From: an uncultured Bacteroidia bacterium
GTDB lineage: Bacteria > Bacteroidota > Bacteroidia > Bacteroidales > UBA932
Assembly (NCBI GenBank): GCA_902797035.1
Contig: CADBRH010000052.1
Location: forward strand, 1-53,200
Length of the DNA stretch: 53,200 bases
Direction: 5' to 3'
Of the stretch, positions 1 to 53,200 are shown piece by piece. The position numbers and the translations under genes are program-made. The notes under the pieces were generated by a model, which searched no databases, was not told where the DNA came from, and saw only the letters and a program-made list of their open reading frames with translations. Position 1 is the stretch's first letter; every line of letters starts with the position of its first letter.

Positions 1-948
1 CAGGGCCTCGCTACGGACAAGCTCCTTGAAGAAATCGAGGGTCATGTCGTTCATGATGGTCACGTGGTCGGAATCCCAACGGACGGGGCGGCTGACATGG
101 AGCATCAGCTCAGGGACGTAGAGAAGCAGTGAGGACACCTTGTCGGCCACATTCTCGGTCGGCTCGTAGTGGCCGGTGTCGAGGGTGTAGATGACGTTGC
201 GCGTGGCGCAGTAGCCCTCAAAGAAGTCCATCGAGCCGACAGTGTAGCTCTCAAGACCGATTCCGAACAGCTTGGCCTCGACGCAGCTCTTCATGCCGGG
301 CATGTCCTCCTTGAGGATCTCGTCTAGAGACGCGGCGAGAATCTCGCGGTACTTCTTGCGGTTGACAGTGTAGTCTTTCTGACCGTCATGGACCCAGATG
401 TTCATGATACAGGGGTCGCCCTGGGCCTTACCCATAGCGTCGGCGATACGGCGGCAACGGATGGTGTGGTCAATCCAGAAGTCGCGGATAGCCTTGTCTG
501 GGTTGGAGAGGGAGAGGTCCCCGCTTTTAGGGTGGGAGAAGGAGGTGGAGTTGAAATCAAGCTTGAAGCCTTTGTCCTTGGCCCAGTCGATCCAACTCTG
601 GAAATGCTTCACCTCAACCTCGTCACGGTCGACGAACTTGCCGCCGAAGTCACCGTATATCTCATGGAGATTGACGCGGTGGTGTCCGGCGAGGAGAGTC
701 TGGACGAACTCGAGGTCGGCGCGGACTTCCTCGATATTACGGGCGCGTCCGGGATAGTTGCCGGTGGCCTGGATGCCTCCGGTGAGCGATCCCACGCTCT
801 CGAAGCCTCCGACATCGTCGGTCTGCCAGCAATGCAGGGAAATCTGCTGTTTCTCGAGCTGCTCGACGGCCTTGTCGGTGTCGACACCGATGGCGGCGTA
901 GCGCTCTTTGGCGATCTCGTAAGCCTTTAGAATCTGTTTCTCGTTCAT
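1..948 (-). CDS. rhaA: L-rhamnose isomerase (partial, C-terminus beyond window)
   Basis: Interconverts L-rhamnose and L-rhamnulose, the first step of cytoplasmic rhamnose catabolism. The minus frame is open from the ATG at 948 to the window edge, giving 316 residues. The E. coli enzyme has about 419, so roughly the last 100 are missing. Visible family signatures are the LDTGH segment (His260) and the RPVRWDSDHV segment (Asp292 and Asp294). These match the metal-binding His262, Asp294 and Asp296 of E. coli RhaA with a constant two-residue offset. The IWVHDGQKD stretch near residue 184 also matches the family. The start lies 13 bp after the rhaB stop, so both are presumably on one transcript. 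It is unlikely to be anything else; only the C-terminus is unseen. Confidence 0.95.
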   Translation of the reverse strand, partial: MNEKQILKAYEIAKERYAAIGVDTDKAVEQLEKQQISLHCWQTDDVGGFESVGSLTGGIQATGNYPGRARNIEEVRADLEFVQTLLAGHHRVNLHEIYGDFGGKFVDRDEVEVKHFQSWIDWAKDKGFKLDFNSTSFSHPKSGDLSLSNPDKAIRDFWIDHTIRCRRIADAMGKAQGDPCIMNIWVHDGQKDYTVNRKKYREILAASLDEILKEDMPGMKSCVEAKLFGIGLESYTVGSMDFFEGYCATRNVIYTLDTGHYEPTENVADKVSSLLLYVPELMLHVSRPVRWDSDHVTIMNDMTLDFFKELVRSEAL

Positions 949-961
949 ATTCGATAAAGTA

Positions 962-2377
962 TTAATTGTTTGGATAATATGTCTTCGTCTCGATGGAGTT
1001 TGCGATGATGGCGCGCATCTCCCAGCGGTCTTTCACGAGGCCGGCGACCTTCGCCTGGATCATGATGTTGCCGATGGCCGTGCCTTCCACAGGGCCGGCT
1101 ATGACCGGGATCCCGAGTGTGTCGGCCGTGAGCTGGCTGACCAGTTTGTTGGCGGAGCCGCCACCTATGACGTGAAGCTTGTCAATCGTGAAGGAGGCGA
1201 AATCCTGGAACATCGCGATGACCGCCTTGTATTTCTTGGTGAGGCTGTGATAGATGCAGCTGATCATCTCAGCGTCGTTCTCGGGGACCTTCTGTCCGGA
1301 CTCGGCCAGGGCGGCCTTGATCTCGGCGTCCATGTCCTTGGGAGCGGCGAAACGGGGATCGTCCGGGTCGATCGTCGAGGGGAAGTCTATGGCCTCGCGG
1401 CCCATCGCCTCGATCTGGGCGTAATTATACACCCTACCCTCGGCGGCCCAGGTCTTGCGGCTCTGCTCGAGGAGCCACATTCCGGTGATATTCTTCAGGA
1501 ACCTCGTGGTACCTTCTATTCCACCCTCGTTGGTGACGTTGTACTCGTAGGACTTCCCGTTGATAATGGGGACGGGAGACTCGATGCCCATAAGGCTCCA
1601 GGTGCCGCTGCTGAGATAGGCGAAATGCTCGTCACCTGCGGGCACGGCGGCGATCGCGGAGGCCGTGTCGTGGCCCGCGACAGCGATGACGGGGACAGGG
1701 GCGAAACCGGTCTCCTCACAAATCTCCTTCTTCAGGACCCCGACAGTCGTGCCTGGCTGTACTATGGGCCTCAGGATCTTGGGATCCACGCCTAGGCGCA
1801 CCAGCAGGCTACGGTCAAAGTCCCTGGTGCGGGGATCGATAAGGCCGGAGGTGGAGGCGTCGGTGTACTCGCAGACACGCTCCCCTGTCAGCATGTAGGA
1901 CAACAGGTCCGGCATGAACAGTATCTCGGCGGCCTTATGGATGGGCGACTCGGGATCCTTGTGCTGGGCATAGATCTGGAAAATGGAGTTGAAGTTCATG
2001 ATCTGCGTGCCGGTGATCCCGTACAGTTCCTCCTTGGGGATGACCTTGAAAACCTCCTCCGGGATGCCGTCGGTGTAAGGGTCGCGGTAGGCGCGGGGAA
2101 GGCCGAGGATGGCCCCGTCAGGACCGACGCAGCCGAAATCGACGCCCCAGGTGTCAATGCCGATGGACTCGACCTTGACTCCCATACCCGCCACCTTCTT
2201 CAAGGCGGCCTTGAAATGATCGAAAAGGGAATAGATGTCCCAATAGTACTTCCCGTCCTTTTCCATGACGGAGTTCGGGAAACGGTATACTTCCTCGGAG
2301 GCGAGCTTGCCTCCCTCGACTGTGCCGAGGATAGCCCTTCCGCTGGTGGCTCCGAGATCGAAAGCTATGAAATTCAT
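962..2377 (-). CDS. rhaB: Rhamnulokinase
   Basis: Phosphorylates L-rhamnulose to L-rhamnulose 1-phosphate using ATP, the step after RhaA. At 471 residues it has the normal length for a FGGY-family sugar kinase. The N-terminal phosphate-binding motif DLGATSGR lies near residues 7-14, and AGHDTASA near residue 234 matches the catalytic-Asp segment (GHDTAS in other rhamnulokinases). The C-terminal GGGSANKL near residue 405 is an adenosine-binding loop typical of FGGY kinases. It is first in a rhaB-rhaA pair and has its own candidate promoter and operator in the 97-bp gap upstream. Aldolase and permease genes are not in the window and may lie beyond its left edge. Confidence 0.95.
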   Translation of the reverse strand: MNFIAFDLGATSGRAILGTVEGGKLASEEVYRFPNSVMEKDGKYYWDIYSLFDHFKAALKKVAGMGVKVESIGIDTWGVDFGCVGPDGAILGLPRAYRDPYTDGIPEEVFKVIPKEELYGITGTQIMNFNSIFQIYAQHKDPESPIHKAAEILFMPDLLSYMLTGERVCEYTDASTSGLIDPRTRDFDRSLLVRLGVDPKILRPIVQPGTTVGVLKKEICEETGFAPVPVIAVAGHDTASAIAAVPAGDEHFAYLSSGTWSLMGIESPVPIINGKSYEYNVTNEGGIEGTTRFLKNITGMWLLEQSRKTWAAEGRVYNYAQIEAMGREAIDFPSTIDPDDPRFAAPKDMDAEIKAALAESGQKVPENDAEMISCIYHSLTKKYKAVIAMFQDFASFTIDKLHVIGGGSANKLVSQLTADTLGIPVIAGPVEGTAIGNIMIQAKVAGLVKDRWEMRAIIANSIETKTYYPNN

Positions 2378-2405
2378 GATATTAATATGTGGTGATACAA
2401 TAATT

Positions 2406-2436
2406 CAAATTTATCGAATCTGACCGGCAGTTCAGT
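2406..2436 (-). promoter_or_regulatory. Candidate promoter of rhaB
   Basis: On the minus strand a -7 box TAAATTTG (plus 2406-2413) matches the Bacteroidota TAnnTTTG consensus. It is preceded after exactly 19 bp by a poor -33 box, ACTG (plus 2433-2436). The weak -33 with a good -7 is what an activator-dependent promoter would show. It lies 29 bp upstream of the rhaB ATG. Confidence 0.55.
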
Positions 2437-2438
2437 TT

Positions 2439-2458
2439 AAGAATCTGACATTACTACT
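2439..2458 (-). promoter_or_regulatory. Candidate AraC-type operator upstream of rhaB
   Basis: On the minus strand this reads AGTAGTAATGTCAGATTCTT and ends 2 bp upstream of the -33 position. Seventeen of 20 bases match a site at 20344-20363 in front of the first susC of the PUL, at nearly the same distance from its -7 box (25 versus 24 bp). The core GTCAGATTC is repeated at plus 2416-2424, between the -33 and -7 boxes. A regulator site is inferred from the shared sequence and position; no binding is known. Confidence 0.5.
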
Positions 2459-2474
2459 TGGAATATTGACTACA

Positions 2475-4628
2475 TCAATCCATCGGCCGCATCATCCCCT
2501 CCCATGAGGAAAGCCCCAAGGTCGTCAGATAAGGGTCAAGAACCGTGGCCTCGTCCTTCGTGCCTCCGGCCTTCCAGACGTGCCACACGGGCTTCGGGGA
2601 GAACGCCGCCCAAGAGCCCTCTTCGAAGCTCCTCAGGCCTATCCTGAGCCCGAACTCGGCCTTGTTATCTGCCCAGTTGTGCCACTGGATGGCGTCGATA
2701 CCGTCAAGCCTGGCGGTCTTCTTCCAAGCCCAGGCGCCTCCCGCGGCCTGCAACTCCAGGTCCCGGTCGCTGTAAGAAGGTGAGTTGGTACCCTGCTCAG
2801 ATAGGAAGAGAAGCCGCTTCGTCTCGCCCTTGTAGAGATTTTCGGGAAGTTTAATCCACTTGTCGATGACCTCCAGATTCTTGAAAGTGATGTATTTGGT
2901 GTCCATATCCCAGGTGGACTGGGTGTCGTTCTTCCAGAACTCGGGCTTCGTGAGATCCTGCGGGTAGGGATGATAGGCCACTCCCCACCTGAAGTCGCCC
3001 TCGGCTTTGGAATATTCCACTGTCTTCTCCAGCATTTCCTTCGGACGGTAATTCCCGTCAGCCTGGTTCCAGTTGTGGGTGTAGGAGCCTAGGATGTAGG
3101 CGTTCTGGTCGTACTGACGGACGATGTTGTAGCAGATCCTCATCGACTTGATGTAGCGGTCCAAATACCTCATCATAGGCTGGTCGCCCATATTCGTCCA
3201 CTCGGAGCCCATATCCACCTCGTTGTGCATGATCCAGTGGTGGATCCTTCCGGGGGTATCCTTGCAGTAACGTGACGCCATGAATGTCAAGGCGGCGGCG
3301 TACATGTTGAAGGACTTGGCGTCGGTCAGGTTGGGCATTGTGTAATAGCCCCCGCTGTTCTCGGGATCCTTGTAAGACGACTCGGTCTGTGTCAAGATAA
3401 TAGCCGAGACAACCACTCCGGCGTCCTTGCATTTGGCCACCATCCTGTCCACCTCCGCCTTCCAGTTCCCGATGGCGTAGGGAATCCCGCCGTACACGTA
3501 TTCGGCCCCCTGGCGGTCAATGATACCGTTCAGGAGGACGTTCATGGTGACGCTGCCGCAACCCATCTCCTTGCAGTCCTGGTAGTACAGGTCGATATTC
3601 CCGGCCCCAAGGCCTTTCTTGTTCCTGAGAGGGACAGCCTCGGGTGACTCGACCGGCTCCACATCGTCGGCGTAACGGGCGTGGGAGTCCAAGGTACGGT
3701 TCTCCCCTTCCACCTTGACCACGGCCCATTTGGAGAACACACGGTCGTAGTTGATACCCTCCCGTGATTTCACGACACGGTCAAGGGTGACCTTGAACGA
3801 CGCGCCATCGACCGGCTCTGTGTAAGGGAAAGTCTTCATCTCGGTGACATCCTGCCAAGGGCAGATGTCAGCCAGGACAAATGTCCCTGAACCGCCCGTC
3901 TTGCCCTCAATGATGACCTTGTCCGAAGTGACCGTGACATTGTCCACGGAGGACGGGTAATCCTTGGCCAGGTAAGCGGACAGATTCTCCGCCATCTGTA
4001 TCTTGGCTTGCTCATTGGCGCCGGCCTCCTCCTCCGCTTTCTTCTCATCTTCGGTCATCTCCCTGATAATGAAGTTCTTGACATACATATCTCCCTTTCC
4101 GATCTGGCCGGGGTCGAACCTGAGGCAATCGCCTTTCTTCCCCCAGCCGGCCTGACGGAACTTCGAGATGGAGGTCTTGAATGTCTTATAAGCCGACGTC
4201 GCCGGCAAAGAGCCGTATTTCGCTGAGCTGGCCTCGGATGGCGCTCCGTTCACGGCGAAGAATAACTGGAAAATGTCAACCTCGGAAGGATACTTGTACT
4301 CGAACTCAACCATCCTCATCCCGTCGCCCAGGTCGGAGCCAAGAGCAGCGGTGAATATGTACGGATCCTCGCCCGAGAGGGTCAACTTATACTCCTTGTC
4401 ACCGACCTTCGACATCGTGACGTTATGGGCGTTGGCGGTCACGAAGGTGACTTCCACATCATTGGAAGCGGGCTGGGACGGGTTGTCGTCACCCGTGCCA
4501 GATCCAGGGTCCTCTCCCTGGTCGGGTTTCTGGACAATCACCTTGACCTCCTTCTCGTCTGGGCCGCAAGCCGCCAGCCCGGAAAGAAGGAGGCAAGTGA
4601 TCATCAAAGCGTTGAGAATCCTCTTCAT
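2475..4628 (-). CDS. DUF5722-type surface lipoprotein, putative glycoside hydrolase
   Basis: A 717-residue secreted lipoprotein. The start is the ATG at 4628, preceded by an in-frame TTG that would add one residue. The signal peptide ends in a lipobox (LAAC) followed by acidic GPDEKE, resembling the Bacteroidota surface-export signal. After a low-complexity linker (GSGTGDDN region) comes a beta-rich domain at about residues 50-195. This resembles the C-terminal domain of the glycan-binding protein at 8507. The long C-terminal part, with stretches such as GAGNIDLYYQ, HNEVDMGSEW and YHPYPQDLT, looks like a DUF5722 family (TIM-barrel-like) enzyme. HNEVD and LSEQGTN are candidate acid-residue positions by analogy with clan GH-A; this is inference. 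It is the last gene of the PUL before rhaBA. The substrate is unknown. Confidence 0.75.
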   Translation of the reverse strand: MKRILNALMITCLLLSGLAACGPDEKEVKVIVQKPDQGEDPGSGTGDDNPSQPASNDVEVTFVTANAHNVTMSKVGDKEYKLTLSGEDPYIFTAALGSDLGDGMRMVEFEYKYPSEVDIFQLFFAVNGAPSEASSAKYGSLPATSAYKTFKTSISKFRQAGWGKKGDCLRFDPGQIGKGDMYVKNFIIREMTEDEKKAEEEAGANEQAKIQMAENLSAYLAKDYPSSVDNVTVTSDKVIIEGKTGGSGTFVLADICPWQDVTEMKTFPYTEPVDGASFKVTLDRVVKSREGINYDRVFSKWAVVKVEGENRTLDSHARYADDVEPVESPEAVPLRNKKGLGAGNIDLYYQDCKEMGCGSVTMNVLLNGIIDRQGAEYVYGGIPYAIGNWKAEVDRMVAKCKDAGVVVSAIILTQTESSYKDPENSGGYYTMPNLTDAKSFNMYAAALTFMASRYCKDTPGRIHHWIMHNEVDMGSEWTNMGDQPMMRYLDRYIKSMRICYNIVRQYDQNAYILGSYTHNWNQADGNYRPKEMLEKTVEYSKAEGDFRWGVAYHPYPQDLTKPEFWKNDTQSTWDMDTKYITFKNLEVIDKWIKLPENLYKGETKRLLFLSEQGTNSPSYSDRDLELQAAGGAWAWKKTARLDGIDAIQWHNWADNKAEFGLRIGLRSFEEGSWAAFSPKPVWHVWKAGGTKDEATVLDPYLTTLGLSSWEGMMRPMD

Positions 4629-4639
4629 CAAAACGTGAG

Positions 4640-6478
4640 CTATCTCGCTGAATAGACATAGTTGAACCTTCCGAGAGGGGCGGTATCCCCGCTGACGTAG
4701 AAGTCCATAATGTCTCCCTCTTTCCGCATGTTATCGTTCCATTTGAACTCGATGTCAGCGGCTGTCCCGTCGGCGAGACCGAGGGCTTTCCGGGGTATCT
4801 TAATAACAAGACGCGTGCCTTCCTGGAAATAATCCACGCTGGCGACGGGTTCCCATATCCATTTATCCTGGACGCTCCTCTCGAGAGTGGCCTTGGTTTT
4901 CGACGGGGAGACCCTGTTCACCACGAAATCATAACCATACCAACCGGTGCCCTTGTCACGGTCCACATCTATGAAGAGGCGCATCCAGGCGGGATCGGAG
5001 CATGGGGTCATTTTCTGGTCAGTCTCCACATAGAAGTAGAGATAATCTGAATCCCTCGCCACCTTGGCCCCTACCAGGTCATTTCGGCCGGAGTCATCCT
5101 TGTAATACATGTTCCCCGCCCCGACATTGTCCCGGTGGAAAGTGTTGCCTCTATATGCGGCGAAGCACGGAGTCACATTGTCCCAGTCGGAGAAACGTTT
5201 GATATTGATGGTTTTAGGTGCGGAGACTCCTTCGGCGGGAGTCATTCCCTTGAACTTGCGGACATTGTCCACAAGCTGGAGATAGTACACGTCGCCCTTG
5301 TCTCCCCATCCGGCGTTGGGCTCAATGTCGCGGCTGCACACCCAGTTATACTGGTCCACGAAAGAGAAGGGATCACCGTTCCAACCGTCACTGGGCAGCC
5401 ATTTGCCGGCGATGTACTCGTTCCAGCCGGTCACGAACACCAACTCAGGGTCGAGCTCGTAGGCCCTGTCCCACTGCTCCTCGATGTTCCATCCGTAGAG
5501 GTAGCCGTCGGGACGGGGGTCGAAACCGTTACGGATGGACCAGTTACGGCCGTAGGCGTCCTTGGTGTTGAAAGCGCCGCAATGGCCCTTCCTGTCGGGA
5601 TTGGTGTTCTGCGCGACCCCGACCGTTACTTGCTCGTACCGGGTATTGCCGTCAGAGTCACTGGAGGTGACGTAGCCGTGCTGCGGATAGTTCTCCAGCC
5701 AACCCCACTGGTCGTTTCGCTCAGGATCCGGCCCGTCCACGTAGTCAGGCTGACCGGGGCGGAAGGTGAAGAACCCCGCTATCTCGCGGTCCTCCTCAGA
5801 GTCTGTCAGCAAGTCCGGATAGGCCATCAAGCAGGGTTTACCCCTCCACATGAACCAAAGGTCTTTATAACGGCCTGGCTTGAAGACATCACGGTAGAGC
5901 TGGCGTAGAGACTGGTTTGTCGCCGGCACGGGCCAGAGGTTCAGGATAAAGGAAACCTTCGGCACTTTCACGCCGTCCTTCCGGGCCTGGTCCCATGTCT
6001 CCATAAGGGCCTCATAAGACTCCTTAAAGGTGAGGGAACCGTTCGTGCAGTCGAAGAACACGGCGTCCACACCGGCGGCGGCCAGCATCTCGGCGTGTTT
6101 GCGCAGCACCCACTTGTCGGTGGTCTGGTAATATCCGAATAGTGGCTGCTCCCAATAGTAGAAGTGAGGGCCCTTTGGACCCCACGCCGGGTGATTATAG
6201 TCCTTGATGGCCTCGGGATTCTTCCTGAGGATCTCGGACACATTGTACACCGGATACTTGTCGTTGTGGTTGCTGTTGTGCCATGTCCAGTAGAAGATAC
6301 CCACGAACTTGCCGTCCCTCTTGGCGGGCGCGTTGTCATAGCTCCTTACCTCTCGTCCGAGAGCGTCCGTGGCCGCCCATGAGTCAGGGTTCACCTCCTG
6401 CGCCCGGGCTGTCCAGGAAACACCCGCGGACAGGGCCAGGGCGAGAAGTATCCCGGCACGATATAATAATGTTCTCAT
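4640..6478 (-). CDS. GH71/99-like protein with C-terminal CBM9-like domain (periplasmic paralog)
   Basis: A 612-residue secreted protein with a cleavable signal peptide (ending near TARA-QE) and no lipobox cysteine, so it is predicted to be soluble in the periplasm. The N-terminal part, about residues 35-420, shows the GH71/99-like pattern: DALGRE, VGIFYWTWH, a GVDAVFFDCTN strand and a WNEYIAGKW motif. The C-terminal part, from about 440, has the features of a CBM9/DOMON-like domain (DWDNV, FHRDN, DDSGRNDLV, GYDFVV). It is a clear paralog of the upstream gene at 6491, sharing the domain order and most of these motifs. It is 11 bp from the DUF5722 gene and 12 bp from its paralog, so one transcript is likely. 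A glycosidase role is inferred from family and context; the substrate is unknown, possibly a rhamnose-containing oligosaccharide. Confidence 0.8.
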   Translation of the reverse strand: MRTLLYRAGILLALALSAGVSWTARAQEVNPDSWAATDALGREVRSYDNAPAKRDGKFVGIFYWTWHNSNHNDKYPVYNVSEILRKNPEAIKDYNHPAWGPKGPHFYYWEQPLFGYYQTTDKWVLRKHAEMLAAAGVDAVFFDCTNGSLTFKESYEALMETWDQARKDGVKVPKVSFILNLWPVPATNQSLRQLYRDVFKPGRYKDLWFMWRGKPCLMAYPDLLTDSEEDREIAGFFTFRPGQPDYVDGPDPERNDQWGWLENYPQHGYVTSSDSDGNTRYEQVTVGVAQNTNPDRKGHCGAFNTKDAYGRNWSIRNGFDPRPDGYLYGWNIEEQWDRAYELDPELVFVTGWNEYIAGKWLPSDGWNGDPFSFVDQYNWVCSRDIEPNAGWGDKGDVYYLQLVDNVRKFKGMTPAEGVSAPKTINIKRFSDWDNVTPCFAAYRGNTFHRDNVGAGNMYYKDDSGRNDLVGAKVARDSDYLYFYVETDQKMTPCSDPAWMRLFIDVDRDKGTGWYGYDFVVNRVSPSKTKATLERSVQDKWIWEPVASVDYFQEGTRLVIKIPRKALGLADGTAADIEFKWNDNMRKEGDIMDFYVSGDTAPLGRFNYVYSAR

Positions 6479-6490
6479 TCTCGGGTCAGT

Positions 6491-8422
6491 TTATTTCTTC
6501 CAGATGAAACGGTAGTTGAAACGTCTGTTCGGAGCGGTGTCTCCGCTAACGCAGATAGAGATCGGATCGACCAGCTCGCCGGAGTTGTCGGTCCACTTGA
6601 AATCGAAGGAGGCCTTCTTCCCGCTGACACCGAGAATGTCGGGGGCGAGCGAGAGTTCCAGCTTATTGCCCTCGATAGCCACGGCCGCGAGAGCGTCAGG
6701 GACCCACTCCCCTTCCTTCCAGCGGAGAACGGTCGAGACGCCATCATTGAAGGTGGAATTGTCCACTATGATGTCGTAGCCGTACCAGCCGGTGGCGGAG
6801 TTCTGGTCCGCGTCGATCAGAAGCCGCATCCAATAGGGATCAGAGCTCGGAGTGAGCTCCTCCGCGGTCTCCACATAGAAGCAGACCGACTTGCCGTTCA
6901 TGGCTACCTTGGAGGCCACAATGTCGTTGCGGCCGGAGTCATCCGTGTAATGGATGCCCGCGTAACCCTTGGAGTCGCGGTGGAAGGTGTCGCCCCTGGT
7001 GTCGCGGTAAGTGACCTTCACCTTGTCCCAGTCACCGAACGAGCCGTCGATAGATATCTTCGTGACACCCTTGTTCTCGGGGATGGGACGGACTCCCTTG
7101 TAACGGCGGATATTCTGCGCCATCTGCATGTAGTAGTTGTCCGTGTAACCTCCCTTCATGGGCTGGATGGTGCGATTGAACTCGGCGTTGTACTGGTCAA
7201 CAAATATGAAAGGGTTATCCCTCCCTAGCCACTTCGCGGTGGGATTCTGATTATATTTACCTGCGGTCCACTCGTTCCAGTCATTCAGGTAGAGGAACTG
7301 GGGATCCGCGGCCAAGGCGTCCTCCCAGCGCTCCTGGAAGTATATTCCATAACCTTCGGGATTCTCGACGGTCTTCCCGAGCCAAGGGACATAGGCGGGG
7401 GCGGGCATGTCATGCTCATCAAGTTCCGGCTCACCGGTCTGTCGGGACCATGACTTCCCTACTCCCATCGGGAGGCTGGTCATGGTCACCGGATGCTGAG
7501 CGGGAGTGACGGCGCACTCCTCAACCTTGCCCTCGTGCTTGGAGGCGAGCTCCTCGGGAGTCATGTTGATTATCTTGTCGTCGGCCATGCTGTAGCCGAA
7601 GCTCCAGTTGTCCTCGGTGCCGATGTAGCGCTCGCCACCCCACTCGTAATAGCCCCACCACATGTTCCTCAGTGTGAAGAACTCTTTCACCTCATCGGAG
7701 TAATCATCTGTCTTGTAACCGCTTCCATTGGCGTCAAGATCAGGGCGGGCGTTATAGAGAAGAAGGGGCTTGCCGTCCCAGTAGAACCAGAGGTCGGAAT
7801 ATTTGTTCTCCTTGTAGATGCGGTCATAGATGTCCTGCACCACAGTCACGACGGGGCCGTTGTAGCACCAGAACAGGAACTGGGGAGTCTTGTTACCCTC
7901 GGCGCGCATCTTCTCCATGACGGAGAAAGTCACGTCCCACTCGTCCCAGTAGCGGACCGCGTTGGTCACATCCATGACCAGCACGTCCACTCCGGCGTCG
8001 GAGAGCATGGACATGTCCTTGCGGATCACCCACTCGTCCTGGCTGAGGAAATAACCCATCTCCGGCTCTCCCCAATGGTAGGAGCCGTACTTCCACTCGG
8101 GGTTGTCGGCCTGGTAACGCGCCTCGGGAGCCTTTGCGAGGACCTTCGTGACATCGGCCTCGTAGGGGCTCCTGACGTTGAGGAGGTTCTGGGTGTGCCA
8201 TGTGATGTAGAATATTCCCACGACCCTGCGCTGACCGTCATTCTTCACCGGACCGACAGAGTCGATTTGGGGCATCGTCCTGCCCAGAGCGTCAGTGGCG
8301 ACCCAGGTGTCTGAATATAAGTCCACCACGCCCGCCCCCTGAGGATCGGGATTCTGGCCCACGCACGAGAACACCGTACAAAGCGCCATCAAAACGATAG
8401 GAATAGAGAATCTCGTTTTCAT
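6491..8422 (-). CDS. GH71/99-like lipoprotein with C-terminal CBM9-like domain
   Basis: A 643-residue lipoprotein paralogous to the downstream 612-residue protein. The signal peptide ends in a lipobox (VFSC, Cys20), so it is membrane-anchored, unlike its partner. The catalytic-like region holds ATDALGRTM, VGIFYITWHT, an AGVDVLVMDVTN strand and LNDWNEWTAGKY. The Glu of WNEW is a candidate acid residue by analogy with GH99-like families. The C-terminal CBM9-like domain (about residues 465-640) contains FGDWDKV, TFHRDSKG, DDSGRNDIV and GYDIIV. It is the first gene after the intrinsic terminator at 8441-8479, so its expression probably depends on read-through or on an unseen internal promoter. 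Substrate not known. Confidence 0.8.
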   Translation of the reverse strand: MKTRFSIPIVLMALCTVFSCVGQNPDPQGAGVVDLYSDTWVATDALGRTMPQIDSVGPVKNDGQRRVVGIFYITWHTQNLLNVRSPYEADVTKVLAKAPEARYQADNPEWKYGSYHWGEPEMGYFLSQDEWVIRKDMSMLSDAGVDVLVMDVTNAVRYWDEWDVTFSVMEKMRAEGNKTPQFLFWCYNGPVVTVVQDIYDRIYKENKYSDLWFYWDGKPLLLYNARPDLDANGSGYKTDDYSDEVKEFFTLRNMWWGYYEWGGERYIGTEDNWSFGYSMADDKIINMTPEELASKHEGKVEECAVTPAQHPVTMTSLPMGVGKSWSRQTGEPELDEHDMPAPAYVPWLGKTVENPEGYGIYFQERWEDALAADPQFLYLNDWNEWTAGKYNQNPTAKWLGRDNPFIFVDQYNAEFNRTIQPMKGGYTDNYYMQMAQNIRRYKGVRPIPENKGVTKISIDGSFGDWDKVKVTYRDTRGDTFHRDSKGYAGIHYTDDSGRNDIVASKVAMNGKSVCFYVETAEELTPSSDPYWMRLLIDADQNSATGWYGYDIIVDNSTFNDGVSTVLRWKEGEWVPDALAAVAIEGNKLELSLAPDILGVSGKKASFDFKWTDNSGELVDPISICVSGDTAPNRRFNYRFIWKK

Positions 8423-8440
8423 TGTTCGGAGTTTGAAACA

Positions 8441-8479
8441 TTAAAAATTGTGTCCCGCGCTTGTGGAACGGGACACAAT
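8441..8479 (-). terminator. Intrinsic terminator inside the PUL
   Basis: On the minus strand a perfect 11-bp stem (ATTGTGTCCCG with CGGGACACAAT, plus 8447-8457 and 8469-8479) encloses an 11-nt loop. A T-run follows it (plus 8443-8447). It sits 27 bp after the stop of the glycan-binding lipoprotein gene and 19 bp before the ATG of the first GH71/99-like gene. It therefore separates the uptake and binding genes from the enzyme genes. Confidence 0.85.
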
Positions 8480-8506
8480 ATCAAATCCGTTGTTCACGGG
8501 CGTCCA

Positions 8507-10126
8507 TTACTGGGGAACCGCTTGCCAACGCATGTTGCGGACGACCAGCGTGACTCCGGCGCCGTCGCCGATGTCGAAGCGGACAGTACATCCCTTCTTA
8601 CCGGACCAGCCGTGAGTCTTCCAGTCATTAGTGAAGTCCTTCTTGAAGGTCTTCCACTCGCTGGTCTTGCTGAGGTTGAACGTGGTCTCACGTCCTCCGG
8701 CGGGGCCGCCGTCACCGAAGCCATTCTCGTTGCACCAGAAGAACTCGCACATGATGTTGGCGGTACACTTGTACTGGAACACGAGCATAGCGCCAGCGGC
8801 ATCGTTCGGAAGACGGCACAGAGGCATCCATGAGTCACCACCGGTTGTCTCGAATGTCCACTCTGTCTCGTTCGAACGGTCATCAGCCTGGTAATAATTG
8901 AGGTTGTTGACCCAGCCGGCCTGACCGAAGTTGTCAGGATAGAGGTAATCGACATCAGGATAGACCGTAGGATCGTCATCCGGATCAGGAGCGAGCTCGG
9001 CCGCGGCCTCGTCGGCGTACGGTGAGGCGCTCTTGGCGTCGGCGCTGTAATAGGCGAGGAACTCGGCGACGTGGGCCCAGCTGCCCTCTGAGGTCACCTC
9101 GACCTTGATGTAACGGCAGACCTGCTCGTCGAAGGTCCAGAGGTGGGTGGCATAGAGGTAACTGGCGTCATACTCTTCGTCGTGGACAACGGTCCAGTTC
9201 TCGTCGTCAATGCTGACGGAGACCTTCACCCACTTCAGCGGGGAGCCGTAACCGGCATCGGTCTTACGGCGGATCACCTCGACGGCGTTGACCTTATGGG
9301 CATAGCCGAGGTCGACTATGAACCAGTGGTAAGGACCGGTGAGGTTAGTGTGCCAGTAGGTGTCCATGTTACGGTCAAGAACGTTCTTGAGCTCATAACC
9401 AGTCTGCCAGAAATCAGAGTACTCGTTGATAGCCATCCTCCCGACAGGGATCTCACCTGTCTTCGGGGTGACACTGACGACGGTCGGCTCGGAAGTCTGG
9501 CCGGCGTCATTGGCGGAGGTGACGGTGATCTGCGTGGGATCCGTGAACGCGCCGATCGAGATATGCCCGTCAGCGGCGGACTGCACGGACTTGGTGACGG
9601 TCGCGCCGGTCAGGTCCTTATAGGAGACGTTGACGGTGACCTCGCGATGGTACTCGTTGACCCAGGACACGATGGCGCCCTCGACCTCTGGCTCGACAGT
9701 GACGGTCTCAGCCACATATTTGTAGGCGTAGGAGGCGTCCTCGGCGGCTCCGGTCACAGTCTGGGAGGGACCGGCCTGGCCGTCAGCCGAGTAAGGCGTG
9801 AGGGTGAAGGTGTAAGTGTTGGTGTCATTGAAACCCTCGTAGATGTAGCGGGTATGCCCCTCTCCCTTGGTCGGGCTGACAGCGTAACGGCTGATCTTGT
9901 GCTTGACAGTCTCGCCGCCGCGCTGGAACTCGACCATGGTGTAATAATAGTCTCCGGAAGTGGGATTGTCCCAGGTGAAGACCACGGAGCCGATACGGGC
10001 GGAAGTCTCGACATTCGAGAGCGCTCCGGGGGCGGTCAACGACCCTGTCCTGGTGCCATTCTCAAGCTCGTCGCAAGCCCAAAGAAGCGAAGCCGCCGCT
10101 AAAAGTATGAGTATGTATTTTTTCAT
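8507..10126 (-). CDS. Surface glycan-binding lipoprotein (DUF4959/DUF5126/DUF5000-like)
   Basis: A lipoprotein of 539 residues counting from the ATG at 10126, which begins MKKYILILL; two in-frame ATGs lie just upstream. The lipobox is LLWAC followed by DELEN, an acidic run that suggests surface export. The apparent order is a fibronectin-III-like domain (about 20-125), a second beta-sandwich (about 125-225), and an F5/8 type C-like module (about 235-380; DRNMDTYWHTN, WFIVDLGYA, CRYIKVEV). A C-terminal beta-rich domain (about 410-539) resembles the N-terminal domain of the DUF5722 protein. The position directly after susD is that of an SGBP. It is predicted to bind the target glycan on the cell surface next to the SusCD transporter. 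The DUF names are family assignments made by eye. Confidence 0.8.
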   Translation of the reverse strand: MKKYILILLAAASLLWACDELENGTRTGSLTAPGALSNVETSARIGSVVFTWDNPTSGDYYYTMVEFQRGGETVKHKISRYAVSPTKGEGHTRYIYEGFNDTNTYTFTLTPYSADGQAGPSQTVTGAAEDASYAYKYVAETVTVEPEVEGAIVSWVNEYHREVTVNVSYKDLTGATVTKSVQSAADGHISIGAFTDPTQITVTSANDAGQTSEPTVVSVTPKTGEIPVGRMAINEYSDFWQTGYELKNVLDRNMDTYWHTNLTGPYHWFIVDLGYAHKVNAVEVIRRKTDAGYGSPLKWVKVSVSIDDENWTVVHDEEYDASYLYATHLWTFDEQVCRYIKVEVTSEGSWAHVAEFLAYYSADAKSASPYADEAAAELAPDPDDDPTVYPDVDYLYPDNFGQAGWVNNLNYYQADDRSNETEWTFETTGGDSWMPLCRLPNDAAGAMLVFQYKCTANIMCEFFWCNENGFGDGGPAGGRETTFNLSKTSEWKTFKKDFTNDWKTHGWSGKKGCTVRFDIGDGAGVTLVVRNMRWQAVPQ

Positions 10127-10153
10127 AATCATGATCATTTAAAGGATTGCGGA

Positions 10154-11875
10154 CTACCAGCCCGGGTTCTGCCAATTGTTACCGGTGAGCTTGCTCATCT
10201 TGTTAAGCTCAGTGGTGTTGATCGGATAGAGCAAGTACTTGGTCTCGGCGGTCTGGCGGGCGTCGAAGGCGAAACGCTGGTATTCGAAGGCGCTGCCGTT
10301 CTGCGTGATACGCATTCCGGTCACCTGCTTGGCGTACTCACCGAGGACATTCCAGCGACGGAGGCTGAAGTAGCGGTCCTGCTCGAGAGCGAACTCGACG
10401 CGGCGCTCGTTGCGGTAGCGGGCCTCGAACTCATCGGCGGACAGGCCTGAAGGCAGGTCAGGCATACCGGCGCGGGCGCGGATGGCGTTCAGGGCATCGG
10501 CTGCCGACATGTTGACACCGGCGACATTCTGGTAAGGACCGGCGACCTTGGCGGCCACCTCGGCGAAGTTCATGTACACGTCGGTGAGGCGGATCATACG
10601 CAGGTAACCGTCCTGATTGGTGTTACGGTTGGATGCGTCGGACCCGAGCTTGCGCATGTAATAACCGGTCGAGGTGTAGCGGATATTGGTCGAGCTGATA
10701 CCGCAGGTACCACCAACATAAGTGTTGATGTAGGTCCCGCCACGCTTGGACATGTTGTAGAATATCGAGGCGTAGAAACGAGGGTCACGACCTTCGTACG
10801 GCTTGGTCTCGTCGTATCCGGAAGCGGCGTTGATGATGGGCTTCAGGTGAGCGGCGTCGGAATAGCCGGTGATGGCGGGCTGTCCGTTGGCCATCTCGTA
10901 GGCGTCCACAAGCTCCTGCGTCGGGCAAGAGCCGGCGGTTGTCGTTCCCGCGAGCACAGGGACACCGCAGTTTGCCCACACGGCCACCTGGGTTCCGCCG
11001 TAGATCGTCTCCTTGTCAACAGCGCGAAGGTCGTTCGGGTTGGTCAGGAAATAAAGGGCATAGGCGGAATAGGTGTCGGATGACTTATCCCAGAGGGAAT
11101 AGCCGTTGGCGAGGAGTTTCGACAGGGCGTCGGCCGCCACGTTGAGGGCCTGCTGCTTGTCGAACGTGCCGTTGTCGTGGAGAGGGCTGATGGCGTACAT
11201 GACCGCCTCGGCCCTGATGGCCTGGGCGACAGCCTTTGTCATCATGCCCCACTGCCCGTCGCGGTAGACATAGGAGAAGTCCTCGCAGTCACCGACGGCT
11301 ATAGCCTCGTCGCAGTCCTTGAGGATCTGGGTGACGACCTCAGACACAGTGGCGCGGGAGTCACCTGAGTAGTCGTGGGAAGTGCCATAGTCGGTAAGCG
11401 CGAGAGGGACACCACCGTAGCGCTTGACGAGCTGCATGTAATAGAAGGCGCGGAGGGTCTTCGCCTGGGCGGACCACGCGGCCCTCTCCTGCTCGGTCAT
11501 CTTGGCAGTGGCCTCGCCGATGTTGTCGAGGAAGACATTGCACTTGCGGATGCCCTGGAACAGCGTGGTCCAAGGGTCTCCGTCAAAGTTATAAGAAGCG
11601 AAATTGCTGGCGTTCAGCGCCTGGTTGTACCAATAGTCGTACTTAGTGCCGGAGGTGATCGCCTGGGCGTCCTGGGCGTCATCGGAGAATGAGCCAGCGC
11701 GCAGGTCGAGGCCACCGATGTAGTTATAGCAGGAGTTGATATAACCACGGGTCATGTTACGATCGGCGAACACCTGACCCATATCAGTGGTTCCGTTGTC
11801 CCTCAGGTCGAGCATATCGTTGCATGCGGGAAGCGCGAAAACGGCCAACAATAAAAGAACGATATATTTTTTCAT
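10154..11875 (-). CDS. RagB/SusD family nutrient-binding lipoprotein (second pair)
   Basis: A SusD-type outer-membrane lipoprotein that caps its SusC partner and captures oligosaccharide. The chosen start gives MKKYIVLLL and 573 residues; an in-frame ATG four codons upstream (11887) is also possible. The lipobox is ALPAC followed by NDMLDL. SusD hallmarks are the RAFYYMQLVKRYGGVPL helix near residue 150, the VDAYEMANGQ segment, RYRNERRVEFALEQDRYFSLRRW, and the C-terminal NNWQNPGW ending. It lies 18 bp downstream of its SusC (30 bp counted to the chosen start) and shortly before the SGBP gene. Confidence 0.93.
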   Translation of the reverse strand: MKKYIVLLLLAVFALPACNDMLDLRDNGTTDMGQVFADRNMTRGYINSCYNYIGGLDLRAGSFSDDAQDAQAITSGTKYDYWYNQALNASNFASYNFDGDPWTTLFQGIRKCNVFLDNIGEATAKMTEQERAAWSAQAKTLRAFYYMQLVKRYGGVPLALTDYGTSHDYSGDSRATVSEVVTQILKDCDEAIAVGDCEDFSYVYRDGQWGMMTKAVAQAIRAEAVMYAISPLHDNGTFDKQQALNVAADALSKLLANGYSLWDKSSDTYSAYALYFLTNPNDLRAVDKETIYGGTQVAVWANCGVPVLAGTTTAGSCPTQELVDAYEMANGQPAITGYSDAAHLKPIINAASGYDETKPYEGRDPRFYASIFYNMSKRGGTYINTYVGGTCGISSTNIRYTSTGYYMRKLGSDASNRNTNQDGYLRMIRLTDVYMNFAEVAAKVAGPYQNVAGVNMSAADALNAIRARAGMPDLPSGLSADEFEARYRNERRVEFALEQDRYFSLRRWNVLGEYAKQVTGMRITQNGSAFEYQRFAFDARQTAETKYLLYPINTTELNKMSKLTGNNWQNPGW

Positions 11876-11905
11876 TTCTTTCATCATTTAATTGATTAGA
11901 TCAGA

Positions 11906-14900
11906 CTAGAAGGAGACATTGAAACCGATACGATACATCCGGAACACCGGGAGAGCGGTGATGTTGTTGCCTTCCACCGGCATGTCGGCCGGAAGCTTGT
12001 CAAAGCAGAACAGGTTCTGCCCGCCGAGATAGATCCTCGCCACGCCGGCTCCGATGGAGTCGCAGAAACGCTTGGGAAGCCTGTAGGCGATCTCGGCGTT
12101 CTTCAGACGGATGAACGAGGAGTTCCTGTAGAAGTAGTCACTGGCCTGGGTGTTGGTCGTGGAAGCGGTGGAAAGAGCCGGGAAATCGATCGGCTCACCG
12201 TTCAACCACCTCTCAGCGGTCCAGGCGTTCCTCATGCTCTCAGTGTAGAAACCGTCACGGAGAGAATTGTAGCTGTAGAGATAGGAGTAGTTCCTGTAGT
12301 AGTCAGCCACACCCTGGAAGAGAGCGGAGACCTCGAAGGACTTCCATGAGAATCCAAGGTCGATGCCGAAGGAATAGCGAGGGAGCCAGCCCTTGGCGAG
12401 AGGAGCCTGGTCCTTCTCGTCGATGACACCGTCCTTGTTCAGATCCTGATACTTGATGTCTCCCAGACGAGGGGTACCGAAGGAGTACTTGGCGTGGCTG
12501 TCAATCTCGTCCTGGAAATTGAACAGGCCGTTGCCGTTGCTCCAGTCGACAAGGTAGCCCCAGGCCTGACCGTTGGGATAGCCCTCCTGACGGAGACGAT
12601 AGACATAGTCCTCGTCCCTTTCGGACTCACCCACGCTGATGACCTTGTTCTGGTTGTAAGAGAGGTGACCGTTGATATGGACAGCCCAATCCTCGTTGAA
12701 GCGCTTGTTGTAACCGACCTGGAGTTCCCAACCCTTGTTCTCGCTCTCACCGATGTTGAGGACGGGGAAGGAGCCCAGAGGAATACCCTGGTAGGCGGGA
12801 GTAAGGGCGGTTGACCTGACAAGACCATTGTTCAACCTCTCCTTGAAGATGTCGAAGCTGACGCTGAACTGGTTGCCCAGACCGAGGTCGATACCGACAT
12901 TGGCCTTGGCGATCTTCTCAGGCTCGAGGGCGGCGTTGCCGTAGACGGACTCGTTGGTGTAGTACCTGTGCCAAGGAATGTTACCGCCTTGCTGTGACCT
13001 GACCTGATCCTTGTAGGAGTAACGGTCGTAACCGGTCGCGTCGTTGCCGGTAATGGCGTAGGACGCGCGGATCTTGAAGAGGGACAGCCAGGAGGCGTTA
13101 TCCTTGATAAAGGGCTCGTTGGAGGCGATCCAGGCGGCGCTGACACCGGGGGTCCAGAGGAAACGGGTGGCTCTCGGGAAGTAATCCGAGGCGGAGTATC
13201 CTGTGACCAGGTGCAGGGCGTAGCGATGGTCGTAGTTATAGAGGACATCCACGCCGGTGTAGATACGACGGTAGTCGTAAGCGGCGGCGTAGTTGCCGGT
13301 CTGATCGATGAAGCTCTGGTACAGGCCGTAGGCGTTGGCGGAAACATGGTGCTTGTCAAAGTCACGGGTGTAACCGGCCTCTCCCTTGTAGGACATGTAG
13401 CCGTACAGGGCGGTTCCCTTGCCATAGCTGAGGGTACCGTTGATCGTGGTGCCGAGCTGGGTGAAGCTCAACTTGGACCAATCGTCGTCGCGGTAAACCC
13501 TCTTGTAGCTCTGGAGGGTGGACTGGTTGGCGGTGATGTAGGAGAGGTAACCGACACTGGCCTTGGCCCACAGACCGGGAGTGATCATGCTCAGGTCGAA
13601 CTGGAGACCTCCCTGGCCGTAGATGTTCGTGTTGGTGGTGTTGGAATATCCGCTCCTGTTCAGGAGTCCGTAAGGGCTCTCAACCATGTTGACGGTGGAG
13701 ATCACATCCCCGGCGGGCTGAAGGATGGTCTCGCCGTCGGAACCCAAGATCTCGGGAGTGACGGGGCCATAGACTGTCGGAGGCATGAAGGCCATATATT
13801 CATATATGGTGTTGTTGTAGGCCGTGTTCCCGTTGGGAGTGTGAGCCTTGACGACAGAACCCGCGAGATTCATGAAAAGACCGATCCAGCGGTTGACCAT
13901 GACGTCGATGTTGGAGCGGAAGTTCATGCGGACCTTCTCGTTGTCGGACTTGTACTTCTCCGAGTCACCGTTCCAGAAGGAACCCTGATGGATGAAGTTC
14001 ATGGTCGTGAAATACTGCACGCGCTCGCCGCCGCCTGTGGCGTCGAGGGAGACCCTCTGAAGGTTGGAGGCCTTCTTCATGAGCAGGTCAGCCCAGTTGG
14101 TGTTGGGATAGTAATCTGTGTTGGCTCCCTTCTTGAAGTTGTCGAGAGCCTGCTCTGAGAAGAAGACATTCTTGCCGCGGCCATCGTTGAACGCGGCCTG
14201 GTTGCGCATCGTGGCGTACTCGTAGGAGTCGAACTGATGCATCACGTCGACCGGCTGCTCGACAGTGTTGGAGATATTCACGCCGACCTTGAGCTTGCCG
14301 GGGGCTCCCCTCTTGGTGTTGATCACGAGGAGACCGTTGGCGCCGCGCAAACCGTAGATCGCCTGGGAGGCGCCGTCTTTCAGAACTGAGATCGACTCGA
14401 CCTCCTCGGGGGAGATACGGTAAAGAATGTCGTGGGAATAGTTGTCGTAGAGTATCCCGTCGATCACTATACCGGCGGACCCGTCACGGATCGAGTGGAT
14501 ACCGCGGACAAACATCGACAGCTCCTCGTAAGTGGGCTCGAAAGTGCTCTCGATCGTCGTGAAACCTGAGAGACGGCCCGAGAGAGTCTGCTGCAGACGG
14601 GTGTTGAGAGATTTGCCGAGTGTCGTCCCTGACACCGTCGACACGGCGTCGGAAAGATCCTCACGGTAAACCTTGGAATAACCCAGGTTGATAACCTCGG
14701 CGAGATCGTGACCGTCATCCTCGAGGACAACCTGCATATCAGGCGACGCTTTGATCGTCTGTTTCTTGAAACCGACGAGCGCGAAGGTAAGCTCATCGGA
14801 GCTACTCGCGGTGGCCGTGTACTGGCCGTTCTTGTCAGTGATGTACAAGGCTTTGCCATTAGTGGAGACGATCACGCCTGGAATGGGGTTCCCGTAAACA

Positions 14901-15001
14901 TCCTTAACGGTCCCCGACACAGTGAGATCATTCTGCGCGCTGGCGAAAGCACTGCCAAGAAGCATCAACGCGGCGGCTATGATTATATGCTTTTTCATCA
15001 T
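11906..15001 (-). CDS. SusC/RagA-type TonB-dependent transporter (second pair, divergent)
   Basis: A 1031-residue outer-membrane beta-barrel importer driven by TonB. It has a signal peptide (ASA-QND), a carboxypeptidase D-like domain (about 25-95; SGTVKDVYGNPIPGV), a plug domain (about 110-240; VRGIHSIRDG, IDGILYD, VESISVLKDGASQAIYGLRGANG), and a barrel ending in RIGFNVSF. The usual VVVVGYG segment before the plug is replaced by AEVINLGYSKVYRED, so this SusC is divergent there. It pairs with the SusD at 10154. It lies 32 bp after the first SusD gene and belongs to the same minus-strand operon. The substrate is inferred only from context. Confidence 0.93.
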   Translation of the reverse strand: MMKKHIIIAAALMLLGSAFASAQNDLTVSGTVKDVYGNPIPGVIVSTNGKALYITDKNGQYTATASSSDELTFALVGFKKQTIKASPDMQVVLEDDGHDLAEVINLGYSKVYREDLSDAVSTVSGTTLGKSLNTRLQQTLSGRLSGFTTIESTFEPTYEELSMFVRGIHSIRDGSAGIVIDGILYDNYSHDILYRISPEEVESISVLKDGASQAIYGLRGANGLLVINTKRGAPGKLKVGVNISNTVEQPVDVMHQFDSYEYATMRNQAAFNDGRGKNVFFSEQALDNFKKGANTDYYPNTNWADLLMKKASNLQRVSLDATGGGERVQYFTTMNFIHQGSFWNGDSEKYKSDNEKVRMNFRSNIDVMVNRWIGLFMNLAGSVVKAHTPNGNTAYNNTIYEYMAFMPPTVYGPVTPEILGSDGETILQPAGDVISTVNMVESPYGLLNRSGYSNTTNTNIYGQGGLQFDLSMITPGLWAKASVGYLSYITANQSTLQSYKRVYRDDDWSKLSFTQLGTTINGTLSYGKGTALYGYMSYKGEAGYTRDFDKHHVSANAYGLYQSFIDQTGNYAAAYDYRRIYTGVDVLYNYDHRYALHLVTGYSASDYFPRATRFLWTPGVSAAWIASNEPFIKDNASWLSLFKIRASYAITGNDATGYDRYSYKDQVRSQQGGNIPWHRYYTNESVYGNAALEPEKIAKANVGIDLGLGNQFSVSFDIFKERLNNGLVRSTALTPAYQGIPLGSFPVLNIGESENKGWELQVGYNKRFNEDWAVHINGHLSYNQNKVISVGESERDEDYVYRLRQEGYPNGQAWGYLVDWSNGNGLFNFQDEIDSHAKYSFGTPRLGDIKYQDLNKDGVIDEKDQAPLAKGWLPRYSFGIDLGFSWKSFEVSALFQGVADYYRNYSYLYSYNSLRDGFYTESMRNAWTAERWLNGEPIDFPALSTASTTNTQASDYFYRNSSFIRLKNAEIAYRLPKRFCDSIGAGVARIYLGGQNLFCFDKLPADMPVEGNNITALPVFRMYRIGFNVSF

Positions 15002-15033
15002 ATCTGATCAATTAATAAGGTTAGGGGGAACTA

Positions 15034-16971
15034 CTACCAACCGGGGTTCTGCCAATTCTCACCGGTGACGGCGAGCATGTTGTTGACTTCGGAAAGCGGA
15101 ATCGCGACCTTCAGGTACTTGTTGGTGTAGCACTGACGCTCCTTGATAAGGTGGCGGTCGTAGGTGTAACCGGTCACATTACCGGCCGCGTCGACGTGGC
15201 AGGTGATGTAAGCGGCGGTCACCCAGTGGTCAGTGGCCGAAAGGTCTCCGTCGGGCCTGCTCCAGCGGCGGACGTCGAAGTAGCGGTTGCCCTCGAGAGC
15301 GAACTCGACGCGGCGCTCGTTGCGGATCCTCTGGCGGAGGCTCTCACCTGTGACGCTGGCGGGAATCTCGGGCATGCCGACACGGGCGCGGACACGGTTG
15401 GTGGCCTGACGGGCCTCATCCTCGTGGCCAGCCTCGAGAGCGGCCTCGGCGAAGTTGAGGATAATCTCGGCCAGACGGTAGTCCTTGTGGTCAGCGCCGG
15501 AAAGGGTCAGCGAGAGGTGATCGGAGTTCGGGTGCGCGAACTTGCGCTCGAAGTAACCTGTACGGGTGGCGGTACGGCCGGTAAGGGCCCATCCCATCAA
15601 ACCTTCAGGCTCCTCGTGGATTTTTCCTCCCTGCTCCCAACGGGCCCAGGTGGCGATGGTACGCGCGCCACGCCATCCGGCGTCCTGTCCCTTGTTCTCG
15701 AAGGAGTTCGCCGCGGAGGCGCTACCCCAAGAGCAGAAACGCTTGGAGCCAGTGTAATAAATCGTGGCGTAGAAGCGAGGGTCGCGGTTGGCGTAAGGGT
15801 TGTTCGGATCGTAGAGGGTGTTGGCCGTGTTGTAGTTCGGATCCAGATGGTACTCGTCGTTGTACGGCTTGGAGAGGTCAAGGACAGGCTGTCCGTCGGT
15901 GGTCTCGTAAGCGTCGACAAGCTCCTGGGTCGGGCAGGTCCCGGTCTTGTAACCGCAGATGGCCCCGATACAGTCGACGTTGGCCACATCCCACGCCCCG
16001 TTGGTGAGCTGGAAGATGGTCTCCATGTCGGCGGGAGACTCGGTATAGACCTGGGAGTTGTTGAAGTACTCGTTGTAGATCTGGGCGTACTGGTTAGGGA
16101 GGCAGACAGTCTGCTCATCCTGCCAGGCCGCGTAGTTCAGCGAGTTGTAGAGCTTGAAGCCATGGGACTCGAGCTCGGAAAGAGCCTGCTTGTTGATAGT
16201 GTAAGCCTCGTTCCAGTAGTTGTTTCCCTCGTTATAGAGAGGGCTGGCGGCGAAGAGGCTCATGCGGGACTTGATGGCCCACGCGAGAGCCTTGCACATA
16301 CGGCGCTTCTCACCGGAGGAAGTGATTCTCCAAGGCAGCTCGGCGCAGGCGATGGCGGCGTCGCACTCCTTGATGATGAACTGGACGACCTCGTAGTAGC
16401 TGGCCCTTGTCACCTCAGAGAAGTCATCGGTGTAGGTGTAAGGAGCGTCGATGATCGGAAGGCCGCATCCGAACCACATGAGCAGCTCTGAATAATAGTA
16501 CGCGCGGAGGAGCCTCGCCTCAGCGATCCAGCGGTTGTACTCGGAAGAGCTTCCTACCACCGCGGGATCGGCGTTGGCGATGAACATCGCGCAATCGCGG
16601 ATGCTTTTGAAATATTTTGTCCAGTAATTGTTCTCGACAGTTCCCGTGACACTCCAGACAGGATGGCTGGAAGCGGAGGCGTTACCGTTGTAAAGCAGAG
16701 CGGAACCCGCCCAGTTCACGTCAAGGTCATCGCCGTCCCAAGAGTCGTCACACCAGTTGACCGGGCCTCTCGTCCAGAAGAAGTATTGCAGCGACTTCGT
16801 CGGGAGGTTGGAATAACAGGTGTTCATGTAAGCCATGGTCTTGTCATAGTCGCCCCACACTTCTTCAAGGGAAATCTTGCCGTCAGGAGCCTGGTCCAGG
16901 TACTTGCCGCAAGAGACAGCGCACAATGAGAGAGTGACGGCCGCGACTACAATGTATATCAATTTTTTCAT
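15034..16971 (-). CDS. RagB/SusD family nutrient-binding lipoprotein (first pair)
   Basis: A SusD-type lipoprotein of 645 residues from the ATG at 16971 (MKKLIYI). Upstream in-frame ATGs at 16977 and 16983 exist; the last begins one base after the SusC stop. The lipobox is CAVSC. Family signs are LLRAYYYSELLMWFGCGLPI near residue 150, CPTQELVDAYETTDGQP, RIRNERRVEFALEGNRYFDVRRW, and the NWQNPGW end shared with the other SusD of the locus. At about 645 residues it is longer than typical SusD proteins (500-580). The extra length lies in the region around residues 330-480. It probably forms a complex with the SusC encoded just upstream. Confidence 0.93.
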   Translation of the reverse strand: MKKLIYIVVAAVTLSLCAVSCGKYLDQAPDGKISLEEVWGDYDKTMAYMNTCYSNLPTKSLQYFFWTRGPVNWCDDSWDGDDLDVNWAGSALLYNGNASASSHPVWSVTGTVENNYWTKYFKSIRDCAMFIANADPAVVGSSSEYNRWIAEARLLRAYYYSELLMWFGCGLPIIDAPYTYTDDFSEVTRASYYEVVQFIIKECDAAIACAELPWRITSSGEKRRMCKALAWAIKSRMSLFAASPLYNEGNNYWNEAYTINKQALSELESHGFKLYNSLNYAAWQDEQTVCLPNQYAQIYNEYFNNSQVYTESPADMETIFQLTNGAWDVANVDCIGAICGYKTGTCPTQELVDAYETTDGQPVLDLSKPYNDEYHLDPNYNTANTLYDPNNPYANRDPRFYATIYYTGSKRFCSWGSASAANSFENKGQDAGWRGARTIATWARWEQGGKIHEEPEGLMGWALTGRTATRTGYFERKFAHPNSDHLSLTLSGADHKDYRLAEIILNFAEAALEAGHEDEARQATNRVRARVGMPEIPASVTGESLRQRIRNERRVEFALEGNRYFDVRRWSRPDGDLSATDHWVTAAYITCHVDAAGNVTGYTYDRHLIKERQCYTNKYLKVAIPLSEVNNMLAVTGENWQNPGW

Positions 16972-16984
16972 ATTCATCTCCATT

Positions 16985-19900
16985 TTAGAAGTTGATGTTG
17001 AAGCCGAGCATCACATTCTTGGTGATCGGGTAGCCGATCGGGTCATCCATCTCAGGATCGAGGTGGTTGGAGAATGTGTTGTTGCAAATATAGAAGAGGT
17101 TCTGGCCGGAAACGTAAACGCGCAGCCCCTTCACGCCGACATTGCCGAAGAGCTTGGCGGGCAGGTTGTAGCCCAGCTCGACGTTCTTCAAACGGAGCAA
17201 GCTCCTGCTCTGGATGAAGAAGTCATTGGAGCGGTGGCTGGTGGAAGCCTCGGTGGCGAGGGCGGGATAAGTGATCTTCTCGCCGGCCTTCCAGCGCTCC
17301 TCAGTCCAAGCGTGCTTGTGATAGTCGTAGAAGTTACCCTGGTAAATGAACTCCTTGACGTTCTGGGCGATTCCATTGTAGTTCCTGGAATAGCGCCCCA
17401 GACCGGAGAACAGGATGTTGAAGTCAAAATTCTTCAGATTGAGACCGAGGTTGATACCGTAGGTCAGACCAGGGATTGAGGTGGAGTATCCGATCGGGGA
17501 GACATCCTTGTCGTCGATGACACCGTCGCCGGTGACATCCTTGTACACGAAGTCACCGACCCTGGGGACACCGGAGCCGTACTTGGTGTGGGCGAGGAAC
17601 GAGTTGATCTCCTCCTGGGATGTGAAGTAACCCTTGCCGGGGGAATCCCAGTCGATGAGATAACCCCAGGCCTGGCCGATGCGGAAGCCCTCGGTGGTAT
17701 AGCGGTAGGCGTAGTCCTCACCCTTCTGGACCTCGTCGATCTCTATGACCTTGTTGTCGTTGAAGCCGAGGTTACCGCTGAGGTTGAAGGCGAAGCCGTT
17801 TTTGAAGTCATGGCTGTACTTGAGCTCGACCTCGAAACCGTGGTTCTCGACAACTCCCATGTTGACCTTAGGGATGTTGGAAAGAGGAAGACCCTGGAAT
17901 GAAGGGATAGTCTTGCGTTCGATAAGGATCTGGTCGCGGTTCTCGGTGAAGTAGTCGAAGTTGACCCTTAAGTCCTCGAAGAGACCGATCTCGATACCGA
18001 GGTTCATCTTCCTCGCGAGCTCCCACTTGAGCTCCTTGTTACCAAGCAGGCCCTCGGAGATCGTTCTGCCGCCGAGACCGGCGACGTCACGGTCAGTGTT
18101 GCCTCCGACGGAGATGTTGTCCTGATAAAGGAAGCGGTTGCCGCCCATGGAGTCGTTACCGACAAGCCCGTATGAGGCGCGCAGCTTCAACCATGTCAGG
18201 AAGTTGCTGTCTTTCAGGAAGGATTCGTTCGAGACGATCCAACCGAGGGAGGCCGACGGGAAGAAACCGAAGCGGTTGGCCGGGGCGAACTGCTCGGATC
18301 CGTTGTAACCCATGTTGACCTCGGCGAGGTAGCGGTCGTCGTAGCCGTAGGTGATACGGGCGGCGGTACCGATAAGGTTGTAAGGTATGGCGGCGCCTGA
18401 GGTCTCCCAGTAACGGCGGTAGCCGGTCACCATGGCGCCCACGTCGTGCTTTCCGAACTTGCGGGCGTAGTTGAGGGAGGCCTGGCCGTAAATCACGTAG
18501 TTGGAGTTACGGGAATGGGCGAGAGTCAGAGGCGAGGGGTTCTGCGAGTGGAGACCGTAGCTCATCGTGTCGTTCGCGTAATCCACGTACGGGAGATAGA
18601 GCTGGAGTAGGCGGTTCCCCTGCAGCACACCGATGTTGTAAGTATCGTATGAGACCGAGCCGTTGATCGAGAGCCCCTTTGTGATGAGGGAGCTCAAGTC
18701 GTAGTTCACCGCCAAATTGGAGTTAAGGTTCTTCTTGGTGTCCGTCTGGAATCCCTTGAAGTTGATACACTCGTATGCGGTACGGTCGATCCAGTTGTAC
18801 ATGACAGGCTCTCCCACTGGGATACCGTCCTTCTCGGCAAACTCGGCGATGGTGACAGGCCCGACGAAAATCGGGGCGATACATGTGGCCTGATAAATAA
18901 GGTCACGCATCATCCAGTTCTCGTCGCCTCCGTAAAGGCTGGAGGTAGGCATGTTGATGTCCTCGGAATAGGAGGCGAGGTTCAGCGAGACCGTCAAGTC
19001 CCTGGTGAGATGGAAGTCAAGGTTGGAACGGAGACTGAAGCGGTTCATGTAAGCCTGCGGATTGTAACCCAGCTGCTCCTTGGGGAGGGTCTTGAGGTTA
19101 CCGTCCTGGTGGATGTAACCGAGGCTGAGGAAGTAGTTCACCATGTCAGTACCGCCAGTGATGTTAGCGTTGAAACGGGACTGGGGGGTAAACTGCTTGA
19201 ATGACATCCTGTAGTAGTCGTTGTCGCAATAAAGATACTCGCGCATTGTCTTGAGCTCCTGGTAGTTCGGCTCGTTCCCAGAGAGTCCGAAGAGAGGGTT
19301 CTTGAACTTGGCGATGACCTCGTCGCTGTAAGGGACAGCCTTGCCGTCGTTGCGGAAAGCCTCATTGCGCATCTCGAGAAACTCCCAAGAGTGGAGCCGG
19401 TCTGGCTGCACGGTGAAACTCGACATCGACTGGTCGAAGGTGATATTCAGGTTCGGCTTGCCCTTCTGGCCGCGGCGTGTCTGGATAAGGATCACACCGT
19501 TGGCGCCGCGCACACCGTAAAGTCCGGTGGCGGAGGCGTCCTTCAGGACAGAGATGCTCTCGACCTCATTCATGTCAAGCGCGCGGATACCGTCGGAACG
19601 CTCCACACCATCGACGAGAATCAGAGGGCTCTTGCCGTTGGTGGTGGCGGCTCCACGAAGGAACATGGTGGCGCCGTCACGTCCGGGCTGGCCACCGCTG
19701 CTCTGCATGGAGGTGAGACCTGTGACACGTCCGGCGAGAGCGTTGTCAAGACGGGTCGTGGTGGTCTTTCGCAGATCTGTCGTGGAGACAGTCGCGATGG
19801 CGCCGGTCACCGTGGCTTTCTTCTGCTGGCCGAAAGCGACAACGACCGTCTCCTCAAGCATCTCGGTGTCCGGAACCAGCTTGACCGAGAAGTTGTTTCT

Positions 19901-20212
19901 GGTGCCGACCTCGATCCTCTGCGTCGTGTAACCGATGCAGGAGACAACGAGGGTGGCGTTGGCAGGGACGTTCGTCAAAACGAAGGTACCGGCGTCGGTA
20001 GTCATCGTGCCGTTCACCGTACCATCGACCATGACGGTCACCCCAGGCATTGGAAGGTTGTTCTCATCGACTACCGTACCGGTAATCTCCCTCCCCCGCT
20101 GGGCGCTGGACGGTGTCCAGAGACCCGCGCAAAGCAGGAGGCAAACAACCGCGACAGCCGCCCTCGCACACGGGAGCAGAGTCGCAGAAAGGTTTTTACC
20201 GTGTATTTTCAT
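16985..20212 (-). CDS. SusC/RagA-type TonB-dependent transporter (first pair, first gene of PUL)
   Basis: A 1075-residue TonB-dependent outer-membrane transporter. The N-terminal signal peptide ends near SSA-QRG. A carboxypeptidase D-like domain follows (ITGTVVDENNLPMPGV), then a canonical TonB-box-like LEETVVVAFGQQKKATVTGAI. The plug is at about 140-260 (LVDGVERSDG, VESISVLKDASATGLYGVRGANG), and the barrel ends in LGFNINF. It is the promoter-proximal gene of the PUL: 93 bp of leader separate its ATG from a candidate -7 box. The next gene starts 1-13 bp after its stop. It is predicted to import oligosaccharides captured by the adjacent SusD. Confidence 0.95.
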   Translation of the reverse strand: MKIHGKNLSATLLPCARAAVAVVCLLLCAGLWTPSSAQRGREITGTVVDENNLPMPGVTVMVDGTVNGTMTTDAGTFVLTNVPANATLVVSCIGYTTQRIEVGTRNNFSVKLVPDTEMLEETVVVAFGQQKKATVTGAIATVSTTDLRKTTTTRLDNALAGRVTGLTSMQSSGGQPGRDGATMFLRGAATTNGKSPLILVDGVERSDGIRALDMNEVESISVLKDASATGLYGVRGANGVILIQTRRGQKGKPNLNITFDQSMSSFTVQPDRLHSWEFLEMRNEAFRNDGKAVPYSDEVIAKFKNPLFGLSGNEPNYQELKTMREYLYCDNDYYRMSFKQFTPQSRFNANITGGTDMVNYFLSLGYIHQDGNLKTLPKEQLGYNPQAYMNRFSLRSNLDFHLTRDLTVSLNLASYSEDINMPTSSLYGGDENWMMRDLIYQATCIAPIFVGPVTIAEFAEKDGIPVGEPVMYNWIDRTAYECINFKGFQTDTKKNLNSNLAVNYDLSSLITKGLSINGSVSYDTYNIGVLQGNRLLQLYLPYVDYANDTMSYGLHSQNPSPLTLAHSRNSNYVIYGQASLNYARKFGKHDVGAMVTGYRRYWETSGAAIPYNLIGTAARITYGYDDRYLAEVNMGYNGSEQFAPANRFGFFPSASLGWIVSNESFLKDSNFLTWLKLRASYGLVGNDSMGGNRFLYQDNISVGGNTDRDVAGLGGRTISEGLLGNKELKWELARKMNLGIEIGLFEDLRVNFDYFTENRDQILIERKTIPSFQGLPLSNIPKVNMGVVENHGFEVELKYSHDFKNGFAFNLSGNLGFNDNKVIEIDEVQKGEDYAYRYTTEGFRIGQAWGYLIDWDSPGKGYFTSQEEINSFLAHTKYGSGVPRVGDFVYKDVTGDGVIDDKDVSPIGYSTSIPGLTYGINLGLNLKNFDFNILFSGLGRYSRNYNGIAQNVKEFIYQGNFYDYHKHAWTEERWKAGEKITYPALATEASTSHRSNDFFIQSRSLLRLKNVELGYNLPAKLFGNVGVKGLRVYVSGQNLFYICNNTFSNHLDPEMDDPIGYPITKNVMLGFNINF

Positions 20213-20311
20213 ACAGTGATAGATTAAAAAAACAAATAGTCGTGTTAATGTGGTTCAGTTTTTTCAGGCTTGTGTTATCATATGTTCGGTTAGTATGGAC
20301 AAAACCTTTTA

Positions 20312-20319
20312 CAAAAATA
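20312..20319 (-). promoter_or_regulatory. Candidate -7 box of the PUL promoter
   Basis: The minus strand reads TATTTTTG, a full match to TAnnTTTG. No good -33 TTTG is found at 19-21 bp. Instead the conserved 20-bp motif at 20344-20363 begins where a -33 box would end, consistent with activation by a bound regulator. The leader to the susC ATG is 90-100 nt. Confidence 0.5.
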
Positions 20320-20343
20320 GATTTTTATACTATATGAAGACTA

Positions 20344-20363
20344 AAGAATCTGATATTCCGACT
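20344..20363. promoter_or_regulatory. Candidate operator between the PUL and its AraC regulator
   Basis: The minus strand reads AGTCGGAATATCAGATTCTT and matches 17 of 20 bases with the site upstream of rhaB at 2439-2458. It lies 24 bp upstream of the susC -7 box and 26 bp upstream of the plus-strand -7-like TATATTCG of the araC-type gene. It could therefore serve both divergent promoters. The whole intergenic region is 20213-20424 (212 bp), AT-rich, with no other gene seen in it. Confidence 0.5.
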
Positions 20364-20389
20364 CGAGTTTTTGATTACGTTTTTTTTAA

Positions 20390-20397
20390 TATATTCG
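20390..20397 (+). promoter_or_regulatory. Candidate -7 box of the AraC-type regulator gene
   Basis: TATATTCG is one mismatch from TAnnTTTG and lies 27 bp before the ATG at 20425. A TTTG at 20370-20373 is only 16 bp upstream, shorter than the usual 19-21 bp, so the -33 assignment is weak. Confidence 0.35.
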
Positions 20398-20424
20398 CGT
20401 TGGATTGAGTAATTATATAGTATC

Positions 20425-21321
20425 ATGGAGGATGTACATCTGAAATATTTGGCGGTTAACCTTTCAGACCTCCAATGGGGAGCGGCGGTCAATTCCGTGG
20501 GGCAGCAGCGGATCGCCCCCGGCATGAGCTATCCTCCGAGGAACCATCCCTCCAGATACATATTCAACGTGGAGAGCGGACGTGTATTACATGAGTATCA
20601 ACTGATTTACATCACCGAGGGCCGCGGGAAATTCAGCAGCGAGACTCTCGGGAGGAACCGGGCGATACCCGTCTCGAGCGGGATGATGTTCCTCTTGTTC
20701 CCGGGTGAGTGGCACTCATACCACCCTGATCCTCAGACCGGTTGGAAAGAGTATTGGATCGGATTCAACGGCGAGTTCGTCAACAACTTGGCGGATAACA
20801 AGTTCCTCTCCAAGGAAAGACCATTTTTCAGGGTTAATATCCGGGAGGACATAGTGTCCCTGTACAACGAGGCGATCTCCGTCGCCGTCACCCAGGAGTC
20901 CGGCTTCCAGCAGCTTTTGGCCGGCATCGTGGCCCGTCTCCTGAGCCTGGCGTTTTTCTATGACAGGAACTACCAGTACCAGAAGTCCGACACCGCGAAC
21001 AAGATCGGGCAGGCCAAGGTGATGATAAACGAGAGCTACCAGGACATAACTCCGGAGGAGATAGCTGCCAAACTATGCCTCAGCTACTCGACTTTCCGCA
21101 AGACTTTCAAGGAATACACCGGCTTCTCCCCGGCCCGCTACATCAACGAGGTCAGGATGAGCAAGGCCAAGGAACTGCTCACCAACACGTCTTTGAGCAT
21201 AAAAGAAGTGGCCTATCATGTCGGGTATAACAACCACGACTACTTCTTCACGGCGTTCCGCAACATGACAGGCCGCACTCCGGCCGATTACAGGTCAATG
21301 ACACAAGGGGCAGGGATCTAG
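20425..21321 (+). CDS. AraC family transcriptional regulator (candidate PUL/rhamnose regulator)
   Basis: A 298-residue AraC/XylS-type regulator. The N-terminal half (about 20-165) looks like a cupin-type effector-binding domain, with HEYQLIYITEGRGKF and FPGEWHSYHPDP as sheet-and-His motifs. The C-terminal 100 residues hold two helix-turn-helix units: ITPEEIAAKLCLSYSTFRKTF and LSIKEVAYHVGYNNHDYFFTAF, followed by the GRTPADYR signature. It is divergent from the PUL and shares a 212-bp intergenic region that contains the 20-bp motif also found before rhaB. It has no sensor kinase or periplasmic part, so unlike hybrid two-component PUL regulators it should sense a cytoplasmic sugar. L-rhamnose or L-rhamnulose is the natural guess, by analogy with RhaR/RhaS. 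Its stop codon abuts that of the convergent next gene. Confidence 0.88.
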   Translation: MEDVHLKYLAVNLSDLQWGAAVNSVGQQRIAPGMSYPPRNHPSRYIFNVESGRVLHEYQLIYITEGRGKFSSETLGRNRAIPVSSGMMFLLFPGEWHSYHPDPQTGWKEYWIGFNGEFVNNLADNKFLSKERPFFRVNIREDIVSLYNEAISVAVTQESGFQQLLAGIVARLLSLAFFYDRNYQYQKSDTANKIGQAKVMINESYQDITPEEIAAKLCLSYSTFRKTFKEYTGFSPARYINEVRMSKAKELLTNTSLSIKEVAYHVGYNNHDYFFTAFRNMTGRTPADYRSMTQGAGI

Positions 21322-23070
21322 CTACCTCTTCCCGAAGAGCAGTCCCATATCCCTCTCGAGTCCCCGGGCGGCCACGTCCTCGGGGATGAATCTCCATCGG
21401 CCGATTCCGGCCTTCTCCCCTATCGACGAGGGGTCGATCACTTGGTTCTCTTTCAGATACTCGTAAAGAATCTCCCTGAATTCAGGGTAGGTGGCGACTA
21501 TTCTCTCGTCAATCTTCCCCGTGTCCACGCCGGCCTCACTCATCAGCCCTCCCCCACCGCTGGCGCGGTACGAGGTCATGGCCACGTTGTACGTCTCCGC
21601 CTCATCGAACGGCCCGCCGTCGGCGAAAGACTCGATGACGACTCTCTCCCCGCGGGGTTTAGTCAGGTCCACGGTGTAAAGCAGCCCACCGGCTGAATCG
21701 AAATTATAGGACCTGCCCGAGAAAGACCATGAGCGGGAGCCGGTCCTGGGGTCGTCCCTCGGGATTATCTTCAAGACATGGCCGTCCGCCCCCGAGACCG
21801 TGTTGACCCAACCGTCATATGAGGCCTCCAGATAGTCCTTTATCTCCTTGCCGGTCATTTTGACGACATATATCTGATTCTCGAAAGGATAGATCGTGAA
21901 CAGGTCGTTGTAGATGATGTCACCGGCCTTCACGGTACCGTTGAAGGTGAGCGGGGCGGCGAAAGAGACCCGTGCCGGAGGTCTGGACAGCGAAAGGGCG
22001 TGGATAAGGTCGAGATAGCCGCACATACCCTTATAGGCGTCCCTGGTGACAAGATCCTCCTTCAACTCTCCCACTTTCCTTACGCTGAAAGCCTTCACAG
22101 CCGCGAAATCCTTGTGGAACTCCTTGGCCATCAATGTGTCTATCTTTCTGGCGTCGACAGGGATCAACGCCGCCGAGAGGCTTTTGCCGACAATCTCGCC
22201 ACCTTCGACGGAAAACTCTATCTTTCCTTTCCCGACATACCTGCAGTGGCTGCCGGAATTGATCAGGCAAATGGTGTCTTCCTGTATCACCCTTGGCCTG
22301 TGATCATGGGAGCAGACCAGGAAATCCACGCCTCTGAGGCTTTTCATGAGATCCAGCCCCTGGCTCTCGAGCTGGGATCCGTCTCCGGTACCGGTCCCTG
22401 AGTGGACCGCCACTATGACGACATGAGGTCTCTCCTTGGCTATGACCTTGTCTACATCACTCTGGACCAAGGGAATAAGACTCTCGAACCTCATCCCGCT
22501 CCAAAGCCTCTCGGAGAGCCAGCCGGCTATGTTGGCGTTGTCATAGCCGAGGACGGCGATCCTTAGTCCGTCCCGCTTGAGGATGGTCTTTGTCTGAAAA
22601 TACGGCTTCCCGTCGTCGTTCCGGATAGCGTTCCCGGCGAGCAAGGGAATCCCGATGGCCTTGAAATCCCTGTCCAGACGGTCATAGACCGGATGGCCGG
22701 CCTCGATGTCATGGTTGCCGAGGACAACCGCGTCATAACCCATATAATCCGCCATCCTTGGATAGATATGAGGAGTTATAGTGTCAACATAATTGAAATA
22801 ATACGCGGCGTTGTCGCCCTGGACTATGTCCCCGGCGTCCACAAGGATGACATTCCCCGCGCCGTCCGACGCCCGGACGCTGTCCACAACATGCTTGACC
22901 CCGTAAAGGGATTTCTTGACATTTCCCCCGACATATGTGGAGTCGAAGTAAGTCCCGTGGATGTCGTTGGTTGTGAGCAGGGTAATCGAATATGTCCCGT
23001 CCTTAGGCCCGAAGCAGGACGCGGCGGCGAGGCATGCCGCCAGAGAGGCCGCGAGAGTTTTGACATTCAT
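21322..23070 (-). CDS. 5'-nucleotidase/metallophosphoesterase family lipoprotein
   Basis: A 582-residue UshA-like protein. The signal peptide has a lipobox (AAASC, Cys19). The N-terminal metallophosphatase domain shows LTTNDIHG (residues 32-38), DAGDIVQGD (78-86), GNHDIEAGHPVYD (118-130), and a CSHDHRPR motif where most relatives have GHxH. The C-terminal 5'-nucleotidase domain, from about 340, contains GDIIYNDLFTIYPFENQIYVV and a GGGGLMSEAG loop. It probably hydrolyses nucleotides or nucleotide-sugar-type phosphate esters in the periplasm for nucleoside and phosphate scavenging. It lies tail-to-tail with the AraC gene with no spacer, and is divergent from the GSCFA gene. Confidence 0.88.
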   Translation of the reverse strand: MNVKTLAASLAACLAAASCFGPKDGTYSITLLTTNDIHGTYFDSTYVGGNVKKSLYGVKHVVDSVRASDGAGNVILVDAGDIVQGDNAAYYFNYVDTITPHIYPRMADYMGYDAVVLGNHDIEAGHPVYDRLDRDFKAIGIPLLAGNAIRNDDGKPYFQTKTILKRDGLRIAVLGYDNANIAGWLSERLWSGMRFESLIPLVQSDVDKVIAKERPHVVIVAVHSGTGTGDGSQLESQGLDLMKSLRGVDFLVCSHDHRPRVIQEDTICLINSGSHCRYVGKGKIEFSVEGGEIVGKSLSAALIPVDARKIDTLMAKEFHKDFAAVKAFSVRKVGELKEDLVTRDAYKGMCGYLDLIHALSLSRPPARVSFAAPLTFNGTVKAGDIIYNDLFTIYPFENQIYVVKMTGKEIKDYLEASYDGWVNTVSGADGHVLKIIPRDDPRTGSRSWSFSGRSYNFDSAGGLLYTVDLTKPRGERVVIESFADGGPFDEAETYNVAMTSYRASGGGGLMSEAGVDTGKIDERIVATYPEFREILYEYLKENQVIDPSSIGEKAGIGRWRFIPEDVAARGLERDMGLLFGKR

Positions 23071-23130
23071 AGTGATCGCATATGTTTCTGGAACGGGCTA
23101 ATTTAATAATTATTTCTTAATTTAGCGGAT

Positions 23131-24006
23131 ATGGAAGAATTAAGATTACAGACCCCCGTGCAGGCGGGGAAAAGCCGCGTCAAGCTCTCCATTCACGACA
23201 AGACGGTCATTCTGGGAAGTTGCTTCGCGGACAATATCGGGGAGAGGATGAAGGCTCTGGGGCTCGATGTTCTAGTCAATCCTTTCGGGACATTGTACAA
23301 TCCGGTGTCGATATGCAATTCCGTGGCCAGGCTGTCCTCGGGCGCGCCTTTCACCGGGAAAGACCGCGTCCAGATGGGCGCTGGCGCCGGGCTCGTGTGC
23401 TCTTTCAGCCACAGCACGTCTTTCGCCAGACCTACAGGTGAGGAGTTCCTCGCCAACGCCAACGACTCTCTCCTGAAAGCCTCAGAGGCGTGGAAAACCT
23501 CATCGAAGGTGATCATTACCCTCGGGACCGCCTGGTGCTTCGAGTTCGTCAAGACCGGGGAGGTCGTGTCGAACTGCCTTAAGATCGACCCCAAAGAGTT
23601 CAGGAGGAGGCGCCTTGACGCCGGGGAAGTTTCCTCCCTGCTCAAGAATATGGTCCGGCGCTTCCCGGACAAGGATTTCATATTCACAGTCTCCCCTATC
23701 AGGCATCTTAAGGACGGGGCACACGGCAACCAGTTGAGCAAGGCGACGCTTTTGATGGCGACGGACAGCGTCATCGACGCTTTCCCCGGACGGACGGATT
23801 ATTTCCCCGCCTATGAGATCGTGATGGACGAGCTGAGGGACTACAGGTTCTACGCCCCCGACATGATCCACGTCTCCGCCCAGGCGGCGGACCACATTTG
23901 GTCAAGATTCGCGGACTGGGCGATTCCCGAATCGGAGGCTCAGGAATTGGAGGAGCGGAGGAGGAAACTGGCGGCGTCGGCCCATCGTCCGCTATTTGGC
24001 TTTTAA
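23131..24006 (+). CDS. GSCFA domain-containing protein
   Basis: A 291-residue protein with the name-giving motif: ILGSCFADNIGERM at residues 27-40. A conserved TLGTAWCFEF and FTVSPIRHLKDG follow in the middle, then a C-terminal YFPAYEIVMDELRDYRFYAPDMIHVS segment. The GSCFA family is common in Bacteroidota. Its layout (G-S near the N-terminus, D-x-x-H near the C-terminus) suggests an SGNH/GDSL-like hydrolase fold, although the biochemical role is not established. There is no signal peptide, so it should be cytoplasmic. It is divergent from the 5'-nucleotidase gene across 60 bp and has no obvious functional partner. Confidence 0.9.
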   Translation: MEELRLQTPVQAGKSRVKLSIHDKTVILGSCFADNIGERMKALGLDVLVNPFGTLYNPVSICNSVARLSSGAPFTGKDRVQMGAGAGLVCSFSHSTSFARPTGEEFLANANDSLLKASEAWKTSSKVIITLGTAWCFEFVKTGEVVSNCLKIDPKEFRRRRLDAGEVSSLLKNMVRRFPDKDFIFTVSPIRHLKDGAHGNQLSKATLLMATDSVIDAFPGRTDYFPAYEIVMDELRDYRFYAPDMIHVSAQAADHIWSRFADWAIPESEAQELEERRRKLAASAHRPLFGF

Positions 24007-24023
24007 TATTAATGAGTGTTTTT

Positions 24024-24054
24024 TTTGGTTTTTGGCCAAAAATATCTAATTTTG
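24024..24054 (+). promoter_or_regulatory. Promoter of the orphan susCD pair
   Basis: TTTG (24024-24027), exactly 19 bp, then TAATTTTG (24047-24054). Both boxes match the Bacteroidota housekeeping sigma consensus. It lies 66 bp upstream of the ATG, giving a leader of about 60 nt. It is one of the best promoter matches in the window. Confidence 0.75.
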
Positions 24055-24119
24055 ATAGTCAAAAGACACAAACCACATAAAACGACTAACCATAACTTTT
24101 ATCACAAACCTTTATTTTC

Positions 24120-27100
24120 ATGAAAAAGAATCATGTCTCAAGAGTTCCGGCTTTTCTCATGATCCTTCTCGCGGGTTTCCTGTCATTCGGGAGCCTGCGA
24201 GCCGAGGGATCCAAAGCCGATCTCGCGTCCGCTGCCGAGGCCCAGCAGAGGACGGTCACCGGTAAGGTGGTCGACGCCCAAGGGCAGCCGGTCGCCGGAG
24301 CCAGCGTGATGATCCCGGGCACAAACCGCGGAGCTGTCACAGCCACGGACGGTTCTTTCTCCATCGCTGTCGCCGAGGGCGCCCAGCTGGAGGTCTCTTT
24401 CCTAGGCTATGAGACTGTCACCGTCGCCGCCAGGAACGGCATGACCGTCACGCTCCAGGAAGACTCCAAGTACTTGGAGGAAGTCGTGGTCGTGGGTTAC
24501 GGCACGCAGAAGAAGGCCAACCTGACAGGAGCCGTCTCGACTGTGGACGTGGCCAAGACCCTCGAGTCCAAGTCGGAGACAAATCTCGGGAAAGCCCTTC
24601 AGGGAGCCGTGCCCGGGCTGACCGTCATCAACATCAACGGTGACATCAACGCCGACCCGACGATCACCATCCGCGGTATCGGAACCCTCTCCAACAGTGG
24701 CACCTCGACTCCCCTGTACATCGTGGACGGAGTCCCGATCGACAACATCTCCTATCTGAACCCCCAGGACATCGAGAATATCTCTGTCCTTAAGGACGCC
24801 GCCTCCACCTCCATCTACGGAACAAGGGCCGCCTTTGGTGTCGTGATGATCACCACCAAGGCCGGAAGGTCCTCCGAGAAGGCTGTCATCCGTTATTCCA
24901 ACAACTTCGGATGGAGCTCAGCCACCAACCTCGCCGACTACGACATCCTGAGCAAGCAGGTCACCGCTTTCAACGAGGTCAACAAGAACATGGGCGTGGA
25001 GTCCGAGCTTTTCGGCATCTACTTTGACGACCCCAAGTTCGTCAACGCCGTCGCCGCCTGGGAGAAGAAGCATGGCGGCAAGTCAGGTTACCGCGAGATG
25101 GTTCTCGACGATGACTACTATTTCAACGCCAACGGCTCCGGTTCCTACGTGGCCGACTGGGACGTGGTCGGGATCGTCTTCAACAACGCCACCCCCTCGC
25201 AGAACCACACCTTGTCTCTCCAGGGCACGGCCGGAAAGACCAACTACTACATGTCCATCGGTATGGACAAGCAGCAGGGCATCATGAGTTTCAACCCTGA
25301 CACCCGCACCAAGTACAACGTGACAGTCAACGTGAGCTCGCAGATCAAGAAGTGGCTCAACGTCGGCGCCAGGGTCAACTACATGAACAAGGAATACGAC
25401 TATCCTTACACCCGCGGTATGGGTCTGGCCTATGTCTGGCGCTGGCCCTCCAACTTCGGTCCTTACGGAACCATCAACGGCATCGACGCCCGTAACATCA
25501 TCGGTTACCGCAAGCAGGCCGGTGACGCCTACGACCGCACAGCCAACCTCCGTCTCGGCGGGTTCGCCACAGTGACTCTCGCAAAGGGCCTGACCCTCAA
25601 CGGGGACTTCACGTTCACGAACAACACCACCCGTTACAAGGGTGTCGGAATTCCACTCACCGTGTACAACACGTGGGGCAACATCCAGGCTCCGAGCTCG
25701 ACCCTCGTGACCACCAGTTTCGTGGAGACCTCCCGCTCCTTCACCAACGGTTACACCGCGAACCTCTACGCCAAGTACGACATCACCCCCGTCCAGAACC
25801 ACAACTTCCAGTTCATGGTCGGTACCAACGTGGATGAGTCCGAGTACGAGTACCTCTATTACGAGAACCATGACGTCATGGATCCCGCTCTCCCCGAGCT
25901 CGCCCTGACGCCTACTTTCTACAGCTATACCCACAGGCACACCCACTGGGGTTCCGCCGGTTTCTTCGGCAGGATCAACTACAACTACGCCGACAAGGTC
26001 CTTGTCGAGCTTAACGGCCGTTACGACGGTTCATCCAAGTTCCCCGCCAACAGCCGCTGGGCTTTCTTCCCCTCAGCGTCAATCGGTTACAGGATCTCTC
26101 AGGAGAGCTTCTGGGAGCCTGTCAAGCCTGTGGTCAGCAACGCCAAGATCCGCGCCTCCTACGGTGTGATCGGTAACCAGGAAGTCGGTACCAACATGTT
26201 CATCGAGACCATGACAAAATACGGCAACTCGGTGAACTGGATGGGTGGCGGCACCGCCAAGTACGACTACTTCGGCCTGCCTAAGCTCGTCTCCTCCGAC
26301 CTGACATGGGAGTCGCTCGCGACCACCAACATCGGTGTCGATCTCGGATTCTTCAACGGCGACCTTAACGTGACCTTCGATTGGTTCCAGCGTGACACCA
26401 GGGACATGCTCGCCCCCGGCCAGACCATGCCCGCCGTGCTCGGTACAAGCGCCGCTTACGAGAACGCGGGTGAGCTCCGCTCACGCGGTTGGGAGGTCAA
26501 CGTCGACTGGCACCATAACTTCGGCCAGATCAACCTCTACGCCATCGCCAACCTCTCCGACTACACCACACAGGTCAAGTACTGGAAGAACGACGCGATG
26601 CAACTCAACACCACCTACACCGGCAAGACATACGGTGACATCTGGGGATTCGAGACCGACCGCTACTTCGAGTCAGCGGCCGACGTGGCGGCTTCCGCGA
26701 GCCAGAAAAAACTCGAGAACGGCAACTTCCACTACGGGCCCGGAGACATCAAGTTCGTCGACCAGAACGGTGACGGCGTGATCGACTGGGGAAAGGGAAC
26801 CGAGGAAGACCACGGAGACCTTGTCAAGATCGGTAACACCACCCCGAGATACCAGTACTCGCTGCGTATCGGCGGTGACTGGAAGGGTTTCGACCTCGAC
26901 ATCTATTTCCAGGGTGTCGGCAAGAGGAACATCTGGACCGTCTCGCAGTTCGTCATGCCTTACTCCAGAGGCGCTGACGCCATCTATAAGGGTCAGATGA
27001 ACTACGTGAGCCTCGACCAGATCAACAGCGGTATTGTTGACCAGAGCGCCGATCACCCGCGTCTGTACGGCGGCGCCGGAAACCAGGGAACCGTCAGCTC

Positions 27101-27398
27101 GAACATCATTCCCACCGGCCGTTACAACTACTACCCCCAGACCAAGTACATCCTCAACATGGCCTACCTGCGTCTGAAGAACATCACCCTCGGTTACACC
27201 ATCCCCAAGAAGCTGACCCAGAAGATCTCCATCGACAAGGTCAGGGTGTACGCCGCCACCAACAACCTGTTGGATATCATCAACCACAACCGTCAGAACG
27301 GCATCGATCCCGAGATGAACGACGGGTCCGGTGTGTCATGGGGCCGTGTGAACCCTCTGATGAAGACTTACTCATGTGGTGTGCAGGTTACCTTCTAA
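24120..27398 (+). CDS. SusC/RagA-type TonB-dependent transporter (orphan pair)
   Basis: A 1092-residue outer-membrane transporter. The signal peptide and a short spacer lead to a carboxypeptidase D-like domain (about 45-115; VTGKVVDAQGQPVAGASV). The canonical TonB box region is LEEVVVVGYGTQKKANLTGA (about 119-138). The plug follows at about 140-255 (LYIVDGVPIDNISYL, IENISVLKDAASTSIYGTRAAFGVV), then a barrel ending in CGVQVTF. Codon choice is markedly biased to C-ending and GGT/CGT codons (AAC, TAC, GAC, CGT, GGT), unlike the flanking GSCFA gene, where AAT, AGG and GGG are frequent. This suggests high expression. No enzyme or regulator is attached; only its SusD partner follows, 21 bp downstream. 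Confidence 0.95.
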   Translation: MKKNHVSRVPAFLMILLAGFLSFGSLRAEGSKADLASAAEAQQRTVTGKVVDAQGQPVAGASVMIPGTNRGAVTATDGSFSIAVAEGAQLEVSFLGYETVTVAARNGMTVTLQEDSKYLEEVVVVGYGTQKKANLTGAVSTVDVAKTLESKSETNLGKALQGAVPGLTVININGDINADPTITIRGIGTLSNSGTSTPLYIVDGVPIDNISYLNPQDIENISVLKDAASTSIYGTRAAFGVVMITTKAGRSSEKAVIRYSNNFGWSSATNLADYDILSKQVTAFNEVNKNMGVESELFGIYFDDPKFVNAVAAWEKKHGGKSGYREMVLDDDYYFNANGSGSYVADWDVVGIVFNNATPSQNHTLSLQGTAGKTNYYMSIGMDKQQGIMSFNPDTRTKYNVTVNVSSQIKKWLNVGARVNYMNKEYDYPYTRGMGLAYVWRWPSNFGPYGTINGIDARNIIGYRKQAGDAYDRTANLRLGGFATVTLAKGLTLNGDFTFTNNTTRYKGVGIPLTVYNTWGNIQAPSSTLVTTSFVETSRSFTNGYTANLYAKYDITPVQNHNFQFMVGTNVDESEYEYLYYENHDVMDPALPELALTPTFYSYTHRHTHWGSAGFFGRINYNYADKVLVELNGRYDGSSKFPANSRWAFFPSASIGYRISQESFWEPVKPVVSNAKIRASYGVIGNQEVGTNMFIETMTKYGNSVNWMGGGTAKYDYFGLPKLVSSDLTWESLATTNIGVDLGFFNGDLNVTFDWFQRDTRDMLAPGQTMPAVLGTSAAYENAGELRSRGWEVNVDWHHNFGQINLYAIANLSDYTTQVKYWKNDAMQLNTTYTGKTYGDIWGFETDRYFESAADVAASASQKKLENGNFHYGPGDIKFVDQNGDGVIDWGKGTEEDHGDLVKIGNTTPRYQYSLRIGGDWKGFDLDIYFQGVGKRNIWTVSQFVMPYSRGADAIYKGQMNYVSLDQINSGIVDQSADHPRLYGGAGNQGTVSSNIIPTGRYNYYPQTKYILNMAYLRLKNITLGYTIPKKLTQKISIDKVRVYAATNNLLDIINHNRQNGIDPEMNDGSGVSWGRVNPLMKTYSCGVQVTF

Positions 27399-27419
27399 TC
27401 TCAAACAACGAACAAGAAT

Positions 27420-29141
27420 ATGAAAAAGATCAACCATATCATCGTAGTGATGTTGTCTTTCGTCCTTCTTGCCGGCTGCGAGAAAGTTCTTGACAAGGAG
27501 CCCCTCACGGACTTCACGAACTCGAACTTCTGGACCAGCGAGAAGAACGTCGAGATGTTCGCCAACTACTTCTACAACGAGTGGGTAGGCTACGGCAACG
27601 GTACCTCCACCAACGGTGTGTTCTACTGGCAGACCCTTAACGACAACCAGATCAGCAGCGGTTTCCAGGATTGGTATTCCCGCACCGTGGATGCCTCCAA
27701 CAGCACTTGGAACGGTAGCTACACAGAGATCCGCCGCGCCAACACCCTCATTGAGAAAGTGCCCGGGATCGAGGCCATGACTGACGCCTCCAAGAACCAT
27801 TGGGTAGGTGTAGGCCGCCTCTACAGAGCTCTGTATCACTATTATCTGGTCCGTTCTTTCGGGGACTGCGTCTGGGTCGACCACGTCCTTGACGTCACCG
27901 AGGAGGACCGCGACGGTTACATCTTCTCCGCCAGGACCGACCGTGACGTCGTCATGGACCACGTCCTCGAGGACCTCAACTTCGCCGTGGCCAACATCAA
28001 GGAGTCCACTTCCAGGGTTGAGCTCAACCGCGCCGTCGCCCAGGCCGTCAAGGCCGAGATCTGCCTCTATGAGGGAACCTTCTGCAAGTACCGCAGCAGC
28101 GCCGACGGCCAGAAGGCCGCCGACTCCGGCCGCGCCCAGAAGTTCCTCACTGAGTGCAAGACCGCCTGCGACGCCATCATAGGCAGCGGCAACTACACAC
28201 TCGGCAACTCCTACAGGGCCACTTACAACTCGATCGACCTGAACGGCAACAAGGAGATGATCATGTACAAGAAGTACACCCTCGAGAACTCCTTCTGCCA
28301 CTCCCTGATCGACTACACCTGCTCTTCCACCATGCAGAGCGGCATGTCCAAGGCAGCTTTCGACTCCTATCTGTTCCGCGACGGTAACTGCCTCGCCAAC
28401 ACGACCCTGGACAAGAACGACCACGCCACCTTCACTCCTGACGGAAGCACCTGGGTCGCCGACCTGACCGAAGTTCTCGCCACCCGCGACCCTCGTCTTG
28501 CCGAGTCCATCGACGCCAACCTGATGTACAACGGCACCCCTTACCAGCGCTACGGGGTCGGTCACCTGACCACCTCCTCCTCCGGTTACGGTGTGCTTAA
28601 GTTCGACACCAACGAGATCCCTGTGGCCTACCGTCCCGAGGGCGGAAAGAACTACACCGACGCCCCTCTGTTCTGGCTCGCCGAGATCATCATCAACAAA
28701 GCCGAGGCTTGCGCCGAGCTCGGTGACGCCGCCGGCGCTGTCGCCGAGGTCAACAAGCTCCGCGCCAGGGTGAACATGCCGAACCTCACGACCAATCCGG
28801 CCCACGACCCCGCCAACAACATGGGTGTCAGCGACCTGATCTGGGAGGTCCGCCGCGAGCGCCGCGTCGAGCTCATGTACGACAAGAACGACCGTTACTG
28901 GAGCCTAATCCGCTGGCATCAGCTCGACAAGCTCGACACAGGCAACCATCCTGACATCGCCAAGGGCGCCTGGGTCGGCGAGCATCTCATCGCCACCTCG
29001 ACCGCAAATGCCGACGCCAACGGCTACATCGACATGACCGGCAAGGGCACGCGTGTCTACGACAAGAAGCACTATCTCCGTCCGATCCCTTCGGGCCAGT
29101 TGGATCTCAACCCCAACCTCGGCCAGAACCCAGGCTGGTAA
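27420..29141 (+). CDS. RagB/SusD family nutrient-binding lipoprotein (orphan pair)
   Basis: A 573-residue SusD-type lipoprotein. The lipobox is LLAGC followed by EKVLDKEP. SusD landmarks are GRLYRALYHYYLVRSFGDCVWVD near residue 125, LAEIIINKAEACAELGDAAGA near 420, VRRERRVELMYDKNDRYWSLIRW near 480, and the NLGQNPGW C-terminus. It carries the same strong codon bias as its SusC. It ends the operon; an intrinsic terminator follows 22 bp after the stop. The substrate cannot be told from sequence. Codon bias and a constitutive-looking promoter suggest a constantly used nutrient. Confidence 0.94.
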   Translation: MKKINHIIVVMLSFVLLAGCEKVLDKEPLTDFTNSNFWTSEKNVEMFANYFYNEWVGYGNGTSTNGVFYWQTLNDNQISSGFQDWYSRTVDASNSTWNGSYTEIRRANTLIEKVPGIEAMTDASKNHWVGVGRLYRALYHYYLVRSFGDCVWVDHVLDVTEEDRDGYIFSARTDRDVVMDHVLEDLNFAVANIKESTSRVELNRAVAQAVKAEICLYEGTFCKYRSSADGQKAADSGRAQKFLTECKTACDAIIGSGNYTLGNSYRATYNSIDLNGNKEMIMYKKYTLENSFCHSLIDYTCSSTMQSGMSKAAFDSYLFRDGNCLANTTLDKNDHATFTPDGSTWVADLTEVLATRDPRLAESIDANLMYNGTPYQRYGVGHLTTSSSGYGVLKFDTNEIPVAYRPEGGKNYTDAPLFWLAEIIINKAEACAELGDAAGAVAEVNKLRARVNMPNLTTNPAHDPANNMGVSDLIWEVRRERRVELMYDKNDRYWSLIRWHQLDKLDTGNHPDIAKGAWVGEHLIATSTANADANGYIDMTGKGTRVYDKKHYLRPIPSGQLDLNPNLGQNPGW

Positions 29142-29163
29142 TAGATTCGCCTGACAATCAATT

Positions 29164-29198
29164 TGTCCGCGGGACTTCCCAAGTCTCGCGGACATTTT
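29164..29198 (+). terminator. Intrinsic terminator after the orphan susCD pair
   Basis: A 13-bp stem (TGTCCGCGGGACT with AGTCTCGCGGACA, one G-T wobble) encloses a 5-nt TCCCA loop and is followed by TTTT. It separates susCD from ffh, whose ATG is 49 bp downstream. A TATATTCG at 29200-29207, right after the T-run, may be the ffh -7 box; its -33 region would fall inside the hairpin. Confidence 0.8.
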
Positions 29199-29246
29199 GT
29201 ATATTCGCGGACTTGGAATATTAACCGATTACAGACAGACCACGAA

Positions 29247-30572
29247 ATGTTCGAGAATTTACAGGAAAGGCTTGAGCGTTCCTTCAAGATCCTGAAGGGT
29301 GAGGGCCGGATCACCGAGATAAATGTCGCCGAGACCCTGAAGGATGTCCGCAGGGCCCTGCTTGACGCCGATGTCAGCTACAAGGTCGCCAAGGAGTTCT
29401 GCGACAGGGTGAAGGTCAAGGCGATGGGGCAGAACGTCCTCACCGCCGTGAAGCCCAAGCAGATGATGGTCAAGATCGTCCACGACGAGCTGGCCGAGTT
29501 CATGGGCAGCCAGTCTTACGACATCAACATCAAAGGGAATCCGGGAATAGTCCTCGTGGCCGGTCTCAATGGTTCCGGTAAGACCACCTTCTCCGCCAAG
29601 CTCGCCGCCCACATCAAGAGCAAGAGGGGCATGAGAGTCCTGCTGGCCGCTTGCGACACCTTCCGTCCGGCCGCCATCGAGCAGCTGAAGGTTCTGGGAG
29701 AGCAGGTAGGGGTAGATGTTTATTCAGAGGATGGCGAGAAAGATCCTATCAAGATCGCCAAAGCCGCCATCGCCAAGGCTAAGTCGGAGGGCTATCCGGT
29801 CGTGATTATCGATACCGCCGGACGCCTCGCCGTGGACCAGGAGCTTATGGACGAGATCTCCGCCCTCCACTCAGCCGTTAAGCCTACCGAGTCACTGTTC
29901 GTGGTCGACGCCATGACTGGTCAGGACGCGGTGGAGACCGCCAAGGTATTCAATGACAGGCTGGATTTCGACGGTGTCGTGCTGACCAAGATGGACGGTG
30001 ACACCAGGGGCGGAGCCGCCCTGTCAATCAAATATGTCACCGGGAAGCCCATCAAATTCGTCTCCACCGGTGAGAAGATGGACGCCCTGGACGTGTTCCA
30101 CCCGGACCGCGTGGCGGACAGGATCCTTGGAATGGGTGACGTCGTGTCCCTCGTGGAGAAAGCCCAGGAGCAGTTCGACGAGAAACAGGCAAGGGAGACG
30201 AGGAAGAAACTCGCCAAGGACAAATTCGGCCTTATGGATTTCTACAACCAGATCCAACAGGTCAAGAAAATGGGCAATATCAAAGATCTCGCGGGCATGA
30301 TTCCCGGTGTCGGGAAGATGATAAAGGATGTGGATATCGACGACGAGTCGGCTTTCAAGAACATCGAGGCCATCATCATGTCCATGACACCCGAGGAGAG
30401 GGACACCCCCGAGATCATCAACGGGAGCCGCCGCAAGAGAATAGCGGACGGTAGCGGCACGGATGTCACCGAGGTCAACAAGCTTCTTAAGCAGTTCGAG
30501 GCGACCCGCAAGATGATGAAAGGCGCCTTGACAGGGAATATGGCCCAGCGTATGCGGGCTTTCAGACGATAA
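29247..30572 (+). CDS. ffh: Signal recognition particle protein (SRP54 homologue)
   Basis: The GTPase subunit of the signal recognition particle. It binds signal peptides and 4.5S RNA and targets ribosomes to FtsY at the membrane. At 441 residues from the ATG at 29247 it has normal length. The frame stays open further upstream to a TTG at 29163, but that would place coding sequence over the terminator. N domain 1-90; GTPase motifs GLNGSGKTTF (106-115), DTAGRLAVD and TKMDGDTRGG; then a Met-rich M domain with MDFYNQIQQVKKMG and a terminal GNMAQRMRAFRR. It converges with lysA, the two stops overlapping by 11 bp. Confidence 0.97.
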   Translation: MFENLQERLERSFKILKGEGRITEINVAETLKDVRRALLDADVSYKVAKEFCDRVKVKAMGQNVLTAVKPKQMMVKIVHDELAEFMGSQSYDINIKGNPGIVLVAGLNGSGKTTFSAKLAAHIKSKRGMRVLLAACDTFRPAAIEQLKVLGEQVGVDVYSEDGEKDPIKIAKAAIAKAKSEGYPVVIIDTAGRLAVDQELMDEISALHSAVKPTESLFVVDAMTGQDAVETAKVFNDRLDFDGVVLTKMDGDTRGGAALSIKYVTGKPIKFVSTGEKMDALDVFHPDRVADRILGMGDVVSLVEKAQEQFDEKQARETRKKLAKDKFGLMDFYNQIQQVKKMGNIKDLAGMIPGVGKMIKDVDIDDESAFKNIEAIIMSMTPEERDTPEIINGSRRKRIADGSGTDVTEVNKLLKQFEATRKMMKGALTGNMAQRMRAFRR

Positions 30573-31773
30573 AATAATCCTTCCTTCTTGGAGCCTCGGG
30601 GAGCCTGTCGGAATAGACCGACGGGGCGAAAGGACGCATGTTGTAGCGGGAGGCCATCACCTGGCCGTAAGCGCCGGCGCTCCTGATCGCTATCCTGTCC
30701 CCTCTCCAGCTTTTAGCGAGCGAACGCTCCTTCCCGAAACAGTCTGACGACTCGCAGACCGGACCAACCACGTCGTAAACCCTGGTCTCCCGCCTGTCCT
30801 CGTCCTCGTAATGAGCTGTGAGGTTCTCGATCTTGTGATACGCCCCGTAAAGCGCCGGACGGATCAGGTCGTTCATCCCGGCGTCAACCATCAGGAAGCG
30901 CTTGTTCTCGCCTCTTTTCACATAAAGGACCTCGGTGATCAAAGACCCGGCCTGCGCCACAAGGGATCGCCCGGGCTCGATATGAACCTCCTGGTCGGGA
31001 CGATGGGCAAGGTTGTCGTGGATTGTCCTGAACCACGTGTCGAAATCAGGTACCGGATGGCCGTCGGGGTCATCGTAGTCGACCCCAAGACCTCCTCCAA
31101 GATCTATATTCTTGACCACAAGACCGGTGTTCTCGAAACGGGCGACGATGTTATTCACTTTCTCGCACTCGAGCCTGACCACGCTCTCAACCTCGAGAAT
31201 CTGGGAGCCGATGTGGAACTGGAGGCCGTAAAAGTCGATATTGGGGTTATCCTTCACCATCGCGACAGCCTCGTCGAAACTCCTTTCCGAGATGCCGAAC
31301 TTGTCCTCATGCAACCCGGTGGTAATATAATGATGTGTATGAGGATCGATATTCGGATTGATCCTCAGGCTCATAGGGGCCTTCCGGCCCAGTCTCCTCG
31401 CGATCCCGCTCACAATCTCGATCTCCTCGAGGGACTCTACGACAAAAGCCCCGATCCCCACCTGGAAAGCCTGGCATATCTCCTTGTCCGACTTGGCGAC
31501 CCCGGCGAAAAAAATCTTCTTGGGGTCGTAGCCGCAACTCACGGCGAAATCAATCTCGTCACCGCTGACACAGTCCGCCCCGAGCCCCCTGGAGCTCAGG
31601 ATATCGTTCAACCGTCTGTCGGAATTGGCCTTAACCGAGTAATGGACATGGATGCCCGTCCTGGAGGAAAGCTCCGCGACTTTGTCGGCTGTCTTCTGGA
31701 AGAGGTCAATATCGTAGTAATAAAAAGGAGTCGCGACTCTCCTGAACGAGGCGAAATCATCAATTCTGAGCAT
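30562..31773 (-). CDS. lysA: Diaminopimelate decarboxylase
   Basis: Converts meso-diaminopimelate to L-lysine with PLP, the last step of lysine synthesis. It has 403 residues from the ATG at 31773, which aligns with the usual start; an in-frame ATG eight codons upstream is less likely. The PLP-lysine segment is HYSVKANS (Lys48). HIGSQI, the phosphate-binding GGGLGVDYDD, EPGRSLVAQAG and the CESSDCF segment, with its catalytic Cys, are all present. It is a single gene, with a promoter on the opposite side of the HTH gene at 31852 and a convergent overlap with ffh. Confidence 0.95.
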   Translation of the reverse strand: MLRIDDFASFRRVATPFYYYDIDLFQKTADKVAELSSRTGIHVHYSVKANSDRRLNDILSSRGLGADCVSGDEIDFAVSCGYDPKKIFFAGVAKSDKEICQAFQVGIGAFVVESLEEIEIVSGIARRLGRKAPMSLRINPNIDPHTHHYITTGLHEDKFGISERSFDEAVAMVKDNPNIDFYGLQFHIGSQILEVESVVRLECEKVNNIVARFENTGLVVKNIDLGGGLGVDYDDPDGHPVPDFDTWFRTIHDNLAHRPDQEVHIEPGRSLVAQAGSLITEVLYVKRGENKRFLMVDAGMNDLIRPALYGAYHKIENLTAHYEDEDRRETRVYDVVGPVCESSDCFGKERSLAKSWRGDRIAIRSAGAYGQVMASRYNMRPFAPSVYSDRLPEAPRRKDYFIV

Positions 31774-31794
31774 GTCCGGTAATATACAACATTG

Positions 31795-31826
31795 CAAAAG
31801 TAAACGTTTTTTTCTAAATTGTCATA
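31795..31826 (-). promoter_or_regulatory. Promoter of lysA
   Basis: On the minus strand TATG (plus 31823-31826), 20 bp, then TACTTTTG (plus 31795-31802). The -7 box matches TAnnTTTG fully. It lies 21 bp upstream of the ATG at 31773. Confidence 0.6.
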
Positions 31827-31851
31827 CGTTTTTATTTTAACTGTAGACGTT

Positions 31852-32295
31852 ATGTACTTAAACCACGAAAAACTTCCGCTTACGACCTTGAGACTCAAGA
31901 TCAAGCGATACCGTCGAGCCAAGCGGAGAAAGGCCGAGGACGCCGCCATGACGAGAAGAACCATGACGACAGTCGGGAGACGGCTGGACGAATGGGTGTC
32001 GGAAGGCAAATACCGTCTCGCCTATGAATCCACCGACACGATCCTGCGGGAATTGGGGTTGACCTCTTCCGAACTGAGTTTCTACTGTTCGAGGAAGTAC
32101 GGCAAAAGCTTCCTTTCATGGAGGAAAGACCTTCGGATAGAGGACGCCAAAAGGATGCTTCTTGAATATCCAGAGCTACCCGCGTCCGAGATAGGACGAT
32201 CGCTGGGAATCCCCGACAAATCCAATTTCAGGCATCAATTCAAATCCGCCACGGGGATGACTCCCTCGGAATGGAGAAAAAATCATCCGAAATAA
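31852..32295 (+). CDS. Short AraC-type helix-turn-helix protein
   Basis: A 147-residue protein from the ATG at 31852; a longer frame reaches 31819 but adds only a non-typical hydrophobic leader. The N-terminal 45 residues are very basic (KIKRYRRAKRRK). The C-terminal about 95 residues hold an AraC-like DNA-binding domain. They include LAYESTDTILRELGLTSSELSFYC and RIEDAKRMLLEYPELPASEIGRSLGIPDKSNF, and end with GMTPSEWRKNHP, the usual end of AraC domains. No effector domain is present. It lies 80 bp upstream of the ABC transporter gene, which has its own promoter, so it may be a separate transcription unit. Target unknown. Confidence 0.75.
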   Translation: MYLNHEKLPLTTLRLKIKRYRRAKRRKAEDAAMTRRTMTTVGRRLDEWVSEGKYRLAYESTDTILRELGLTSSELSFYCSRKYGKSFLSWRKDLRIEDAKRMLLEYPELPASEIGRSLGIPDKSNFRHQFKSATGMTPSEWRKNHPK

Positions 32296-32305
32296 TCGAG
32301 AAAAA

Positions 32306-32336
32306 TTTGGATTTTTGATTTTCATTCGTATCTTTG
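32306..32336 (+). promoter_or_regulatory. Promoter of the ABC transporter operon
   Basis: TTTG (32306-32309), 19 bp, then TATCTTTG (32329-32336), a full consensus match for the Bacteroidota housekeeping sigma factor. It lies 39 bp before the ATG of the ATPase gene. Confidence 0.75.
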
Positions 32337-32375
32337 CGGTGTACTATTAAACTAATACACTAAAATCGCAAATAT

Positions 32376-33215
32376 ATGATTGAGATCAAAGACCTTTCTT
32401 TCAGCTACGGGAAGAAACCGGTGCTGAGAAACATCTCGACAATCCTCGAGGAAGGCAGGATTTATGGCCTGCTCGGGGAGAACGGGGTCGGGAAGACAAC
32501 CTTGCTCACTCTGCTCTGCGGCCTGAAAAAGGTCGGAGGAGGGTGTATCCTGACCGATGGCCAGGACCCGTTCGGCCGCGCGGCTTCTCTTCTTGAGAAG
32601 CAGTATTATCTCCCCGACGAGGTGGCCCCCGTCCCTATGAAGGCGGAACTATACGCCAGGGAACGCGGGCGTTTCTGGCCGCGCTATGACCACGGGAAGT
32701 TCCTCGTTATCATGAAGGAGTTCGAGACAGATCCCGGACAGGTGATGAGCCGGATGTCCGCCGGACAGCTCAAGAAGACCTACATTTCCTTCGCCCTGGC
32801 GACCGGAGCGAAATACCTCTTCATGGACGAGCCCACCAACGGGCTCGACATCCCATCCAAGGCGCAATTCAGGTCGGCCATCATGAAATACACGCCGGAG
32901 GACTCCACAATCGTCATCTCCACCCACCAGGTCAGGGACCTTGAGAACATCATCGACCCCGTGATCATCCTCGACAAACAGGACGTCCTTCTGAACGCGT
33001 CTCTCGAGGAGATCTCGTCGAGACTGTTCTTTGACTACGGCACGACTCTCCGCGAGGATTCCCTCTTCATGGAGAGACTTCCCGGAGGCTATCTACAGGT
33101 CTGCCCCAACACTGGCGGGGAGGAGAGCAAAGTAAGCGTCGAGGCCCTCTTCAACGCCGCCCACTCCCATAAGGAGCTGATCAAGAATATGTTCAACAAG
33201 AAAATGGAGGAATAG
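32376..33215 (+). CDS. ABC transporter ATP-binding protein
   Basis: The 279-residue nucleotide-binding subunit of an ABC exporter or membrane-stress transporter. Walker A GENGVGKTT is at 34-42. The signature motif is MSAGQ (127-131) instead of LSGGQ. Walker B YLFMDEP is at 147-153, followed by the D-loop GLD and a switch His in STHQV. It resembles the YtrB/CcmA-like ATPases found next to GntR regulators. It lies two bases upstream of the permease gene, with which it should assemble. The substrate is unknown; relatives in other phyla respond to cell-wall antibiotics or export bacteriocin-like compounds. Confidence 0.88.
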   Translation: MIEIKDLSFSYGKKPVLRNISTILEEGRIYGLLGENGVGKTTLLTLLCGLKKVGGGCILTDGQDPFGRAASLLEKQYYLPDEVAPVPMKAELYARERGRFWPRYDHGKFLVIMKEFETDPGQVMSRMSAGQLKKTYISFALATGAKYLFMDEPTNGLDIPSKAQFRSAIMKYTPEDSTIVISTHQVRDLENIIDPVIILDKQDVLLNASLEEISSRLFFDYGTTLREDSLFMERLPGGYLQVCPNTGGEESKVSVEALFNAAHSHKELIKNMFNKKMEE

Positions 33216-33217
33216 TC

Positions 33218-34045
33218 ATGAGCGATTTTTTCAACCTCGGCCGTTTCGGCAAGTATCTCGCTTTCGACCTGAAGTCCCACTGGAAAGGCAACGCGGTCTA
33301 TCTAGTCACCCTCGCGCTCTGGCCCGTGGTGTTCTACATGGTCTATATGTTTTTCTCCGCCCTTGGCCAGAACTGGTTCTCGACCATGTTCTCCGACATC
33401 CACCTGAACCGTCCGCCGATCGCTGTCAGGGCAGGTGTGTTCGCCGTCATGACAGGAGTGTTCCTTATCACCTTCCCCTCAAAAGCCTATGGTTTCCTGA
33501 CCGACAAGGCCAAAGGATCGGAATGGATCGAGCTTCCCGCCTCAAGGCTTGAGAAGTTCGCCTCAATGATGCTGATCAGCCTGATCATCATCCCGGCGGT
33601 ATATTTCTGCGGTTATTTCCTTAGTGACGCCCTCGTGTGCCTCGCCGACAAAGAGTGCGGCACATCCATCATCAGCGGATGGAGAAACCTTCACCTTACG
33701 GACGACACGGTAACTTTGTGCGCCAACGGCGCGTGGGGACTCGTCTCTGGCACGCTCCAGACAGTGTCCGTGTTCCTTCTCGGAGCCTTGATATTCAAGA
33801 AAGGCAAGATCCTGAAAACCATCCTCGCCCTCTTTGTCCTCACGATGATCATGTTCGCCATCTCATCGACCGTGTTCTCATCCATCGATCTCACGGCTTT
33901 CGGCGACAAACTCAACGCCTGGATTACCAGCCATGTCGATAACTTCGACTTCTGGATCAACTTCTGGGGCAATGTCGAGCTCGCGGTGGTTGTCATCGGA
34001 CTTGGTATCTGGTCCTGGTTCAGGGTTAAAAAGCTTCAACACTAA
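33218..34045 (+). CDS. ABC transporter permease-like membrane protein
   Basis: A 275-residue integral membrane protein with about six hydrophobic segments, near residues 25-48, 68-88, 108-130, 165-187, 193-215 and 247-268. A polar stretch around residues 130-160 lies between the third and fourth. No family motif is recognisable by eye. Its position two bases after the ATPase gene and 12 bp before the GntR gene indicates the transmembrane partner of that ABC system. Six segments suit an ABC-2-like permease that works as a dimer. Confidence 0.75.
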   Translation: MSDFFNLGRFGKYLAFDLKSHWKGNAVYLVTLALWPVVFYMVYMFFSALGQNWFSTMFSDIHLNRPPIAVRAGVFAVMTGVFLITFPSKAYGFLTDKAKGSEWIELPASRLEKFASMMLISLIIIPAVYFCGYFLSDALVCLADKECGTSIISGWRNLHLTDDTVTLCANGAWGLVSGTLQTVSVFLLGALIFKKGKILKTILALFVLTMIMFAISSTVFSSIDLTAFGDKLNAWITSHVDNFDFWINFWGNVELAVVVIGLGIWSWFRVKKLQH

Positions 34046-34057
34046 AACAAAGCGACC

Positions 34058-34402
34058 ATGGAATTCAACTCAAACAAAGCGATATTCCTTCAGATAAGGG
34101 ACACCATCCGGGAAAGGATACTCTCCGGTGAGCTGAAGCCCGGGGACAGGATCCCGTCAGTAAGGGAATACGGGGCGGACATAGGAGTCAACCCCAACAC
34201 TGTCATGCGAACCTACGAGCGGCTCACCTCGGAGGGAGTGATATTCAACAAGCGCGGGATCGGCTATTTCATCTCGGAGGAAGCGAGGGACATCGTCCTT
34301 GAGAGCTCCAGGAAGGAATTCCTCGAGGAAGAGCTTCCGGTTGTCATCAGGAAGATGGAGCTGCTCGGCCTCGATCCCAAGGAAATATTTGACAATAAAT
34401 AG
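34058..34402 (+). CDS. GntR family regulator, YtrA-like
   Basis: A 114-residue protein comprising the winged helix of GntR regulators (about 1-72) plus a short C-terminal dimerisation tail. It lacks the large effector domain of FadR or HutC types. The motif IFLQIRDTIRERILSGELKPGDRIPS followed by GVNPNTVMRTYERL is typical of the YtrA subgroup. Members of that subgroup repress the ABC transporter operon in which they lie. Here it is the third gene, after the ATPase and permease genes, so autoregulation of the promoter at 32306-32336 is the likely role. Confidence 0.9.
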   Translation: MEFNSNKAIFLQIRDTIRERILSGELKPGDRIPSVREYGADIGVNPNTVMRTYERLTSEGVIFNKRGIGYFISEEARDIVLESSRKEFLEEELPVVIRKMELLGLDPKEIFDNK

Positions 34403-34410
34403 ATTGGAAT

Positions 34411-35019
34411 ATGAAACTGATAAAAGGAATAATAGCTGTCACAGCTTTGGCGGCGACCGCGCTCAGCGCCTCATCCTGCTACATCAAGATCAGCGGGGAG
34501 GCTAAACAGATGTTGAAAGATCGCCTGGCCGCGTCGGAAATGATCTATTCGGAAGCCGACTCAGTGGTCATCCGACCGGGAGAGTTCAAGGGATTGTGCA
34601 ATCTCGGCTTCGCCGACATCGACTTCGTCGTCCGTGAGGGTGAGCCCGTGGTTGTCATCTAAGGAACCCACAGGACAAGGGATTCCGTCAAAGTCAATCT
34701 GGATAGCGGCAACGGCAATCTGGTCATCAAGATGCGGGGACCACTAGCTTTTGACGAGCATGTCACCGTTTACGCCCCTCCCATCAATGTGCTGGAGTCC
34801 CATGGAAGCGGCGACATCATGGTGCAAGGGGGATTGAGAGGTGAATACTTGTCATTGATTCTTTCCGGCTCTGGGGACGTCGTCCTCGAGGGCAAGACAG
34901 GAGAGCTCACGATCGAGAATTCAGGGTCCGGCGACATTGACATCTCAGGTCTGGAAACCCGGTCGGTCGATGTCAAAAACACGGGGTCCGGCGAAGTGAC
35001 AGGATGTCAGTCGATGTAA
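34411..35019 (+). pseudogene. Head-GIN (DUF2807) lipoprotein gene interrupted by an in-frame stop
   Basis: One frame runs from the ATG at 34411 to the stop at 35017-35019 but contains TAA at 34660-34662. Before it lie a signal peptide with lipobox-like SASSC and the first strands of a head-GIN domain (GFADIDFVVREGEPVVVI). After it the same frame continues with GTHRTRDSVKVNLDSG and a series of GSGD/GSGE turns spaced about 20-23 residues apart. These are the repeating rungs of a DUF2807 beta-helix. Joined, the product would be about 202 residues. It follows the GntR gene by 8 bp, so it belonged to the ABC operon. A recent nonsense mutation or a sequence error would explain it; a short 83-residue product is also possible. 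The 3' end overlaps pdxB by 13 bp. Confidence 0.75.
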
Positions 35020-36053
35020 AATTCCCGACGGTACTGGTAATGGGAGCGCAGTCTCTCGAAGCCGGCGGGATCCATACGGAACATGAAATCGTCCGTGAAT
35101 ATCGGATAGTTATACTGCAGGGCGGAGGTTATCTCGCCCTGCTTTTTGCCTTTAAGGTCAAGCTTCACCGCCTCGAGGCTCTCTATCTCGGTCTTCGGGA
35201 AGAACTCGTACAACTTGTCAAAGCCGAAGAAACGGGCCAGAGCCCTCACAGACGCCGCGGTGCCGTTCTGCTTGCCTTGGTATGAATATCCTGCGATATG
35301 CGGAGTGGCGATGTCCACCATGTTCATCAGCTCCAGGTCGATGTCCGGCTCGTTGTTCCAGGTGTCGATAATCACGGGGCCGAGCTTGGGGACCGCGCGC
35401 TTAAGGGCCGAGTCATCGACCACTTCCCCCCGGGAGGCGTTAATGAATATCGCTCCCGGACGCATATTGTCGAAAAAGGCGTCGTCGCACATCCGGAACG
35501 TAGTCTCGTCCAGAGGCACATGCATAGTGACTATCTGGGAGTTATGCAGAAGATACTCCAGGGGGCAGAACCCCTCAGGACCCTCGGCGGCCATTCTCGG
35601 GGGATCATTCTTGAGAACTTTGAACCCAAGGTTCCCCGCCACCCTGTCAACCCGGCTTCCGACGTTTCCCACACCCACAATCCCCAGTTTGGAGCCGTCA
35701 AGTCGGATCGACCGCCTGGAAGCCACGCCATATAGGGCGGAGAAGACATAATTCATGACACCGCCCGCGTTGCATCCGGCCGCGTTACGCACCACTATAC
35801 CCCTCTTGTCACAATAATCATGGTCGATGTGGTCGGTCCCTATCGTAGCCGTGGCGATGAATTTGACTGCTGTCCCGTCCAGGAGGGCAGCGTCGCATCT
35901 GGTTCTCGTGCGGATCACAAGCGCGGCCGCGTCGAGCAAATCCTCACGGCAGATATCCCTGCCTCCTTTGTACACCACATCGGCGTACGGTTCCAGGACC
36001 CCCTCTATGAACGGGATCGCGTCATCGACCACGACTTTTATCCTCTCATCCAT
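35007..36053 (-). CDS. pdxB: 4-phosphoerythronate dehydrogenase
   Basis: Oxidises 4-phospho-D-erythronate with NAD in the DXP-independent-free (E. coli-type) route to pyridoxal phosphate. It has 348 residues from the ATG at 36053; a GTG two codons upstream is less likely. The D-2-hydroxyacid dehydrogenase fold is shown by the Rossmann loop GVGNVGSRV (127-135), the substrate-side ATATIGTDHID (68-78), NASRGEVVDD, and the catalytic His in TPHIAGYSYQGK. The C-terminal PdxB-specific part (about 285-348) is present, which separates it from SerA and other relatives. It is two bases after the DUF721 gene and in the same direction, so it is probably co-transcribed with recF and DUF721. Confidence 0.9.
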   Translation of the reverse strand: MDERIKVVVDDAIPFIEGVLEPYADVVYKGGRDICREDLLDAAALVIRTRTRCDAALLDGTAVKFIATATIGTDHIDHDYCDKRGIVVRNAAGCNAGGVMNYVFSALYGVASRRSIRLDGSKLGIVGVGNVGSRVDRVAGNLGFKVLKNDPPRMAAEGPEGFCPLEYLLHNSQIVTMHVPLDETTFRMCDDAFFDNMRPGAIFINASRGEVVDDSALKRAVPKLGPVIIDTWNNEPDIDLELMNMVDIATPHIAGYSYQGKQNGTAASVRALARFFGFDKLYEFFPKTEIESLEAVKLDLKGKKQGEITSALQYNYPIFTDDFMFRMDPAGFERLRSHYQYRREFYID

Positions 36054-36055
36054 AT

Positions 36056-36400
36056 TCACTTAAGTATTATCTCCTTGACCAGGCCCACTTTTCCGCAGGT
36101 CTTGTCGAACAATGAGTCATTCTCCAGGAAAGCGTTCAGGGCCCGCAGAATGGAGTCCTTCTGGAACTCCAGATGGCTGCGGACCATCGAGGACGACATG
36201 GAGACAAAGAGTTTACCGTCCCGGTAGAACTTCCTGAGGGTGAACTCCTTGGCCCCGGACACATCGTCCCAGGCGGCGAAAACCCTGCGGGTGTTGAGCC
36301 CCGCGCTCAGCCCGCTCGCCCTCAAGAACAAAGGGACGATCTCACCCATGGAGACCGCCTCCTTCCGGGGAACGCCTTTTATCTTGCGGAACTCAGGCAT
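36056..36400 (-). CDS. DUF721/DciA-like protein
   Basis: A 114-residue protein of the DUF721 family. The family includes DciA, the helicase-loading factor used by bacteria that lack DnaC. A conserved core is visible: AWDDVSGAKEFTLRKFYRDG followed by LFVSMSSSMVRSHLEF, which resembles the KH-like nucleic-acid-binding domain of DciA. It overlaps the 3' end of recF by 8 bp and precedes pdxB by 2 bp. The recF neighbourhood supports a role in replication. The symbol dciA is not assigned because function is not shown for this short Bacteroidota form. Confidence 0.85.
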   Translation of the reverse strand: MPEFRKIKGVPRKEAVSMGEIVPLFLRASGLSAGLNTRRVFAAWDDVSGAKEFTLRKFYRDGKLFVSMSSSMVRSHLEFQKDSILRALNAFLENDSLFDKTCGKVGLVKEIILK

Positions 36401-37499
36401 CCGTCACCTCCTTGAACTCGCCTCCGTCGGCCTCGAAATACACCCGGTCGGCGGTAAGATTGTCGACGATTCCCGCCATTCTCACCTTGTCGCTGTCGGT
36501 TATGAATATCTGGCCGAAATCGTTTCCCGCGACCATGCCGAGGAGGTTGGCGATCCTGCCCATATCCAATTTATCGAAGACATCGTCCAGCAACATGGCC
36601 GGTGGGAAGCCATACCCGCGTCTCATGATCTCATATTGGGCGAACTTCAGGGAGACGAGGAAGGATTTCTGCTGGCCCTGGGAACCGCAGCGGCGGATCG
36701 GGTAGCCGTCCATCTTGAAAACGAAATCGTCCCTCTGGACTCCGGCTGTGGTGTATCCCAGGGTGAAGTCCTTATCCCTCGAGGCCTTGAGCTGGTCGGC
36801 GAGAGACCCTTTCCGGAGATCTGACTGATAGGCTATCGACACCGTCTCCCGCCCTCCCGACAAAGCGGCGTAGAAGTCGGAGACTATCGGGCGCAAGTCC
36901 TCGACAAACCTGTCCCGGGCTGAGAACACCTCGCCCGCGACGCCTTCCATGCGCTCGTCGAACACGGACAGGAGCCCCTCGTCCCTGACACCGTCCTTCA
37001 GCGCCCGGTTCCTCTGCGCGAGGAGCCTGTTGTATTGCTGGATGGAGGAAAGATACTCCCTATCCATTTGCGAAAGGACAGAGTTGACGAAGCGCCGGCG
37101 GTCGTCTCCGCTCTCGCTCACTAGGGTAGTGTCATTCGGGGAGACCATCACGATGGGCAGGACCCCTATATGGTCGGATATTCTCGAATAAACCTTGTCG
37201 TCCCGGCGCACCTTCTTCTCCCCTTTCCCGTCAACCTGGACCGAGAACCTTGTCAACGGGCCGTCACCCATGTCGAAAGTACCGGAGATGGCGAAAGAGT
37301 CCATGCCGTGACGGAAATTGAACCTGTCGGAAGAGGCGAAAGCGCTTTTAGTCATGGAGAGATACCAGATCGCGTCCATGAGATTGGTCTTCCCCACCCC
37401 GTTGTTGCCAGAGACGCAATTGATGTTCGGGGAAAAGGAGAGTTCCTGGAAAACGATATTCCTGAAATCCCGGACGGCTATTTTTCTTAAGATCGGCAT
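36393..37499 (-). CDS. recF: DNA replication and repair protein RecF
   Basis: An SMC-like ATPase that loads RecA at single-strand gaps together with RecO and RecR. It has 368 residues from the ATG at 37499, which starts the typical MPILRKIAVRDFRN; a longer frame to 37538 adds 13 non-conserved residues. P-loop GNNGVGKTN (31-39), a signature-like GSQGQQKSFLVSLKFAQ, and Walker B MLLDDVFDKLD near residue 312 are visible. It is the first gene of a recF-DUF721-pdxB unit with its own promoter. It is divergent from the TPR protein gene. Confidence 0.93.
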   Translation of the reverse strand: MPILRKIAVRDFRNIVFQELSFSPNINCVSGNNGVGKTNLMDAIWYLSMTKSAFASSDRFNFRHGMDSFAISGTFDMGDGPLTRFSVQVDGKGEKKVRRDDKVYSRISDHIGVLPIVMVSPNDTTLVSESGDDRRRFVNSVLSQMDREYLSSIQQYNRLLAQRNRALKDGVRDEGLLSVFDERMEGVAGEVFSARDRFVEDLRPIVSDFYAALSGGRETVSIAYQSDLRKGSLADQLKASRDKDFTLGYTTAGVQRDDFVFKMDGYPIRRCGSQGQQKSFLVSLKFAQYEIMRRGYGFPPAMLLDDVFDKLDMGRIANLLGMVAGNDFGQIFITDSDKVRMAGIVDNLTADRVYFEADGGEFKEVTDA

Positions 37500-37518
37500 C
37501 CTCTTCTGTTGTCTTACG

Positions 37519-37549
37519 CGAAGATAATCATATTGCATGATTAAACAAT
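37519..37549 (-). promoter_or_regulatory. Promoter of recF
   Basis: On the minus strand ATTG (plus 37546-37549), 19 bp, then TATCTTCG (plus 37519-37526), one mismatch from TAnnTTTG. It lies 20 bp from the ATG and overlaps the divergent promoter at 37532-37563. Confidence 0.6.
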
Positions 37550-37563
37550 TTTTTCTATTTTCG
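37532..37563 (+). promoter_or_regulatory. Promoter of the TPR protein gene
   Basis: ATTG (37532-37535), 20 bp, then TATTTTCG (37556-37563), one mismatch from TAnnTTTG. It lies 48 bp before the ATG at 37612. Its spacer contains the -33 box of the opposite recF promoter. Confidence 0.55.
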
Positions 37564-37611
37564 CGGATTGTCGTGAAAGATTAAGGCAAAAAACAAAAAA
37601 GCATTATACAA

Positions 37612-38295
37612 ATGGCAAAGAAAACAGTGGATGTGAAAGAACAGGAGCGTCAGGAGAGGGTGAACGAGACTGTCTCCAAAACCGACCAGTTCTTCCGTGA
37701 GAACAAAAAGACCATTTACAGCATCCTGATCGCCCTTCTGGTGATCGGTCTCGCGATAGTGGCCTATTACAAATTCTATTACCAGCCTAAGACCCGCGAG
37801 GCCGTAGAGCAGATGTATCCCGCGGAGGCCAATTTCCGTTCAGGCGAGTTCGATCTGGCCCTCAACGGCGACGGCAACGTTCTCGGATTCTCCCAGATTA
37901 TCGATGACTTCGGCGCCAAGGCCGGCAAGAGCGTCTATTTCTACGCCGGTGTGTGCGAGCTCCAGCTCGGAAACTTCCAGGAGGCCATCGATTACCTCAA
38001 GAAGTACAAAGGCAAGGAGAGCATCCTGAAAGCCCGCGCTATCGCTTGCATGGGCGACGCCTACACCGGTCTCGAGGATTTCGGCAAGGCTCTCGATTGC
38101 TACGACAAGGCTATCGCTGCCGCTGACAATGTGTTCGCCGCCACCTACATGCTCAAGGCCGGAGTGGTCTGCGAGCAGCTTGGCGACAACGAGAAGGCCC
38201 TGACTTATTACAAAGCCATCAAGGACAAGTACCCCCAGTCCATCGAAGGGTACGACATCGACAAGTACATCTCCAGGATCGAAAGCCAGAGGTAA
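37612..38295 (+). CDS. Tetratricopeptide-repeat membrane protein
   Basis: A 227-residue protein with a charged, helical cytoplasmic N-terminus (1-33), one transmembrane helix (34-53) and a C-terminal TPR region. About four repeats run from 65 to 220, with signatures such as FQEAIDYLKKYKGKE, ARAIACMGDAYTGLEDFGKALDCYDKAIA and EKALTYYKAIKDKYPQS. This architecture (one TM plus periplasmic TPRs) resembles YfgM-like ancillary SecYEG-associated factors, but the likeness is structural only. It is followed within 2 bp by the YebC-type gene. Widely conserved in Bacteroidota; function unknown. Confidence 0.85.
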   Translation: MAKKTVDVKEQERQERVNETVSKTDQFFRENKKTIYSILIALLVIGLAIVAYYKFYYQPKTREAVEQMYPAEANFRSGEFDLALNGDGNVLGFSQIIDDFGAKAGKSVYFYAGVCELQLGNFQEAIDYLKKYKGKESILKARAIACMGDAYTGLEDFGKALDCYDKAIAAADNVFAATYMLKAGVVCEQLGDNEKALTYYKAIKDKYPQSIEGYDIDKYISRIESQR

Positions 38296-38296
38296 T

Positions 38297-39052
38297 ATGG
38301 GAAGAGCGTTTGAGTTCCGCAAGGAAAGGAAGTTCAAGAGATGGGGCCACATGGCCAAGACCTTCACGAAAATCGGGAAGGAGATCACCATCGCCGTGAA
38401 GCAGGGAGGGGCCGACGTGACCGGTAATCCCAGGCTCAGGGCCCTCATCGCGGAGGCCAGGAGCGAGAATATGCCCAAGGACAATGTCGAGAGGGCCATC
38501 AAGAAAGCCCTCGAGAAAGACCAGGGCGATTTCAAGGAGCTGGTCTACGAGGGCTACGGCCCTCACGGCATCGCCTACCTTGTGGAGGCCGCCACTGACA
38601 ACAACACCAGGACAGTGGCCAACGTGCGCAGCTACTTCACCAAGTGCGGAGGCACCCTCGGCACAAGCGGCAGTGTCAGCTTCATGTTCGACCACAAGTG
38701 CGTTTTCCGCGTCAAGGATCAGGAAGGCCTCGACATCGACGAGCTCCAGCTCGAGCTCTGCGATTGCGACGACGACCCCGAGGTGTTCACCGAGGAGCAG
38801 GAGGACGAGAACGGCGACGTGACAAGGAACATCGTGATTTACGGCGCGTACAGCTCTTACGGGGCTATCCAGAAGTTCATCGAGGACAACGGTTACGAGC
38901 TTGTCTCCGGAGGCTTTGAGAGGATCCCCAACACAGACCTCAAGGATGTCACGCCCGAGCAGAGGGAGACACTCGACAAACTCACCGGTCTTCTCGAAGA
39001 CGACGACGATGTCACCGCGGTTTACAACACCATGAAACCGTCCGGGGAATAA
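38297..39052 (+). CDS. YebC/PmpR family DNA-binding regulator or translation factor
   Basis: A 251-residue protein of the YebC/TACO1 family. The N-terminal hallmark is GRAFEFRKERKFKRWGHMAK followed by FTKIGKEITIAVKQGG and NPRLRALIAEARSENMPKDNVERAI. The middle domain has EGYGPHGIAYLVEAATDNNTRT. The acidic C-terminus is longer than in E. coli YebC (DDDPEVFTEEQEDENGD). Members were first described as DNA-binding regulators; some, including TACO1, assist translation of proline-rich stretches. Which applies here cannot be seen. It ends the TPR-yebC unit; the terminator at 39076-39113 follows. Confidence 0.93.
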   Translation: MGRAFEFRKERKFKRWGHMAKTFTKIGKEITIAVKQGGADVTGNPRLRALIAEARSENMPKDNVERAIKKALEKDQGDFKELVYEGYGPHGIAYLVEAATDNNTRTVANVRSYFTKCGGTLGTSGSVSFMFDHKCVFRVKDQEGLDIDELQLELCDCDDDPEVFTEEQEDENGDVTRNIVIYGAYSSYGAIQKFIEDNGYELVSGGFERIPNTDLKDVTPEQRETLDKLTGLLEDDDDVTAVYNTMKPSGE

Positions 39053-39075
39053 CCATTTCCCCCGAGATTCTTAAG

Positions 39076-39113
39076 AGCCCTGGAATGATTGACATTCCGG
39101 GGCTTGTTTTTTT
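39076..39113 (+). terminator. Intrinsic terminator after the yebC-type gene
   Basis: A 12-bp stem (AGCCCTGGAATG with CATTCCGGGGCT, one wobble) encloses loop ATTGA and is followed by TG and seven Ts. The last Ts form part of the -33 TTTG of the next promoter (39111-39114). Confidence 0.85.
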
Positions 39114-39141
39114 GAAAGAAGCGGGATTCTTGGTATATTTG
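39111..39141 (+). promoter_or_regulatory. Promoter of the decarboxylase/V-ATPase gene cluster
   Basis: TTTG (39111-39114), exactly 19 bp, then TATATTTG (39134-39141): a full consensus match, 30 bp before the ATG at 39172. Its -33 box is built from the T-run of the preceding terminator. I found no other good promoter until 53045, so genes to 53026 may form one transcript. Confidence 0.75.
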
Positions 39142-39171
39142 TGAAAATATGGTCTGAAAAATCATAGAGAC

Positions 39172-40734
39172 ATGAGCATACAACAAGAGAACATCGCGAG
39201 GCTGGTCGAGCGCAGGGCCGCCGCCAGGCTGGGCGGAGGACAGAAGAGGATCGACGCCCAGCATCAGAAAGGCAAGTTGACCGCGAGGGAGAGGCTCTCC
39301 CTCCTTCTCGATGAGGGATCCTTTGAGGAGTTCGACATGTTCGTCCGTCACCGTTGTGTCAATTTCGGGATGGACAAGACACATTTCGACGGCGATGGGG
39401 TCGTGACAGGGATGGGCACCATCGGAGGACGCGTCGTGTATGTGGCGGCGCAGGATTTCACTGTCTCGGGAGGCTCTCTCTCCAAGACCATGTCTGAGAA
39501 AATCTGCAAGGTCCTGGACCTCGCCTCCCGCGACGGGGCGCCTTTCATTTGCCTGAACGACTCCGGAGGAGCCAGAATCCAGGAAGGTGTGGACTCGCTC
39601 GCCGGATACGGCGAGATTTTCGAGAGGAATATCCTGGCCTCGGGAGTGGTGCCTCAGATCTCAGGCATTTTCGGCCCGTGCGCCGGCGGAGCCGTTTACT
39701 CCCCCGCCCTCACTGATTTCACGATCATGGTGAAGAACACTTCATATATGTTCCTCACCGGGCCCGCGGTGGTGAAGAGCGTCCTCGGGGAAGAGGTCAG
39801 CCAAGAAGAGTTGGGAGGAGCCAGCGTGCACGCCTCGAAGAGCGGTGTCGCCCATTTCGCGGCCGAGAACGAGGAGGACGGGATCCGGCTCATCAAGGAA
39901 CTGCTGTCTTATATTCCCCAGAATAACATGGAAGAGGCGCCGAGAGTGCCCACAAACGATCCTGTCAGCCGGGTGGACGACAGCCTCAACGAGATCATCC
40001 CCGACAATCCCAACACGCCCTACGACATGTACAAGGTGATCGGGAGCATCGTGGACGACGGCAAGTTCTTCGAGATCCATAAAGACTTCGCCAAGAATAT
40101 CATAGTCGGGTTCGCCCACATGAATGGCAGGAGCGTCGGGATAGTCGCCAACCAGCCCAAAACGCTGGCCGGTGTCCTGGATATAAACGCCTCCCGCAAG
40201 GGCGCTCGCTTCGTGCGATTCTGCGACGCCTTCAACATCCCCCTCGTGTCGCTGGTGGACGTCCCGGGCTTCCTTCCCGGCACCCAGCAGGAATACGGGG
40301 CTGTTATCACAAACGGGGCCAAGCTTCTATACGCCTATGGCGAGGCCACTGTCCCCAAGGTCACGGTCGAGCTTCGCAAAAGCTACGGGGGCTCATACAT
40401 CGTGATGAGCAGTAAGCACCTGAGGGCTGACCTGGTATACGCTTGGCCTTCCGCGCAGATCGCGGTCATGGGCGCTGACGGAGCCGTCAACGTCCTGTAC
40501 GCCAAGGACATACAAGCCGCGGAGGATCCTCGGGAGCAGGACCGGATCAGGGAGGAGAAGAAAGCCGAGTACGAGGAGCTCTTCAACAATCCCTACCAGG
40601 CGGCCGAGAAAGGCTATATCGACGACGTGATCGAGCCCAGGAACACGCGATTCCGTGTTATCAGGGCCCTTGAGCAGCTGGCCGGCAAGAGGCAGACGAT
40701 GCCCTCGAAGAAACATGACAACCTCCCTCTGTAA
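39172..40734 (+). CDS. mmdA: Acyl-CoA carboxyltransferase subunit (methylmalonyl-CoA decarboxylase alpha type)
   Basis: A 520-residue carboxyltransferase of the crotonase-like biotin-dependent family. It moves a carboxyl group between methylmalonyl-CoA (or propionyl-CoA) and biotin. N-terminal acyl-CoA half: [23 protein letters not shown], and [23 protein letters not shown] near residue 125. C-terminal half: [32 protein letters not shown], with the GG/AYG oxyanion-type loops. The neighbouring OadG-like, biotin carrier and beta subunits indicate the Na+-translocating decarboxylase (Mmd) rather than propionyl-CoA carboxylase, because no biotin carboxylase is present. In propionate-forming Bacteroidota it decarboxylates methylmalonyl-CoA in the succinate pathway. 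Confidence 0.9.
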
Positions 40735-40737
40735 ACA

Positions 40738-41673
40738 ATGAGACGATTCAAGATTTTTTTCGCCGCGGTCTCGCTGCTGTCCGGAGTCTCTCTCGGTGCG
40801 CAGAACCTCTCCGACCTGATCATCGGTGAGGCGCTGGTGGAGAACACCGGCGGAGTAACCGACGGCTACGGGCGGAAGAACGGCTGGATCGAGCTGTTCA
40901 ACACTTCCAGCGGATCGGTCAAGTTCGGAGGGTGTTATCTCTCCGACGACAAGTCCGACCTGAAGAAATACCATATACCGACCTCGGACCTGTCCACCAG
41001 ACTGGGGCCGAGGCAAAGCGTGGTTTTTTACGCCAGCGGGGACTCGTTCCAAGGCACGTACTATACCAATTTCCACCTTCGCCGGGGATCGACACTGTAC
41101 CTTGTGAGCAATGACGGCAAAACGATCATCGACCAGATAGACATCCCCGCCGACCTTCCGGCCGACCATTCCGTCGTCAAGGTCCCGAAGGGGGTGAAAG
41201 GTCTGGATTTCGAGACAAGGATATCCGACAAGCCCACACCGGGAGCTTACAACGGGGATGTGGACGCCAAGACCAAGAGCGAGGTCATGAAAGAGAAAGA
41301 TCCTCACGGATGGGTCCTGACGCTGATCGCCGTCTCGGTCGTGTTCACCGCCCTCATGATCCTGGCGTTCATATTCGGATTGATCGGGAATATCCACAAG
41401 CGTCCTCGCTCCGGAGCCCCCAAAGAAGTCAAGCGTAAGAAAGTCAAGGCCACGTCAAAAGACGTGGGGATAACCCCGGAGATCGCCGCCGCCATCTGCA
41501 TGGCTCTCTCCCAAGAGTCCGGCGGGGAGGTTCAGGCCGCGATAGCGCTCGCCCTCCACGACTACCTCGGAGCCGGGATCCACGATCTGGAGAGTTTCGC
41601 TCTGACCATAGTCCCTTCAGGTCAGAGCGGATGGACGGACAAGACCCAGACATTCAGACAATCACCACGATAA
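40738..41673 (+). CDS. Lamin-tail-domain/OadG fusion, decarboxylase membrane subunit
   Basis: A 311-residue protein. It has a signal peptide (1-21, ending GAQ), then a lamin-tail-like (LTD) beta-sandwich (about 25-150; NGWIELFNTSSGSVKFGGCYLSDD). A single transmembrane helix (191-215) follows, with a cytoplasmic basic tail (EVKRKKVKATSK) and a C-terminal helical segment typical of OadG-type subunits in this phylum (TPEIAAAICMALSQ). OadG/MmdD is the small membrane subunit that holds the alpha and beta subunits together. Here it has gained a large periplasmic domain. The start lies 3 bp after the mmdA stop. Confidence 0.75.
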   Translation: MRRFKIFFAAVSLLSGVSLGAQNLSDLIIGEALVENTGGVTDGYGRKNGWIELFNTSSGSVKFGGCYLSDDKSDLKKYHIPTSDLSTRLGPRQSVVFYASGDSFQGTYYTNFHLRRGSTLYLVSNDGKTIIDQIDIPADLPADHSVVKVPKGVKGLDFETRISDKPTPGAYNGDVDAKTKSEVMKEKDPHGWVLTLIAVSVVFTALMILAFIFGLIGNIHKRPRSGAPKEVKRKKVKATSKDVGITPEIAAAICMALSQESGGEVQAAIALALHDYLGAGIHDLESFALTIVPSGQSGWTDKTQTFRQSPR

Positions 41674-41690
41674 TAATAAGAGACACAGAT

Positions 41691-42134
41691 ATGAAGACCT
41701 ACAAATTCAAGATTAACGGTAACGAGTACAATGTCGAGATCAACTCCGTGGAAGGAGCCGTCGCCGATGTCTCCGTGAACGGAACCTCGTACAAGGTCGA
41801 GATGGAGACCCCCGTAGCCCCCGCCCCCGTCATCGCGAACGCCAGTGAAGGGCCCAAGGCCAGTCCTGTTGATTCTTCGGCCTCGCCTAAGAATGACACC
41901 AACGCTCCGGCCCAAGGCGCCGGAAAGGCCGTCACCTCCCCTCTCCCTGGCGTTATCATCGAGGTCTCCGTCAAGGAGGGCCAGGCGGTGAAAGCCGGGC
42001 AGAAAGTGGCTGTGATCGAAGCGATGAAGATGGAGAACGAGATACAGGCCTCCACCGACGGTACCGTCACCGCGGTCCTTGTGAATAAGGGCGACTCTGT
42101 CCTTGAGGGCGCCGAGATAGTCAAGATAGCCTAG
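41691..42134 (+). CDS. Biotin carrier protein of the decarboxylase
   Basis: A 147-residue biotinyl-lipoyl domain protein. The ATG at 41691 begins MKTYKFKINGNEYNV and fits the family; an upstream in-frame ATG at 41631 lies inside the previous gene. An Ala/Pro-rich linker (about 40-78; PVAPAPVIANASEG, APAQGAGK) leads to the biotinyl domain. That domain has the classic AMKM motif with biotin-acceptor Lys113 (VIEAMKMENEI). It carries carboxybiotin between the alpha subunit and the membrane beta subunit. It is followed one base later by the beta-subunit gene. Confidence 0.93.
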   Translation: MKTYKFKINGNEYNVEINSVEGAVADVSVNGTSYKVEMETPVAPAPVIANASEGPKASPVDSSASPKNDTNAPAQGAGKAVTSPLPGVIIEVSVKEGQAVKAGQKVAVIEAMKMENEIQASTDGTVTAVLVNKGDSVLEGAEIVKIA

Positions 42135-42135
42135 G

Positions 42136-43278
42136 ATGAGTACCATCATAGAAAGCCTCCGGCAGTTTTGGTATTTCACCGGATTCGCCAACGCGACATG
42201 GCAGAACTTCGCCATGATCTTGATCGGCGTGTTGTTCATCACCATCGCTATCAAGAAGGGCTGGGAGCCTCTGCTTCTTGTCCCGATCGGGTTCGGCATG
42301 ATCATCGGGAACATCCCGATGTTCCCCGGGCTGAACATCGGGGTCTATGAGGACGGCTCGGTTCTGAACACCCTGTACCAGGGAGTGAAACAGGGATGGT
42401 ATCCTCCACTGATATTCCTTGGGATCGGCGCCATGACCGACTTCTCCGCCCTGATCTCTCAGCCACGTCTTCTACTGATCGGAGCCGCGGCCCAGACGGG
42501 CATTTTCGGGGCTTACCTGCTGGCTCTCGCGCTAGGTTTCGACCCCAACCAGGCCGGCGCCATCGGCATCATCGGTGGCGCTGACGGCCCCACAGCCATA
42601 TTCCTCTCCTCCAAACTGGCGCCGGACCTCATGGGAGCGATCGCCGTCAGCGCGTATTCGTACATGGCCCTGGTGCCTGTGATCCAAAGGCCTATCATGC
42701 TTGCCCTGACCACGAGGAAAGAGCGTCTCATGAAGATGCCCGCTCCCAGGCAGGTCAGCCAGAGGGAGAAAATCGTGTTCCCCATCGTTGGATTCCTCCT
42801 CACGGCTTTCATCGTTCCGTCAGGACTTCCCCTCCTGGGCATGCTTTTCTTCGGGAACCTGTTGAAAGAGAGCGGAGTGACCAGACGTTTGGCCGAGACC
42901 GCGAGAGGTCCTCTGATCGATGTCGTGACCACTTTGATAGGCCTGACCGTGGGCGCCTCGACACAGGCGGACAAGTTCCTCACGGGAGCTTCCCTGAAGA
43001 TATTCCTTCTCGGATTGCTGTCATTCGTGATCGCCACCACCGTCGGTGTCTTGTTCGTCAAGTTCTGGAACCTGTTCCTCAAGGGAGACAGGAAGATCAA
43101 CCCTCTCATCGGCAACGCCGGCGTCTCCGCCGTGCCGGACAGCGCCCGCGTGTCCGAGGTTGTCGGACGGGAATTTGACCCCAACAACCATCTGCTGATG
43201 CACGCCATGGGCCCGAATGTGGCCGGGGTCATAGGATCGGCGGTAGCGGCCGGTATCTTGCTAGGATTCCTCGGTTAA
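42136..43278 (+). CDS. Na+-translocating decarboxylase beta subunit (OadB/MmdB family)
   Basis: A 380-residue membrane protein with about 9-10 helices. It decarboxylates carboxybiotin and couples this to Na+ export. The family signature GGADGPTAIF lies at 147-156, within the region known to carry the essential Asp of OadB. LGIGAMTDFSALI (95-107) and a C-terminal ASTQADKFLTGASLKI and HAMGPNVAGVIGSAVAAG also match. Its partners immediately upstream complete the complex. Substrate specificity (methylmalonyl-CoA rather than oxaloacetate) is inferred from the neighbouring MmdA-type alpha subunit. The V-ATPase E gene starts 31 bp later without a visible promoter. Confidence 0.93.
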   Translation: MSTIIESLRQFWYFTGFANATWQNFAMILIGVLFITIAIKKGWEPLLLVPIGFGMIIGNIPMFPGLNIGVYEDGSVLNTLYQGVKQGWYPPLIFLGIGAMTDFSALISQPRLLLIGAAAQTGIFGAYLLALALGFDPNQAGAIGIIGGADGPTAIFLSSKLAPDLMGAIAVSAYSYMALVPVIQRPIMLALTTRKERLMKMPAPRQVSQREKIVFPIVGFLLTAFIVPSGLPLLGMLFFGNLLKESGVTRRLAETARGPLIDVVTTLIGLTVGASTQADKFLTGASLKIFLLGLLSFVIATTVGVLFVKFWNLFLKGDRKINPLIGNAGVSAVPDSARVSEVVGREFDPNNHLLMHAMGPNVAGVIGSAVAAGILLGFLG

Positions 43279-43309
43279 AGAGATTCTGACTAATAACACA
43301 ATCATAATT

Positions 43310-43918
43310 ATGGACAATAAACTCCAAGAACTCACCGACAAACTCTATAAAGAAGGACTGTCCAAAGGCAAGGAAGAGGGCGAGGCCATCATTATCAAGG
43401 CTCAGGAAAAAGCCACGATGATCATCGAGGACGCCCAGAAGAAGGCCAAGGAGATTATCAAGAAAGCCGAGGAGGACGCCAGAGATTTCCGGGTTAAAGT
43501 AGAAGGTGACGTGAAGATGGCCGCGACCCAGAGCGTGCAGGCGACCAAGATGGACATCGAGAACCTCATGGTCAAAGGTATGGTCGGCGGCAAGGCGGTC
43601 TCGGCGCTTTCTTCCGCCGAATTCGTGAAAGAGATCATCCAGGCCGTCGCCAGGAATTTCAACTCGCAGGAGAGCGTGGATCTTGAGATCGTCCTTCCTG
43701 AGAGCCTTAAAAGCGAGCTGGAGCCATTCGTCAGCGGGGAACTCGCCAAAAGTCTGTCCTCAAAAGTCTCGGCTTCTTTCTCAGGCAAGGTGGCCGGCGG
43801 TTTCACTATCGGGCCTAAGGACGGGTCATATTTCATAGATCTGACCTCCGAGGCGTTCGAGAGCCTTATCAGCGAGTACATGAGACCCATGACACGTAAG
43901 ATGCTCTTCGGAGAGTGA
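43310..43918 (+). CDS. V-type ATP synthase subunit E
   Basis: A 202-residue peripheral stalk subunit. The first two thirds of the N-terminal half is a long charged helix (LTDKLYKEGLSKGKEEGEAI, continuing to about residue 90) typical of the E-subunit coiled coil. The C-terminal globular part (about 110-202) has VARNFNSQESVDLEIVLPES and GFTIGPKDGSYFIDLTSEAFESLI. It is first in the order E, DUF2764, A, B, D, I, K seen in many Bacteroidota, Chlamydiae and spirochetes. Its stop overlaps the next start (TGATG). Confidence 0.87.
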   Translation: MDNKLQELTDKLYKEGLSKGKEEGEAIIIKAQEKATMIIEDAQKKAKEIIKKAEEDARDFRVKVEGDVKMAATQSVQATKMDIENLMVKGMVGGKAVSALSSAEFVKEIIQAVARNFNSQESVDLEIVLPESLKSELEPFVSGELAKSLSSKVSASFSGKVAGGFTIGPKDGSYFIDLTSEAFESLISEYMRPMTRKMLFGE

Positions 43919-44526
43919 TGGCGAACTACGAGTACATAATCGCCAGCCTGCCCCCTCTTTCCCCCGATTGGAGATTCGGGGAAGGGAGGACTCTTGATTA
44001 CTATCTTGACTGGATCAAGTCCCGATTATCGGCAAGAGACGCGAAAACGGTAGACACCCTTATCGACGGGTTCAAGGAAGAGAGTCTGGGCAAGGAGTTT
44101 TACGAGGCCGCCCTAAAGAGCGGGAACCGCTTCATAAGGGAATATTTCTCCTTCGACCTGAACTTCCGCAACGTGAAGGCCAGGTTTGTGAACAACGCTT
44201 TCGGCAGGCCTGAGGACACCGACACCATCGACCTTGAGACAGGCGTGTTCGAAGAGGCCGGGAAAGTCGAGGAAGCGCTCTCCGGCTCCGACATCATCGC
44301 TCGGGAGAGAGCGCTGGACTCGATACGATGGGAGAAGATAGGAGCTTTGACCACTTTCAACTATTTCGACATGGACGCCATCCTGGGTCTGGTCGCCAAG
44401 ATGCTTCTGGTTGACAGGTGGCACTCTCTCGACGAGGAGAGGGGCCGCGACATGTTCGACACCTTGATCGCGGAGACAAGAAGAACTTTCGGCGGCGTGA
44501 GATACACGGCGCCCGCGAACGAATAA
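43918..44526 (+). CDS. DUF2764 protein, V-ATPase-associated
   Basis: A 202-residue protein of the DUF2764 family. It starts at the ATG overlapping the previous stop; a GTG one codon upstream is in frame. Opening residues YIIASLPPLSPD and the WEKIGALTTFNYFDMDAILGLVAKMLLVDRW segment are typical. DUF2764 is found in bacterial V-ATPase operons in the position where archaeal operons carry subunit C (the rotor-stator connector). A C-like role is often assumed but is inference. No transmembrane segment is present. Confidence 0.85.
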   Translation: MANYEYIIASLPPLSPDWRFGEGRTLDYYLDWIKSRLSARDAKTVDTLIDGFKEESLGKEFYEAALKSGNRFIREYFSFDLNFRNVKARFVNNAFGRPEDTDTIDLETGVFEEAGKVEEALSGSDIIARERALDSIRWEKIGALTTFNYFDMDAILGLVAKMLLVDRWHSLDEERGRDMFDTLIAETRRTFGGVRYTAPANE

Positions 44527-44541
44527 CACGAGAATCATGAT

Positions 44542-46296
44542 ATGAAGACAACTGGTAAAGTAACAGGAATCGTCTCCAACCTGGTCACAGTCCAGGTGGA
44601 CGGGCCTGTGGCCGAGAACGAGCTTTGCTATATCACACTAGGGGGTGTTCCACTCCTGGCCGAGGTCATCAAGATCAACGGTGACAAAGCCTCCGTCCAG
44701 GTTTTCGAGAGCACCCGCGGGCTCAAGAACGGGGACACGGTCGAGTTCGAGGGGAGGATGCTCGAGGTCACCTTGGGTCCGGGACTTCTGTCCAGTGTTT
44801 ACGACGGTCTGCAGAACAATCTCACCACCATGGAATCGGTGTTCCTCAAGAGAGGCGAATACACCGATCCTCTCGACCACGACAAGATGTGGGAGTTCAC
44901 CCCCATCGCCTCAGAGGGAGACACCGTAGTGGCCGGGGACTGGCTCGGTGAGGTCAAGGAAGGCTGGCTGCCACATAAGATAATGGTCCCTTTCTCTTTC
45001 AAGGGAGAGTTCAAAGTCAAGAAAGTTGTTCCTGCCGGGAGCTACAACATTGACATGATCGTGGCGACCCTCACGGATGAGGCGGGAGAATCGAGATATG
45101 TCACAATGACGCAGAAATGGCCGGTCAAGGTGGCTGTCAAGGCCTACAGGGAGAAACCCAGGCCCCAGAAGATCATGGAGACTGGAGTGAGATGCATCGA
45201 CACTTTCAACCCAATCGCCGAGGGAGGCACGGGATTTATCCCAGGCCCCTTCGGGTGCGGTAAGACCGTCCTTCAGCACGCTATCGCGAAGCAGGGCGAG
45301 GCCGACGTGATAGTCATGGCGGCCTGCGGCGAGAGGGCCAACGAGGTCGTGGAGATATTCACGGAATTCCCAGAGCTGATCGACCCGCACACAGGAAGGC
45401 GCCTTATGGAGCGCACCACCATTATCTGCAACACCTCCAACATGCCCGTGGCTGCCCGCGAGGCCTCGGTTTACACCGCGATGACGATCTGTGAGTATTA
45501 CCGGGCCATGGGCCTGAAATGCCTCCTGCTCGCTGACTCCACGTCTCGTTGGGCGCAGGCGCTCAGGGAGATGTCCAACAGGATGGAGGAACTTCCAGGA
45601 GCTGACGCCTTCCCTGTTGATTTGTCCGCTATTATCTCCAACTTCTACTCGAGGGCCGGGATGGTCGTGCTGAACAACGGGCAGACAGGCGCGGTGACCT
45701 TCATAGGCACGGTCTCCCCGGCCGGAGGAAACCTCAAGGAGCCTGTGACCGAGTCCACCAAGAAGGCCGCCAGGTGCTTCTACGGGCTCGAGCAGAACCG
45801 CGCCGACCAGAAAAGGTACCCGGCCGTCAACCCCATCGAGTCCTATTCCAAATACCTCGAGTACCCAGAGATCGTCTCCTGGCTCGACGAGAACGTGCAA
45901 CACGGATGGGTGGACAACGTGCTGAAAGCCAAGAACACGCTCAGAAGGGGCCGGGAGGCCTATGAGCAGATCAACATCCTCGGCGACGACGGGGTTCCTA
46001 TCGGCTACCACGTCAGTTTCTGGAAGTCGGAGCTGATCGACTTCGCTTTCCTACAGCAAGACGCGTTCGACAGCGTCGACGCCCTGTGCCCCATCGAGCG
46101 TCAAAAATACATGCTCGACCTTACCCTGGAACTCTGCGACATCGAGTACCAGTTCGAGGACTTTGAGAAATGCAGGGACTTCTTTAAGGAGCTGATCAAC
46201 GACTTGCGCCAGATGAACTATACCGAGTTCCACAGCGAGGCGTTCGAGGCATACGCTAACAAAACCCGTAAACTGGCTCGTGAATATGGCGAATAA
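44542..46296 (+). CDS. V-type ATP synthase subunit A (catalytic)
   Basis: The 584-residue catalytic subunit. P-loop GPFGCGKT is at 235-242. LLADSTSRWAQALREMSNRMEELPGADAFP and NFYSRAGMVVLNNGQTGAVT are subunit A signatures. The bulge (non-homologous) region around residues 110-190 is present, which separates A from F-type beta. Length is normal (580-600). It hydrolyses or makes ATP at the A/B interface. It overlaps the B gene by 11 bp. Confidence 0.96.
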   Translation: MKTTGKVTGIVSNLVTVQVDGPVAENELCYITLGGVPLLAEVIKINGDKASVQVFESTRGLKNGDTVEFEGRMLEVTLGPGLLSSVYDGLQNNLTTMESVFLKRGEYTDPLDHDKMWEFTPIASEGDTVVAGDWLGEVKEGWLPHKIMVPFSFKGEFKVKKVVPAGSYNIDMIVATLTDEAGESRYVTMTQKWPVKVAVKAYREKPRPQKIMETGVRCIDTFNPIAEGGTGFIPGPFGCGKTVLQHAIAKQGEADVIVMAACGERANEVVEIFTEFPELIDPHTGRRLMERTTIICNTSNMPVAAREASVYTAMTICEYYRAMGLKCLLLADSTSRWAQALREMSNRMEELPGADAFPVDLSAIISNFYSRAGMVVLNNGQTGAVTFIGTVSPAGGNLKEPVTESTKKAARCFYGLEQNRADQKRYPAVNPIESYSKYLEYPEIVSWLDENVQHGWVDNVLKAKNTLRRGREAYEQINILGDDGVPIGYHVSFWKSELIDFAFLQQDAFDSVDALCPIERQKYMLDLTLELCDIEYQFEDFEKCRDFFKELINDLRQMNYTEFHSEAFEAYANKTRKLAREYGE

Positions 46297-47608
46297 AGCA
46301 TATCAAAGAATCTACACCAAACTGGACGCCATCACGAAGGCGACAGTCTCCCTTAAAGCGAAGGGGGTCTCGAATGACGAGTTGGCGGTCGTGGGCGGAC
46401 GCCTGGCCCAAGTCGTGAAGACAAAGGGCGACCTGGTGACCCTCCAGGTGTTTTCCGGGACTGAGGGTATTCCCACCGACGCCGAGATCACATTCATCGG
46501 ACAGCCCCCGACTCTCAAAGTCTCCGACCAGCTTTCCGGTCGATTCTTCAACGCCTACGGCCGCCCCATCGACGGCGGGCCTGAGGTGGAGGGCGAGGAA
46601 AGGGAGATCGGCGGACCTTCCGTCAACCCTTACAAAAGGCGCCAGCCCTCGGAGTTGATCCCGACCGGGATCGCCGGCATCGACCTCAACAACACGATTG
46701 TCTCCGGGCAGAAAATCCCCTTCTTCGCCGACCCTGACCAGCCATACAACCAGGTCATGGCCGACGTGGCCTTGAGAGCGGACGTGGACAAGATCATTCT
46801 CGGGGGGATGGGACTGTCAAACGACGACTACCTGTTCTTCCGCAACGCCTTCGAGGAGGCCGGGGCCTTGGACAGGATCATCTGCTTCGTCAACACGACT
46901 GAGGATCCGCCGGTGGAGCGTCTGCTCGTCCCGGACATGGCTCTCACGGCGGCTGAGTACTTCGCCGTTGACAAGAACGAGAAAGTTCTTGTGCTGCTCA
47001 CTGACATGACACTTTACGCCGACGCCCTCTCTATCGTGTCGAACCGTATGGACCAGATCCCCTCGAAGGACTCCATGCCCGGATCCCTGTATTCGGATCT
47101 CGCCAAGATTTACGAGAAGGCGGTACAGCTGCCCACGGATGGCTCCATAACGATTATCGCCGTCACGACCCTGAACGACGGGGACATCACCCACGCCATC
47201 CCGGACAACACCGGATACATCACTGAGGGACAGCTGTTTCTCCGCGCTGACTCCGACTCGGGGAAGGTCATCATCGACCCCTTCCGCTCCCTCTCAAGGC
47301 TTAAGCAAAGAGTCCAGAACATCAAGACGCGCGAGGATCACAGCCAGGTCATGAACGCCGGCGTGAGGCTTTTCGCGGACGCGCAGAACGCCAAGACGAA
47401 ACTCGAGAACGGATTCGACCTCTCCGACTACGACCATCGTTGTCTCGAGTACGCCAAGGAATACGCCACAAGGCTGCTCTCGATCGATGTCAACATCTCC
47501 ATCACAGAGATGCTCGACACGGCCTGGGAGCTCTTCGGGAAGTATTTCAGCAAGGCCGAGACCGGTATCAAGCAATCCCTGATCGACAAATACTGGAAAG
47601 GCCGATAG
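46286..47608 (+). CDS. V-type ATP synthase subunit B (regulatory)
   Basis: The 440-residue non-catalytic subunit. The ATG at 46286 gives MANKAYQRIYTKLD; an in-frame GTG at 46280 lies two codons upstream. The P-loop is lost, as expected for B, with SGQKIPFFADPDQPYN at the equivalent position. SNRMDQIPSKDSMPGSLYSDLAKIYEKA and PDNTGYITEGQLFL match the family. It forms the A3B3 head with the preceding gene product. Confidence 0.96.
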   Translation: MANKAYQRIYTKLDAITKATVSLKAKGVSNDELAVVGGRLAQVVKTKGDLVTLQVFSGTEGIPTDAEITFIGQPPTLKVSDQLSGRFFNAYGRPIDGGPEVEGEEREIGGPSVNPYKRRQPSELIPTGIAGIDLNNTIVSGQKIPFFADPDQPYNQVMADVALRADVDKIILGGMGLSNDDYLFFRNAFEEAGALDRIICFVNTTEDPPVERLLVPDMALTAAEYFAVDKNEKVLVLLTDMTLYADALSIVSNRMDQIPSKDSMPGSLYSDLAKIYEKAVQLPTDGSITIIAVTTLNDGDITHAIPDNTGYITEGQLFLRADSDSGKVIIDPFRSLSRLKQRVQNIKTREDHSQVMNAGVRLFADAQNAKTKLENGFDLSDYDHRCLEYAKEYATRLLSIDVNISITEMLDTAWELFGKYFSKAETGIKQSLIDKYWKGR

Positions 47609-47610
47609 GA

Positions 47611-48220
47611 ATGGCTATCAAGTTTCAATACAACAAGACCGCGCTGAACAACCTGCAGAAGCAGCTCAAGACGCGCCAGAAAGCCCTCCCCACATTGCAG
47701 AACAAGGAGAGCGCGCTGAGGCTTGAGGTGCGGAAAGCGAAGGACAAGAGCGAGAGCCTGATTCGGGAACTGGACGAGGCGGAGAAAAGATATGACTACC
47801 TCGCCCCGCTTTGGAACGAGTTCGAGCATGACATTGTGTCCATCTCCGACGTGGAGCTCAAGACGGTGAAGGTGGCCGGAGTCAAGTGTCCGGAGCTGGG
47901 TGAGATAAAATACGACATACGACCTTTCAACACCTTTGTGAAGCCGGCGTGGTATATGGACGGCGTAGCGATTCTCAAAGAGCTTTCCCGCCTGGGGATA
48001 GAATCAGAGGTTTACAAGGAGAAAAGAAGGATCCTGGACTTCCAAAGAAAAAAGACCACTCAGAAGGTCAACCTATACGAGAAAGTCCAGATCCCGGGAT
48101 ACCAGGAGGCTATCCGCAAGATAAAAAGGTACATGGAGGACGAGGAGAACCTGAGCAAGGCGTCTTCCAAGATAGTCAAGGAACGCCACGCCGCGGAGGA
48201 AGAAATGGAGGAGGAGAGCC

Positions 48221-48228
<8 letters not shown>
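47611..48228 (+). CDS. V-type ATP synthase subunit D
   Basis: The 205-residue central rotor shaft subunit. The start MAIKFQYNKTALNNLQKQL lies 2 bp after the B stop. A long N-terminal and a long C-terminal helix with few hydrophobic clusters form the expected antiparallel coiled coil (about 1-75 and 130-205). The middle GVKCPELGEIKYDIRPF region is the globular tip. A downstream overlap of 8 bp with subunit I fits translational coupling. Confidence 0.92.
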
Positions 48229-50501
<2,273 letters not shown>

Positions 50502-50502
<1 letters not shown>

Positions 50503-51956
50503 TGAGCCTGATCAAATCAATCTCCGGGATTCGGGGAACCATCGGAGGGAAGCCCGGGGAAGGGCTTTCCCCCGTTGATATCGTGGGTTTCACATATGCC
50601 TATTGCGCCACCCTGCCCCAAAGGAAGCCGAAACCTGAGGGGGAGCGCTACAAGATCGTCGTCGGAAGGGACGCCAGGCTATCCGGTCCCATGGTCGAGA
50701 GCCTCGTGACAGGCACTCTTGTGGCTTGCGGGATAGATGTTGTCAAGATTGGTCTGGCGTCCACGCCGACCACTGAGATGGCCGTCGTTTTCGCCGGAGC
50801 GGACGGAGGCATAATCCTGACGGCTTCCCACAATCCCCGCCAATGGAACGCCCTGAAGTTGCTGAACGATAAGGGGGAGTTCCTCACAGCCGAGGAGGGC
50901 CAGGCCATCCTGGAAGTCGCCGCGAAAGGAGAATTCGATTTCGCCGGAGTGGACGAGCTCGGCCATGTCACCGAGCATGACTACACCGACGAGCATCTTG
51001 ACGCCGTGCTCGCCCTTCCCGATGTGGATGTCGAGGCCATCGCGACCGCAGGGTTCAAGGTTGTCCTAGACTCCATCAACTCTGTCGGAGGTATAATCAT
51101 GCCAAAACTTCTGGAGAGGCTCGGAGTTGATTGTTTGTGCCTGAACCGGGAACCGACCGGCGACTTCGCTCATAATCCGGAGCCGCTGCCAGCCAACCTC
51201 GTCGACTTGAGCGCCGAGGTCGTTCTCGCGAAGGCGGATCTCGGGATATCCGTGGACCCTGACGTGGACCGCCTTGCTTTCATCTGTGAGGACGGGGAGC
51301 CTTTCGGGGAGGAATACACCCTTGTCAGCGTGGCCTCATATCTCTTCGAGAGGGCCGCGAGAATCGCCGAGGCCGAGAGCCTCAGCCTCGAGGAGGTGAC
51401 CTATCCATATTCCCCTGTATCTTGCTCAAACCTTTCGAGCAGCAGGGCCTTGAGGGATGTCACAGAGAGTTTCGGCGGTACTTATAAGGCCTCTGCCGTG
51501 GGCGAGGTGAATGTCACGACATTGATGCGCTCTTCCAACGCCTTGATCGGCGGCGAGGGGAACGGGGGTGTCATCTTCCCCGCCCTCCATTACGGGAGGG
51601 ACGCCATGGCCGGAGTCGCGCTGTTCCTCTCGAACCTCGCGAGGAAGAAGATGAAAGTCAGCGAGCTGAAAAAGACATACCCTGAGTACCACATGGCGAA
51701 AAACAGGATAGAGCTTTCAGACAAGAGCCTGATAGACAAGATTTTGAATAAGCTCGAAGAGGTCTATGCCAGCGAGGACGTGAACCGCGAGGACGGGGTG
51801 AAGATCAGTTTCGAGGCTGAGCGGAAGTGGGTGCATCTGCGCCGCTCAAACACTGAGCCGATTATCAGGATTTATTCAGAGGCCCCCACAGCCGAGGCCG
51901 CCGAGGCCCTCGCCGAGGAGGTCATCCGTATCGCGGGCACTGTCATTAATGGTTAG
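50502..51956 (+). CDS. glmM: Phosphoglucosamine mutase / phosphohexomutase
   Basis: A 484-residue alpha-D-phosphohexomutase. In peptidoglycan precursor synthesis GlmM converts glucosamine 6-phosphate to glucosamine 1-phosphate. Opening SISGIRGTIGGKPGEGLSP, the phosphoserine loop TASHNP (Ser109), the metal loop DPDVDRL near residue 248, the sugar loop GGEGNGG near residue 350, and the phosphate loop RRSNTEPIIRIY at the C-terminus are present. These favour GlmM over phosphomannomutase, but specificity cannot be fully settled by eye. Its ATG overlaps the ntpK-like stop, so it is translationally linked with the ATPase genes. Confidence 0.88.
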
Positions 51957-51961
51957 CGGAC

Positions 51962-53026
51962 ATGTTCTCGTTCAGGACCACGGCGCTGGAGGACCAGCTG
52001 GACAAGGCTTTGCTTGGAGGCAAGGTCGGGTGTTTCTGCACCCAGAACTGCTGGGACACCGCCCGGGGCCGCTACATGCACGACCTTTTCAGGGAGAGAG
52101 GCAACCTCGCCGCCCTTTTCAGCCCGAGGGACACCGAGCTTACCCCAGGCACAAACCATATCGCCTTCGAGCCATCTGACTTCACTGACCTGGACGCTGT
52201 CGTGGTCGAGATCCAGGACGCCGGGGCGAGATATTTCAATTACACCAAGGACGTTTTCCGCCTTATGGAGATCATGACCGGGATGGAGAACTCCCCTTCC
52301 CTGTACATCGTCGATCATATCAACCCGGCGGGAAGGATTGTCGAGGGCTCGATGCCTTCAGGGACAGCGGAGCCGCATACTCCAAAGGTCGCTCACCGTC
52401 ACGGGCTCACGCTCGGGGAGCTTTGCGCGCTGTACTACAACGAGATAGGGGCCTCGTTCCCCCTGCATGTAATCTCCGCTCTGGCCAGCGACGCCACAAG
52501 GCAACTACTGCCTTGGACAATAGCGCCCGCCTCTGATATTCCCGGAATGTTCACATGCCAGATGTACCCGGGAGGAGGCCTGTGGAACAACACCACCATC
52601 ACCCCCGCCATCGGCACGGCCCGTCCGTACGAGTATTTCGGGGCTCCCTTCATCAAGCACAGCCAAGTTGACATCATCCCGGCTCCACCCGGGACTCTGA
52701 TGCGGCCATGCACGTTCACCCCCGCCGCCGGACGGCACCAGGGGCAACGCTGTCAGGGCTACCAAATCATGCTCCAGCCTGGCGCGGAGTATCACTCGCT
52801 CCTGCACACTGTCCGTCTGATCAGGTACTTCCTTGAGAGATACCCTCAATTCGAGCTGCTCCCCGGCTTCGAAGAGAAACTCGCCGACTCGACGCTGTTG
52901 GCCTACATCGAGGGGAAAACGGATTATCAGGAGGCCCGGGAGCATGTCAAGCTGGAAGAGCAGAAATGGATCCGCAAGGCCAAGCGCTACACCCTATACG
53001 ATGACCAGCCATACAGGATCAAATGA
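51962..53026 (+). CDS. DUF1343 protein, NamZ-like exo-beta-N-acetylmuramidase family
   Basis: A 354-residue DUF1343 protein. Family motifs are VEIQDAGARYFNYTKDV near residue 80, IVDHINPAGRIVEG near 115, HGLTLGELCALYYN near 145 and CQMYPGGGLWNNT near 200. The usual GRGTxxPFExxGAP motif appears as AIGTARPYEYFGAPF. NamZ from Bacillus releases MurNAc from the ends of peptidoglycan fragments. Most Bacteroidota homologues are exported and about 400 residues long. This one begins directly with a polar sequence and shows no signal peptide or lipobox, so a cytoplasmic role (for example turnover of imported muropeptides) is inferred. It lies five bases after glmM. Confidence 0.85.
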   Translation: MFSFRTTALEDQLDKALLGGKVGCFCTQNCWDTARGRYMHDLFRERGNLAALFSPRDTELTPGTNHIAFEPSDFTDLDAVVVEIQDAGARYFNYTKDVFRLMEIMTGMENSPSLYIVDHINPAGRIVEGSMPSGTAEPHTPKVAHRHGLTLGELCALYYNEIGASFPLHVISALASDATRQLLPWTIAPASDIPGMFTCQMYPGGGLWNNTTITPAIGTARPYEYFGAPFIKHSQVDIIPAPPGTLMRPCTFTPAAGRHQGQRCQGYQIMLQPGAEYHSLLHTVRLIRYFLERYPQFELLPGFEEKLADSTLLAYIEGKTDYQEAREHVKLEEQKWIRKAKRYTLYDDQPYRIK

Positions 53027-53044
53027 TAAAATTGACCTCGAACG

Positions 53045-53075
53045 CTTGATTATTCGGATAAAAGGGTTATCTTTG
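53045..53075 (+). promoter_or_regulatory. Promoter of rpmE2
   Basis: CTTG (53045-53048), 19 bp, then TATCTTTG (53068-53075), close to the full consensus. It lies 45 bp before the ATG at 53121. Confidence 0.7.
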
Positions 53076-53120
53076 CAGGCTTTTTACAGCGAATGATTGT
53101 ACAATTAAGATCGTAAAGCA

Positions 53121-53200
53121 ATGAAAAAAGGACTTCATCCCGAAACCTACCGCCTTGTAGCTTTCAAGGATATGTCAAACGAGACCGTGTTCATCACCCG
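53121..53200 (+). CDS. rpmE2: 50S ribosomal protein L31 type B (partial, start only)
   Basis: The first 26 codons before the window edge. The sequence begins MKKGLHPETYRLVAFKDMSN and continues ETVFIT, which matches the N-terminus of type B L31. Type B lacks the zinc-binding Cys of type A, and no Cys is seen in this part. The promoter at 53045-53075 indicates its own transcript. Confidence 0.9.
   Translation, partial: MKKGLHPETYRLVAFKDMSNETVFIT

Follow-up and report, generated by a model that had tools for sequence, protein, structure and literature searches.

A predicted RhaR operator common to a SusC/SusD glycan locus and the rhaB promoter in an uncultured Bacteroidales bacterium

A glycan locus stands between the rhamnulokinase gene rhaB and a gene for an AraC-family regulator in the genome of an uncultured Bacteroidia bacterium (UBA932; assembly GCA_902797035.1), and this order raises the question of whether one regulator controls both glycan import and rhamnose breakdown. 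The stretch analysed, hereafter the window, comprises 53,200 nt of contig CADBRH010000052.1; the genome is a 2.27-Mb draft and 84% complete. On the minus strand at one end of the window, rhaB (962..2377), whose product carries FGGY domains, is followed by the L-rhamnose isomerase gene rhaI (1..948), which is cut by the contig end. The best NCBIfam match of the rhaB product is TIGR02627, at 456.6 bits, with the curated cut-off of 528 not reached. The rhaI product has 89% identity (tblastn) to a protein of the related locus L145, which is presumed to be RhaI from gene order and known RhaA/RhaI sequences.

The glycan locus, a PUL with two SusC/SusD pairs (Pfam, NCBIfam), consists of the eight minus-strand genes between rhaB and the regulator gene (2475-20212). 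Its first gene encodes SusC-like 2 (SusC2, 16985..20212; TIGR04056) and is followed by genes for SusD-like 2 (15034..16983; Pfam), SusC-like 1 (11906..15001; TIGR04056), SusD-like 1 (10154..11887; Pfam), a candidate surface glycan-binding protein with DUF4959 and F5/8 type C domains (8507..10138; Pfam), the paralogues u643 (6491..8422) and u612 (4640..6478), which share 34% identity over their alignment and have no Pfam family, and a DUF5722 protein (2475..4631; PF18989). The regulator gene, on the plus strand (20425..21321), encodes 298 amino acids with HTH_18 (1e-25) and AraC_binding (1.1e-17) domains (Pfam), the latter being a cupin-like sensing domain. Further along the plus strand, another SusC/SusD pair (24120-29141) comes directly after a GSCFA gene and ahead of an SRP54 (Ffh) gene at 29163; a similar SusC occupies the same place in L034 and L047.

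A preliminary description of this DNA had reported a 20-bp element at 20344-20363 and again at 2439-2458 of the plus strand. Both copies read as claimed, being identical at 17 of 20 bases and lying between minus-strand genes, next to the starts of susC (20212) and rhaB (2377), and the AraC-type gene said to be divergent from the first copy is that at 20425-21321 (plus strand, Pfam). A degenerate form of the 20-mer, with up to three mismatches allowed, matches these two sites only in the own genome, with no control matches. The 20-bp box proved to be part of the true site, the real unit being a 34-bp direct repeat in which TTCTGAY is followed by TTTTGAY with a 21-bp period. This motif was trained on 24 upstream regions, 22 of which fit it well (L054 and L055 do not), and T.TGA.AT is invariant across nine operators. 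In predicted operator copy 1, on the PUL/rhaR side (20344..20377, plus strand), the half-site proximal to the PUL promoter is TCTGAT (20349..20354), and the distal one, 21 bp from it, is TTTTGAT (20369..20375). The corresponding half-sites of copy 2, at the rhaB promoter (2439..2472, plus strand), are TCTGAC (2444..2449) and TATTGAC (2464..2470). Conservation in relatives had been proposed as a check on the element, and the motif is indeed kept, copy 1 in L034, L084, L160 and L161 and copy 2 in L144, L145 and L148. A third occurrence of GAATCTGAC at 2416-2424, near the rhaB -7 box, was considered as a half-site and set aside as chance, being absent in L145 and L148 and loose in L144.

A matrix of 25 sites, both window sites among them, was used to scan the window and loci L034-L149, part of the tested set having served for its training; on reversed sequences (3.0 million positions) its maximum was 12.4. 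Copy 2 scores 41.3 and copy 1 scores 31.2, and the third best score in the window is 8.6. Matches of 13.3-15.0, above the null maximum and without rha context, occur in L057 (within SusC2), L079, L087 and L110, and an Alistipes locus (L150) has a site of 15.6 about 400 bp before rhaB. The scan of the own genome that had also been suggested, performed with a composite operator pattern at no more than one mismatch, matches only the two window sites, with no control matches; with this tolerance 67 of 300 genus genomes match and controls match elsewhere too, and the own-genome result alone was used. Exact matches to the composite pattern in G017:C56 and G293:C10 (L255, L256) have no rha context. 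A half-operator pattern with one mismatch, which produced control matches in many genomes, was excluded from the counts.

To identify the regulator, its relatives were compared. A scan of public genomes with the AraC protein found 98 relatives, the best 80 of which were kept; many are from rumen or other ruminant samples, and one is named Candidatus Cryptobacteroides. Orthologues of the gene adjoin rhaB or rhaI in relatives. Of the 25 loci with at least 70% identity, 19 show the regulator immediately next to rhaB and divergent from it, and a scoring operator intervenes in 18 of these 19 (L054 is without one); in the other six it faces the PUL (L034, L084), rhaI (L053) or another gene (L055), or the locus is cut by a contig end (L035, L088). 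The order rhaI-rhaB | rhaR - 5'-nucleotidase - GSCFA was found in L036-L048, L050, L051 and L089 (L045 ends before GSCFA), and in these the operator separates rhaB from rhaR. The window regulator has the same downstream neighbours, 5'-nucleotidase and GSCFA, and lies 18 kb from rhaB, the PUL splitting the block. The divergent rhaB, the operator and the shared neighbours in relatives together identify the product of 20425-21321, on genomic context, as RhaR, the rhamnose regulator of this group. The site described as shared is thus common to both promoters; it is not newly shared, being the group's rhaB|rhaR operator.

The operator was also compared with the presence of the regulator. A rha upstream region could be read in 56 of the best 80 loci, and sites were counted at a threshold of 12.5. 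A site within 400 bp of the rha gene is present in 41 of the 49 loci in which the regulator has at least 50% identity, 16 of the 41 having sites outside the matrix; the proportion is 19/20 at 69% identity or above, 22/29 at 50-69%, and 2/7 below 50%. Of the eight loci without a scoring site there, L073 and L076 have one elsewhere in the locus, and L054, L059, L061, L062, L064 and L087 are without explanation. The site stays with rhaB though rhaR is elsewhere in L068, L071, L082 and L083, none of which is in the matrix. A regulator-free set was formed by 47 same-genus genomes without a match at E 1e-40; 22 of them have rhaB, 21 with a readable upstream region, and one of these 21 reaches the threshold (12.7). 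The earlier proposal of a single regulator for both units is supported by this contrast of 41/49 with 1/21, by which the site goes with the regulator gene. Many of the regulator-free genomes are incomplete, and some may have the regulator after all, an error that would tell against the contrast. One genome, G264 (98% complete; L249, G264:C13:141000-160900), has rhaB-rhaI-rhaT-GH78-SusC2, with no regulator found genome-wide at E 1e-40 and no operator before rhaB; this is a single case, chosen for its glycan locus.

More distant homologues of the regulator have related repeats. One of 42% identity, in Phocaeicola plebeius (L152), is transcribed divergently from rhaB; between the two genes, TGAC and TTTTTGAT keep the register of the operator and form a weaker 21-bp-period repeat (13/18 positions) that is below the matrix threshold. 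Near-perfect TTATGAYAT direct repeats, likewise with a 21-bp period, are found in L101, L102 and L104 (43-44% identity), where they end about 124 bp before the regulator start; no rhaB or rhaI was found at these three loci.

The window, L247 and L248 show the full order rhaB-operator-[8 genes]-operator, with exactly two sites of at least 12 in each stretch examined. L247 comes from the genome of L034 and holds the whole arrangement on one 78.8 kb contig, and in L248 (G338) the contig ends just before rhaR. Partial arrangements occur in two more genomes, one represented by L084/L148 on two contigs and the other by L160 (G207). Because the arrangement recurs in other genomes, chimeric assembly in one genome is an unlikely explanation, as judged from these contigs. 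Some genomes were reached twice (L035/L145, G171; L161/L248, G338; L056 and G204, the latter with L163 and L254; L057, apparently G163, with L164), and genomes, not loci, were counted where duplication matters; the counts are not independent, because the genomes are related and some loci duplicate one genome. On the RhaR tree, the window and L034 are supported at 99/98, L035 joins at 89/40, and the placement of L084 has no support. A single origin of the bracketed arrangement appears likely from these comparisons. In G207, a partial regulator gene (80% identity, at a contig end) lies beside SusC2 at L160 (G207:C303) and a second one (73%) on L264 (G207:C314), which indicates either two copies or contamination (4%).

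The distance between operator and promoter bears on function. TAnnTTTG boxes had been described 24 and 25 bp from the two copies, and both are present on the minus strand: TATTTTTG (20312..20319), of the PUL (susC) promoter, at 24 bp, and TAAATTTG (2406..2413), of the rhaB promoter, at 25 bp. This spacing was followed in 57 hand-picked scan matches beside rha, SusC, GH78 or GH106 genes, a set from which duplicate loci, Alistipes L150, the deep homologues L100-L105 and weaker matches lacking such genes were excluded. A -7-like box on the catabolic side lies at 24 bp (16 sites) or 25 bp (38 sites) in 54 of the 57, the exceptions being L119, L053 and L073, with three boxes at other distances, and 30 of the 54 boxes are strict TAnnTTTG. 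Among held-out sites, 7 of 8 have a box at 24/25 bp (chance below 1% per site). The SusC promoters of five genomes all have a box at this distance, with a shuffling chance below 1% each; the box is strict in only two of the five and weak in three (TTAATTTG, CAAATTTG, GAAATTTG). On the rhaR side, to which a slightly different box rule was applied, the distance differs among species, being 15-21 bp in 27 of 37 cases and 30 in one, with no box in nine; the -7-like box of the window rhaR promoter is TATATTCG (20390..20397, plus strand). An activator touching RNA polymerase needs a fixed distance, and the fixed operator-to-box distance makes the glycan promoter look RhaR-activated.

These comparisons make it quite probable that the RhaR operator is shared and that RhaR activates the glycan locus as well as rhaB-rhaI in response to L-rhamnose or a near derivative. 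The inducer is best guessed to be L-rhamnose or L-rhamnulose, from gene context and known RhaR proteins. Most likely, a RhaR dimer would bind both half-sites on the same DNA face, in keeping with their 21-bp period; the promoter-proximal half-site would end beside -33, and the sugar-bound dimer would be a class II activator. The ancestor would have had rhaB and rhaR divergent around a single operator. In the lineage of the window the eight-gene SusC/SusD locus would have come to separate the two genes, flanked on either side by an operator copy, one driving the glycan locus and the other rhaB-rhaI, so that glycan import and rhamnose catabolism would switch on together.

Copy 1 also faces rhaR, and its distal half-site appears to overlap the likely -33 region of the rhaR promoter, so RhaR probably controls its own gene, as far as can be read from promoter sequence. 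One alternative goes further and holds that the operator at 20344 serves rhaR only, the PUL being controlled by other means, for instance by a Crp-like global regulator or an HTCS encoded elsewhere. A site of this type lies within the rhaR promoter in all four genomes of the arrangement with sequence reaching rhaR, which makes an effect on the PUL and autoregulation inseparable by comparison alone, and in the arabinan PUL of B. thetaiotaomicron an HTCS and a global regulator are described beside AraR (PMC5061871). What argues for an effect on the PUL within this comparison is only the 24/25-bp spacing, kept exactly on the SusC side in five of five genomes while the rhaR side varies. Moreover, no other regulator, HTCS or SusR-like gene was found with Pfam/NCBIfam among the twelve genes of 962-24006, and in another genome (G204, L254) the same eight PUL genes stand in the same order behind rhaB-rhaI-rhaT. 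Control of rhaR alone is therefore considered unlikely.

A second alternative is that the two sites are leftover homology from a duplication of the rhaB-rhaR intergenic region, one copy being without present function. Both copies do resemble the rhaB|rhaR intergenic region of relatives; however, pairwise identity is 78% (rhaB class) and 79% (SusC class) in the operator against 33-58% in the flanks, and the distal half-site of copy 2 is retained at rhaB without a neighbouring rhaR promoter, which leaves this explanation improbable. Taken alone as a coincidence statistic, the 17/20 match is weak: a pair of at least 17/20 arises in 15 of 100 dinucleotide shuffles of the 11 intergenic stretches of the window (one of these, 906-961, is mostly rhaI coding sequence, because rhaI starts at 948), and in 1 of 500 shuffles of the two site-bearing stretches alone. 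Compared across relatives, the shared site appears solid, and chance likeness of two AT-rich promoters, for which the 15/100 shuffles would speak, is hardly credible against a site kept in dozens of relatives at fixed spacing, together with the regulator, and nearly always missing without it.

The gene context of the glycan locus in relatives points to rhamnose as well. Of 300 genus genomes, 8 have SusC2 relatives at E 1e-250, a count that includes the genome of the window. Besides G204, SusC2 stands behind rhaT in L049 and L057 (RhaT by Pfam); in G264, a GH78 alpha-L-rhamnosidase gene is found between rhaT and SusC2. It had been suggested that further operators might precede rhamnosidase genes, and in two other genomes same-spacing operators do precede GH78 alpha-L-rhamnosidases, the operator being 25 bp from a relaxed box in both L076 and L079. 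The sites neighbouring GH106 genes in L119 and L251 are without the usual -7 spacing. In L251 (G025:C64), a 60% RhaR homologue is divergent from GH106 alpha-L-rhamnosidase genes, with sites of 16.8 and 23.8; this locus was rejected as support, the -7 spacing being missing at both. A GH78 gene in L087 and a GH3 gene in L064 lie upstream of the regulator, with no scoring operator there. No site of at least 7 was found in the related u612/DUF5722 loci L250, L252 and L253, the regulator having been looked for in one of the three genomes.

The PUL of the window itself has no recognised rhamnosidase and no Pfam glycosidase. For the u612 model (pLDDT 81.7), a fold search returned GH99/GH71 hydrolases (E 1.2e-5) with modest TM-scores of 0.25-0.55, so that the modelled protein resembles these families at the level of the barrel only. 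The DUF5722 model is of low confidence (pLDDT 59.6) and its fold matches are no more than a hint; the protein perhaps combines a carbohydrate-binding part with a hydrolase-like barrel. An invariant WNE motif is present in u612/u643, and homologues of u612 at E 1e-60 occur in 23 of 300 genus genomes, several of them adjoining DUF5722. A literature search on DUF5722 found no paper.

The predicted operator can be compared with known systems. The motifs predicted for the AraC-type RhaR of Bacteroides are described as direct repeats with 21-bp periodicity (PMC3870299), and the window operator is likened to them, by this described periodicity, as a 21-bp-period direct repeat before rha genes. In B. 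thetaiotaomicron, RhaR is an established rhamnose-inducible switch (PMC6692515) that drives the rhaK promoter, and transcripts of the operon are reported to rise when rhamnose is the growth substrate (PMC6692515, PMC11669328). This regulator, BT3768, and its rhaKIPAO operon likewise pair an AraC-family protein with rhamnulokinase and isomerase genes, a likeness of description. According to PMC3878776, its regulon comprises one target operon; in the window, by contrast, the SusC/SusD locus has its own operator copy. RhaR control of a SusC/SusD locus was not found described in a literature search covering titles and the beginnings of abstracts.

Regulators that join sugar and polysaccharide use are described elsewhere. 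AraR of B. thetaiotaomicron acts on a SusC/SusD operon as well as on the genes of arabinose catabolism (PMC3878776, PMC5061871), and resembles the present case, as described, in being a single monosaccharide-sensing regulator for both. It differs in being an NrtR-family repressor whose PUL also has an HTCS, whereas the window regulator is AraC-type, a presumed activator and the only local regulator found, and its predicted operator flanks the glycan locus on both sides. In the same bacterium, monomeric fructose is described as the signal for both fructose and fructan use (PMC5061871), likewise a monosaccharide signal for a sugar and a polysaccharide, although sugar and regulator differ. RhaS of Erwinia chrysanthemi is reported as an AraC-type rhamnose activator with a regulon that reaches the oligosaccharide uptake genes rhiTN (PMC3870299); it is non-orthologous, belongs to another phylum and has rhiTN instead of SusC/SusD.

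A wider reading, which has about an even chance of being right, is that RhaR has become the local switch of an outer-membrane system for a glycan containing rhamnose, on which undescribed enzymes, the GH99-like u612/u643 and the DUF5722 protein, would act. The genus would then have brought one and the same eight-gene module under RhaR on at least two occasions, once by an operator duplication bracketing the module and once by placing the module behind rhaB-rhaI-rhaT, and a third genome would have dropped regulator and operator together. The predicted operator, with its exact spacing rules, is open to testing and concerns a largely uncultured Bacteroidales lineage. Its second copy shows how a monosaccharide regulator may have taken over a polysaccharide locus, and the arrangement points to rhamnose within the glycan that the u612/u643 and DUF5722 families would handle.
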